NCBI GenBank assembly: GCA_947568835.1
Contig: OX387608.1
Span: 10,082,001 to 10,146,000, forward strand
Reading direction: 5' to 3'
Length of the DNA: 64,000 bases
Source of the DNA: Protonemura montana
Lineage: Eukaryota > Arthropoda > Insecta > Plecoptera > Nemouridae
The position numbers and the translations under genes are program-made. The notes below the pieces were generated by a model. That model saw only the letters and a list, made by a program, of their open reading frames with translations, had not been told where the DNA came from and ran no database searches. Within the stretch, counting starts at the first letter, position 1. Every line of letters starts with the position of its first letter. Positions 1-64,000 of the stretch are shown one piece after another.

Positions 1-985
1 GAATTGAGAAGCTCTATCAGGCGATCTCACCATCTCCTTGGCTACCAAATGTTGAATCAACCATTGAACCTCCTATGCTAGACCATGATATACCCGTGGT
101 AACATAAGATAGCAGAATTAAGAAGCTCTTTCAGGCGATCTCACCATCTCCTTGGCTACCAAATGTTGAATCAACCATTGAACCTCCTATGCTAGGCCAT
201 GCTATACCCGTGGTAACATAAGATAGCAGAATTGAGAAGCTCTGTCAGGCGATCTCACCATCTCCTTGGCTACCAAATGTTGAATCAACCATTGAACCTC
301 CTATGCTAGACCATGATATACCCGTGGTAACATAAGATAGCAGAATTGAGAAGCTCTATCAGGCGATCTCACCATCTCCTTGGCTACCAAATGTTGAATC
401 AACCATTGAACCTCCTATGCTAGGCCATGCTATACCCGTGGTAACATAAGATAGCAGAATTGAGAAGCTCTGTTAGGCGATCTCAGCATCTATATGGCTA
501 CCAAACGTTTAATCTACTATTGAACCTCCTATGCTAGGCCATGATATACCCGTGGTAACATAAGATAGCAGAATTGAGAAGCTCTGTCAGGCGATCCCAG
601 CATCTCCATGGCTACCAAACTTTGAATCTACCATTGAACCTCCTATGCTAGGCCATGATATATCCGTGGTAACATAAGATAGCAGAATTGAGAAGCTCTG
701 TCAGGCGATCTCAGCATCTCCATGGCTACCAAACGTTGAATCTGCCATTGAACCTCCTTTGTTAGGCCATGCTATACCCGTGGTAACATAAGATAGCAGA
801 ATTGAGAAGCTCTGTCAGGCGATCTCAGCATCTCCATGGCTACCAAACGTTGAATCTGCCATTGAACCTCCTATGCTAGGCCATGCTATACCCGTGGTAA
901 CATAAAATAGCAGAATTGAGAAGCTCTGTCAGGCGATCTCAGCATCTCCATGGCTGACAAACATTGTGTCCACCATTGCCTGATA
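1..985. repeat. 114-bp tandem satellite, about 8.6 copies
   Basis: Unit starts (gaattgagaagctct) fall at 1, 115, 229, 343, 457, 571, 685, 799 and 913, an exact 114-bp period. The array is cut by the left window edge and decays after about 980. Units 1-4 alternate between two variants (gctagaccatgatatac and gctaggccatgctatac), which suggests a dimeric higher-order unit, while units 5-9 differ by scattered substitutions. No coding frame or spacer structure is visible. A lone divergent relic of the same unit lies at 58,740-58,797. Confidence 0.97.
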
Positions 986-1419
986 GTATCTTTTATATGA
1001 AACTTCGCAACGAAAATGATTTTTTTATAAAAAATTTAGTACATAACTTTTAACAGCAAAGAAAGGAAAATATCATTTCTATTTAAAAAGAAAATGAATT
1101 GTAGTGGTGTATAATTAAACTAAACCCAATTACGTTAAAGTTTATTTCACAGGCGCCGAGCTATTTTCCATCTCTAATCTCTATCTTTAGCACAAATTTT
1201 TCTCTTTTTAGAGTTTTCAAAAAAAATATTCCATTCAATTTTCCATTTTAGAACTTGCATAACGATTGATGATATATTCAAGGATCAAATTAAAATCGCA
1301 CACTCTACCCGCGTCCTCCAGCTGCCCAAACCAACCGATGTGAAGTGATGTAGACATCGAACTGTCCCCTTCAAGCTGCGTCGTCCCCAATCAATCAGAC
1401 CCTCGCAACCATGCCACGG
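986..1419. other. AT-rich stretch, nothing recognised
   Basis: This is ordinary AT-rich sequence between the satellite and a GC-rich patch. I see no gene, RNA or repeat in it. Confidence 0.6.
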
Positions 1420-1629
1420 CTAGAGGTGAAACCAACCCCAGTGCGATCCCGTCGACGCCACCGAGGAGCTCCGAAAAGGATTTTGCGGCGACGGTTTCAA
1501 GTTAGACGACCCAGAAGTGTTTTCGACGAGCTCCTGTCGACCTCGTCGTCGGCGTCGGCGTCGTGGGTCCGACGCGAAAGACGAGTCGGAAGAGCGCGAT
1601 CTCACGCTTGTAGTCACGTCACGTCGCCA
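1420..1629 (-). CDS. Possible terminal coding exon, unknown protein
   Basis: This GC-rich island sits in AT-rich DNA. On the minus strand an open frame of 69 residues runs from a plausible acceptor (TGTAG, pyrimidine-rich upstream, at 1630-1631) to a TAG stop at 1420-1422. The peptide is Ser/Arg-rich with a run of seven Arg and ends in GSHWGWFHL. The composition is compatible with a disordered C-terminal tail. I do not recognise the family. The plus strand is also open here (1411-1710), and a (GTCGGC)-type microsatellite contributes to the openness, so the coding call is weak. If real, the upstream exons lie to the right on the minus strand. Confidence 0.25.
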   Translation of the reverse strand, partial: WRRDVTTSVRSRSSDSSFASDPRRRRRRRGRQELVENTSGSSNLKPSPQNPFRSSSVASTGSHWGWFHL

Positions 1630-4600
1630 CTACATTCTTTAGGAAAGACAGGAGGTTCACGCAGTGGCGTCGTCGGCGTCGGCGTCGGCGTCTTGCAGAG
1701 TTGGGCGTAAGGTTTAGATCGTCTTTTCTGGAAGCGTTGCATAAAGAAGCGGTAATCATTGATTTCTTTTGAAACGGTCAATGGAATACTCCATAATTAG
1801 AATAATTTTTTTTCTGATATATACTTTTTTAATGAATCAGGGCCTAGTTTCAAGAGACGATAACAAATTTTAACTATGCTTCAAACAAATCAGAGGAAAT
1901 GTGCAGTTAATTGTAAGTCGCTATCATAAAAGGTGATTACAAATATCTGGGTGATTGTACCACCAAAGTTCCGTGTCCTGGCCTTGGAGTGCTTTTAATG
2001 AAGGATAAGTCTTGACGCCACTGACTATTCTCCTTATGTCCTTACGTCTTTGTCCTGTCTGACCTCCCTCGAGTTCTCTGTTGTGGGAAACACTGGTTAC
2101 TCCCAACTTCGCTCGGGGACGCCGAAAGACAAACATAAAGTGATCACTTGTTCTTGTGTCTGGAAGCGTCTGGTTTGGTAAAAACAAATGGTAATCAACT
2201 TCTCGGTCTGACTTTTTAAAAACAGTTGAGTATCAAATGCAAAGCAAGATAGTGACAGCACTGTTGAACTAGATAACGAATGTAGGTGAAAAGGTTTGCA
2301 AGTTGCAAAGAGTTTTGTCAAATGGTAAGGCAAGTTGAGGTAACGTCACCAAAATAGGATCTATCCAACTTGCAGATCTTACTTTTTTTGGTTGAATGTT
2401 CGCGACAAAGATTTTCGAATATGAACATAAATCCACGGTGCGGCAATAACAGTAATATTAAAATAAATGTTTTGCTCGTCTGAAATTACTATACCTAATC
2501 GTTCAGTTTATTTTCATGAGTGGATAAAATTTCTGGCGTTGCCGGTATAGTAGGATCATATTAAATGTGAAAGGGGATGAGAAAAAAAGTTTTTCGGTAC
2601 TCGCAAACGTGCCGACATTGTCGTCGTCTCTTCTTACCCGGGAGTGAAAGACAAAGACGAGAGTAGCCGTTTCGACTGTCTCAAAAGATATTTTCGCACT
2701 TGGGACTTTTTTTTTGTTCGCTAGTATATGGTGACATTGCAATATTACAAGGTTGACTTTATTAAATTCTTCCACAAGGGAAAAAAAGAGATGTTTAGTG
2801 CTTCGTACATCTTTTAAATTGTTTGGTTTTACTAATTAAGAAAAGGTTGAAAATGTCGGAAATTCCACAATGCCATTAGCTGCATATTAAATTATAAAGG
2901 CGAGCAATTATTTTTCATAAAGAGAAAAAAACTACTGCGTAAGGCCTCACAGTGCCTCTCTCTTTATATATATATATATCTCTACTTTCACTTTTCCTCA
3001 GATTTTAACCTCACCCCACCGTCCATCCCACTCTACTTGTGATGTGTTAATGGAATTATATTATCAGCACATGCCATGTTTTCGCATGTTCACCCGTTAC
3101 AACAACGCGCCCGGAAAATCTCAGCACCTACTCGCGGAAAACCTCTTGGCCCAGCGAAATGAAAAGCTGTCGGATATTTCCCGCTTTGTATTTTCCATGC
3201 TCGCTTTCCCAAGGATTATTTAAGGCTAAGAGATTTGCCTGGCGTGCCTGTAAACATGTAGTGTAGCGAGTCGGCGACTCAACTGAACTTAAGCAAGGGG
3301 ACCCTAACCCTGATTTTACAACGTGTTTTTATTAATTGTCACGCAGAGTGTGGTAGAGTGGATTTGAAAACAGGAATAAAAACATGTTAAAGGTGAAGAA
3401 AGTGAAAATTATCGTCAGTTTTTGTTGTTTTTCGCGAAAAAAAAATGGTTTTCACTTTTAATGAACCTACTCAACAAGGTTATAAGTTGAAAATCGATAC
3501 TTACATAAAACAGACAAGAATATTGAGCATTCAAGTTCAAATACTTCACGTTTACAACAAATACTCAAATGAAATATACTTGTTGCCATTTTTCCCGTTC
3601 AAAAAAACTCTGTCCAGTATCTAAGTAAGTTCTCCTATTGATGGCCACATGTTTCAGAACTTGCACCAAACTAGACACATAACGATGAAGTCTAGGTACA
3701 CTTATCACTAATGCGCTCCAAACAAAGTGCGGTTTTCCATCACGGCGCAGCGGCAGAAACTTTACAAAACTCGAAAGACACCCCTAACTCTATAGCCTCA
3801 TCTCTTCGTCCTCTACGTTCGTATAACCACCCTCTGCTCCTTACTGAACCTGTCAGATTCATAATCTAGACGTCTCGCAAACCGCTCGCGTCTTTCGCGT
3901 TATTAATATTAAACATTGCGTGCTTGAAACCAAAGACATTCACGGCGCTCGGGGAAATGCGGGTTGTTGTTGTAGGTTTCCTTGAGACTCGAGACGTTTG
4001 TGTACACTCGTGGAAAGTAATCATCCATCACGGCGAAACTTTAGCGTCGTGTGCGACTTGCGTTTGTCAATTGACGCTGGTGAAAGTGGGTGTGTGTTTG
4101 CCGCGTAGAACGACATTGGTAATAATAATAAATTCACTCGGCGACGGCAATTAGTCTTCGGTTCCAGGGTGACGGCTGACGTAAGAGTGATATACAAATC
4201 GCCGATCGAAACTTTGGGTTTTTGGGGAACGCGGGGATTTTGTACGAGGCTTGTATACGCAATGCGGCCGGCAAAAAAAAGTTCGGAATCTGGAGGCTGT
4301 CGACCGCGGGCGTCACTCAACAGCCGTTTGGAAAGTGGTCGGCGATCCACGCTGACCGCTCTTTTCGGTAGTTTGAGTTGTGAAATGTGTTGCAAAATGT
4401 TATGACGGTTGTTTTTGTGAAAGATTGCTCTGTCAACTTGAAAATGTCAATAAGGATGTGGTCTTTAGATCTGGGTTGTTACTTGAGTGCCACTTTCGGT
4501 AAAGTAGAAAGTTTGAGTCGATAATTAGAAGTGGTGTGGTCTACTCAGTGAAAAGTACCTACTGAATTTTAGTTAAGGGGATAATATATTCTCAGCAGAG

Positions 4601-7600
4601 AAGTTACGTTACTGAGAGAATGCAGAATTTGGGGTAAAGGGAGACATGGGGCTTTCTGTGTTCATCGTGGTAGTAATGATGTGACTTTGGTCCAAATTTG
4701 AGTGAGGAACGCTGAACTTTTGTTCCCTTTTCAGACTCTTGTGAAACTAAATCGTGTCCGATCAACAATTATAATTGGCACAATTCAGACTGAGCAAACG
4801 ATGCAGATGAAAATCTACGCTGTATGTTTTGCTCAAAATATTTTAACAAAAGTCAGTTTTATGATAGCTAACGAAGTGAACAAGACAGGCCCGTAAAAAG
4901 GAAGAAATTGTATTATATTTGCCAGGTCGTATTTCTTAAGTATGCATTCCAATGTTTCGATCAACGTTAAATAAAAAGTGTTGCGAAATTGTTTGAAATG
5001 GACTCAAATCAAATTTGGCTATTTTGCCAAATTAGAGACAATTTTTAGTAAAAGGTTCTTCCATACAATACTCGACTTTAATAAAGTCAGATACGAGTAC
5101 AAAATTTATCTGAACGCTTTTTTTTGGCATGGCAAACAACATACGTGCTTACCAAACAGTTTCACAAAATGCAACCCTTAACCTGTCTCTCAGTCATCTT
5201 CCAAACCACAAGTATGCCAAAAAGCTACATACCATCAGTAGACGTATCAACATGTAGGTCATGTCAGTCACTTCTCAAAAACACCTCGTTTAACACAACG
5301 TTTAGCCCAACGTCTCGAGGCACGGACACCCACTAACAGAACTTAACACACAAACGAGCAGTTCTTTGTGTCGCGTGCTCAACGAAGTTAGTGCGTATAC
5401 GCCAAGCAAAACGAACACGGTGAAACTAGCAATTCAACACGTTCGCATTCGAGGCACGCTGCAGAGATGGTATCACGGCTAGTGTTTATGTGCGAACGCT
5501 TTTCCATGGCTTCGCAAGCTATATGGGGTTGCTAGCTCATTTGCCGCGTAAACATGTGGTAATTAAGTAAATAATTACGACCCATGAAACCGTTTCGTTT
5601 TGCCATGTAAAGCGGTGTGAGAATGCGACTTGGAGATAACAAGAATGGTACCCGGGCACAAGTACCGGTGGCTAGGAAAGTTACCTTTGCTGTTTGACCT
5701 AGTCGCGCTATGAAAATTGCATAGTTTCTCGCGAGAAACGCTGAATCTCGGGAAATCCTGTGCGCTAAAAGGGATACGTTCTCTTAGCATGAAATATATT
5801 ATCTTGGTACTAGAAATGGGAACTTCTTGGGCAAGCTTGTCGGTATACTATGTCCCAAAAGCTCAGTTGCATAGGATTGTTAAGTTTCCAAGTGAGAATT
5901 ACCATGCTTTTTTGTTCGATTCACATTTGTCTTCTTAGATGTCAACTGTAGGTACAACCCGTCTCAATTCAACCATCTAAGTTGTGTTGCCAACTCATAT
6001 ACCTACCGCTATCCCTTCCTGTTAGGTAAACTCAAGAAAAATAACTGCAATGTAATGGTCAAACATTCGACAACTAATCAATTTTGACAGCTGACATGCT
6101 TTAGAGGTAATTATCGACCTCCACAAAACTATGAACCCACTGTAAAAATCATGCCTCTGTGTTTTTTGGGATACACTGTAGCAATACGGTGTAATATGAA
6201 AATATTCTTTGCTTTTAAAAAACGAGAACAAAAAGAAAATGCATTATTTAGTCAAACAGTCAAATAATCCAAGTGTGTATGTGTGTTTGTGTTTGAGAAC
6301 CTGATATTTTCTGCTGTCTCCACACGCGACTTGGCTTTAGAACTTTTCCGCCAAGAATTTCATATTTTCCATGCAAAGTTCTTGCGATTTTGTTTACTTT
6401 ATTCGTTTTTTTTTTTTTTTTTTTTTTTTGCTGAGTGAAAGAATATATATACGGACGAATTGTGATAGACGCGTACGCTTTCGAGTAGTCTCGGCTAGAA
6501 TACTAAATAATAAGTTGGACGAAAAGGGTCGGAGGGAAATGAGGCATTCCGATCTAAAGAATCGCGAGCTAGCTAAAAGCAACAGGACACGATCTCGCAC
6601 ATGTACAGCTGAGCAGCTAGAACCTTTATCTTACCATGTTCTAGTTTATCACATCCGGCATCGTTGAAATAAAGATGATACCTCCCCGATCTGCAATACC
6701 AGACAACGTTCGCCAGACAACTGCAAGACAAGATGATTCCCTGGCATTTCCCGTGTAACTCCGAACGAGTGAGCACCACCCTGGTTTATTGTGTAATGCA
6801 CTCCAATTCCGAGCAAGTCGCTTCGTGTCAAGTCTTGTAAGACATTTTTGAGCAGTTTTCAAGCGTTATCGTTCTTCCTGTCTCAATTGAGGTCAATTGT
6901 AGATGTTTTTTTTTGTGTGCTAGCAATTGTCGGCTGAGCCTAATCACAAAATAGTTGACAGTCTTAAATCACAATAAAAATTGGGAATAATCATCAAGAC
7001 ACAACCGATTTCTTATCATTTGACAATCGTTAAACAGATTGTTAGAACGCGTTCAATTTTTTTAGACACAACGAGCGAATGTGGTTATTTTGTTCTCGGA
7101 AAATTGTCAGGACTGCTTTCACCCTTGATAAAGTAACAGGTACAAGTTACGAAAAGTTGGGAAATTTCCTTGTTCTTCACTTAGCATACAAAACCCAGTT
7201 AAAATAGTTTTTGTCTGAACTAGTGCTAAGGTTACATCAAGTAGACATGAGTCTAAAAACCATAAGAATTGACATCAACCTGTCCATCCAAAGAAAGTAT
7301 ACCATTTTTTAAGGCTTACGTTATAACTAAAAGAACTGCTGCATTGATTTATGAAATATATTCAGAACATACTTTCAATCAATAATATCTAACCATTGAT
7401 TTGTTGGCATTGTAAAATCTGTCTAATAGAGCTTTGACTTAACCTTAACGCATAAGATAATAAAGGTTCTCATGCCACGGTATTTTCACCAAATTACAAT
7501 AAGCTCGTACAAGAACGCATTTTAAATACCGGTTTTTTTTTAGTGGCACGTTAAGAAATTAACAAACTGTTAACAAAAAATATATACCTTCTGATTGGCC

Positions 7601-8158
7601 GTTGTTAAGAAAATTACAGATAAATGTCCTGTTAATTATTGGACGTATTACTGGAAGACCGGCTCTTAATCACATTTTTTGAGAGAATTTACTTTGATCT
7701 TTCGCACGCTTCATGAAAGTAGCGATCGAGTTCCCGGCAATAAATGCATCTATGCAAGTTGAGCTATCAAACGCTGGGCTATCCAGGATTAAAAAAGCGT
7801 TTTACAAACGCGCTAAACTCCCAGGTGCTGCTGAGGAAGTCATGTTAAAACCTTCATATAGCTCGTCCGATTTTTAATTCCAGTCAAAGCCACACTCTGT
7901 GTTCGCAACAAAAAAAAAAATTCATTAACTCTCAGCTTCGTTAAGTTAATTAATATAAAAATTGCTTCATAACTCTGGTCGTTAAAGCCTCACTGCACGG
8001 CGAACAAAACAAACAACCGTTTTGTTAACCGTCCTTTCTTTTTTTCTCGACAACACTTTTTTGTTTCGCCAGGTTCAAAAAGGAAAAGTGTTGCGCGTTT
8101 TTATTTGTTCAGGTGACATTTTACGAATAATTGATTTTTTTATTCAATTCACGCACAT
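1630..8158. other. Gene-poor AT-rich region with simple repeats
   Basis: I find no supported gene. The stretch includes a TA microsatellite near 2,964-2,982, a long T tract at about 6,408-6,429 and a GT-rich tract near 6,276-6,297. Positions 7,141-7,213 resemble 62,206-62,279 (shared motifs acaagttacgaaa, gggaaattt and atagtttttgtt), so they are two copies of an unclassified dispersed repeat. A GC-richer patch at about 4,150-4,400 has an open minus frame but no recognisable protein. Confidence 0.6.
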
Positions 8159-8876
8159 CTACAGTCTATAGCCCGCGAGAGAAGATACCAGCACAAGGAT
8201 TGCCACCCAGCATTGCTACAGTCCAGCCCGTGAGAGAAGATACCAGTCAAAGGACTGTCCCCAGCATTGCTACAGTCTAGCCCGTGAGAGAAGATACCAG
8301 CACAAGGATTGCCACCCAGCATTGCTACAGTCTAGCCCGCGAGAGAAGATACCAGCACAAGGATTGCCACCCAGCATTGCTACAGTCTAGCTCGTGAGAG
8401 AAGATACCAGCACAAGGACTGTCCCCCAACATTGCTACAGTCTAGCCCGTGAGAGAAGATACCAGCACAAGAACTGCTCCACAGCATTGCTACAGTCTAG
8501 CCCGTGAGAAAAGATACCAGCACAAAGACTGCCCCCAGCGTTGCTACAGTCTAGCCCGCGAGAGAAGATACTAGCATAAGACTGTCCCCCAGCATTGCTA
8601 CAGTCTAGCCCGTGAGAGAAGATACCAGCACAAGGATTGCCACCCAGCATTGCTACAGTCTAGCCCGTGAGAGAAGATACCAGCCCAAGGACTGTCCCCC
8701 AGCATTGCTAAAGTCCAGCCCGTGAGAGAAGATACCAGCACAAGGATTGCCACCCAGCATTGCTACAGTCTAGCCCGTGAGAGAAGATACCAGCCCAAGG
8801 ACTGTCCCCCAGCATTGCTAAAGTCCAGCCCGTGAGAGAAGATACCAGCACAAAGACCGTCCCCCTCAGTATTGCT
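8159..8876 (+). repeat. 55-bp tandem satellite, about 13 copies
   Basis: The unit contains ctacagtctagcccgtgaga, then gaagataccagcacaagga, then the ccagcattg end. Spacing is 54-57 bp. The units differ by small substitutions and indels, mostly in the run after cacaagga. The same satellite occurs in reverse orientation at 31,874-32,411. The repeat is open in one minus frame, giving a repetitive peptide, but that follows from a period near 54 bp and is not evidence of a gene. Confidence 0.96.
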
Positions 8877-11800
8877 ACCAACTCATGAATGAAATTTCCG
8901 TTGACTTAATTGACAGGTTTTGAAAGTACTCATTATATCTGATATAATTCCCAATTTTATTATAATTGGTTGAAAAAATTCTTAAAAAAGCTCGAAAAAC
9001 GAAACATCTTGGCACAACAAAAGCTTTATAACAAAAGAAAGGTGGCGGATATCAGCAGAGATGATTATTATTGTTTTAAAATGACAGTTGGCCCGCATGT
9101 CATCCCAAAAGAACCGGCGCGCCTCTGTTCTCTCGCCGAACGGTGTATATGCGGGTTTTTTCCATTACCCTGGTTTTTCATGTGTTCAACCCCAATCAAT
9201 GGTTCGAACTAAATTAGTTTCGATTACGATGACGAATTGCCGCGCGAGATTGCAGCCGAAATCACGGGCTAAATTAATGCACAAAATGACGGCTGAATTA
9301 CTTTGATTAAGCGTTCAACGTCACCCGAACAAATATAGTAATTATTCCATTAATTATATATTTAATCAGAATCTCTGTTCGCAGAATTCCGTAACATCGC
9401 AATGAAGTTGGACTATTTTGCAACTGATTTACCTAAAACACATTGTTTTTGCGTCAATTCTGGTGAATGATTGCTGAAAAATCAATGTATGTGCCGATTA
9501 AAGATAGCAGTACCAACTGTAAATCCATTTCCAGATGTGCGATGAACCGAACTTATATTGCTCCGGTGGATTCCGCTCCAGCTGCCGCGAGGAATTTCCG
9601 CTCTAAATGAGAATTTAAGGAGTTTGAAAACGGCACGACGAAGGTATGAGAAGGACTTCGGCATAAATCTACTCTCACTCCCAAGTCTTTATCAACGAAA
9701 GGTCGAGAGACAATATTCGCAGAAAAACTAAAAACCATCGGGCGAAACCCAATCGAAGTTTTATTTTCGGTTATCCCGGCTGAAGACTCTCGGGATCAGA
9801 CGCTTGGGATGATGCACGGGAGGAAATGAATGTTTACTTTGTTCCCGCGTTCGTAGCACATAAAGCTCCATTACCAAACCACCAAAGAATGAAAATATGA
9901 AATAAAAACGCATTCTAAAAGTCTTGGTTGCACTTTGTGCAATGAAAAATATCCTCTTTTATATATTAAAAATATATGAGAACAACGTTAAATTTAATAG
10001 AACATCCTATTAATACTAAAGTTATGTGTCTACACATCTACCTATAAATTAATACTGCGAATATATGTGGTAACAGCGCTAACATCAAATTTGCAATTTA
10101 AATATAAATGATGCATTAATTTTGTGCTCTGCGACCCGTGCTCTGACCTATTTCCTTTGGCTTGAATTTGATCGGCAGCACAGTGCACCACAGGTCGGCA
10201 TCAAAACGCTCCACTAGGGATTCATCTTGAATGGGATCTAGTTGGCAGGTCCGGCACAAAGCTCTAATTACTGATGGGAAAATAGAAAATTAATCAACCG
10301 TTTCACGAAATCCAGTGTCGTCGATCAAAATCAAGACGGCTCAGGTCTCACGCCCTGCAAAGAGAATTCCTTTGGTTCGGAGTCTTCACGCTAGGAGCCA
10401 CGTGCAGCCATTTTGTGTTGAAACAGATGTTCACGAATCCACGAGGAATATGTCGGATCTTTGTGTAAACACATCGCAAAATGTACCACTGTTATTTGAT
10501 AGCCTAACAAGTGGATCGATTTCCTGTTTAACATGCTGTTTAGTATGTTTGATGCGAAAGTTTTACAGCTTTAACAAGATGGTGGTAAATGTATCATCTA
10601 GATGCAGTCGGTCCATCTATGAAGATCATTTCCTCTCCGACTTTAGGCGTCTCGGACGCAATTTGAGTTGAGTTTTTTACTAGCGTAGCTTTTTTTTTGT
10701 TCTTTAATAATTTTTTGGCTCTACACTGAACCTCCCACCCCTTCCTCACTCCTACTTATATATATATATATATATATTTTTTTTTTTGCCTGAACGGTGA
10801 ACACATTTTTCGTTTTGGGACCGTGCTCTCAAGCTTTTTCATATATCTTGACGTACGTTCGGCTCACTTCTTACTATACCTACTGTTAATGTTTTGCAAT
10901 GAAAACAATTCCAGTGAATTCCAGGAAAACAAAGAGGAGGTGAACATTTTCATTCATCTCGATTAGTTACCAAACTTTCTAACCGATTTTGCTGAAAAAA
11001 CGCAGTGAGATTAAAACTGTTCTTTGATCAACTGTTTGCCAGTCGAGAACACCACAATGTATCCTGAAATTTGAGAAAAGCTTACTGAAGAGCGACCATC
11101 CGTAAGTGCCTCAGAGTCTAACGGCCCGAGCGTCCAAACCCGATAGCCTGTCGCACCACAAATATGACAGCAACCCCTAGCGACTTGGGCTCGTCGCAAG
11201 TTGGTTTTTCACAGAGCAGACAAAAGGTTTTCAAACAGGATTGTTGCTCCGTTTCTTGCATTCATACTTATCAACATTTTGTCATGATGGGAAAGATATG
11301 ATCATTCTGTTTTTTCCCTCCTCGGGGCCACAGTGTAATGGCGGCTACGTCGTCGAGGGGTCGAACTCAAAGTTGCTCTACTTTGTCTAATTAGTTGATA
11401 TCCTTGCATGATGAGTTATGTTTTTTTCCTCGTTCCTCCCATCTATTTTTCTCGCTCCCTCGGTCTCTCGCAAAGCTATCTCTGTGGAGCGACGGAGACT
11501 TTTAATCTTAAAAATCTCCTCCGCTATCCCAGCGACGAGTTGAAAGAAGCAAAAGTTAAATATCACAAGCACTGTGGTAACTATTAGACACAAAAGTCGC
11601 GTCAACGCGTCAAAATTAAAGTGAAAGAAGACAGAGTTGGGTATAGTATATGCATGGGCGTTGCTCTTGGAAAAAAAGGAGCGGGGATGGAAGAAAAACA
11701 GGGGTTCTCTAAGAAAAATAGCGGATTAGGATATAAAGTAAAATGAGGAAACGCCAAGAGGCTTAAATAAATACTGAAAGGATATAGCTCAAAAAACACA

Positions 11801-14034
11801 AACCAAACTTAACGAGTAGCTATATAGCGTCGGGGTTGGGGCGATGCAAGTCAGGTTAAGAGGGAACGGATGTGGTTGTACAACTCATAAAACATGCCGG
11901 CCAAGGAAATTAGAACCGAGTTGAGTTATCATCTCGGCTCTGTTTTGCCAACGTGTGGCTGGCTTCGCGAGGTATGTGTGCAGTATTTGCAGAATAAGAG
12001 CCTCCAGGAAATATGGTTGACTAGATAAATCTCTGAAGCATTAAGGGGAAGAATCTATTTAGTATTTTACTTTTCTTGTTTTATTTGACTCAAATATTGT
12101 GTAGCCCTAAGCCAACAATGGATTGTCTGACTTCAATTTTTACCAACAGACTGGGTAGAGATCCAGGTATTTGAGATTATCATGAAGACTACCAAAATGT
12201 GAGTCAGAACACATACCAAACTTTCTGGAGATATTATGAACTTTCCTTTAAGGCAAGAATAATACAAATCGAGTATGTTGCACAGGTGAATTTTTTTACT
12301 AATTGCCATTTACGTTGTCTTGAACGTACAAAAATGTGGGGGTTAATTTTGAAAAACGGAAAAAAATATTTCGCCAAAATAACCTTGTTGCTCCAAATTT
12401 TAACCCTTTATCATCAAAATGTTAAAATTATTACACTCTGATTTCAATTTTAAGGCCAGAAAAGCACCGGAAATGTTCTCCTAAGTCACTAGTGGTCTTC
12501 TTCCTCAAAGCAAAACAATACCCTGGTTTCTGAAGTAACAATACCCGCCCCTTCCCCTAAGGGTAAAATCTCTTGTACGTCGCGACCAAAACGTCTAAAG
12601 GAATGTGAAATATTCTTAGCGTCCGGTTTTGAAATCAGTCTGCACATCTTTCGGAAAAAATGCATTTTGTTTTTTAGCATTTTTTAAAAAGCTGGCTTAC
12701 TTGAGCAGTTTTTTTGTCTCTCTTCTCCATTAAATCTTGTGAGAAAATGTCCTTCTAGACGCACAAGAGATGTGTTCGCTGTTGGATTTTCCCTGTCTTT
12801 CCATGAGTTTTTTTTTCTTTGCGGTGAGCTGCAGTATTACTAATCAAGTGTTGTAATCCAAATAACGTCAAAAACATGAGAACGCGATGGAAAAGTCCTC
12901 GCTTTCGGTGATGGTAGGAGGGAGTTGAGGAAGGGGACGAAGCCACAAAGACAAGAGTAGAATTTGTAATTTCCTAGCGGCAGCAATTACGCGCGGAAAA
13001 GTATCAAAGTTTTAAGTTTTAAGAACATGTTTTGTTGTTTTTAAAAGAAATATTTAAGCTTACCCGACCATATTTATTTTAAGAACACATTAAGGCTGCA
13101 AAGCATCTCTTCATCTCTAGAACACGCCCTTGGGAAATATTAGCAGTCCACGGGCTTACTAATATAGCATTCCCCAAAAATAATTACCTATTGTGCCTAA
13201 AATTATAATGCTTTAGCCGAAATTTCTCTCAGACATTGCCAAGTTTCGTATTATTAACAAAGTTTCAAAATTCAGTAGCGAATTTTTAAAGAGTTTATAG
13301 AAAATAAATAAGATTCTTGATGGGTGGTGGGTGGTGGGTGGGTGCCTGTTGAACTTGGCAAATTCCTTCTAGAACTGGAAAGATATGGAGACCTCTGACG
13401 CTGAGGCAGCTACTTTTGTTTGTCCTGCTAACAAACGAAGGATGTGAAGACGTTTCGGGTCGACTGCCTGGGGCACGAGGATACAACAAGCATGCGTGTG
13501 CTAAACGAATCGCAATAAATCAGTATTCCGTTTTCGCTTTTCTCTTTTCTCTTTTTTAATGGGTCTCAGTTGCAATAGAGTGACTTTCAAGTATCAAGTC
13601 GTTATATTTTCTTTTCACTGAAGATAATTGCTTTGTGGAATTTCAATGGTACACTTGACAATTTCTGTAATGCATGGCGCATGCATACAAGAGCCGGAAA
13701 GAAAATGCAGAGAAATAAGCCGTGACCTCGTCCGCCATGTTGCCGTGGAATTTGTGGTTATTTTTCTTGCTGTTGTCAGGACGCTTTTCTACGGGAGAAT
13801 TGTGAATGACTTCTTCGTTGACACATGCTCATTGCAGTAATGAAATTGTGCATACAGGCACTCCGGGTAATGAGAAGAAAACATAGTGGGACTATTCAGC
13901 CTGCAACACTAAATCCCTTTTCAAGCGTCATGGCTGCAATATTGAACTTTTCCTAAATCAAAGTCTAGAAACATTGAATTTACATGTTAATTACATAATA
14001 ACATTGAGCTTACAGGTATATAGTCAGAGAAAAA
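8877..14034. other. Gene-poor region, no supported gene
   Basis: The sequence is AT-rich with scattered GC-balanced blocks (for example 9,060-9,310 and 10,120-10,270) whose TAAT-containing composition would suit regulatory DNA, though nothing in one sequence proves that. A TA microsatellite lies at about 10,754-10,777 and a G/T-rich (gggtggt)n tract at 13,321-13,345. Short open frames here have no recognisable content. Confidence 0.55.
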
Positions 14035-14335
14035 GCGTTAATGTTAAAATTTCTGCTTGGCAAACGAGTCCGCAACAGTTGGTATTGATAGGTGCCACCC
14101 GATGGCGCTTTCGTTCGTTTTTCTTAAACCTCTACAATTAAATAATTACTCCTCAAAATGTAAATACGTGTACACCAATTTGTGAGGTTAGGTTGACTCA
14201 AAATGAAAGAAATCTACGAGGCATAACGAAATTAAATTTCTCATCACCCAAAGCGGTTATGACTCCATCTAGTAAATTATTTATCTGGCGGCTATTCCTT
14301 ACAAAGACAGTTTGAAATTAACGCTATGGTAGTAT
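14035..14335 (+). repeat. Dispersed repeat family A, copy 1
   Basis: About 300 bp share a core (aggtgccacccgatggcgct), a middle part (ctacaattaaataattac) and a 3' part (gttatgactccatctagtaa) with copies at 15,990, 23,105, 37,995 and 52,258. There is no coding frame and no clear tRNA promoter. It is an unclassified SINE- or MITE-like element; I could not define its termini. Confidence 0.8.
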
Positions 14336-15989
14336 AGGATAATAAGTAAATTGCCATCTGCCCCATTTAATATTTGAACATCGGTCGAGTATTTCTATAA
14401 TTCTGTGAAACGATGCTGAGCACCGTTACAAACGGCCGGTTGCTGTGCTCAATTACGAATTTAATTCCCGTAACTAGATTCGTCGACTATAATTAAATCA
14501 TGCGTCGTTCATAGTCATCTACGTGATCATCGTCAGGTTACATGCAAAGTGCTGGACAAGGTAAAAAAAAAAAAGCACTCTGCTTTTACACACCTCCCAT
14601 TCCAGAGCAGGCGCTGGTGCAATTTGTTCACTCAACTAGATTAGTTCGTGTATTTAAAATCTAAAATCTAACAAAAAATAAAACTAGGAATATAAAAATA
14701 GTAAAAACATGACAGTTTTCTATTAAATTTACTATCGCTAATGGGGCGAAAAATTCAGTAAAACTCGGTGTGCAGATCAAAGCAGGGTTCTGTCTTTTTT
14801 TTTGTAATTCGCTTCTTGTTTACACTGTGTTTAGTGAGAAAGAGAGTTTTTTTTTTTATATATTTGCACGATATTATTGGCGCACACATATGCCTAAGCG
14901 GTCTATGTGTGTGCCATAAAAAATTACTAGGTATCAATAATACCTGACCGTTATAAATTTTAATTAAAATGCAGCTGTAATCCAATATTTTAACAAACCA
15001 CATGCAAAATATTGCAAAATATAAACCTGCACACACTCAAAAGTCAACATCTCTGGTATTGAAATAAAAAAAATAGGGAGAACCGCCCCTTGGGCTGTGA
15101 AAAACGAATTGTTTTTGGCACGCACAACAATGTATAACCATGGGGGAATGGGTGACTGTCACTTTGCCCGTGGGGTGTATGGTGTCTGCTTTTATTGACG
15201 CCATGACCCATGTGCATGGATATCACTTGAATTTTATATTCATCACATTTCCGATCGCGCCAATGATATATATAGCGTCGCAAAAAATACCCTCTCGCTA
15301 TTTGGTTTAGCTATATATATATAGCTAGCGAAACGCTATATAGGATATTTGCGAAACGCAAAGTAGAGGAAGAGAAATGGTATATTCCTTCAAGGTGTGA
15401 AATCGCGTACGTGTAGCGGTGAAGACGAAATGAAAAATGGTGAAAAAGGAAAGTGAATAAAAAAAAAAAGTTCGATACTTTTACTGTAATATATATAATC
15501 TGATTTTCTGGCGTTACATTCTGCGTGCCATGCAAAATTCAGTAACGTCGAGGTAGAAAATGCAGCGCGTTTTTCATCCCCGGGGTCGAATCTAACAAGA
15601 TAACTTGTATATTAATTAAAAAAATTGAGTCAAACAATTCCCTAACTCGCGTTAATGCATCCCTAGTTGGGAGCGCCGGGCGCGGTTTGGCTGTTCCTGC
15701 AATGCATTATTAAAACTTGGGGACGGGTGCCATGATTCGTTGACAGGCAGAGAGCGACAGATGAGTGCGGGTGGCACATTTTGGTCGCTCAAAACGGCGA
15801 CGTGTGAAATTAGTACGCTCAAGGGCATTGAAAAGTTCCATTGACAGTGCGTTGGGGAAGGGGACGAAACAAATTTAAATTATACTCGTTTTAGCTTATG
15901 TGTGCTAGCAAAACCAGCGGTACCAACTTTTATGAAGTTTTCGACACAAAAATCAACTTTTGAACCATTGAGTTTTGATGGGTATTGAT
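14336..15989. other. No gene seen
   Basis: The sequence is AT-rich. Positions 14,390-14,560 are GC-balanced with a small inverted motif (gctgagcac and gtgctcaat). A TA-rich palindromic stretch lies near 15,308-15,345. I see no gene or RNA. Confidence 0.55.
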
Positions 15990-16335
15990 TTAATGTTAGG
16001 CTTTCTGCTGATCAAACGAGCCGTCAATAGGTGGTAACGGTAGGTGCCACCCGATGGCGCTTGCGACCGCTTTTTTAACATACTCTCTACAGTTAAATAT
16101 TTACGATTTAAAATATCGATACACGTATATCAACCGTTCAGGTTAAACTAATACAGATTATTTAAACGTGAACCAGTCTCAAATGTGACTAATCTGCAAG
16201 AAATAACGAAATAACGCAAAGCGATTATGACTCCACCTAGTAGCATCCTCAATTTCTGGCAGTAAAGTAGTCTTTGGTGGCCATTTTTCAAGAAAACAGT
16301 TTACAATTACCGCTATCGTAGTGACAGGTAGGGAC
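15990..16335 (+). repeat. Dispersed repeat family A, copy 2
   Basis: It has the same core (aggtgccacccgatggcgct) and the same order of blocks as copy 1, including gcgattatgactccacctag and the end motif ttaccgctatcgtagt. It lies in the same orientation as copy 1, about 1.95 kb downstream. Confidence 0.8.
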
Positions 16336-19300
16336 TGAGTAACTTCCAAGCGTGTGCTTGGATCTATCTTTATCAGAAAAGTCTTTCATTTTGAATAAAT
16401 TTCTGAAATCTCCAGTCTCATAGTTTACCAACAAGTAGAGAGACTCGTGAAAAAAAAAACACTCTTTTGCATGCGTTCTTTAATCTAACCTCTCACCGCT
16501 GTGTCAAACAGCCAGGGGACCATCCACGTCCCATGATTCGCAAATAGAAGAAACAATTTGGAAAGTTTTGGGAAAAGCCATTAGCAGTAAAGAAGAGGAG
16601 ACAGCAAAAAGCACACACTAGTTCTATAGTGTAAAAGGGTGAGCTTAAAAAAAGAGATGAAAAGTGCACGCTTGTCGGGGCAAAGAAAGAGACGGTGAAA
16701 CTGGTAATGCATGCAAAGATCACAGGATGACGCTGCTTTTCCAGGACGAGATGACGGTATTCTAATGTTGAAAATTATCGATTCCACGGGCTGATAATTA
16801 ATGGAGCTAAAGTTAATCCAGTCCAACAAGTAACTTACATCGCAAGTTGCATGGCTACGAAACGATTTACTAGCTTATATGGATACATATATAGATAGAC
16901 CTATATATATATGCAGAGAGTTTTGCCATGAGCCCATGGGCGCGTAATTGGTAATCAAAGTTACTTGGATACTGCTGTGGCATGTGGTTTGATACTTATT
17001 TCACGTGATAGGCGAGTGTGTGAACAATTTGGCGTGCTAAAGTTTGAAACATTCGTTTCTGTATAACGAGTGTATGAAGAATGACGCTTTCAATTTGCAT
17101 TTGAATCCCACAATAATGTATAAATATATATAGATATATATAACGAGCGGCAACTGCAAAGCACTGCGTTGGGGTGGTGGGAGGGGGTGGGGGCTGGTCG
17201 TGGTCTACCGCCGGGCACCACGACAACGCAAAATAACAAAAAAAAATGTTTGGTGTTTCGATGTTCCAGATTTGCTAATGAATAAAGTTTGAATTGGTCA
17301 GCGAGCAACGCAAAATTCGCGACCGCCATTGTGAGATTCGGACAGAAAGATGTGTACATGGTAACAACCGTGACGTTATATTCCGCGAGGACTTGTGCGA
17401 TTTTCTATTTCTGTCTCGTGCCAAATTAGTGGAAATGGAGGTAGAATGGGATACAAAAAAAAAAGAAAGTCGTTGCCTGTATATTCGTTGTAAAACAGAT
17501 ATAAATATTCTATGTTATGTATCGTTTTTTTTACATATTATAGAAAATGTTTTCGTAATATTCATCTGGGATTCCCTCTCTGCGGATATTGTACACTGTA
17601 CAGTAGAATAGTGAGTTGCCAGCTATGTAACTAGGACAATCTGTGTGCACGTCGTTACCCACGAGCACAGAAGAGTAAAAAGACAGTGGTGGTTCGCTCG
17701 AACGGAGGGCTGAGATTTGTGCCGGTGGACAGGAAGTATAGGGTGCACGCAAGGGCGGCAATAATGCTTGCGGACAGGGTCACAGCGAGTATCCGAACCC
17801 ATAGACCGCACAATAAGATTCAGAAACACTTTGGTCGGATTAACATTTTCGGGAGCCGCTGAAGCCATTAAAGAAGCGCAATTGGACCGTTTTGTTTTGG
17901 GTTGTTTTTCTGACTAACCCCTATTTTTTTGTAAAGACTGTGTGTCGGGATTGGCGAAGCGTTTTGGTTAAATCCTACTGGGTTTTATCCGGAAAATGGG
18001 AGGATGCTACGAGGTTGGTTGTAAAATTAATAGATTTTCTTCCTGTTGGACGAAAGCGTTCATTAGTTTTGCAAACGACATGCCTTACAGTATGTACCAT
18101 CAGCGTTCGTATAAATACTTTATACCACAAAGTTACCTCGATTGGTTCTCGTCGAAAAACCCTGGGGATGTATAGTTATTTATTTATTCGAGCATTTTTG
18201 GAGCTGAATCATAATGTGAGAATTGGAGAAAATTGTTCCTCTAGATAACGGAAATTAGACAAGTGTTACTGTGTTTTTACTATTTTTTTGTATCATAAAT
18301 TCTGTAAATGACTCCAAAAATCATGAGACTTTGAAATCTATACAAGTATTCTTGCAATTTTTATGAAGCAGACATAAATATTAATAATAATACTTTTTAT
18401 TTTATTATTATTATTTTATTTCACATAAAAAACATAGTGTGCCATTTGGAATGTCTGAACTCATTCGATTTTCTCTAACTCACACCACATCCTAGACAAA
18501 ACCTAGAAAAACTTGCTCTAAAGTGATCTAATCTAACACAAACGATCACAAAACGGCGGCCATATTTGAGCAGTAATTTAAAAACTAACACAACTATACG
18601 GTATTGTTTCTTTTTATCCATTACTTTATATATTCTTAGAAGTTCGCATTTATTAATAAATAATATTTCTGTATTAGCTTTGAAGCTACAGTTAAAAATA
18701 TAAATAAAACAGAACAGGGCAAGTCAATGAATTGTTTATAGTAAGTGTTGGCAGGTCTCTCTAAGAGCATAGATGAAGCTAATTCACTTTACCCCAACCC
18801 GTATACCCATTGCAGATCTCTGCGAAAACCATCAATGTATACCACAATATCACATGTTTGGCACTTTAACTTGTAAGTAAACGTCGCATTACACCGCAAA
18901 CAACTTGTAAGCGTAAAGCGCGTTGGTACAGTATTAATATCCAGGACGCTTTGAGCAGCGATTTGACTGGCGGGATTGTCTTTGAGATTGTCGCCCATGA
19001 TTAATATTGCATTATCATGTTTGCATATTCCTGCAACGTCGAGCTGTTAGCCGGTTGTATGTCTCATGTGGCTATTACAATAGAAATAAAAATAAATCAC
19101 TTTATCCTGTGTGGTACCTGCAAACCCATAAGCGATGTCGGTTTACATCTTCTAAGGGAATCTGGGAATCTGATTCTATGTTGGTCTCTGCGCCAACATG
19201 GCTTGCACTAATTCTTATGAATAATTTATTTGTCGTTAATACGATTTAGATCTGTTAGATTCAGGTCAATTCCATGGCGATACACTGTTTCTATGTTAGC

Positions 19301-20344
19301 TAGCTATCGTGAGATAGGGAATACAGCGATCCACTTTAACGGGGACGTGATTAGAGAGAGCAATACAATAGGAACATATAACGATGTAAAATCGCTTCAT
19401 CGGAATCTAAACTTGTCTTTGAAAGAATGTGATTTTGTTCGTTTTTAGATTATCGGCCAGAATATATCCGACTGTTTTGTGAATTATATGTGCCATTTTT
19501 TACGGGCGGGCATCGGAATTCGCAACAGGTCAGATCAAAACTGTGTTTTTCGCTTTAAAAATGTGCGCGTCGAGCCAAAAAAATAGCAGATATGAAGCCA
19601 TTTTGCTATAGCAACAGTTTTGATAAAACGATTCGACGCGACACGGAATAATATATTTTGCTGTGTACGGTATATTAAAAAAAAAAACGATCGCTTGTTT
19701 TGTAAGGGTGACAAATAATGTTTTTGCCAATTATAGTTTGAGAGCACGGAAACCAGGATGCCAAACACCTTTAGGCCCTAGTTTGCGTCAAACCAGAGCA
19801 TAACCGGAAATCACTTCAAAACTATTTTAACATGGTTGACTCAATTCATTCTGCAGTTTGTTTAAATGTCAATACATTTAAATTCAGTTTAACTCATTGG
19901 AATACCGTTTTGATTATAATACCTATTCGAAGCGAAAAGCAAATATGGGTGCATCAATTGCTCGCAGACATTTATGTGAACGACATGACCAAGCATAAAA
20001 AGCACTCGCGAGTTTTGCGAAATTCTCTAATTAAAACAACTACTTCTATATATTTTTGCAGATCTTACATAAGCTTACTCTGTAAATTGAAAACTGCTAC
20101 CACTCCCGCTGAGCACACACGGATCGCATTCGAGTAATATAATTTATCCTGACCCAATTGTTTCAGGTCATGTTTGAACAAGGTCCTGTACACTGCATCC
20201 AGCCACTCGGCATTATGAACCAAGTCGTGATCACCTCAACTTCGAAACCTATGGGCGTGGTAAGTATTTAAATTTAAACTATCATTGCTCGAAAAAATGT
20301 GTGCAAGTACCTACCTATGTCATATTAGGATGAAATCTTATTTA
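16336..20344. other. Gene-poor region with one exon-like patch
   Basis: The region is mostly AT-rich. Positions 17,620-17,868 are GC-richer. On the minus strand they hold an ATG at 17,866-17,868 followed by 81 open codons; a second minus frame through the same bases encodes a strongly hydrophobic run (ILAVTLSASIIAALACTLYF) typical of a membrane segment. I cannot decide between an exon and chance, and no splice sites are convincing, so I do not call a gene. Confidence 0.4.
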
Positions 20345-20500
20345 AATTGCAAACGCTTGCAATGTGCGGGGTATTTTATTATTAACAACACTATAACCGT
20401 CTCAAAAATTGATGCCCAAACGCGGACTCGAACCCCGATTTCCACCTATCGCAGGTGTTGCTCTGAACCATTGAGCTATTGAACCATTGAGACGATTTTA
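20345..20500 (-). repeat. tRNA-derived SINE (minus strand)
   Basis: Read on the minus strand, the head shows an A box (TAGCTCAATGGTTCAGAG, 20,461-20,478) and a B box (GGTTCGAGTCC, near 20,424-20,434), the internal RNA polymerase III promoter of a tRNA. The body follows (catcaatttttgagacggtt) with a tail ending in ttgcaagcgtttgcaattta. Related copies lie at 23,686, 27,742, 30,305, 41,758 and 54,573. The tail is the most constant part of the family. Confidence 0.85.
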
Positions 20501-20596
20501 GTATATTTTAGTGTATTCAAGTGTATTTGTATTTGTATTTAGTGTATCTGGTATCAATTTTTGAGACGGTTATAGTGTTGTTAATAATAAAATACC
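20370..20596. repeat. Perfect 44-bp inverted repeat around a tRNA-like core
   Basis: The left arm (20,370-20,413) is the exact reverse complement of the right arm (20,553-20,596), with 139 bp between. Both arms are the 3' body of the SINE family; the spacer holds the tRNA-like head. The simplest reading is two SINE copies in inverted orientation, one lacking its head, with arm identity kept by recency or gene conversion. Confidence 0.93.
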
Positions 20597-20672
20597 TATG
20601 TCATATAATTTATAGAAATTGATTGATAAGTTGGATTGCTTTGACAGCGGATTCTATGATATATGGTCTTAT

Positions 20673-20903
20673 GAGTGGATGATGATGACGATGATGAACC
20701 TAGCCTAGTCTAGAAGGGAGGAGAGGAAACCCAGTGCTAGCACATAGCCTACTCTTGAAGGGAACCACACGTCCCTTTCAAACATCAGGATTCATTCACA
20801 AATCCAGTCTGTCGAGAGGTTGATAAGCAACTCGAGCAAAGTTGCTGTACTATCGTTCACCCCTCAAACCTCTCTCTCAAACAGAACTGGTCATACGTAT
20901 AAT
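20673..20903 (-). repeat. Truncated copy of the 5S-derived SINE (minus)
   Basis: On the minus strand it matches the body of the element at 33,800-34,160 (shared blocks ACCAGTTCTGT, GTACAGCAACT, GTTGCTTATCAACCTCT and TCTTCTAG) and ends in an ATC/CAT-rich tail next to CCACTCAT. The 5S rRNA head is missing, as expected of a 5'-truncated retroposed copy. Confidence 0.82.
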
Positions 20904-20956
20904 GGGCCCCAATAATGGACCCCAATAATGGACCCAATAATGGACCCCAATAATAC
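20899..20956. repeat. 16-bp minisatellite, about 4 copies
   Basis: Tandem units of ccccaataatgga abut the 5' side of the truncated 5S-type SINE. They are short and locally homogeneous. Confidence 0.9.
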
Positions 20957-23104
20957 ACGACCAGCACAGTGTTGCAAAACTTTGGTGATATCACGAGAAT
21001 CAGTTGTAAACCATTCGGTTTAAAGAAATTACGGTAAATGGGCATAAAAACTGATATAAATTTGCTGAATTTCGTTCTTTCGTAATTTTTTTCAAAAGCT
21101 GGAAGCGTTTCCATACTTTACGCGAGTGGTATTTACAGTGTACTTATTCTAAAACAAATATCTCATCGAGTAAAATCACTTGCATGGACGGAATGACGTC
21201 GTAAATGACCATTACTCTTGCAGACGGGACGGTCTTATGCATGATAAAAGTGCTACCGTCGGTAGATAATATTATTAATTTCTGCATTTTGTCGTCATTC
21301 AATCTAACATGTGAATAGTGCGGAAACATAACCACGAGCCGCTTAAAAAGTGCATTGCTGGTGTATTTGCATGCACTCTACAATGCATCCAAAGCGCACG
21401 GCTACATGATGATGCACTTGATCGCACACCATGGCTGCATTTGCATGTTCTAGATGCAATTTAAATATTATATTATGTATATCAAGTGAATAATGACTCA
21501 ATTTCGCATTCTGCACTTTGATAGTGCTACGCGGTCTAAACAGAAGTAATGTCGATATCTTACCAAACGATGTGTTGTTAATATCAAGTTGCTCCATAAA
21601 CCTAGTTTTGAGAACAATAGATCGCTGAAAGTATATATACATGTCTAATTATTTGCTACGTTGCATTTTGAATAAAGTACCAAAGGGGTGCTATTTCGGT
21701 GCATGGAGGCGTTTAACTTCTACCCTCGACTAAATTGCAATTTCATACACGAACGGTGTACATTTCAGCTAACGTCTTGTAATAAAATTTGTAATTATTT
21801 CAATTGCTTTACACATCAACTTTATGATTTTTGAGCGCACTTCTCTGAAAGGGTTGTTTTTTTGAGATCATCAATTTTCTGGAGAGCATACCTCGGCTCT
21901 AAATGAATTTGCTTGCTGCAAGCGGAAGGTACGGGGCCTCGCTTAGCAAGTGGCTATTGGCCGCCCTAATCGTATCACGAAAACATATCCACTAATGCCT
22001 ATTGTCCCAGTGGTTTATCGGCCAAGTCAGGAACAATTCGAGTTCTGTTTGAATTTAGAGTAGAATGAAGAGTGGGACGGAGAGGTGGAGAGAGAGAGAG
22101 AAGAGGCACGAGGGTTGGGGGTGGGGAGGATTATTACAAAATTTTGATCCTCTTATATGAGAAATGCGGTGGAGGTGTATTATTAAAGCTTTGCGTCCTA
22201 AGCTGGTTAAAATATTTGCCTACCAAAAAGTCAAAAGTTGCGAGCAGAGTGAGTGGCGGTGATTTTTCAACGTGCACCCTTCTTTCACCCTTCTCACTCT
22301 ATTTTATATGTATTCCTTTTTCTTTTCTTTTATTTTTGTGTGAATAATCACAAAGACTTGCAGATGAAATTGGAAATGTTTGTTAGCTTTGCCCGTTGCA
22401 CGTGAAAGTATACGTTTCCTTTTGATGAAAATGCACGCCGAAACGTTTTTATTATTCGTCAGTAAACACCTGGGAACATAATGTCCTAGTTACACTCGAA
22501 TACAGACTGATTTTTTTTTTCATTTTCCCACAACGTTTGTGATTTTTTAAGCATACAAAATATAATCTTTCGTTTCAAAAAATGATTTTACCCGAGCTTT
22601 CAGTATTTTCCTACCACATAGCATATATATATATATTATGTTTTCTAGTAAAGACGGAATGAAAATATTTGATTGACTTTCAGCGATGATCAAAGAGCGC
22701 GCCACGGTGGTGGGCGTGTCTGGCAACGTGGCTCGAAAGAAGTTTGAAAATCTGCATGTCAAAGGGAACGCTAATAACGAAGCAGCCAGCTCACGCGTGG
22801 TATTACACGGGCGCGTTAATTCTTAGCCGAATCTGTCACCGACACACCAAGCAGACAAGAAATTCTCTAAAGGCGGTGGGGTGGTAAATATTGTGCGATC
22901 TACGCACTGCGTGAACCATTCCACCTTCTGATGTTTAATTACTGACTAGTAGTATTGGTTTCTTCAATCAAGTAAATACTCACGTGTCTGCAGACATTTT
23001 TATTTCACTTGAATCTTACACAACACAGATTCAATCACTTGAATCTTTGGTCCACACATAAAAATAGTCAAAAGGTACTTTCAGTTAATACCATTGTTTT
23101 TATA
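20957..23104. other. No gene seen
   Basis: The sequence is AT-rich, with a purine tract near 22,080-22,105 (gagagagagaga) and a TA run near 22,622-22,638. I see no supported gene or RNA. Confidence 0.55.
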
Positions 23105-23445
23105 GGTATGTTTAGGGCCAGCTTTAAAATTGAACTGGCTTCGCAAAAATGGCCCGCTGAATAAATTACCGACAAAAATTAAAGACTTTTAGATGGAGTC
23201 ACCGTCGTTTCGAGAGTTAAGAAATTTCATTTCGTTATTTCTCGCAGATTACTCGTATTTGAAACTGGTTTACGCTTAATTAATAAGTATTAATGCCATA
23301 CCGAACAATTGATCTACATGTATCGATATTTTGAGTCGTAATTATTTAATTGTAGAGGTTTGTTAAAAATTACATCAGCAAGCGACATTGGATTGCCACG
23401 TGTTGCCGGTTCGTTAGCTCAGCAGAAAATTTAATATTAAAAGCG
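23105..23445 (-). repeat. Dispersed repeat family A, copy 3 (inverted)
   Basis: Read on the minus strand it follows copies 1 and 2: AGCAAACGAGCC-type motif near 23,410, CTACAATTAAATAATTAC near 23,345, and the GACTCCATCTAAAAG-type end near 23,190. It is more diverged than copies 1 and 2. Confidence 0.72.
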
Positions 23446-23685
23446 TTTTAGACAAACGCAGTTTATAAGAATGTAAACAAAAATATAAAATTATTTGGTA
23501 AAATTTGAAAGTTAACAAAATTTGCAGATTAGGAAATCTCTAAAAATAGTATAAAGAAAAATCTTACTCAGATATACACAGTTAATCAATTTTTTTTAAA
23601 ATGTTTTTCGAAGTATAGAATATTAAATTTAATTACGAATTGAATTACATTCACATAATCTCATATGGTTATAGCAACACCCGCG

Positions 23686-23812
23686 ACAGGTGTTTACCGG
23701 GATTCGAGTCACCGGTTGGGTTAGCATTTTCGAGAGCTTACAAGTATTCCTTGTACTCAAAAATACTCGGCCCATTGCAAACGTTTGCAATTTAAATAAA
23801 ATTTCACAGCAT
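23686..23812 (+). repeat. tRNA-SINE family copy with degraded head
   Basis: A B-box-like gattcgagtc and the family tail (ttgcaaacgtttgcaattta followed by aataaaatttcac) identify it. The A box is not convincing. Confidence 0.65.
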
Positions 23813-24239
23813 CTACCTCAACTATTTTTTTTTTTTTGTCTTAAACCGAAGGCACCTGAAGTGAAACATTCTCAGTTCCTCGTCCGCACAGCATCAGGTC
23901 GTGCTGAATACAAAACATTAGCAATTAGGAAAACTGGGCTGCAGAGTGGAGAGGTTATTTAGAACAAGCCGCATGGCCAGGCACCGCTGTACACAAGAAA
24001 GCATTAGAATATTCATGCACCATGTACCCAAGAGGTTCAGGTAGATATGCTCCAAAATGAAAAAAAAAAATACGGAACTTCCTTACAGGATTACAGGACG
24101 TGAGCACGATTTTTTTTTCGGTAAGCCGTGCCGTGCGTGTAATTTTCACGAGCACGTAAATGTATTCATATTTTATGGTACGGGAAAGAGCAATTTACTC
24201 TTTCGGCGATGTTATTTGCTTTGCGGATAAAAATCTGCA

Positions 24240-24741
24240 ATACGCAAGGCTAAAAAAGAATGGTTTCTCGTGTGCCGCAAGTGAAGAAACTAAAACAGAT
24301 GTGTGTCTAACCATGATTCGACCACTACTTGAATTCGCATGTTCTGTCTGGGACCCATATCAAAGTGGTGTACATCAGTTCTTAGAAAATGTCCACAGAA
24401 AAGTTGCCAGTTTGATAGAAGACAGCTTTTTTGATAAGGAATACCAATATTGCATCAAAAAAAAATAGTTATACTATACAAACATATTAATAATTATGTA
24501 AAACATTCAAAAGAACATTTTCAAAATCGATATACATACCCGCATTTTGCAACCTACTCGCCGATACTGTCCACAAAATTATCAATTTTTTTAAATCCAT
24601 CCAAAATTGGCAAAGACTAATGCATTTTTAAACTATTTTTTTTTTCAAAAACAATGGCAGATTGGAATAACCTAACGTTCACAGATGAAATGATAAGCAG
24701 CCTTGAAAATGTTGACCGTTTTCTAGATTTGTTTTTATAAG
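24240..24741 (+). pseudogene. Non-LTR retrotransposon RT C-terminal remnant
   Basis: The first part encodes TMIRPLLEFACSVWDPYQSG, the conserved block after the catalytic core of CR1/Jockey-type reverse transcriptases (compare IVRPSLEFASLAWDPNQQG in the element at 60,403-61,440). The frame then breaks, and the element's C-terminal end reappears as MADWNNLTF...VDRFLDLFL with a stop at 24,738-24,740. It is frameshifted and 5'-truncated, so it is dead. Confidence 0.85.
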
Positions 24742-27741
24742 TAACTAGTAATTATTATATTGCACGTAAAAGTACTAAAACGTAAGGTATCATTGAAATT
24801 ATTTTCTGTAATACCCTCCAGTGGTCCAAGGAAAAAAATTGTCGCCTCATATTGTAGGTCCACCCTTGCAGTGGATTTTCTCTTTTCTCCCTTCTTCTCC
24901 CTTCTTTTTCTCCCTTCTTCGTGGTTGAAATCTCCTTGGACAGGTTAATGTGGCGACGGATTTTGGTCGAGTCGACCTTATCGTTTTGATTGGTCAGCCT
25001 AATGTGAGCTTGGCTTAGAGAGGGCATACCAGACAGACTATATGGTGCGGTTAAGTGGTTTCTGGCCTACTACGGTTGATGCCATATTTTCCCTGTGAGT
25101 GCTCATAAGGGGAAGTCGGCATACGACCCTGTCCCGTGCCATTCGGGATATCACACGGCAGAGTGGAGCCGAAAATGGTGTTACTTTACACACTCACTTG
25201 TTTGCATTACACAATGAAAATAATGGTGCGCAGGCTATTTCGAAAATGATTACAATTTCACCACGCAGTAGCGTCGTTATTAACGCTTTCTGTTTGGGGT
25301 AATTCGTGTAACTGCGTTCTCGTGCCGTCACACGGGTTTCATTCGAGCTTATTTTCTGCATCTGTACTCGTCGAACATCGCCTTTAAGGGGTTTAAATGA
25401 ATACAGAGATACATTTTGTGTTGTTTTGTAAGAACTTTTTTACCAACTGACGAGAACCGTATATAATGCGTGTAGAATGCACAGTTTTCATGAATTTCAT
25501 ATCTTTGTGGATATTTCTGTGTCGACTCTTTGCAGGCTGCGCTATTAATCAAGCGAGTGATAAACACTAGGCCATTATAGAACATTCTTCCTCTGCTAGA
25601 CGATAAATCATGGAAAACTTGGCTGCTGCTGCTGCTGTTGCTGCTGTTGCCGCCCTCTGATACCAGCCGAAATTTTCTGTGACACTGCATTTGGAAAGCG
25701 ACCGTATTTAGTTGATTTTCACCGAGTTCAGTTGGCTAAAATAGTAATTATTTAAAATTAATTTTCGTATGTTATGGTAAAATATCTTACAGCCCCCTAG
25801 AAAATGGTTGGTGAAAATTCAAGGTTTGTTATTATCCGAAATGAATTTGTTTGAATTATTCCAACAGTTGTGGTTAATGGTTATGTCAATGATATGTTCA
25901 TATTTTTCTCCAGTGTTCTTCCGAAGTTGTTCCAATATCCCAATAATATACACGCACACTTTTCATCTTTTATCCCTTTTAGCGAAACCCATATTGTATT
26001 TTAAATTCGTATTGAAATATTGGGCGTTACGCCACCAAATGGTTCATGGCCAAAAATTCAGCTGCAAAATTGGTCCGGTAGTTCTTATTTTCATTCAAAA
26101 TTTGATTTAATTTGCTAAAGACTGAACGCCTGGCCATTACGAATGCATCGCTCGGTTTCATTTTTGGTTATGGGGCAGTTGATAGGTTGAGATAATAGCT
26201 CAACATTTGAAAACCTAAGCATATGCCAGGAGGTAGAGGAAAGGTTCTTGTGTGTGTGTATGTTTTTTTTTAAATATTTTTGCTTACTGCAAACAATAGG
26301 GTATTAAAAACGTACAAAACATTGTGTCACAACCTATTTTGAAAAATATTGTGACCTAGGGTTTATCTATGGTGACTTTCCTATTGGTTGCATTGCTTTT
26401 TATTTTGGTCAATAAACGCAGGTTATCAACGTGATTCAAATCGCTTAATATAAGCCATGCTTTTCAGCTGAGAGCGGTCCGTAGCCTCCTTGGCCAATGC
26501 CCGGCTTTGCAGAGAGTTTTGGTACACGGACGTATCACCATCAGTAACCGACGTCCGGCAACCGCCTGATTTACAGGGTAGTCGCGAGCCTTCCTTGCTC
26601 CAGCCAGCTTGCACCCGGCCTCGTAATAACCTAACGGGCTCAAATGCAGCCGCTCAATAAAGCTTAGAAGTCGGATAGCGATTTGATTCCAAGTCTGGAA
26701 TGAAATTCTCGTGAATCATCTGGTTTATTTCTTCCAGAAACCAGCCAATACGTACTGCACTACCTATATATATATATATATATATAGATAGATGTATTGG
26801 GATCGAAAAATTTGATATATCAGGTGAAACTGCACCATGTACTACTACAGAAAAGGATTTTAAAGAGAGAGAAAAAAATTTAGCGAAAATCTCAATTTTC
26901 CTTTTATCCTTTCGACTTGTATATGTGCACGCCGTTGAGAATAGAGAAAATCAAGTGGATCTGGGTCTGGGATGAAAGAAAAGCGCTGGGAAAACCTTTT
27001 GGGAAAAAAAACTGACAGATAATACCTATATAGAGACGGCGGTTGGTGCACTGCTGTGTTGTTTTTGCAACTTGATCGTAATTCCAATGATGAAGATGGT
27101 GGGTTCGCGGGGGAAGTTTTTAGTCCGGCGGCAACAGAGCTTTTAGGCAGTGTTTTAAGATGATGTGGAAGAAAATAATATTGCAGCGTTTCTTGAGAGC
27201 ATGACGTCGAGTGGCCCGAAGACTGATTCGGTTACAAGTTTTTCTTTGTGGATGCAAAGCATCGCAGAAGTATTGCCGTGTGAGTTGGAAACTATTTGAT
27301 CTTCGTAATAGCAATTGGTATTCGTGTGGATATTACCATATAAATTCCTGTTCCTGGGATACTTTCTTGTGATAATCATTTTCGAAAGAGCATTCGTTTT
27401 TTATGATCAGCATTGTTGTATACGAATTTCATTTGCGAAATAGCATTCAAATTCCAAATGCTTGCAATGAGTATTCGAATACAAAGTATTTTGATCGGTA
27501 ATTAGTGTTCCTTTTAATAAAGTAGGTACTTTGCCAATTGCAAGAATTTACAATTTAAATTATATTTCACACCATAAAACGTATCCAACGTCTAATTGAA
27601 GTTACTCGAGATAGAATTGATGAAAAAGCTGTATAGCGTCACTGGAATCAAAACGAATGTGAAGATTCGCAGATTCTTGTTTCAACTCCTTGAGATCGGT
27701 CATTTTTATCAAATGTACTGAAATTCTCTCAGGCAGTTCAA
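24742..27741. other. No gene seen; simple repeats
   Basis: The stretch contains a pyrimidine tract near 24,877-24,920, a CTG-rich microsatellite at 25,620-25,650 and a TA microsatellite at 26,766-26,786. At 27,505-27,570 there is an isolated copy of the SINE tail (ttgcaagaatttacaattta). I see no supported gene. Confidence 0.55.
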
Positions 27742-27800
27742 TTAACTCAAATGGTTAGAGGCGACATCAGTGATAAGTTCGAGTTCCCGACTCGGCACAA
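27742..27800 (+). repeat. tRNA-like SINE head
   Basis: The A-box-like TTAACTCAAATGGTTAGAGG and the B-box-like AGTTCGAGTTCCC have tRNA-like spacing. No family tail follows directly, so this is a truncated head or a separate tRNA-derived element. A functional tRNA is unlikely because the acceptor stem does not close. Confidence 0.55.
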
Positions 27801-27956
27801 AATTTTGTGAAGTTCCTAAACATCAACACCTCCTTTATTCTTTACGCTATTCGTTAGATCTCATGTTCGAATCCAACTCGATGACTTTTGACCCAATCAA
27901 AAAGCGAACCAATCCCGGCGGCACCAACCTCACACTCCATTCTCGTCGACAATTAC

Positions 27957-28211
27957 CTGATAATCCATATAGTTGCCGTATCCCATGTGATTACACGTGC
28001 ACGCACACTGCTGGATGTGTTCGCGGATATCCGTCTCGACGTCCCACTCGGAGCACATGCCCATGGCCCCGTGGCACACCTGCACCCCAGGGGGCGGGGG
28101 CAGCGACGATGGGCCCGTCATCATGCCCCCGGGACCCCCATGGGACCCATGCCCTCCGAGCATCGCAGCCCGACAGCACTCTTCCATCTGCATGCCGACG
28201 CGGTGGCTCAA
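27957..28211 (-). CDS. Cys-rich internal exon of an unidentified gene
   Basis: A GC-rich, stop-free block of exactly 85 codons is bounded by good minus-strand splice signals: acceptor ...TCTCTGACTAG before TTGAGC, and donor TATCAG followed by GTAATT. Both junctions are in phase 0. The N-terminal half is Gly/Met/Pro-rich low complexity. The C-terminal half is compact with a C-x6-C-x15-C-x-C-x-C pattern (CHGAMGMC ... QCACTCNHMGYGNYMDYQ), which looks like a metal-binding or disulfide module. I do not recognise the family. No neighbouring exon could be linked within the window, so the gene probably has long introns. The plus strand is also partly open over these bases, but its composition is less protein-like. 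Confidence 0.55.
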
Positions 28212-30304
28212 CTAGTCAGAGAACACGACGCCACTGCACTCGACACAGTCAACATGGCCCGCACACCGCTTATTCCAAATACGGCGGAAACTTAGAAAAG
28301 TTATTTTGATTTTTTTTCTATCGAAACGTAATCAATCAGTGTCAAAAATTGTATAACAATTCCACCACGATTTTTTTTCTATACACTGCGATGTTGCCTA
28401 CTTTTTTTCTGCTTTTTTGTTTTGTTCATTGTTATTCTTCGTGTTGATATTGGCAAAGTTTTGCTGGTACACTTTTGTATATCGGCTACTGAAGTTCGAT
28501 TTTCGTTCAAAGTATTTCCGCGGGGTTGTTTTGCTGAGGGGAAAGGACGAGCGGGGAAACGTGGTTTCCGAATTGGCAGGAATGCCAATCTAGCTGGTGG
28601 ACACGACTGGAGCGACTCTGGCACTAGTTGCGGTCACAACGGCGAGTCGAGAGGTCGTTAGTATCAGGTGGATGTCTGAATGTGTTCGAACTAACTGAAC
28701 GACACGACGCGAAAGCCCTGGCCATCTTTCGAACTATTTCCCGAAAGTTAGCGCTGCCGCACGTCTCCTCTAGATAACTGATGAAAATGTCGATGCCGCG
28801 CGGTATCCCCTGGACTCTGTTCGCCCCGAGTCCAAAAAATGGTAAACAGCCAGAGCCGAGCACGGACTAATGATCACAAATGGCCTGCGCTGATTTTTTG
28901 ACACTTTTCAAAACAGGATGGGGGAGAGAAAAAGTGCTGTGCATGGCATGAATTTGAAAGGCTCTGACTCCACACCGTTACTCAGGGGCGGCGGCGACGT
29001 AGACGATAAAATATAACGGCGTCCGTCAGCGTTGGAAAAACTTTCACGTTCTTCTGTTTACTTTTTTTTTTGTATATTTATATATATATATATATATATC
29101 CGCTTAGGCTTTTCCGAAAATTTTTGCGAATGCAGAATATTTTCGGCAAACCTGCTGTCACTCGCAATTTCACTCCAAACGAGGGCGAAAATGTTCAATT
29201 AAAGTAAAATACACACTGCGATGAATTACTAATTGGTTCCAATTTGGAAAATTGTATTTGCTATCAAGTTTATTTAAAACCTTCTGTAAGAATTGCAACA
29301 AAATCGCGAACCGTTCGAAGTAGATGGCGCGTAAAATTGTCACCAAAGTCGGCAAACATTTTCAATTCCGACAAATTTAATTAATTTACTCGAGTTTAAC
29401 GACTGCGATTCAAAATTTAAGAGTCATGTCAATCAACCCATCGCCCAGCACTGCGAACCGCACAGCAGAATTCTACCACCCGTCGACCGCACACCGGTGT
29501 CCACACATGAATGAACACACGACGCTGTCACCCGACGTACCCGGCGAATTGCCACCGTCGCGTGTGTCCGTTGTCTACCCGGACGACGCTTGTGATCGTC
29601 TGGAGCCCGGGCACGGCGCCGCGACGCCTCTATCGCATCGCGGCGCCGCCAACGTCGACGCCGACGCGCTGAGAGTCGATCTCTCGCGAGGCTGCGCTCG
29701 TTCGGCAGCCGTCGGATGATGCGACGGGGAAATGGTGTGATCTTCATCAAACGCACGTTGGGCCAAGCAGCATCAGCATGCGTGCCGCGTGACAGGGTAA
29801 CCCGTGCTCGAGTCGTCGGTCATCTCGTCTAGAAGGGTCACTTGTCTAAAGTTTCGACAGCATGTTTAAGCAAATTTGATCTTCTGTAGATTCGAACCAG
29901 TCGCATGCAGTAGTATACCGTCACCCTCTTTGACACTCGAACATTTTACTATGCTTGGCTCTTAGCAGAACGACAAACATCTTTGCTTGGAAGGATTTGA
30001 TTTGGAATCGTTTTACCAACGACATGCGGCGACATAAACTCACTTTTTGAGTGACGTTCGATAAAGTTGTGATAGATGTGTGTAACGAAAGATGGTGTTA
30101 CATCACGTTAAGTTACGTTGCACTGCATTCACATCGGTTCCGGTATTTCCAAAAATAATTCGTTCAATTAATTTTGAAAGCCATTTTACTCAAAAGAGCT
30201 ACTTGAACACATTATTTTTTCAATTATTAAAAATAATAAATTATATATAATATAATGATATTAAATTATTTTAATTATTTAAAAAAAATACAAACAATTA
30301 TGTG
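28212..30304. other. GC-rich patches, no gene model supported
   Basis: GC-rich patches occur at 28,500-28,870 and 29,420-29,770. On the minus strand the second has an open frame (Ser/Ala/Arg-rich, ending near 29,575) with a GT donor-like site, but no acceptor is convincing. A TA microsatellite lies at 29,076-29,099. These could be exons or regulatory DNA of the gene that owns the 27,957-28,211 exon; I cannot tell. Confidence 0.45.
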
Positions 30305-30480
30305 CCCAAGAAGCTAGCTCAATGGGTTAGAGAAATACCCGTGATCGATGGAGATTGGGGTTTGAGTTTGGGAGATCGGAGATCGGAGTTTGGGCATCAA
30401 TTTTTGAGAGGGTTCCTAATAACCCTCAACTGAATACACTGCGCATTGCAAGCGTTAACAATTTAAATCAGATTTCACAA
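30305..30480 (+). repeat. tRNA-derived SINE (plus strand)
   Basis: The A-box-like TAGCTCAATGGGTTAGAG and B-box-like GGTTTGAGTTTGG are followed by the family body (gggcatcaatttttgag) and tail (ttgcaagcgttaacaattta). It is the most complete plus-strand copy of the family. Confidence 0.82.
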
Positions 30481-31873
30481 GATAAATGTGGTCTTCTCAG
30501 GGCCATTCCAAGATCATTTGAAGATAAATGCGCATTATTACGGTCTTCCAAAACCAGTCTACTTTTCTCGTAGCTATTCTTTTCAACAGTTAGGACTGAA
30601 ACTAACAACTTCAGGAAGTTAGCTGTATGACAAAGTTTCTCTAACAATGTATCCATGACTTATTCCATCGTCAACGTTACACAAATTGTCACTTATCAAA
30701 TACAAACCATGGGCGCGCATTCGCCTAGCCTCGCTTTACAAAAGCAACAACAGCTCTGCAGATTGCTGGAAATGCCCGGCGATATAAAATTTTCACGCTA
30801 CGAACCTGCGGATATTACTATCGTCGGATATGGTACTTATTTTTTTATGATCTAAGATTGAACGCATTCATAATGAATGATTGCTTTGTCCCAGTGGCTT
30901 GGCAGTTGGAAAACGAGCAAGCAATTGTACGCTGTAATGGTACAATCGATTACTTCTGAATTCTCCGTAAAGGTGGAGGTGCTTTCAATTTGTGAGACGT
31001 TTGAGATTGGACGCCGAGGTAATATACGGCGTCTTCGATGGAATATTATTGGAGAAAAAAGATGCACCTTTCTATTTGTGTGCACCTTTGGCTCCTTGGG
31101 ATGCAAGATCAGATCACAATTCTGACTTTCAAACAAACTCAGTGAATACGTTTCTAGATAACACATTTCAGAGTTGTGGGTGTAATTTTCGATTCTCTTG
31201 TGACGTTCTCGCTAATGTGTGCATGTAACCGTGTCTATGACGCTGATATCTCTGATTGAACGATTATTAGAGATTGATGCAATTTAATTGAAGGGGGTGT
31301 CAGTGATACGTTTTGGTATCAATCTATAATGCATATTTTATCTCGCGGAATTTGATAGCGTAATTGATGGATTTTCAAAAAAAATCGGTGACGCCATGAC
31401 CGGAGTTGAGCAATGGTTTGAAAAAATATATTTTAATGTTAGGTTAGGTTGTTAGATTATAGACGACATGTTGAAATTGTTTTCAGTGGTTACTTTTACT
31501 TGACTCAGCCACGTATTGTCACAAAATCGAGAATTTAGGCTAAATTATTTTGTCATATTTGACAACAAAAAAAAAACTGGCTTTTTTTGTGTGAAGTGAA
31601 AATGTGGAGAATGTTCAGCGAGAGAACATAATATTCCGGCAAATGCGCCACCAGTCGTTTTGGAGTGACATACGGACCAACTGTAATTTTTTAAAACATT
31701 GCAATCATGTCCGCCGTTTCCCTTTTGCTCCAAAGCTTTTGTCTTGCCAAGATCTTTTGCTTTTTGAGCTAACATAAGAATATTTCTACCAATTTTAACA
31801 ATCCTGTGAATTATTTTGTAGTTGTTATAAGTATTTTGAAATCCATGAGTTGGTAGCAATGATGAGGGAGCTA
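30481..31873. other. No gene supported
   Basis: Open frames at 30,655-30,855 and 30,992-31,228 (plus) are somewhat protein-like but have no start or splice context and no recognised motif. The rest is AT-rich. Confidence 0.5.
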
Positions 31874-32411
31874 GGGGGGTAGTCCTTGTGCTGGTATCTT
31901 CTCTCTCGGGTTAGACTGTAGCAATGCTGGGGGGCAGTTCTTGTGCTGGTATCTTCTCTCACGGGTTAGACTGTAGCAATGCTGGGGGCAGTCCTTGTGC
32001 TGGTATCTTCTCTCACGGGCTAGACTGTAGCAATGCTGGGGGGCAGTCCTTTTTCTGGTATCTTCTCTCACGAGCTAGACTGTAGCAATGCTGGGGACAG
32101 TCCTTGTGCTGGAATCTTCTCTCACCGGCTAGACTGTAGCAATGCTGGGGGGCAGTCCTCTTTCTGGTATCTTCTCTCACGGGCTAGACTGTAGCAATGC
32201 TGGGGGCAGTCCTTGTGCTGGTATCTTCTCTCACGGGCTAGACTGTAGCAATGCTGGGGGGCAGTCCTTTTTCTGGTATCTTCTCTCACGAGCTAGACTG
32301 TAGCAATGCTGGGGACAGTCCTTGTGATGGTATCTTCTCTCACCGGCTAGACTGTAGCAATGCTGGGGGGCAGTCCTTGTGCTGGTATCTTCTCTTACGG
32401 GCTAGACTGTA
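31874..32411 (-). repeat. 55-bp satellite, second array, inverted, about 10 copies
   Basis: Units of gctggtatcttctctcacg plus gctagactgtagcaatgctg are the reverse complement of the 8,159-8,876 array, with the same 53-56 bp spacing. Several two-unit blocks recur (for example the gtcctttttctgg and gtccttgtgctgg variants alternating), so local duplications of more than one unit have occurred. Confidence 0.95.
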
Positions 32412-33633
32412 TGTATCTTAAAATAAGAACTTTCGATGATATGATCAAAGATCATGATCCTTCTTAATTAATAATTTAATTGAAGAAAAATGAATGTAAA
32501 TGTGAATGGAAGAATTAGGTTGATAAACAAAATGTGACTTTACTAGATGGAATTTTGATAGATTTTCGATCTTGCAACCGAGACATATTGGGATAAAGAG
32601 GTTAATTATATATTAATTGTAAGTCTGAAATTGCTTGAGTTATTATCGCTATAATAGCAAAGATATGAAAATGATCTTATTAATTTCTAACGAAGAACTC
32701 GATTGTCACTTCCAAGATCTGATTGCAAGATAATTACATGAGGCCATTAAAACAAACAATCAGACTGTATCGTCTTACCTTATCGCGAAGTGAATTATAC
32801 GAGTTCTACCCCCAAGAGTAATGAGAGAAAAAAATTACCCATTAAAATATCAATTAAATTATTGCAGTAGTGCTGGCAAGATAAAATTAATTATGGTCTC
32901 TCGTCGTCGACTGTGACGCGTCATCTATAGCTATAGAAGATATTTTCTTGTCATCTAAGCAAGAGTTTTAATTAAAGTCTTCTTGGGCGAGGCTGCACTA
33001 AGCGCTCTGGTTGCCTCATTATATAAATTGAAATCGTGGCCTAGACATCTTCATATTATATTATACAGTCTGGTAATCGCAATTGTTCTGCGCGAAATAT
33101 TTAACTCGCTGCAATGCTGAGGTCTCATTGATTGAATGCTGATGAATAATGACTTAAGTGGGGTTACTTGGTTAATGAAAAATATAAATACTTGTAGAAT
33201 TACTTGGGACGTTCGTATAGGAGTGCGTTTAACTACTTTAGTCGCAATGGCAGTAGCTGTGAAAGCAGATTCGCATTGGGGGATGATCTATTAGGAGTAC
33301 AGAGGTAGCAGGGTACGGAGTTATGATGATCGAAATAGTTATAATTTTTTTAGATGATAAAATATCGGCTGATTTTTTTCTAAAAAAAACTAAAGATTTT
33401 TACTCAAATCTTGTAATAAAATGGCGACTGGTATATAAACTGATATGCTGATTTGTGATCATTCTAGTCAGCGCCTGTTCCCATGCCATGCCAATCAATG
33501 GTAAATTTAGCACAGGAACCAAAATTTAGGAAGCGGAACCTTTCTTTTAACAGATTATTTTTAAAATAATTTTATTAGCGGAACCGCTCGTTATTTTCAC
33601 TTTTTGTAATTGAAGCAATAATTATAATTTCAG
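32412..33633. other. No gene seen
   Basis: AT-rich sequence with no recognisable gene, RNA or repeat. Confidence 0.55.
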
Positions 33634-35855
33634 AATTTCTAACGGAGCGTTTGCTGGAAACATTTTGTTCTCTTCCGCCTCCCTGGTGTCGAAGGCAGCA
33701 CTCGCGGCACGTTGGGAGCGATATCGACTTCGAGGCATGCACCAAGAATGCAGCTCAACACTGCATTGTTTCGCCTGTAAGTATAATGCCCTATTTGGAG
33801 AGTGAACGGTTTGCTGTGTTGGAAACACCGGTTCTCGTGAGATCACCGAAGTTAAGCAACACTGCGCTGAGTCAGGTATTGGTTGGGTGACCATCATACG
33901 CATAACCAGTTCTGTGGAGGAGAGAGGTTGCAGGGATGAAAGTTAGTACAGCAACTACACTCGCGTTGCTTATCAACCTCTAGGACAGCATGGACTTGTG
34001 GAGGAATCCTCTTGTTCGAGTTGTACCGTCCATCAAAAGGGACATTAATTCGGTGATCACCTTGATGCTTTTCGACAGGAGTAAGCTACGTGCCGGCACT
34101 AGGATTCCCCTCCTCTCTTCTAGGTTTGGTTAGGTTTGTCATCATCCACTCATTCACAGACGCCATTAGACCAGCGCTACAGCGCCTGTTGTCAAAACAG
34201 TGCGTCGTTAAACTCCAGAAGCCAATTAAAACAATCTGTATTTACCTAGATTAAAATTTCTAGCCGGCTATCTTTTGATATTTTACGGCTGATTTCAATG
34301 ATACGCAGTTCTTACGTGAAGATATCTTCTGTTACAGTTGGCTGTCGGCCGAGGGATGGAAACGCTGGCACCGCGGACATCGCCAGAAACTCCGAAACTC
34401 TTCAACAGGTGAGGATTCGGTCCTAATACGTTGTTCGGTAGGCTGCTTGACGAGAGTGAGATCCGAATCGATAAGCTCCGAAACATGACCCGTACTCTGC
34501 TCTGTGACAATTGTTTGCCACATTTGTCAATAGTGTTACTGAATGCAACTGTAGAATGTATTATTTGTATGTAAGTCTAGTGGCACGCACCTACTGCCAC
34601 ATCGATTCAGACTGCATCTAGCAGTGGTGTAGCAAGGGTATAGGGTACGTCGCCCCGAACGCCTATTTTGCTTCCAGTGCAGAATAAGGATCAATAAGAC
34701 TTAAGAAATAATTGGGCGCCATTAAACTGGCGCCTGAACCGATTTTAAAGAATGGACATCTGAAGATTTTTATAGACTGGCTCCAAACTCCATTTTTTTT
34801 TTCGCTAGGATTTCTAAATAAAATCTGCACTGTGGTCCAAGTGAACCTCTCCTAATACATGGAATGACATGTCTCGTACTGTGTACTCAATCGGGTCAGA
34901 TAAAAACTTATGCATTGTTATTTTTTGACGACCCTAAATTACCCCCCCCCCCCCCCCCCCCCGACCAACGAGCCTGAAATACTGGCACCCCCACTGTAAT
35001 CAAGTGAACTTCTAGGAATATTTGTGGCTTCGTGTAAGGTAATTGTAAATTCCGTCTACTCACCTCGTGGGTAATAGGCATTCAGATGGCTCCAGTAAAT
35101 AGATATGCAATCAACCAGTGGCCAATCGAGCTAAGGGCGAGCTAATTTCAGGGAAAGTTTTGTTACTGAAGGAAATGAGTCTTGTTAGAGCAAAAGAAAG
35201 TGTTCGGCAGCAGTAATGCTGCCTATTATAATTGGTATGACTTTGGTAATAGTTCCAGTGCTTTGCACTGAGAACATTTGGTGTCAATCCACATACATTT
35301 CGCTAAAACCTAGGCAAATAAGCAATAAAAAATAATTCGCTTAGCATGAGTTTATCTCATCTGGACAAATATCTAACATTTGAACCTTCCTATACCCAGT
35401 TTAATCTAGAGATTAAGTCTTGATTTACCATCAGAAATATGGAGTTTCAAATGTTGGAGAAGTGTCCGAAGGAGATAAACCTGCCCAAACCCTCCTTAAT
35501 CTTCTTGTGTCATGTACACATGAACGGCACACCATGTCGGAGCCATGGTGGCTTCGGTTGTCAATAACCAATAAAAGCAGGGGTTATGCTAGGAAACGGA
35601 TATAAGCAAAATATAAGGCGTTTTAGTGTTGCTCATGGATGCCCTTCCTCATTCATCTTTGTTTTAGGTGGAACCGTCCCCGGCCGCAGTCACGAGAACT
35701 TGAAACATGAAGAGAACTTCGAGATATCGTCACGAAAAAGTATATTTCAAGGATCTCTACGCTCATTGTGCTATGATAAAAATGGTCAAAATGCCACTCA
35801 GTTAAAGCCCTCGAGTGTAACGCCCAAAGGACTGGAGACCTCATCACCATTTTAA
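33634..35855 (+). CDS. Small three-exon transcription unit, frame unresolved
   Basis: Three segments have consensus splice sites in order on the plus strand. Exon a is 33,634-33,776 (acceptor aatttcag, donor gcct/gtaagt). Exon b is 34,338-34,408 (acceptor ctgttacag, donor aacag/gtgagg). Exon c starts at 35,668 (acceptor tttgttttag). Joined, an ATG at 33,748 opens a 95-residue frame that uses the longest open part of exon c and ends in TAA at 35,853-35,855. Two other frames also pass through exons a and b and stop early in exon c, so the coding frame, or whether it codes at all, is unresolved. There is no recognisable domain. A 5S-type SINE occupies the first intron. A spliced noncoding RNA or the 3' part of a larger gene are real alternatives. 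Confidence 0.35.
33800..34160 (+). repeat. 5S rRNA-derived SINE, near full length
   Basis: Positions 33,824-33,895 match the 3' two thirds of eukaryotic 5S rRNA: aacaccggttctcgt, gatcaccgaagttaagcaac and ggttgggtgacc. A non-5S body shared with the 20,673-20,903 copy follows (gtacagcaactac..., gttgcttatcaacctct, tcttctagg), then a CAT-rich tail (gtcatcatccactcat). This is the layout of SINEs with a 5S head (SINE3 type). The 5S part is diverged and the gene end is absent, so it is not a working 5S gene. Confidence 0.85.
34942..34962. repeat. Poly-C tract, 21 C
   Basis: An uninterrupted run of 21 C, unusual in AT-rich DNA. A length error at this point in the assembly is possible. Confidence 0.95.
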
Positions 35856-36499
35856 GAGGTTACTATCGACAGCAAAATAACCTGGACATTTCACATCAAA
35901 GAGATTATATTATAAAAAAACAATTCTGAATGTATTTACTTTGCCCATTTTCAATTGCTGTTATTGTATGGAATACTTCTGTGAGATGGCTCAGTCGTCG
36001 TTTGTCAAATGGCTTTTTATTTTACAAAAGAGAACAAAGATCCATGACAAGGGCAAGTAGTAGGTAATCATTTTCTAATTATGTATGCCGCCCAAAAACA
36101 AAGTTCAACCAACAATTACGAAATGTTTCACGAGCACAACACTAGAGGAAAAAATACATTATTTGACATTAAGTTTTCCTGAATAACACTAATGAAAGCA
36201 AAACTCTCTCACTAAGGTTAAAGAATATTGAAAAGAAAAATGGTTTTTTAAACTGATGCGTTTTTACATGAATTAATGTATTGTTAATATAAATTAATTA
36301 TTTTTACTGACGATGGAATGTATTTTGGATGCTGCTAATGGACATTGTCTGAATGTATATTTCTCCATGTATGACCATTTTAATAAACAAAATAAACACT
36401 ATTTGTTATTTACCTATTATTAGTACCTGTTATTATTATTATTTACCTATTTATTGCCTTTAATCTATCAACTAATCAAACCTCATACAAAATTAAAAG
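35856..36499. other. AT-rich, nothing recognised
   Basis: AT-rich sequence with several AATAAA-like motifs that could end the small unit upstream (for example aataaacaaaataaac near 36,382-36,398), followed by short TTA/TTATTA repeats. Confidence 0.5.
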
Positions 36500-37036
36500 A
36501 AAGCCCTGGGGCGTAATACAATGACTAAAGAAAATACCTCCTCGCCCATTATACTTCCCTGGTGCGAAATGCCAAATTTTAGCTTCGTTAGAAATTAAAA
36601 AAAAGCCCTCGGGCTTAATACAAAATACCGAATCAAAGACCTCCTCGCCCATTATACTTCCCTGATGCGAACGGCCAAATTTTCACCAACTTTCAAGCCT
36701 CAAAAAAGCCCTGAGGCGTAATACAGATGACCGAGGCAAAGACCTCCTCGCCCATTATACTTCCCTGATACGAACGGCCGAATTTTTACCAACTTTCAAG
36801 CCTCGAAAAAGCCCTCGGGCTTAATACAAAATACCGAAGCAAAGACCTCCTCGCCCATTATACTTCCCTGATACGAACGGCCAAATTTTTACCAACTTTC
36901 AAGCCTCAAAAAAGCCCTGAGGCGTTATACAGATGACCGAGGCAAAGACCTCCTCGCCCATTATACTTCCCTGATGAAAATGGTCAATTTTCCGAGCAGT
37001 ATCAGCTGCCCTCAGGCAAAATACCGCCTCGGGCGA
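36500..37036. repeat. 103-bp tandem repeat, five units
   Basis: Units start at aaagccct near 36,501, 36,603, 36,706, 36,809 and 36,912 (spacing 102-103 bp). The most constant parts are gacctcctcgcccattatac, ttccctga and the GC hairpin-like motif (gccctcgggc, or gccctgaggcg in alternate units). Units alternate between the two hairpin variants. Confidence 0.95.
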
Positions 37037-37994
37037 TGTGCCTGCCCCTAGCTCATTCTCTGAAGTTTTTTTTTGTTCAATTTTGGAGGTTTACACAGAC
37101 GAATTCCCCAAATCGCAGGTTTAGCCATTTTCCACACAATTTTGCTGCTTTCGTTCTCTGCTACTTTCAAGATCCAACTGTGAAAATGTTGAATTTTGGT
37201 GGAGGAGCCAGGAACAGGTTCTGAATAATTACATCATATTGCATCACATCCATTTATTATCCACACTCGACGATTAACCAGCTTACATAAAAATCACCGA
37301 TTTATTATAAGTGTTCAATTACATCCATCAAAAGCTGTTCCTTATCCATTTAAGACCGCAACATTCTCCAAATCCATGTTCGTCCCAGATTGAACATTCC
37401 TATTGAAATCCTGGTAAAATAGAGCTTTTTTCTTCCAAAAAGTAGCTAATTGAAAATAGATGATCACAGAGCGGATGAAATTTAGTTCTAATCACGGACT
37501 GGTGGTGGCGATTCAAATGGGAAGGTATCAAAGAAAGAAATAACAATCACAGGCTGGTTGTATAATATTCAAAGTTGAATATATTTGTCAAAACATGGTA
37601 CATTAATTCATTACAAAGAACATTTTTGACAAATAGTGAAGTCCGTAAAAAGTTAAATACAGGTTGTATACAGATGTTTGAATTGGGGATACAAAAAAAA
37701 CTTTCACAATCCTAAACTAAATTTATGAAATCTGATCAGATGAGTCACTTTATGTCAATTGCCATTATACAAACGTTGGGTTTCTAGTAAGTCGGAGCCT
37801 CGGCGCCAATGTTGATACATATTCGCTAAAAATAGCAGACAGATGGCTTCGTGGAGGCTCAGTTGACATACAAACATTACATATTGTTATATTATAGATC
37901 TAAAATAAGGTATTATAATTGTAGTGACAAAAATTCAGGCATGCCAAAGATTACGTCAGTGTCCTTTTGAGTGTTGAAAAATTTATTTTTGTTA
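37037..37994. other. No gene seen
   Basis: AT-rich spacer between the 103-bp array and the 3' end of SF3B3. It may contain SF3B3 3'UTR and its polyadenylation site (a minus-strand AATAAA lies near 37,982), but the end is not certain. Confidence 0.5.
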
Positions 37995-38200
37995 TAACTA
38001 AAAGATTACTTGAATTTTAGACTGGTTTACACTATATTTATCTTATTGCCAACTACCAAAATTAACATACATACATCGAGTCGTAATTATTTAATTTTTG
38101 AGACTTGCGAAATGGACTGCCGGGTGGGCACCACTAGTTTACGGCTCGTTTGCTCCACAGAAATTCAAACAGTAGCACTAAGACTCGACTATTTGGCCCC
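37995..38200 (-). repeat. Dispersed repeat family A, copy 4 (inverted, diverged)
   Basis: On the minus strand it shows the AATTAAATAATTACGACTC and GAGCAAACGAGCCGTAAA blocks of family A. It sits just downstream of the SF3B3 stop codon, so the SF3B3 3'UTR may include it. Confidence 0.7.
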
Positions 38201-38270
38201 AAAAGCACAACACATAAAATTAAAGCATGGATTGACGTTTAAGCCTACTGCGTTCAAGCCCAACGTGTCT

Positions 38271-41200
38271 CTAGAACGCATACCTTGTGCGAATGTCTTC
38301 GAGTTTCTTCGATACTTCGCTTGGTGTTCTGTCGAGATCGTCCGCTATGCTCTTCTGCTTTGTGGGATCAATGGAGTTGAACTGCTCGCACAAGTCTCCG
38401 TCCAACACATTCTGTAAACATAAATGTACGTGTAATTAAACACACAGGGACTGAAAATTGGAAAGCCATAGCTTTGTACGGCTAAGTTATTTTTTGCTAA
38501 TCGAATGAGATCTGAGACTTGCAACTATTTTTTAGAAAAAGGCAAGATTGTTGCAAAGTTCATACCGACAGTGCTTGGAGCAAAGCGGAAATTATGAAAC
38601 GGTGCAATACTTTCGCACCAGCTACCAACTGAAGGCGTATGGATCAGCCAAAAGCCGTTTTATGAGTGCGTTCAACTTTTAAATTCAAACGAAGAGAAAT
38701 ACTGCAATATCACAATGTTAAGTATCTCAACCAAACTTTCTTCATAAGAGGAGCAACATTGTTTCCACGTAACACCAAGTTTTCTCTCACCTTGACGGGG
38801 TAGTAGTATGAGCGAAACGAGAGATGGTCACGGCCACAGAGAGGTGCGTTCTCCGAGCGCATGTGCATCTCGAGGTGCTGGAAGAAGTCTTGATCCTCGT
38901 GCGAAGTGAACGGTACCAGCACGCCCACAGAGCCAGACAGAGTCGTGTACACCAGAGATTCGCTGCCGCCCGGTATCAAGGTTGCTTTCTGTTGCCAAGA
39001 GAGAAGATATGACGCGTTAGTGGCAAATATTTTAAAACAAATCAACAGATTCGTAGATCTGGTCTAAGATGAGGAATAAATGGTCAGCAGTTTAATGTTC
39101 ATAGTTTTCTAAAAACTCCTTGACGGCAACTATTGTATTCCAATACAAGGCTCCATTAAAAAAAATTCCTGGTGGAGCATGGTTATATAACTGAGAATAG
39201 GAGACAGAATTCAAATTACAGAGGCTATCGCAAGGTCGCAATAGCTCTTTGTAAAAAAAATTTAAAAATTTAATAGACTAATTAATGTCCGTCAGGTAAA
39301 AGAGCAGAGCGCACCTGGCTCTGCACCAAAGACATAGTTTCTTACCTGCAGGGACATGCAGATCTCACCGACGTGGAAGTTGGCTATGATGCCGGCTTTC
39401 TGGGAGGCACCATTGAGCAGACCACGATCCCACAAAGCCTTGTTGCCCGTTGGGTCTTCGTCCACGTCGTCTGACACCCCGCTCGAAAGTCGCACCTAGA
39501 AGATGGGCACAGGTGTAAAAACTTTGGTCGATGGCAGACTACTAGATAGCAGGTGGTGGTGTGGTTCTGGTGGTGGGTGGTCTGGTTTTACGTTTACTGT
39601 TATACTAACAGTCTACTATTAAGCCAAAATCAAACAAAATCTGCACTTAACCTTAAAGAGTGGCATGATAAACGAAGGACAGAAACACAGGTGATTAAAG
39701 GCATTTTATTTTCAGAATTGTATAGCGAAGACGTAAGTGAGAAATAGACCCATAAAACTTTGCAAGGTCGGCACTATCCATTCAGAGGCAGGAGACGAGA
39801 TGAAATTGCAAGACTCACAATGGCGATGTTGCCGAACTTGTCAGCAGTGGCGACAGTGTCATAATCGAGTACCGCAGTGCACGTCACCCATCGCGGGTGG
39901 GTGTCGTCGGCAAAGATGATCAGCTGGTTCTCCTGCCGCTTGTAGCGCACCATGTACACGCTCTCCTGTACGTCGGACACAAAGATGCGCTGGCCGAGAG
40001 CCTGGATGTTTACGATCAGGTTCGGGATGTGCTGCAAAGAAAAGGAAAAATGGTGTAACAATAACAATTTAGAATGGCACATGATAGTGAATGACAGGTT
40101 GTGTAGATACTGGAATGAATAGTCAGAAAAGATGGTCTTAATCAGTCTTGAAAGTGAAAATTGGAGAGCTAGAAACAAACGCTTGCCTTTAAAAACCATG
40201 AATAGCCAAAGAGGGTCTTGCCATAATAAAAAACAGACAGATGGTTTCAAACTAACCATTTGTTTTAATTATCTTGTTTATTTTACCTTGTTCTCGCATT
40301 TCCGCAGCAGCTTCTTCTTGCCCATGTCATAGAGCCGCAGCATTTTGCCGACTCCCACCAGTAAACGGCCTTGGAACGAGCAGATCGCCATGGGGACCTC
40401 GTCGACCATCGTTTGGTGGATGAGCTCAATCTGTGTGCAGTCTGCATTCACCCTGGAAAGCACAGATGACAGTTGAAATGACAGTTGAAACAGTAAAAAC
40501 AACAGGAAAACATGGTAAGCTGATAGCTCCGGTGATCAGTGCATTGTGGTTAGAATCACTATTCATTCATAAGTCTAACATGTACTTTAGCAAACATCAT
40601 GTCATACCGGAGCAATTGCGTTCCAAAGGAAGTCGAGGGATACTTAAAAACTGAAATGTATGTGTCAATAGCTGTGGCTGGGGACTCAGTAGAGCCACAG
40701 GTCTCAAAGCATACAATTGACAACAGCTGAAGCTAATCGAGTGTAGCATAAATACAACACTAACGTAAACAAGAGTTGGCACGCTAAAGCTGCGAACGGT
40801 TCTACAGGTTTAACATACTTCTACCACGTACTTGTAAGTGTATAGGAAGCCTCCAGACGCCTGCCGAGGGTTGAGCTGGTAGTCCTTGGCGACGCCGAGG
40901 ATCAGGTAATACTGGTTGTCCGCCTGGTTTGTGAACTTGACGAGGGCGATGCTGCAAAAAGGGAGACACCAAAAATCAGTGGGAGCCATCAGGGTGCGAC
41001 CGATTGGGCAAGTTGGGAGCTGGCTACAGTGGAGACTTCAAGCCAAGAATCCGCAAATATCTAACCAGTTATTGTCAAACATCTGCTCATCAGTTATCGT
41101 GGTTATATCACTAAGCAATCATAAACTTAGCCATTTTAGCATCATATGTTGCAGGAGACGAATTGATTATGTAACGTTTCACATATTTTGAAGCATAAAT

Positions 41201-44200
41201 ACATACTGCAGGACTATGAACCTTATTTGTAACTACATTATTCTTCTGTTGATCAGAAATTTGTCTAATCACACAAGTCATTACTATACTTTATCATTAT
41301 CACCATCATTTCAAGCAGAAGATTCAAAACCATTGGTCTATTGGCCTAGCAGATTCTTTGTTTAACTACTGAACTATGAACCCCACATGATAAAACAAAA
41401 AAATAATTACGAAAAGAGGTAAACATACAAATTGACTATGATAATTACAATGCAGATCATTGAAGAGTATAGACAGATCCTTCTGTTGATCAGTATTGTG
41501 GTTAAAATCACTGAGCAATCATATTACTATACTTTTGTCATTTCAACATCATTTCAAACAGAAGCGACAATCAATTAACATAACATGTTCATGGTCGAAT
41601 TATTAAATTTGACAAATAGTGAAAATGTATGTTATTTCTTGTCTTGTTTTTTTACCAGTAAAAGCCCAGGAAACAAAAATGAAGAAGTAAAAACTATGCT
41701 TGAGCTGTGTTGATGTGTAAAATGATTATCAAAAAATTGATCCCTGTTTTGACATCAATTTTTTGAGAGGTCATTATTGTTCCTAATAATAAAATACACC
41801 GCGCCTTGCAAGCGTTTGCAATTTAAATCAGATTTCGTATGTAAGGTTACACAAATATTTCAAGTGTGATCAGTGCGTAGAGGTTAGAATCAATGTAAAT
41901 TCATAAGTCTAACATGTACTTTAGCAAACATCATATCTCACTTGATCTGGATGCAACATTTGAATCAAAGTTTAATTTCCCCTAATCCCACGGCTAACTC
42001 ACCTGAGCGCAGCCTCGTTCTGCTCCAGCTTGACAACTTGCTCCGTCTTGCCCTCCACCGGGTCTAGGACGCGCACCACCGACGCCCACATGCCGGGGCC
42101 AGCCTTGGGCGCGCTGAACACATTTTCGGGCAGGTCCTCGTTGAGGAACGCATCGGCCATCTCTTTGGCCAGCTCCTGCTCCTCCTCGCCAGCAGCCTCT
42201 TGCATCTCCTGTTAAGGATCATGGGTTGGTTAGCTCAGTACTCATTCATGCACCCAGTCCAACTAGGATTTTTTTCATCAACTAATTAGTAATCATTGTA
42301 TTGTCAGAATAAGAACACTCAACAGAGATGATTAATGATGGCCGTTCTTAAATTCATCATTCTACAAATATATGCATTGCAAATAGTGACATCAAAGCTA
42401 AATCCTTGCAAAAATACACTATTGCTTTTCCCTAAATGCCTAGAAAAGCATGAAAAGTGTTTAAGCAAGCAAGATTAAAGGCCCCATTAAAAGAATCATG
42501 CAAGCTACAAATACTAACCTCTGCCATCTGAATGCGGCGCTGCTTTTTGGTCTCCTCCGTGTAGGCGTTGTGTTCGGTCTCCGTGATGATCATGTGCGCA
42601 GACTCGTGGTGGATGACGAACTTGCGTGGCGTGAAGTCGACGGGGAACGACACCTGGTTGAACACGGCGCCGAGCTTTTCCAGAGCCAGGATCCGAAGCG
42701 TGTTGGTCGAGATAGCGACGATGCCCTCCGGACACTGCTCCGAGGAGAAGCCAGAGGCGTACTCCAGGGACTCGTAAGAGAGCGGAGTCAGGTGGAACCG
42801 GTTCTGGTAGTAGTAGCTAAGCCACGAGCGGCTCGACATGGCAAGCACCTGCAAAAGGTGGAGAGCAAACATTTAGTTAGAGCCAGAGGTCTAGTAATTT
42901 TGTTGGAATAGCATGGTTGGTCATAAGCCTAACATTGACAAACAAAGAGGGAAGACTAGCTGTCTTTGCAAAAAAAGGCAGCCAAATGGTAACTTTACTA
43001 ATTAACTGGAGACTGTCATTTTTAGTGTAAAGAAATTTGAAGTCATAACTCATCATAAGCTATCTTAACAATGACAAAGGCAACATGCCGAAATGCTAAA
43101 ATTCTTTGAAGTTTGTAGCCAATCGCACCACACGCAGCTAATTTTCTCCTCCAACTAGATATGCTCCCCCTCTTTCTCTTCACCACAACAACCTTCACAT
43201 CCTAGGTCCCTATAGCAGCCCCACTTGCAAAAATAACCTGAAACCAATTAAAATGCAAGGTCTTGTTAAGAAAGCATGAAAAGTCAACTCACCGCTTCGC
43301 TGCCCTGCATTTTGATACGAAAAAGCTTGACGGGCCGGGAGCCGAGGTACCGGGTGCGTGTATCTGTGAGGTCCCCAGTCACTTGGTCGAGCACCGTGCG
43401 CAGCAGCACGCCATTTTGCAGGCCGATATTGAGGTACAGAGAGCCAGACGAGCCACCCTCTCCATCCGAAGACTCTCCACCGCCCATCACCACAATACAC
43501 AGGCTGTCAGCGGGAGCTGGCAGCGCTTGCATACTCAGCGGGGACAAGCAGTCCTGCAAGCAAAACGCAATGTTAGGTTGTTGAAAGTGACGGTTTGGCC
43601 AACATACACGACTTACTGTACTTTCTAGGCAGTCTGGCAATAGCACAGGCACAACCAGTTAAGTTGATTATGGGTTGATTTTAAGGATTTGAATACAAGC
43701 AAGTTTTTCCTCTGCCTCAGTTGGTAATGCATGTAACTTTGACTCATGGTTGTTCGTGATTCAGTGTTTAGTTGTCATCATCGGCAGGAAATCGCAAGCT
43801 ACAAATTTCAACCAGTTTTGTTCCATGTTTCACAAAAAGACCACTGCAATAAACATAAATCGCAAACAGAAAACTGATCTTATTGGAGCTATATGAAATT
43901 TTTGGATTATGTGTAACAGATATAAAACCAAGAACAAGCACCTGGAACAGTGTCGAGTTCTAACGATGAGTTTCTGTATTGATCTAGCACCGTTTGCGAA
44001 CCAAGACGGGATTAATTAGCCGGCCCTAGGAGATACCGAGATGCAATCACATAAATGTATTCCTTACAATTAATTTTGTGAACACGAAACTATGTTACAA
44101 ACACAATGTTCATTCAGATCTATATGTCTACTAACATTTTTAGTCCAACTATATTTTAGCACCCAAAGTGTATCAAGATTTTCCTCAGCCTCAGTTGGTA

Positions 44201-47200
44201 ATGCATGTAACTTTACTCATGGTTGATCGTGATTCAGTGTTTAGTTGTCATCATCGGCAGGGATTTCTCAATACATTTTTTTAAGAGAATCACTTCTGAT
44301 CACAAAGCCAGTGCAATGGAAACGAATCAAAATTAGAAAAGAAATTAATTAATTATAAACTATAATTATTATTTATAAATTAATTCGAGACCCAGGAAAT
44401 GACTGGGTATTGTAACAGATATAAAACCAAGAACAAGCACCTGGAACAGTGTCGAGTTCTAACGATGAGTTTCTGTATTGATCTAGCACCGTTTGCGAAC
44501 CAAGGCGGGATTAATTAGCCGGCCCCAGGAGATACCGTGATGCAATCACATAAATTTACCGGAGTATTCCTTACAGTTAATGTTGTGAATACAAAACAAT
44601 GTGACAAACACAATATCCATTCAGATCTATATGTCTACTACCATTTTTAGTCCAACTATATTTTAGTGCCAAAAGTGTATCAAGATTTTCCTCAGCCTCA
44701 GTTGGTAATGCATGTAACTTTACTCATGGTTGATCGTGATTCAGTGTTTAGTTGTCATCATTGGCAGGGATTTCTTGATACATTATTTAAGAGAATCACT
44801 TCAGACCACAAAGCCAGTGCAATGGAAATTAATCACTATTAGAAAAGTAATAAATTATTACATACTATAATCACTATTTAATCGGAGACCCAGGACATGA
44901 CTGGGTATTGTAACAGATATAAAACCAAGAACAAGCACCTGGAACAGTGTCGAGTTCTAACGATGAGTTTCTGTATTGATCTAGCACCGTTTGCGAACCA
45001 AGGCGGGATTAATTAGCCAGCCCCAGAAGATACCGAGATGCAATCACATTAATTTTACCAGAGCATTCCTTACAGTTGATTTTGTGAATACGAAACAAAG
45101 TGACAAACAGTGTTCATTCAGATCTACATGTCTACCATCATTTTTAGTCTAACTACCGTTGAATGCTATATTTTAATATTTGTGCTTTTCAATATTCAAC
45201 ATTTACAATGTCTCTTCTCTGTCTCAGTTGGTAATGCATGTTTAAAAGACTCACGGTTAATCACGATTCAGTGTTTACTTATCATCACAGACAGAGCACT
45301 TTCCCTTCAGTTACAAAACTGCAAACTCTAAATTGATTGTACGATCTTATTACCAGATTAAAAAATAATTCTACATCGTCGGCGTACAGCTTGGTTAAAC
45401 TCAAACCTAAAACCATCTCTACAACAGAAAATCCAAATTCTTAAAATCTCGATAGCGAGTCGAAGAAACATTGAAAGAAGCAAAACCCAGACACTGGAAG
45501 TAAACTCACCGATGGGTCTAGCGAGATCACTCTGACTGTGTTGTCAGCAAGGCCGACGGCCAAAAAGCGCGATCTCTGCTCCCCACTTGGTACATTGGCC
45601 AGGGCCATGCAGACAGCTTCCGACGGCATCTCCTTCCTCTCTGTGTACTCGTTAAGCTGGCCCGTCTGGAAGAAACATCAATCTGTTAGTAGTCTCTAGG
45701 GATTTCAGAACAAGTTTGGAAACGTGGCCGTAGAAAGTTGTCTGTCAAGTCTTTCAGTGATTTGAGGTATCGTCAAAGCAGTCAGAAACACGGACCAAAT
45801 CGAAGTCATCATATTAGGACTTGACAGTTGCTGAAGGCAGAAAAACAAGAGCGACAATACTTTTAGTGGATTTAATGAAAATGCAATAAACACAGCTGGA
45901 TTGAAAGTCCTGTGATCAGCACCAGTGGGCCATTTTAAAATTAGTGGGGTGCTTACCGGATCCATTTCAAAGTAGACGAGCTCTCCGCCCGTGAGCGCAA
46001 TTACTACTTGGCGCTGGTTGACGGCGCACTTGACGATGGTCTTCTTACCAGGCGCTTTCCACTCGTTAACTCGCTTATCGGCGCGGATGTGACGGATGCC
46101 GTCAGGGTACACCTAAACAGGTGGCAAACTCGAGTTAACGTCCGAAATACCAAGCAGCAGGGGACCAGCAGCAGAGGAGGTTGGCCGGCATCAGTTCACT
46201 CGATAAATGGAATCATTACGCTCATATGTCGCAAAACTTAGACATCATATCGGCCAAGATGGCAATGAACTTGCAGTGGATGATTGGACAGCAAATGACT
46301 ACTACCAGTACAAGGAGCAGCTGTTTATCTCAAACCCAGGTAATAGTACACTAACTCATGGCAAGAGCCAAAATAATTGTTTAAAGAACTTTTAAGGGTT
46401 AAATGCTTCCCACAGAGCTGACAAAAGCTGTAATAAAGACATACTTTACAGAGACAGATGCATAGGACATGGGTCTGTCGAAGCCACACAAAACTTCAAG
46501 ATTTAGAAGACACTTTAATTTCCAGACCAAGATATGAAATCTCGCTGTGTTCAAGTCATAGCAAATGTGGAGCAAGCTGCCAAGACCCATAAATGATTTC
46601 AGGTGTAATAAAAAAGGAGTGTTGGTTAACAAAGTGAGCTTCCCAACAATTCTCACCTGTACAAGAGCCTCGTCTCCGAGCGCAGAACAGGACAACGTCG
46701 GGGTCGTGCCAAGGAATCCGGAGTCCGTCACCTCCTCCACAGTCTCCCCAATCGACAGGACCAGCGTCGCATTCACGAACGACACAATAATGTAAGCGTC
46801 GTACTCCTCTGAAAATATACCAACATACAACACGTCGTATCTTTCATCTCACTGCAGCAAGCGTAAAGAGCGAAGGTCAAAAAAATCATCTACTAATTTC
46901 TACTGTACTAGCGACAAAGAAAACAGCAAAAGTGCATGGCACAAGGGTTCAGTAAAATCCCAACACTGGTCAAGTTGAGAAAGACACAGAACGAAGCACG
47001 TTTGCCAATTTAAATAAAATGTGGAGAGTAATTTCAATGCGCTGCCGTAACGTAGGTCCTAGCCATCCTTCCGTCACGATTTCAATTCTCACCTTCGGTT
47101 GATGAGCCAAACAACCATCTCCAACTAAGTGCCCCGTATGCCTGCAATAGAAAGCAACTGGTGATTGATATGCAGATATCAAATCAACCAGTTTTGTCAT

Positions 47201-50200
47201 TAATATATTCCAGAACGTGCAAGCCAGCGCACCCACCGACAAATGCTGCAATGTTTCTCACTAAAAGTTAATCAGCGCAATAGAAATGTGCATCTCTCGT
47301 ACTTTCCACAACTTTGCTTTGCCACAGCATGGTTTAAGTGTCATTAACGAATCAGGCATCCCACTAACATGAACAAACGTTGGCCAACATCTCCATCTGT
47401 TGCAAATGGCAAAGATGGGAATAGAGCCCATTTTGCATGTTTGCAAATACAGCTTAAGTATAAATTTTTCTACTCAAGTCACTAAGAGGGCAAGACTCTG
47501 AAGGTAAATGCCGGCTAGATAAGAAAACCAAACGGCAGCTCACCATCAACTCTGCGCTTCACAGTCCAGACGGCGTTGGGATTTCCAGGCAACTCGGAGA
47601 CTGCCATCTCGGAAACTTCCAGCCCGTGCCGTAGGACGCGAACCGAGGATCGGGGACCTCGACCGCACAACATGTACAGCTGGGGGGTGTCCTCGTTGGC
47701 TGGAACGGAACGCAAAGCTCAATAACATGGTAAAGACTGGTAACAGAAATCAATGCAAGAATGTTTGCTATTATCAGCTTTACGTCAAGTTTATAATCAT
47801 TAAACAATCAGGTGAAACACGGAAAGTGTCATCATATGTAGCGATGGTAAGAGGTTATGTCATTGGAGACATTTGGCAGGTGCTTACCCAAATCTGCAAC
47901 CTGGCAGTTGAGGATCGGGGAAAGCGAGTCGAGCTCGTCGACCAAGACGAGATTGCTAAGTGGTCGCGGGGCGAAAAAGAAAGTGTCTCCCTCTTCTAGA
48001 GGCATGGCCGAACTGAATTCGGGCTCATCGTCGTCGTCCCCAAGATGAGCAATTTGGTAGAGGTAGCTGCAACCCAAAGAAATAAATTAGGACAAGTAAC
48101 TTACGAGGTATGAACTACACAATGGTAGCAATTTTTCAGGTTGTCGAGTAGTAATCAAAAAACAAGTTCAGGTGAAACACGGACAAAAATCATCATAGAA
48201 AAAATAGAACCATTAAAAACTTAACGAGAAGAAAACGGACTTACTGGTTTCCGAATTCTGAAGCGGCGAACAAGAAACCGGTCTTCATGACACACATTGA
48301 AGTAGCGACAGGTATTGTGTCAAAGTATTTGAGTTTAATCTCGGTGACCATGTCTTCGTCTGTTTCGAGAGTGATCTTGAAGATGTCTCCTTGCTCAGTT
48401 TGCGCAAGAAAAAAGAACATGGTCTTCGTCTTGTGAGTCGCTGAACAGACAAAGATCATTCCTCTCTCGGGGTCATCCAGGTCATTCTAAGAAGGAAAAT
48501 AATGTTCCATTTAACACAACTCTAATTGCTTTACTCATGATGAACAAAGAATAATTTTACATCAGAATTTTGTCATGGTATAATCAAAAAACATTCAGAA
48601 ACACGGACCAAAATTGTCATCATATTTAGCCTCCTTTACTCGAACTATCGACTAACTGAATTAAAGAATCTCACCCTTCTTCGAGGTATCGGGCACCGGA
48701 TATCATGTTGGTCGCCGAGGTTTTTATAAGTCAGGTAATTTTCTGAACAAATGAGAACTCCGCTCGGTCCGTCATTGCCTCCAGGCACGGAAACCAAGAA
48801 ATTTGCATGTTCTTCCAGGGGTTCACTGTATTTACGCACAACGTGATTAAGACCAAGGTCTAACTCATAAAAGGTAAGAGTTTGTTGGGTTTTGTGGGCA
48901 GCCTCTCCAGTTGGGTCTGTATCAGCTTCCTGCAAAAAAACAGATAAATTATTGATGGCACACCTCAATAACGTAAGGAAATATTGAAGTTCTGCTTTGG
49001 TCAGCATGTTTTGACTTGGTTTGTAATCAAAATTATCAGAAACACAGGATATTTGTCATCATTCCAAAGTGAACTTAATGAACTACAATACTTTTAGGAA
49101 ATTACCTCATAGTCAATTTCCAGACAAGCAAACATTGGATTTTCAAAGCCAACGTCCACTCCTACAGTGTGGTACACAAGCGTATTACTTTTGTGCGCTT
49201 CTAAAGGCGAGGAAATAGTCAGTCTGGCTTCCGCGTCTCTGTTGAGAATGTAAACAAGTTTCTGTTTCTCAATTGCACCTGAAATTAGAAAATATTATCT
49301 TAATATCAAAAATACCCGATGATAAGTACACTTTAATCAGGACCCATGCCAAGCGGTATGAAAAGACTAGCTTAAGCATGTTTAACAAACATGGTCTTAC
49401 CGATCAACACAGCTCGGCCCTTGGGGTCGATAGCTAGGTATTGGCCTGGAACAATCCTCCGACAACCACTCTTGCCGAAAGTCTCCTGGTGAATCTTGTC
49501 GAACACATTTTTGGCAGCTATGTATTCCAGGATAACAATTCTTCCTGAATCTGACCCGACAACTATGTAATCTGTAAATAAAGGTTAAGTTAAGTTTTAC
49601 TTCATAAAGGTACCAAATTTGTATCTAATCTTAACAATAAAATCATACAGTAACAGCAAAGAATAAAGATAGGTTAGGTAGAAACCTAACGTAATACAAT
49701 CGACATGTTTTCCAACAAAATAGTTCTCCATTGTGCTAATCTGCGCGCTTTGAGTAGAAAATCGCTTTTCATACCGACCAAGTTAAAAAATCTTTAGTTT
49801 ATTCTTGCCTGCTGCAAGCAATAGTACTACAATCGCATTTCAAGAGCTTGTAGCAGACAAGGATGAACTGCGTATTATTTAGTAGGCATCCTTGTAGGCA
49901 AGGATGAACTAGTTTTTTTTTGTAACTAAGCAGAATTTCTACCACTAGCACACACATATTAACACATGGGAAAACTATTTTGTTTCAAGTCTCCTTGATT
50001 GTATTACGTTAAGCTTCTACTGAACCCATCTTTTTTATATGGTAACAGTTCTGTGGAGCAGACAATAGAAAAAAATGTTAGCTTTTTAAAATAGTTGAGA
50101 TAGGAAGCATGCTTTCTACCTTTGGTTCCTCCAGTTAAACGAAATGCCATCATGGATCGAACAATCCCAAATACTTCGACAGTAAGCAAAGTATGGACTT

Positions 50201-50345
50201 TGCCTGTCTGAGGGTCTGGCCGAAGTAGCTCCAGGGACTTTCCCCTTGAGACAAGTATCTCCTGCATTTTGCTACCACTGAAATTCCCATGCACCGCATG
50301 GGTAATTCCAGTGGCTCGCTGGAGAGTCAAATTATAGAGATGCAT
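38271..50345 (-). CDS. SF3B3: SF3B3, splicing factor 3B subunit 3 (SF3b130/SAP130)
   Basis: This is a core subunit of the SF3b complex of U2 snRNP, acting in branch-site recognition in the nucleus. Nineteen coding exons join in frame to 1,216 codons plus stop (the human protein is 1,217 residues): 50,120-50,345; 49,401-49,571; 49,106-49,278; 48,675-48,929; 48,245-48,486; 47,888-48,066; 47,544-47,699; 46,657-46,808; 45,957-46,112; 45,510-45,665; 43,293-43,553; 42,519-42,848; 42,003-42,208; 40,832-40,951; 40,287-40,452; 39,819-40,031; 39,346-39,495; 38,791-38,988; 38,271-38,411. All have GT-AG boundaries and consistent phases. It starts [13 protein letters not shown], contains [23 protein letters not shown] and [16 protein letters not shown], and ends [12 protein letters not shown]. 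It shows the family's DDB1-like MMS1-type N-terminal and CPSF_A C-terminal beta-propeller regions. The residues around 858-885 are more acidic than in human. The introns carry many snoRNAs. It is divergent from the gene at 51,295. Confidence 0.99.
40526..40613 (-). ncRNA. C/D snoRNA, snR58/SNORD104-like, intron 14
   Basis: A perfect 8-bp terminal stem (GCTCCGGT with ACCGGAGC), box C ATGATGT (40,594-40,600) and D CTGA (40,536-40,539). It has the same internal guide and D' as intron 13 copy d (GTACATGTTAGACTT-ATGA). Its stem sequence differs completely from copy d while staying paired. A second constant region before D reads TCTAACCACAATGCA, target unknown. The 3' end lies about 73 nt before the 3' splice site. 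Confidence 0.9.
41083..41154 (-). ncRNA. C/D snoRNA candidate, intron 13 copy a
   Basis: Box C-like ATGATGC, D CTGA (41,090-41,093) and a CTGC/GCAG stem. The region before D (ATAACCACGATAA) resembles intron 13 copy c and the intron 14 RNA. It is the weakest of the intron 13 set. Confidence 0.5.
41244..41320 (-). ncRNA. C/D snoRNA candidate, intron 13 copy b
   Basis: A 9-bp terminal stem with one bulge (TTCTGCTTGA with TCAACAGAA) encloses box C-like ATGATGG and D CTGA (41,253-41,256). The sequence before D (ATTAGACAAATTT) is unlike the sisters. Stem and context are shared with copy c, so a duplication is likely. Confidence 0.62.
41481..41563 (-). ncRNA. C/D snoRNA candidate, intron 13 copy c
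   Basis: A 9-bp terminal stem (TTCTGTTTGA with TCAACAGAA, one bulge), box C ATGATGT and D CTGA (41,490-41,493). The sequence before D is TTTTAACCACAATA, close to the intron 14 RNA. Confidence 0.7.
41758..41845 (+). repeat. 3' half of a tRNA-SINE copy
   Basis: Body (catcaattttttgagagg) and tail (ttgcaagcgtttgcaattta) of the SINE family without a head. It lies in SF3B3 intron 13 in antisense orientation, next to copy d of the snoRNA cluster. Confidence 0.8.
41861..41944 (-). ncRNA. C/D snoRNA, snR58/SNORD104-like, intron 13 copy d
   Basis: The stem CAAGTG/CACTTG encloses box C ATGATGT, an internal guide GTACATGTTAGACTT followed by D' ATGA, and D CTGA (41,870-41,873). The guide pairs over about 12-15 nt with 28S AGUCUAACAUGUGC. 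The fifth nucleotide before D' opposes the C of GAGUC, the position methylated under snR58 (yeast C663) and SNORD104 (human) guidance. Confidence 0.82.
42296..42367 (-). ncRNA. C/D snoRNA, snR40/U32-like guide, intron 12
   Basis: Terminal stem TTGTA/TACAA, box C ATGATGA (42,354-42,360), and D CTGA (42,304-42,307). After box C, TTTAAGAACGGCCAT pairs for 13 nt with 18S rRNA AUGGCCGUUCUUA, the site served by yeast snR40 and vertebrate U32. No perfect D' follows; a degenerate ATTA one base later would place the fifth nucleotide opposite a G of AUGG. The 3' end lies about 87 nt before the 3' splice site. Confidence 0.72.
43712..43787 (-). ncRNA. C/D snoRNA candidate, intron 10 family, copy 1
   Basis: The stem CTGCC/GGCAG brackets box C ATGATGA (43,775-43,781) and D CTGA (43,717-43,720). 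An inner CTGA after AACTAAACA may be D'. The region before D is ACATGCATTACCAA, constant in all four copies, so it is the likely guide. I could not place it on rRNA or snRNA from memory. Confidence 0.72.
43909..44045 (-). ncRNA. H/ACA snoRNA candidate, intron 10 cassette copy 1
   Basis: The 3' hairpin and boxes match those detailed for 44,408-44,545: H box AGATCA (43,980-43,985) and ACA (43,912-43,914). The 5' end is approximate. Confidence 0.5.
44188..44260 (-). ncRNA. C/D snoRNA candidate, intron 10 family, copy 2
   Basis: It has the same boxes and the same ACATGCATTACCAA-CTGA end. A substitution weakens the terminal stem to GCC/GGC. Confidence 0.62.
44408..44545 (-). ncRNA. H/ACA snoRNA candidate, intron 10 cassette copy 2
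   Basis: On the minus strand, H box AGATCA (44,479-44,484) precedes a hairpin with lower stem ACAGA/TCTGT (44,472-44,476 with 44,415-44,419), an internal loop, upper stem AGAAC/GTTCT (44,456-44,460 with 44,430-44,434), then ACA (44,411-44,413) three bases from the end. Sixteen nucleotides separate the upper stem from ACA, within the 14-16 nt rule for the pseudouridylation pocket. The 5' hairpin (GGCCGG/CCCGCC upper stem) is less certain, and so is the 5' end. The target is not identified. Confidence 0.52.
44693..44767 (-). ncRNA. C/D snoRNA candidate, intron 10 family, copy 3
   Basis: It has the same boxes and guide. The stem is weakened as in copy 2 and one base before box C differs. Confidence 0.6.
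44906..45045 (-). ncRNA. H/ACA snoRNA candidate, intron 10 cassette copy 3
   Basis: The 3' half is identical to copies 1 and 2 (H box AGATCA at 44,977-44,982, ACA at 44,909-44,911). The 5' half has substitutions. The 5' end is approximate. Confidence 0.5.
45217..45296 (-). ncRNA. C/D snoRNA, intron 10 family, copy 4 (strongest stem)
   Basis: A perfect 7-bp stem (CTCTGTC with GACAGAG), box C GTGATGA (45,282-45,288) and D CTGA (45,224-45,227), with the same CATGCATTACCAA guide. Its stem sequence differs from copy 1 yet still pairs. That is compensatory change and argues for a selected RNA structure. Confidence 0.78.
45742..45827 (-). ncRNA. SNORD18: C/D snoRNA, U18 (SNORD18) type, intron 9
   Basis: This is the best-formed member: a perfect 10-bp terminal stem (CTGTCAAGTC with GACTTGACAG), box C ATGATGA (45,806-45,812), guide ATTTGGTCCGTGTTT then D' CTGA (45,782-45,785), and D CTGA (45,754-45,757). 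The guide gives 13 pairs to 28S AAACACGGACCAA. The 3' end lies 76 nt before the 3' splice site, the textbook position for intron-processed C/D RNAs. Confidence 0.94.
47767..47842 (-). ncRNA. C/D snoRNA, U18 family with shifted D' box, intron 6
   Basis: Box C ATGATGA (47,829-47,835), guide TTTCCGTGTTTCAC then D' CTGA (47,808-47,811), D CTGA (47,774-47,777), and a short GCTA/TAGC stem. It has the same three-base shift as the intron 5 copy, and the upstream half of the guide has decayed (CTTTCC rather than GGTCC). The 3' end lies about 67 nt before the 3' splice site. Confidence 0.82.
48130..48202 (-). ncRNA. C/D snoRNA, U18 family with shifted D' box, intron 5
   Basis: Box C ATGATGA, guide TTGTCCGTGTTTCAC then D' CTGA, D CTGA (48,136-48,139), and an A-U terminal stem. 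Three extra bases (CAC) separate GTTT from D' compared with the other U18 copies. The guide still pairs with 28S UGAAACACGGAC, but the fifth position before D' moves three nucleotides, to the middle A of GAAAC. The 3' end lies about 63 nt before the 3' splice site. Confidence 0.83.
48557..48628 (-). ncRNA. SNORD18: C/D snoRNA, U18 (SNORD18) type, intron 4
   Basis: Box C ATGATGA (48,617-48,623), guide ATTTTGGTCCGTGTTT then D' CTGA, and D CTGA (48,562-48,565). The guide gives 13 uninterrupted pairs to 28S AAACACGGACCAA. The terminal stem is weak. The 3' end lies about 70 nt before the 3' splice site. Confidence 0.85.
48995..49069 (-). ncRNA. C/D snoRNA, U18 family member with altered guide, intron 3
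   Basis: A perfect 6-bp terminal stem (CTTTGG with CCAAAG) closes box C ATGATGA, D' CTGA after the guide AATATCCTGTGTTT, and D CTGA. The guide keeps CTGTGTTT but has lost the GGTCC part, so at best 6-7 nt still pair with the U18 target. The 3' end lies about 65 nt before the 3' splice site. It is clearly a family member, but its target is unknown. Confidence 0.8.
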
Positions 50346-50408
50346 TCTAGCAGTGTTAGTGCTCTAAAAGAGCACTCCTGGGGCTGGTGTTTACTCGGTA
50401 GCCTCCAT
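50346..50408 (-). promoter_or_regulatory. SF3B3 5'UTR exon with 5-codon uORF
   Basis: An acceptor (ctctttcag, AG at 50,409-50,410) precedes an untranslated stretch leading to the SF3B3 ATG at 50,343-50,345. The first bases of this exon are ATG, opening a short frame (MEATE) that stops at 50,391-50,393, 45 nt before the main ATG. A strong donor (GCT/GTAAGTATG) at 50,726-50,730 would end a first untranslated exon starting beyond 50,731. The intron between holds a U18-type snoRNA. The transcription start is not determined. Confidence 0.6.
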
Positions 50409-50482
50409 CTGAAAGAGGGAAAGAAAATTTAAAAATATCCAAGTGCTGTTGGCCTTAGGCCTAAAACACGCGATCTTCAAAA

Positions 50483-50570
50483 TTGAGCACATTTCAGCAT
50501 TTAGCCTTTTATTATCAAAAGACATTCAGAAACACGGACCAAAATATGATCATCATAATAATATGCTCAA
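50483..50570 (-). ncRNA. SNORD18: C/D snoRNA, U18 (SNORD18) type, 5'UTR intron
   Basis: On the transcribed strand it has a terminal stem (TTGAGCAT with GTGCTCAA), box C ATGATGA, guide TTTTGGTCCGTGTTT directly followed by D' CTGA, and a final D box CTGA. The guide pairs perfectly for 13 nt with 28S rRNA AAACACGGACCAA. The fifth nucleotide before D' opposes the A in AAACACGG, the site modified under U18 direction in yeast (25S A649) and human. Its 3' end lies about 74 nt before the 3' splice site. Confidence 0.9.
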
Positions 50571-50849
50571 TACTTCAACCTCGGTGAAAAAAGACACACT
50601 TTGAACAAGGGGGACCAACCAAAGCCATTGAGAAGCCGGCATCGTGGCATCATTTAAGAATATTACGATAAATACCAAACAAATACGAAAAAATCGATTA
50701 CAATTGGTCTGGAAGCATCGCCATACTTACAGCTTATTATTCAGTAACGTTTTTAGTTAGAAATAGGCAAAAATTGGATAAAAATTGTAAATCCTAGTTG
50801 CAAACAACTCTCCACGGCGCCGGCTGAATGAAGAAGACCGCTAACCGGA

Positions 50850-51294
50850 ATATCGTTGGGGATTCACTACTTGTACAAGAAATCCAAGATGGCTCCATGC
50901 ATCCGGAGATGACGACACAAGTGACCAAAAATACGGAGGGGGGATAAGTGAATTGACAGTCAATATATCAATCAGCTGTTTCTATTGGACATAAGATATC
51001 TACGCCCCATTACCTCAGATAATTTTACCTGTTGTTATGGTGACGAGACGCTACTGGTCAGCATAATATTTTTTAAGCCATGTGCAAATTAAGTAATTAA
51101 CGTATATGTCTTTGCCCGGTAAGTTCAACTTCTAGTCGTAACCGAAGTCTACACAATGGGGCGGGACTCTGACCCTTTGACAGTCAAGCCAAGCTTTGAT
51201 TTTCATCCCATTTAAAGCATTCTTTATATTTCTAGAATAAGAACGCTGCGAAACGGGATTCAAATTGAACCTCGGATAAGAAAAATTACAAGTA
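50850..51294. promoter_or_regulatory. Likely bidirectional promoter region
   Basis: SF3B3 (minus) and the 51,295 gene (plus) diverge from here. The interval contains a GC-rich patch (cacggcgccggctgaatg, near 50,812) and an aagatggct motif (near 50,887) like a YY1 site, common near starts of housekeeping genes. Start sites are not fixed by the sequence. Confidence 0.5.
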
Positions 51295-54200
51295 ATGGAT
51301 CTAGCCGAAACAATGAAAAACATTGTTGCTAAAGGCATACAGACTGAAATGGGCCCTCCATTTCCTGGCACAGGATATGTGACGGAAAAGATTTACATGC
51401 TACTGCAGCTTTATTTACAAAATAAAGGGTGGAATCCTTCTGTGGAGCTTCTGCAGTGTTTTACTGAGCTAAAGGAGGCATCGATGCTCCCTAGTGCAGC
51501 CTACTTACAGTATGTAACAATATAACAATGTATACACAAATACAATGTAACAAAAATTGGTTAATTGCTCTGATTTTGATCGTTATGATATTATGATTGA
51601 AACTTAAACATCCATGACCGAATGCATTTCTAACCATTTTTGCAATTACAGGATGATGGCCTCTCGAGTTGCACTAGATGGTCAGGGAAGATTACTGTTG
51701 AGAGAAAACGGAAAGATCATACTCCCTTACGAGCATTTTGCCAACGCAGTCATGTTGAAACATATGAATGGTCCTCACGGTCTACATCTTGGCTTAGAAG
51801 GAACTATAAGGGCGGTAAGTGGAAACAAGTACATCCAAGCTAAATTCACCTATCAACTTTTTTATTTTATGTGAAGAAAATTACAGAATTATCTAATGAT
51901 ATCAAAGATGATATCAAAGCTTAGTTGACAAAAGATTGTACCTACCTAGATTTCTACTTCCTATTTAATTGAGTGAGAACTCTGACGATTTTGCATTTCT
52001 TGTTTGTAGGTGATGGAATCGTATACAATCGGCAGAGAATGCTTTGGGATGGAGAAAGAGTTCATCATTGAAGTCGTCCAAAACTGCCCAAACCCTGCTT
52101 GCCGCTACTACAAAAATCAGCTTGAGCTGACACAGAAGTCACTGCATATGAGTGGGCCTACCTATATACCTGAAACAGGCAGCGACAAACTTGACAAGAA
52201 TGCAAAAATTAAGTCCCTTGCAGATGCGTATTATGGTAAGCACAGGGCAAATTATAGAATTGTAGAGGTTTCGTTTAAAATTATGGCCGCAAGCGCCATC
52301 AGGTGGCACGTACCATAAGCAAGTGTTGCCGGCTCATTTACTCAGTAGAACGTTTAACATTAGCGCTGTGACTCTGAATGTATCGCAGTTTTGGCGCCTT
52401 TATTTTAAGTCCCACGCACCAAGTACCCTACACTAGTGAGTCCCCATTTGTTCCGTTTCATTTTACCAAAATTTCTTTTAGCTAACTCAATTATGAATGA
52501 TATTATGAGTTGTTCCTTTTTTCAAATTCAGCTGCAGTTAGATGTCAAAACCTAGGTCTATTAGGTAACGACAACCTTTTAACAAAGTTTTATCTCCACA
52601 CATTAATGTTTACTCACCATTTCAGCGGCATCACAACTCCCTCAGAACCAAGACAGCAGCAACCTTCTCCGCGGCAATCAGCAGCAATTCTCGACCAGCT
52701 CGACGACCAGCACAGACTTCAACGTGCCGCTGCCCCAGCAGTCCCTGGGCAACCTTCACCACCCGGTCGACTTGACGGGGCTGAACCAGCCGCTCGACAA
52801 GCGATCACAGGACAAGGCCTCGCGCGGCCACGAAAAGCAACACAAGGCTCACTATGAGCCAATGGGACAGCTTAGCGCCGAGCACAAGCTTGCCGACTTT
52901 CTTCGTGCTAATCTCGAGAATTTCGAGGGACTATCGAGTGCAAACAAGGTGGGAGATTTTTTGAATCTGGGACCTAGTTTGAGAATGGTTTAGTTGAAGG
53001 GATTCCCTGTTTTTCAATTGCTTGCTCTATTCCTGAACTTTGTTTTTTAGGATCTTCTTGCCCTTCATAACGGTGCTTGGGCAAACAATGACATGGACCT
53101 TCGTAAAGTATCGTCATCAGAAGGTGAGATAAATTACATCTTTTCTTCAATTACAGTGAACTGACACTTTTCATTTTGATAACCAGTGACTTAAGAACGT
53201 AAAGCTTCAAATATTAACGCCCGAGTTGGATACCTCTGTCTTTGTTATGGGGAAAAGAAGAGAAGGAACACAACCTACAGCGATTGAAAAGTTGGTTGCG
53301 ATGAATGCATAGATTTTACGATGTTTCGATTTTGCTGTATTGCCTCTTTTAGTGCCGTGTGTACTTCCAAACATGCTCCCTATGGCGATTAACGGGGCTC
53401 GTCTAAGGGATATTATCATATTACAGCTTTCGAGGCTAATGTCAAAATGTGGTTTTATATTTTACTTTGCCAAGCGTCATCTGTTCAACATTTCTTACAT
53501 AATACCTTGCACGCTTGTATTTTCAACAGCAATGTATTAAGAACTACCGACAAGTAACGTGGTTGACGGCATGTGTTTATTTTGCTAGTGGGTCAGGAGA
53601 AAATCGTCCGTGCATTCGCGGAGATCATGAAAAACATGACACGGATGAAGACGTGTGTCAGGCCGGCCATGTGTAAACCGTACGGCAAACAGTCGGAGGC
53701 GCTGCAGAAAAGTGAGTCAACCAATTGCTATCGATCCAAATGGTTGTCAATCATTATCCACCAATTGTGTGCCAAACGAATCGTTATATTTTTTCGAATC
53801 TGCTGCAGGCAGCCAAGCATATTGCTAAATAATGCTTAATCAATATAAATTTATATACGGCTCAAGAATATGGAATACGCAGTTAATGCTAAGTATGAAC
53901 ACCTCATCGCAATCTACCAAGTATGATTACAATTAATTTATAGTTGTGTTTACTATTTCTACACTAAACATGCTATGTCATTATCAAAACAATTACTTAT
54001 TTCCAAGCCTAGAACCGTGCAATAATCAAAATGACACCTCAATGCCAACAATATGAAATAACGATAAATCAATTGCTATCCAATTATATGCCAATGGAAT
54101 CTAGCCTGTTATTTGTGCGCCCAGCAAAGTTATGCTATTGCAATGTATAATTTATTTTTAATTGAACCATTTTGTGGTATCAAAATATATTTTGCAGAGG

Positions 54201-55238
54201 TACAATTTGCTATGATACTGTCCTGAATGCTTATCAAATTTGTTATGTTTCAGCTTTGGTAGATACGATCCAGCTAGTACAGTCGCTGCGTTCTTTCCTT
54301 CCACCTCCGCACATTGCTGTTAGCAGCTGGAAGAATGAGGACAAGCACAGGTGAACATTTTCTCCACGATCCATCATCTCATCTTGTACAAACATCTTTG
54401 TACAAACATCATCCATCCAACTCATCTTGTACACAGTCACAGTTCAATCGATCTTGAATTCAATTACGTTTGTGTTGGGTTTCTGATGCGATTTTGGTGA
54501 TTTTTAGAACAGCAATTCAGCTGTGAAATTTGATTAAAATTGCAAATCAGGACCACTGATAACCTCACAAAAATTGGTGCCCAGCTTGGGGACTCGAATT
54601 TCCATCTATATCTGTAGCGGGAGTAGCTCTAACTAATTGAGCTGATTGGACATATGGTCTTTCTGAGAGGATTTGATTACTAAAGATAAGAATTGCAAAT
54701 CTAATGAGTAATGACAGATTCCAAAAAAATGTATTTTATTATTTTCTGGTTTATATTTAATCTAAATGGAAAAACAGTCTAAGCTTGTTTTGTCTTTACC
54801 GATGGCGATACATATTGCCTTGACCGTTGTAAAATAATTCATCAAGTAAACCGCACTTCATCTGTACCAACCCCCAATTTGTACCGCAATAGACTGCATA
54901 TCCTTCTCTCCTCCTTCCCAATTCATTGGAACATAGCCACGCCACAATATTAATGGGTGACTTGAGCCACTGCGTATTCCTACATTATCTTATTTTGACT
55001 GAGAGCCAATAACTAGCAGGGAACTTTTTGAGAGGGTAGTTGTGTACTTTTTTCTTTATATATAAAACTACCCAATTTTAGAAGTAAAGATTTGAAAAAA
55101 AAGGTGACCCAAAGTCAATTTCCGAGTCGAAGACTCTTACCAAACGCTGCTTGTGATCCGATATTTCAACAAAGTTGTGTTTCATCTAGGAAGAACGGGA
55201 TGGAAGACTACGGGGACCCTCGACGCAAAGTCGAATGA
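51295..55238 (+). CDS. Conserved 422-residue protein, function unrecognised
   Basis: Eight exons with GT-AG junctions join in frame: 51,295-51,509; 51,652-51,814; 52,010-52,235; 52,626-52,948; 53,051-53,123; 53,589-53,711; 54,254-54,350; 55,190-55,238. They give MDLAETMKNIVAKG to EDYGDPRRKVE. The N-terminal ~155 residues are dense, helical and look strongly conserved (WNPSVELLQCFTELKEA, LRENGKIILPYEHFANAVML, GMEKEFIIEVVQ), with a CPNPAC pair that may bind metal. The middle (about 190-290) is polar and Gln/Ser/Asn-rich, probably disordered. The C-terminal part is again ordered (RMKTCVRPAMCKPYGKQ, FLPPPHIAVSSWKNEDKHR). There is no signal peptide or membrane segment. The composition suggests a nuclear or cytosolic scaffold or regulatory protein, but I cannot name the family with confidence. 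Introns 3 and 7 contain repeats. Confidence 0.9.
52258..52378 (-). repeat. Dispersed repeat family A, copy 5 (partial, inverted)
   Basis: On the minus strand: GCGCTAATGTTAAACG, GAGCCGGCAACACTTG, GTGCCACCTGATGGCGCTTG and CCTCTACAAT. It covers the 5' part of family A only, inside intron 3 of the 51,295 gene. Confidence 0.8.
54573..54652 (-). repeat. tRNA-SINE head (minus strand)
   Basis: Minus-strand CAATTAGTTAGAGCTACTCCC (A-box region) and AATTCGAGTCCCC (B box), then GGGCACCAATTTTTGTGAGG, the family body. No tail follows. It lies in intron 7 of the 51,295 gene. Confidence 0.7.
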
Positions 55239-58200
55239 CGCGAACCGTACGGGAATTTCGGCGATGTCGATGCAAACTCAGCAGCAGCAGCGGCAGTCGA
55301 CGACACCACAACCTGGCATGAAATCAATGCAGCAATCGTCTTCCACGGGCGGCCAGATGCTGCTGTAGATTAATTCAAGTAATCTAGTCACGAAAAAGAC
55401 TAAAACGGTATGCATGCCTGTATCTGATAAACGGTTCGACAATTGGGAATGAGGCGTATTGGCAGGATCTTGCGATTGGCGGAAGGAAAGGTAGGTTAAG
55501 GTTTGGCAACAAATTTAGGCAACAAATTTTTAACAGAATTGGTGGAAATTAGTTCTCTGGCAGTAACTGCCAGTTAGCAGTTAGATATTGGCTAGGTGAT
55601 TTCATCAAATGAGTTGCTTTGTAGGTTAGTCTGAACCTAGGAAAGTAAATGCATTGTTAAATGATCCTTTATCAATGGTTTAATGTTTTGGACATTTGCT
55701 ATTTCTGTAATCTTGGCACATTAATTTTTTTCTTGTCTGCTATGCTGGATTAAGAATTGTCATACATGCATAATATAATAATTTATTGAACTGACAAAAG
55801 TATCAAGGCAGAACAGCAAATACAGGTGCAAACTTCGGGCTGCCAAAGTGGTTTTTAAGTTTGGCTTGCAGCCCGATAACATAAACGAAACTGGTGTGGA
55901 AATTAATAGAAAGAGGGAGAGCACAACTCACCAAAAACTTGAATAATAGAGAATACTTGCAACACAGATATATCTATACAGATGTTCTATCCTTATGGGA
56001 TCTCCACTGTGCAAAAGAAATTGCTGGTTAAAGTAGCGAATGCAATGTCATTAGCATCAAGATGCGATCAGCCTGTCCTGCTATCTCCTAGCAATTGATG
56101 AATGTACTAGCATAAAAGCAGTAATATAAACATTGATAACTTCCCTCTGTAGCCTCAACAAGAAAAATACACAGCTTAAGTGTAAAAATACTCAACTGGT
56201 ATGAATGATAAAACACCTTCTTTGCAAAATTGTAAATCGCCACAATGGTTGGGTCAGTTACTTGCATGCTCTTATATAGTTACACTACGATGGTAGCGTG
56301 GGATACAACCACTCATTTGAGGGTTTGGGTAGTTCAAGTCAAAAACGCTTGACCTTGCTATGAATTCCTGACATGATGACAGTTTTCTGCACCAGTAACA
56401 GACAGCATTACACTTTCTATTTGTAGGAGAGAGCGAGAGAATGTGCGGCACAGACAACCTGGCATGTGCCGTCTGTCAGAGGAAAGCCTGAACTATTTTA
56501 GCTTGTAGGGGAGGGAATTCTGTAAGCTTTGAAAGGCTCCCTAACGCCAAGGTTTCGCGTAGCGATTTTAGCTAAGGGTGGAATATCTGTATTAATCTAT
56601 CTGTGCTGAAACGTCAAATGAACCATGGAACGCCGTCTATTTGTTGAGTTTTCAGGAAGTTTGCTTTCTCTCTTTCATTTCCTTCTCACACCTACTATCC
56701 AGGCTTTTGAACCTCTAGCCAAATAGTAGCATAAATGAAATGAGATTCTAATGGAATGTGATACGAATGAAATGTAACTAGACAAGTTTTTTTTTTTTTT
56801 TTTTTTTTAGAGTTACTGCAGACAAAGTATGTATTGGCAACTTAGCTATGTTTGCCAGATTTAAAGTTGCAAAAAGCATCTTTAAGTTTCTTTGCTTTCC
56901 TTTTGTTTTGAATGGTCGTTGCAGAAAGATAGAAGAGTTTGTCAGCCTTTCCTTCCGCAATCTTATCGATCCGAGTTACCTAGATAAATTTAACGAAAAT
57001 AAAACAGCAGACTGTTGTCCAACGCCCTGTTTAGATCTGTGATAAACAAACAAAAGCTGATGATTAGGTCGGATACGGAAAATAAAATACTCTCTTACGA
57101 TTTTTTTTTCTTTTGCGCACATCAAATGTGATGTTATTTCTTAGAATTGAAAGGGCGGGTGATGACAAGTATTTACCAAATGTAAAGAGCGAAAGTCTCT
57201 CACGATTTCGAGAATCTCTTATTCTATAAGAATGCAGCCGTTAGAGCGGTTCCTCGGTCGTACCTAAATTTATTATTAGTTCATTCCACTTCCAAGTGTT
57301 TTTGTAATAATGCTAGTTAATCGGTGTTTACCCACAAAATGTGCGGGCGGCGTGTAAAAGTGGTTTTTTAACGTCTGAAAGTCTTTTTGACGGTAGTCTC
57401 AATCTTCCATTATGAATGGGAAAGAAAACGTTACGTTTCTGTCGATTGACAAATTGTGGCCTGACGTATACAGGCCTACCGAAGTTACCCCTGTTAAGCA
57501 AGTTTTTTTACGACATCAAAAATGTTGGGGATTTTCTGTAGGCGAAAACCAATCGGCGTTTTACCTTGTAATGTTTTCATCGTGAAGCCTAAAGCTTACC
57601 TGACTGTAATAAGAATAACTTATTAGAGAGAAATGTTGTACATCAATATCATAAATGTTTTTTTCTTTGTATAAATTGCAAGCTAAGCTCATCGTGGATG
57701 TTCAAGTTCGAAACATGACCCTGACTTGAATCTGTCCCATCTCAAAGCTTGCGAAATTTGTCATGTCCGTGTCCAGTACTCTTTTCAAAGTACGTTAATG
57801 CATTCAGTGTTATTTTTTAAGTCTTGTAAGCAAATGATTTCTTTATCGGGTGTTATAAGGTTGATGTTTACAAACTTGCTTCATAACTAACTCCGCAGCT
57901 CTCTAACATCGATATTATAGCATTTCAATTCATCACATACTATATTTGCTATCTATCAATACGATGCTATTTTCTAATTGATTCTCTTTTGTACTCGTTA
58001 TTTTCAGCATTTACAGCAGTTTTTTTGTTCACTTTAGGAACACCTATTATTGGTTGATCAATGGCATTGCAGTAATACCTATGCTTTTTACTATGTACCA
58101 TGTATACTATTACTTATATTATTTGATATTATTATTCTGCTTTACTATTTTTATTTGGCAATTTTTTGTCTGTTAATTATGTGTTTACTGTTGCGTGTAC

Positions 58201-58513
58201 TTTTCATGAATAAAGAGTAGCTTAACATGATACGAAAAAGACAGTCTAAAATTACTTATGGGCATGCGGGGGTAACTTTTGGGGTTCTAGTTCCATTACC
58301 TACACGTTGACTTTGTCTATAAGGGTTTTCAAGCGGGTTTGAAACTTTTTCGATGACGTCATGTTCTTCACCAGGTTTGCACCAGCTCCGAGCGAGAGCT
58401 CTCCCACTCGAACACGTGATCACTAGCTGTCAGGGCATTAATTTGTTTTTTAATTGCACCTTCAAAATTTTCGGACCAAGGAAAGTGCACCGGGAGTGAC
58501 CCGAGAGCGAGTA
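55239..58513. other. 3' flank of the 51,295 gene; no further gene seen
   Basis: This probably contains the 3'UTR of the upstream gene. Candidate polyadenylation signals include aataaa near 56,998, 57,080 and 58,209; I cannot choose between them. A T tract lies at about 56,787-56,808. A short open frame at 56,848-57,042 has no recognisable content. Confidence 0.5.
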
Positions 58514-58662
58514 ACTCTGCCAGTGCAACCTGTGAAAGTTGCACTGGGGCAGAGTCACATGCCCAGTCGAACACGTAAAAGTTGCACTGGGACAGAATCA
58601 CATGCCCAGTCGAACACGTGAAAGTTGCCCTGGGGTAGAGACGCATGCCCAGTCGAACACAT
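58514..58662. repeat. 43-bp tandem repeat, three units, with hairpin
   Basis: Units of gaaagttgcactggggcaga plus cacatgcccagtcgaacacg start at 58,534, 58,577 and 58,620. Just upstream, ctctgccagtgcaac (58,514-58,528) pairs with gttgcactggggcagag in the first unit, apart from two bulged bases, so a 15-bp hairpin is possible. Confidence 0.88.
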
Positions 58663-58739
58663 CTTATGTGATTTCCACAACCTTATCTTTCCATTTGCAA
58701 GGATATCCGTAGTGATAAAAAGAAAGCAAAATTGATAAA

Positions 58740-58797
58740 CCCTGTCATGCGATTTCATCATCTCTAAAGCTACCAAAAGTTGAATCTACTGTTGAAA
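58740..58797 (+). repeat. Solitary diverged relic of the 114-bp satellite
   Basis: cctgtcatgcgatttcatca ... gctaccaaaagttgaatcta ... gttgaaatg follows the satellite core (ctgtcaggcgatctcagcat ... gctaccaaacgttgaatcta ... attgaacct) at most positions and in the same orientation as the array at 1-985. Confidence 0.75.
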
Positions 58798-60089
58798 TGT
58801 GTAAGCTTGATAGTAAGTTTTGTTTTCAAACTTGGCAACAAAAAAGGATATCTTAGGAAATTTTCAGATCTGCAGGTTTTGGTAATTGATTATTGACAAG
58901 CCAATATTTATTTTGTTTTAAGAGCAGCATTAACATTTTTTTTTGTATCTTACAACGGAATTGACAGTCTTCAAGATAGTATCTTCTTTCTTTGCAATAC
59001 AAAAGCATAGAGCACTATTGTTAAGTCTCATCATAGAAAAACCATGCTGTAAGGCCAGTTTTTGCAATCTCTGAACACATTCTCACCAAGGTACAATTAA
59101 GACAATGGTGGCATTAAAATGGCAGATGACAACTATTTAGGTGCTCAATGTTTCAATTTGATAATAAATTACAGAATAATTCACTAACATTGATGTAGCC
59201 AACCACTTGCTTGTAACGATTTAGATCGAAGTGAACTGGTCAAAAGACAAATGCCCGCTCAGTTCAACATCGGAATCAATTGATTCAACGGCAAGGGCCA
59301 CAGACGACAATTAACCTATTGTATGCACTGAACAGGGACTAGAAGAACAAAATTGGCAGATAATATTAAGAAAAGGGAGTACTAAAGGTAAGGTAAGGTA
59401 GTGAAGCTTTTTGGCAAGTGTACCTAAGCACATACAAGATTGATAAGAAATGAAAAAGTGTTTAAAAAAAGATAGTAAAAACTCTAGTGAATAGAGAAAT
59501 TTCTCATTTGAAATAAACTTGCATCGATACTACTTTTTTAAATAAGTTTCAGGGTCGGTCTCTTATCCTCTCAAAAAACCACAACTATAATGCAACGTAT
59601 AACTAGTTGCCAAAAAACGTAAATATTGACTGTATTGCACCTAATTGACTATGTTTTATCCTCTACCCCAAATATTCTGCAATTGTTCATATCACGGTTT
59701 TGATTTTTGGACTGAAACTTTGCAAATTTTATTATAAATAACATCCAAATGAAGAAAAACAACAATTATCTCTCGAAGAAAAGGTACCTGAAGCCATGAT
59801 TCCATTTTAGGACTTAAATCTATATAGTAAATACCCCTAGAGGAAGAGAAGAGTCGGATCGAAACTTACGAAGGCAGAAAACGCTGGTTGCAAAAGATGC
59901 AGAGACTTGTGCCTAATTTGCCTTGTTCACCTAGAATCTTTCTTCTACGCGTGGACAAGAAGACACAGCCTCTCTGTATCTACGGCAGCCAGCTTTCTAA
60001 GCCACGGTAAGTTTCCGTCTTCCCCGTTATATGTCCCGCCTTTTGGCACTCTCACCATTAAAATTCTTAATACTCCGCTATAAGCCGGG
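58798..60089. other. No gene seen
   Basis: AT-rich spacer. It may include part of the METTL9 3'UTR, since METTL9 ends at 60,090 on the minus strand. Confidence 0.5.
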
Positions 60090-63859
<3,770 letters not shown>

Positions 63860-64000
63860 TAATAAGGTAACTTGCCGCGGTCGCTTAATGACTAAAAATA
63901 TAACGAAGGATTGAGCCCCGAATTATCCTGGCGGAGCGGCCCCGCAGTTGCATAATTTCCCTGTTCGCCGCAGACTAAGATAATACCACGGGCCGGTAAG
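63860..64000. other. GC-balanced unique block at window end
   Basis: An abrupt change from AT-rich to GC-balanced sequence (ttgccgcggtcgcttaatga, cctggcggagcggccccgca, agataataccacgggccgg). It has no open frame of note and no rRNA or tRNA match I can recognise. It could be an exon, a promoter or a conserved noncoding element cut by the window edge. Confidence 0.4.

Follow-up and report, generated by a model that had tools for sequence, protein, structure and literature searches.

The introns of an insect SF3B3 gene very probably encode 16, possibly 17, box C/D snoRNAs, as well as what are probably three copies of an H/ACA RNA, that guide the modification of rRNA. The host gene, the boxes and stems, the conservation between copies, the spacing to the splice sites and the antisense matches to rRNA are all observed in the window (the whole stretch analyzed, 64,000 nucleotides from Protonemura montana).

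Sixteen translated exon pieces were placed on the minus strand by exon mapping, and their joined translation aligned over its whole length (E=0) with PDB chains that bear the name 'Splicing factor 3B subunit 3'. These results confirmed the proposal of an earlier sequence-only reading that the host is SF3B3.

39816..50740, minus strand: SF3B3 host gene, from the exon pieces and the PDB match; the extent is that of the mapped part

The first exon is non-coding and ends at about 50731; the 16 coding exon pieces follow between 50351 and 39816, and the gene continues below the latter position, past the mapped part. Among the 120 matches listed for the protein, the best named one was from the termite Zootermopsis nevadensis (92%), and the next by identity was from Timema tahoe, a stick insect (91%, covering 93% of the query). 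A query with the N-terminal 465 amino acids was 94% identical to one sequence cluster, and a retroelement fragment had a single match.

Sixteen box C/D RNAs were found in the SF3B3 introns, plus a weaker seventeenth in intron 12, all on the transcribed strand.

50490..50561, minus strand: i0, box C/D RNA, U18 type, D' guide for the 28S A1313 equivalent (RF00093, 44.4 bits, gathering 41)
48997..49067, minus strand: i3, box C/D RNA, U18-like with an altered guide (RF00093, 27.4 bits; stem 6)
48558..48628, minus strand: i4, box C/D RNA, U18 type, D' guide for 28S A1313 (RF00093, 40.1 bits, just under gathering)
48131..48204, minus strand: i5, box C/D RNA, U18/SNORD126-like (RF01159 snoU18, 23.8 bits, and RF01168 SNORD126, 23.0 bits, each well under its gathering score)
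47769..47838, minus strand: i6, box C/D RNA in the register of i5, with 28S A1310 as predicted target (DdR12, 24.0 bits; RF01159, 21.2 bits)
46187..46255, minus strand: i8, box C/D RNA (7-pair stem; RF00266, 15.4 bits only)
45741..45817, minus strand: i9, box C/D RNA, U18 type, 28S A1313 (RF00093, 37.3 bits)
45218..45295, minus strand: i10a, box C/D RNA, U33/SNORD33 type, 18S U1326 equivalent (RF00133, 46.2 bits, gathering 44)
44692..44768, minus strand: i10b, U33-type copy (RF00133, 37.2 bits)
44185..44261, minus strand: i10c, U33-type copy (RF00133, 36.0 bits)
43711..43788, minus strand: i10d, U33-type copy (RF00133, 41.6 bits)
42297..42368, minus strand: i12, weaker C/D candidate (box-and-stem scan; 13-nt complement to conserved 18S)
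41862..41943, minus strand: i13a, box C/D RNA, predicted 28S C1327, the SNORD104 site (RF00577 SNORD72, 27.7 bits; RF00539, 26.5 bits)
41483..41561, minus strand: i13b, box C/D RNA (stem of 8 perfect pairs; RF00577, 25.2 bits)
41250..41320, minus strand: i13c, box C/D RNA, bounds set by us (boxes and stem)
41083..41155, minus strand: i13d, box C/D RNA, bounds set by us (boxes and stem)
40528..40612, minus strand: i14, box C/D RNA, 28S C1327, bounds set by us (RF00289 SNORD104, 19.2 bits; stem of 8 perfect pairs)

The number of C/D RNAs among the roughly 19 snoRNAs claimed at the outset is supported; the original count of 16, given as a total and not item by item, seems to have included the intron 12 candidate, as its mention of '87 in intron 12' suggests. 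RUGAUG and CUGA motifs were present in all 16 RNAs, with 56-65 nt from the start of box C to the end of box D, and the final base of box C deviated in six (i8, i13a-d and i14). A terminal stem of at least four contiguous pairs was seen in 13 of the 16, the exceptions being i4, i10b and i10c, and the longest perfect stem, in i9, had the 10 pairs that had been proposed as the upper end.

In positions 40000-50800, a box-and-stem scan, the limits of which were fixed after the candidates had been listed, gave 14 hits in sense and none in antisense. The remaining 103 kb of the window (both strands counted) gave one hit, and 200 shuffles averaged 0.15 with a maximum of 2. The scan picked up 13 of the 16 C/D RNAs and the intron 12 candidate; i4, i10b and i10c escaped because they have no contiguous stem beside the boxes. 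An earlier scan, fixed before the candidate list but after the Rfam matches, listed 11 sense rows (8 of the 16 candidates included) and no antisense ones, with four rows in the remaining 103 kb. Chance origin of the C/D set was ruled out by the antisense, rest-of-window and shuffle controls. Infernal with Rfam models, the check suggested alongside the sequence-only reading, gave two matches above the gathering score in cmscan, SNORD33 and SNORD18; the scores of 14 of the 16 C/D RNAs are under their thresholds. When matches with E<=5 over 11 kb were included, each of the 28 listed rows (8 overlapping same-clan matches omitted) belonged to a C/D family and lay on the transcribed strand; together the rows touched 12 of the 16 candidates. 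E-values from Rfam searches of short stretches, among them those of i5, i6, i8, i12, i13a and the H/ACA candidate H1, are flattering.

The position of the RNAs within the introns was also constrained. In eight introns with a single RNA, the distance from the end of box D to the 3' splice site was 69-88 nt, a range that uniform placement reproduced in 0 of 200,000 trials. The distance was 71 nt for i3, 75 nt for i4 and 78 nt for i8, and 95 nt for the intron 12 candidate. The spacing first given, 63-76 nt with 87 nt in intron 12, roughly fits these values if counted about 8 nt further on than box D. A minority of the set (i3, i12, i13c and perhaps i4) could consist of decaying copies or chance matches, with a working number nearer 12-15 C/D RNAs, and we rate this explanation somewhat below an even chance. 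The U18 guide of i3 is altered, i4 is without a clear terminal stem, i12 is without a clear D' box and box C of i13c is imperfect; however, i3 and i4 retain their C and D boxes and the 3' splice site spacing given above, and i3 has a 6-pair stem.

Identity from copy to copy was 69-100% between the boxes and mostly at random level in the flanks (14 pairs of copies compared). The same guide is found in i13a and i14 although their stems differ (7 perfect pairs in i13a, 8 in i14), and the stems of i0 and i9 likewise differ (12 pairs with one GU compared to 10 perfect pairs). These observations bear on whether the repeats might be a mobile or satellite-like element with incidental box motifs instead of snoRNA genes, as could be suggested by the tandem units of about 500 bp in intron 10 and by the other tandem arrays that are abundant in the window. 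We consider such an origin highly improbable, since copies from different introns resemble each other between the boxes and not in the 21-80 nt outside, the stems differ with pairing kept, the guides match conserved rRNA, and the antisense strand gives zero in the box-and-stem scan.

One group of the C/D RNAs resembles U18 (i0, i3, i4, i5, i6 and i9). The D' guide of SNORD18/U18 (RF00093, RF01159), with UUGGUCCGUGUUUC, and its 28S A1313 target are also found in i0, i4 and i9; the gathering score of 41 was reached by i0 only, with i4, i9 and i3 under it. None of 200 shuffles was as good as the 15-pair guide of i0; the guide of i4 likewise forms 15 pairs, and that of i9 was reached by 2 of 200 shuffles. 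For i3 no rRNA target was found, shuffles equaling its two strings in 127 and 147 of 200 cases. Vertebrate U18 genes lie in RPL4, whereas the host here is SF3B3.

Box D' of i5 lies 3 nt further on, and its predicted 28S A1310 target was given by family resemblance; its best rRNA match lies elsewhere than A1310 and was reached by 9 of 200 shuffles. For i6 the best rRNA match is A1310 itself, with 11 pairs that were equaled by 22 of 200 shuffles. For human 28S Am1310, the published guide is SNORD126 (PMC9941101). Its antisense stretch (RF01168) is common with i5 and i6, with D' 3 nt further on (aligned by the model for i5 and by eye for i6). At 23.0 bits against a gathering score of 55 for i5, and with i6 not listed, the two are likened to SNORD126 by their working and not counted as members; the remainder of both is instead like the neighboring U18-type copies. 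In the U18 group, a box D' 3 nt further downstream would yield A1310 guides beside A1313 guides. We tentatively suggest that copies guiding Am1313 became Am1310 guides by this 3-nt shift, so that the cluster would carry dedicated guides for three close methylations in one 28S segment (A1310, A1313 and C1327). If true, the U18/SNORD126 pair would have been re-invented in place.

The four RNAs i10a-d share boxes, guide, terminal stem and the 18S U1326 target with SNORD33/U33 (RF00133), but here four copies occupy one intron, interleaved with H/ACA copies, and three of them (36.0-41.6 bits) are below gathering. The 12-pair guide of i10a was matched by 18 of 200 shuffles and the guide of i10b by 16 of 200. 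From box C to box D, i10b and i10c are identical letter for letter, and both lie within one recent tandem repeat. For i10a, a further pairing of 13 nt with 18S, immediately before the U1326 site on the upstream side, was dropped, as it was present in one reference only (L003).

The same intron holds the H/ACA candidates.

44909..45042, minus strand: H3, H/ACA RNA candidate (hinge AGATCA and ACA, hairpins folded apart)
44411..44544, minus strand: H2, H/ACA RNA candidate (AGATCA and ACA, hairpins folded apart)
43909..44045, minus strand: H1, H/ACA RNA candidate (RF00431 SNORA55, 16.5 bits, full length)

All three near-identical copies have the AGATCA hinge and the ACA, and the repeat units of H3 and H2 are 96% identical. 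Two hairpins were obtained in all three copies only when they were cut at the hinge; unconstrained folds differ, that of H2 among them. H1 aligned with SNORA55 over its full length, with hinge and ACA in place, but its score lies far under the gathering score of 45 (a search of 171 bases gave E 0.19), and its identity as SNORA55 is putative. The 3' hairpin fits 18S ACCGUAAACGAUG with 5+7 pairs in reference L003 only, a fit reached by 18 of 200 shuffles, and the 5' hairpin had no convincing target in the reference rRNA. Three H/ACA RNAs had been proposed from the letters; the three copies and their hinge and ACA motifs stand, with weak Rfam support and a fold that needs the hinge cut.

The predicted guides for 28S C1327 (human numbering) lie in introns 13 and 14. 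The guide of i13a is that of the fly RNA Me28S-Cm788 and was aligned in the RF00539 match; it forms 15 pairs in the single reference L007 and was equaled by 0 of 200 shuffles. The guide of i14 is the same (0 of 200), with full pairing in L007 only. Drosophila snoMe28S-Cm788 (RF00539) and SNORD104 (RF00289) carry this guide as well. Despite the same guide, i13a scored 26.5 bits against a gathering score of 45 for RF00539 and is not classed as a member; it was marginally better with SNORD72 (RF00577, 27.7 bits). The score of i14 with RF00289 is also under gathering. Two further pairings, both with 18S, were not retained: the D' string of i8 with conserved GUCGCAAGGCUGAAACUUA (11 pairs) was rejected with 52 of 200 shuffles equaling it, and GAUUUGUCUGG was not assigned as the target of i13c (17 of 200).

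In total, 11 of the 16 C/D RNAs were assigned to sites that are on record as modified in humans: 28S A1313 (three), A1310 (two) and C1327 (two), and 18S U1326 (four). The initial claim that several guides fall on known methylation sites is thereby supported, in part through known families, on which the four U33-type RNAs and i5 and i6 lean. On L007 the three 28S sites are spaced 0, +3 and +17, the same as the human numbers. The targets were read from eukaryotic rDNA present in bacterial assemblies, which may differ from the species' own rRNA. Shuffle tests gave no convincing site in the reference rRNA for the other five (i3, i8, i13b, i13c and i13d). Exact matches of at least 11 nt to four reference rDNAs were not enriched in the introns (39 sense, 44 antisense); matches common to at least three references numbered 6 sense and 0 antisense, by a criterion picked afterwards. 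Because 26 guide strings were tested against shuffles altogether, scores of about 5-8 of 200 mean little, and the strings 'i13a D' (8/200) and 'i10 D'' (5/200), each matching one reference, were not assigned.

That the RNAs are expressed and processed and direct methylation in this species, and in what order the copies arose, we infer from these features. The snoRNAs would be released from the spliced introns and would then guide rRNA modification. The set probably arose through successive local duplications that started from a few founders, namely a U18-type RNA, a Me28S-Cm788/SNORD104-type RNA and a small intron 13 group, with a founder U33-type RNA duplicated together with its adjoining H/ACA RNA as a unit of about 500 bp. 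The regulatory link proposed at the outset, between the output of U2 snRNP protein and the modification of rRNA, would hold for intronic snoRNAs in general.

In the literature SF3B3 already figures as a recurrent snoRNA host; the Drosophila gene carries six C/D and three H/ACA RNAs (PMC12309372). The idea that such a cluster would be new in kind is not supported; novelty is limited because these nine Drosophila snoRNAs are published and the guides here resemble known families. What is new is the size of the set, its local amplification and the paired guides whose D' boxes are offset by 3 nt. The published Drosophila and vertebrate genes (PMC12309372; PMC6124571; PMC2653536) share with it the host, intronic C/D RNAs and duplication, and for Drosophila also H/ACA RNAs, but the 16-17 C/D RNAs and three H/ACA candidates here compare to six and three in the fly and to fewer in the vertebrates studied. 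Human SF3B3 carries SNORD111A/B, whereas the RF00611 matches here (19.8 and 20.0 bits) are weak and below gathering, and an orthologue of SNORD111 in this cluster was rejected. It is fairly likely that we are dealing with an ordinary insect SF3B3 cluster, in which the Drosophila Sf3b3 families, from a putative common insect ancestor, would be present in more copies. Most of the fly C/D RNAs group together, and i13a has the fly Me28S-Cm788 guide; this account is a version of our preferred explanation with no new element. Among the openly licensed papers searched, we found no insect SF3B3 cluster this large, and the snoRNA set may be the largest known in an SF3B3 gene. Read as guide RNAs, the cluster widens the relationship of SF3B3 with snoRNAs from Drosophila to an insect whose best named protein match is from a termite, and in which the candidate RNAs are roughly double in number. 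The duplicated guides offer a compact natural series for studying how a shift of D' could produce a guide for a neighboring nucleotide, and they predict methylation at the equivalents of 28S A1310, A1313 and C1327 and 18S U1326.

SF3B3 is the minus-strand gene of the region, and sixteen exon pieces of it were translated. Joined, these pieces matched end to end PDB chains named 'Splicing factor 3B subunit 3', and the best named match listed for the protein was from the termite Zootermopsis nevadensis (92%), which points to an insect source for the window, probably a polyneopteran one. Introns were set as GT-AG around the translated pieces and numbered from intron 0, directly after the non-coding first exon; the donor of intron 14 is GTACGT at 40831. 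Open frames at 51280-52993 (+), maybe one gene, lie on the strand opposite to SF3B3 and start some 0.5 kb upstream of it; these frames and SF3B3 may have a common promoter region. A Pfam search of two short pieces of these frames gave no match.

Reading the SF3B3 introns on the transcribed strand yielded 16 box C/D RNA candidates, named here by intron (i0 to i14, with a-d for several in one intron). Three near-identical H/ACA-like RNAs are interleaved with the C/D RNAs in intron 10. The sequence-only reading had proposed sixteen C/D-box and three H/ACA-box snoRNAs in this gene.

Introns 0, 3, 4, 5, 6, 8, 9 and 14: one C/D RNA candidate each
Intron 10: four C/D RNA candidates (i10a-d)
Intron 13: four C/D RNA candidates (i13a-d)
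42297-42368 (-), intron 12: i12, a weaker seventeenth C/D candidate
43909-44045 (-), intron 10: H1, H/ACA candidate
44411-44544 (-), intron 10: H2, H/ACA candidate
44909-45042 (-), intron 10: H3, H/ACA candidate

Across the whole window, Rfam hits above the gathering score were SNORD33 (i10a), SNORD18 (i0) and a 5S rRNA. At a loose threshold over 11 kb, all 28 listed rows were sense-strand matches to C/D families, touching 12 of the 16 candidates; i6, i8, i13c and i13d were absent from these rows.

The candidates were compared with chance in two box-plus-stem scans. With limits fixed after the Rfam hits and before the candidates were listed, the first scan returned 11 rows on the sense strand (8 of the 16 included), none on the antisense strand and 4 in the other 103 kb. 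The second, whose limits were fixed after the candidates were listed, returned 14, 0 and 1, respectively, and 200 dinucleotide shuffles gave a mean of 0.15 and a maximum of 2. Eight introns contain just one accepted C/D RNA, and in these the end of box D lies 69, 71, 74, 75, 78, 83, 85 and 88 nt upstream of the 3' splice site; uniform placement produced a range this small in 0 of 200,000 trials (1 of 200,000 with i12, at 95 nt, included). For the last RNA of intron 10 the distance is 163 nt, and for that of intron 13 it is 138 nt. Between copies, C-to-D identity was 69-100% in 14 hand-chosen within-group pairs, and flanks 21-80 nt out were 43-60% identical, with 3 of 26 values higher than 54%, the 95th percentile for random 60-mers. 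Only i10b/i10c departed from this (flank identity 85% and 93%), both of which sit inside a recent 500-bp tandem repeat. Candidates i13a and i14 have a common guide in differing stems, each perfectly paired (7 and 8 pairs), and i0 and i9 likewise carry the same guide in different stems (12 pairs with one GU; 10).

H1-H3 are nearly identical across about 135 nt, and H1 diverges outside. Split at AGATCA, every copy forms two hairpins and ends in ACA; folded whole, the copies differ in their best structures. H1 matched SNORA55 at full length with a low score, 16.5 bits against a gathering score of 45 (E 0.19 when 171 bases were searched). The predicted uridine target was not significant, as 18 of 200 shuffles matched it.

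Guides were matched to eukaryotic rDNA out of bacterial assemblies, and sites were predicted by the rule that the target base pairs five positions upstream of D or D'. The predicted 28S site is the last A of GAAACA for i0, i4 and i9 (U18-type), the A 3 nt before it for i5 and i6, and the C 14 nt after it for i13a and i14; for the U33-type i10a-d the predicted site is the U within GGUGGUGCAUGG of 18S. In flies, guides named Me28S-A771 and A774 would sit 17 and 14 nt before C788, the same offset as that of A1310 and A1313 from C1327. The entries of a human rRNA modification table include 28S Am1310, Am1313 and Cm1327 and 18S Um1326 (PMC6182160). In reference L007 the three predicted 28S sites are spaced exactly as 1310, 1313 and 1327. 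Apart from this spacing, the human numbers given to the motifs are presumptive. SNORD126 is named as the Am1310 guide (PMC9941101), and its model, scoring 23.0 bits (gathering 55), shares its register with i5 in the alignment; the snoU18 model does so too, with a 3-nt insertion before D' (23.8 bits, gathering 47). The i13a guide is present in the fly model snoMe28S-Cm788 (26.5 bits, gathering 45), versus a score of 27.7 with SNORD72.

Mononucleotide shuffles (200 each) served as guide controls. None reached the observed score for the string of i0 and i4 or for the i13a/i14 D' guide; 2 did so for i9, 22 for i6, 9 for i5, which matches best at another site, and 18 and 16 for the two U33-type strings. 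The C1327 guide has 15 paired positions in L007 only and 10 at the same site in L001. By these results the A1313 guides stand best alone, the C1327 guides depend on a single reference, and the assignments to U33 and A1310 lean on known families. For five of the 16 C/D RNAs (i3, which is U18-like, i8, i13b, i13c and i13d) rDNA matching gave no convincing target. Candidate i12 holds 13 nt complementary to 18S AUGGCCGUUCUUA, present in all four references searched; this complement lacks a D' box and directly adjoins the U33 target on 18S.

SF3B3 recurs as a snoRNA host across the species studied in one survey, and Drosophila Sf3b3, with six C/D and three H/ACA snoRNAs, has the most among those considered there (PMC12309372). 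Human SF3B3 is described with Snord111A and 111B in different introns (PMC6124571) and chicken SF3B3 with a SNORD111B counterpart (introns 3 and 6; PMC2653536), and an expression study giving 1 to 15 snoRNAs per gene names fly Sf3b3 as a host (PMC9074282). Because SF3B3 is already published as a snoRNA host, the candidate set is a new, unusually large example of a known arrangement.

Other features of the window were as follows.

1-978: 114-bp unit in tandem, 8.6 copies, at the left edge
8159-8878 and 31874-32411: pair of 55-bp tandem arrays separated by 23 kb, their units related but oppositely oriented
20413-20484 (-): tRNA-Ser (anticodon CGA), ARAGORN prediction, bacterial setting
33802-33920 (+): single 5S rRNA-like gene, 44.0 bits against an Rfam gathering score of 38, several non-standard pairs
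60726-61463 (-): open frame
62279-62599 (-): DREV-type methyltransferase piece (PF05219, E 5e-21)

A Pfam search of the frame at 60726-61463 gave no match; it has one homologue (80% identity over 76% of the 199-aa query) and resembles the end of a retroelement protein. The methyltransferase piece is presumably METTL9.
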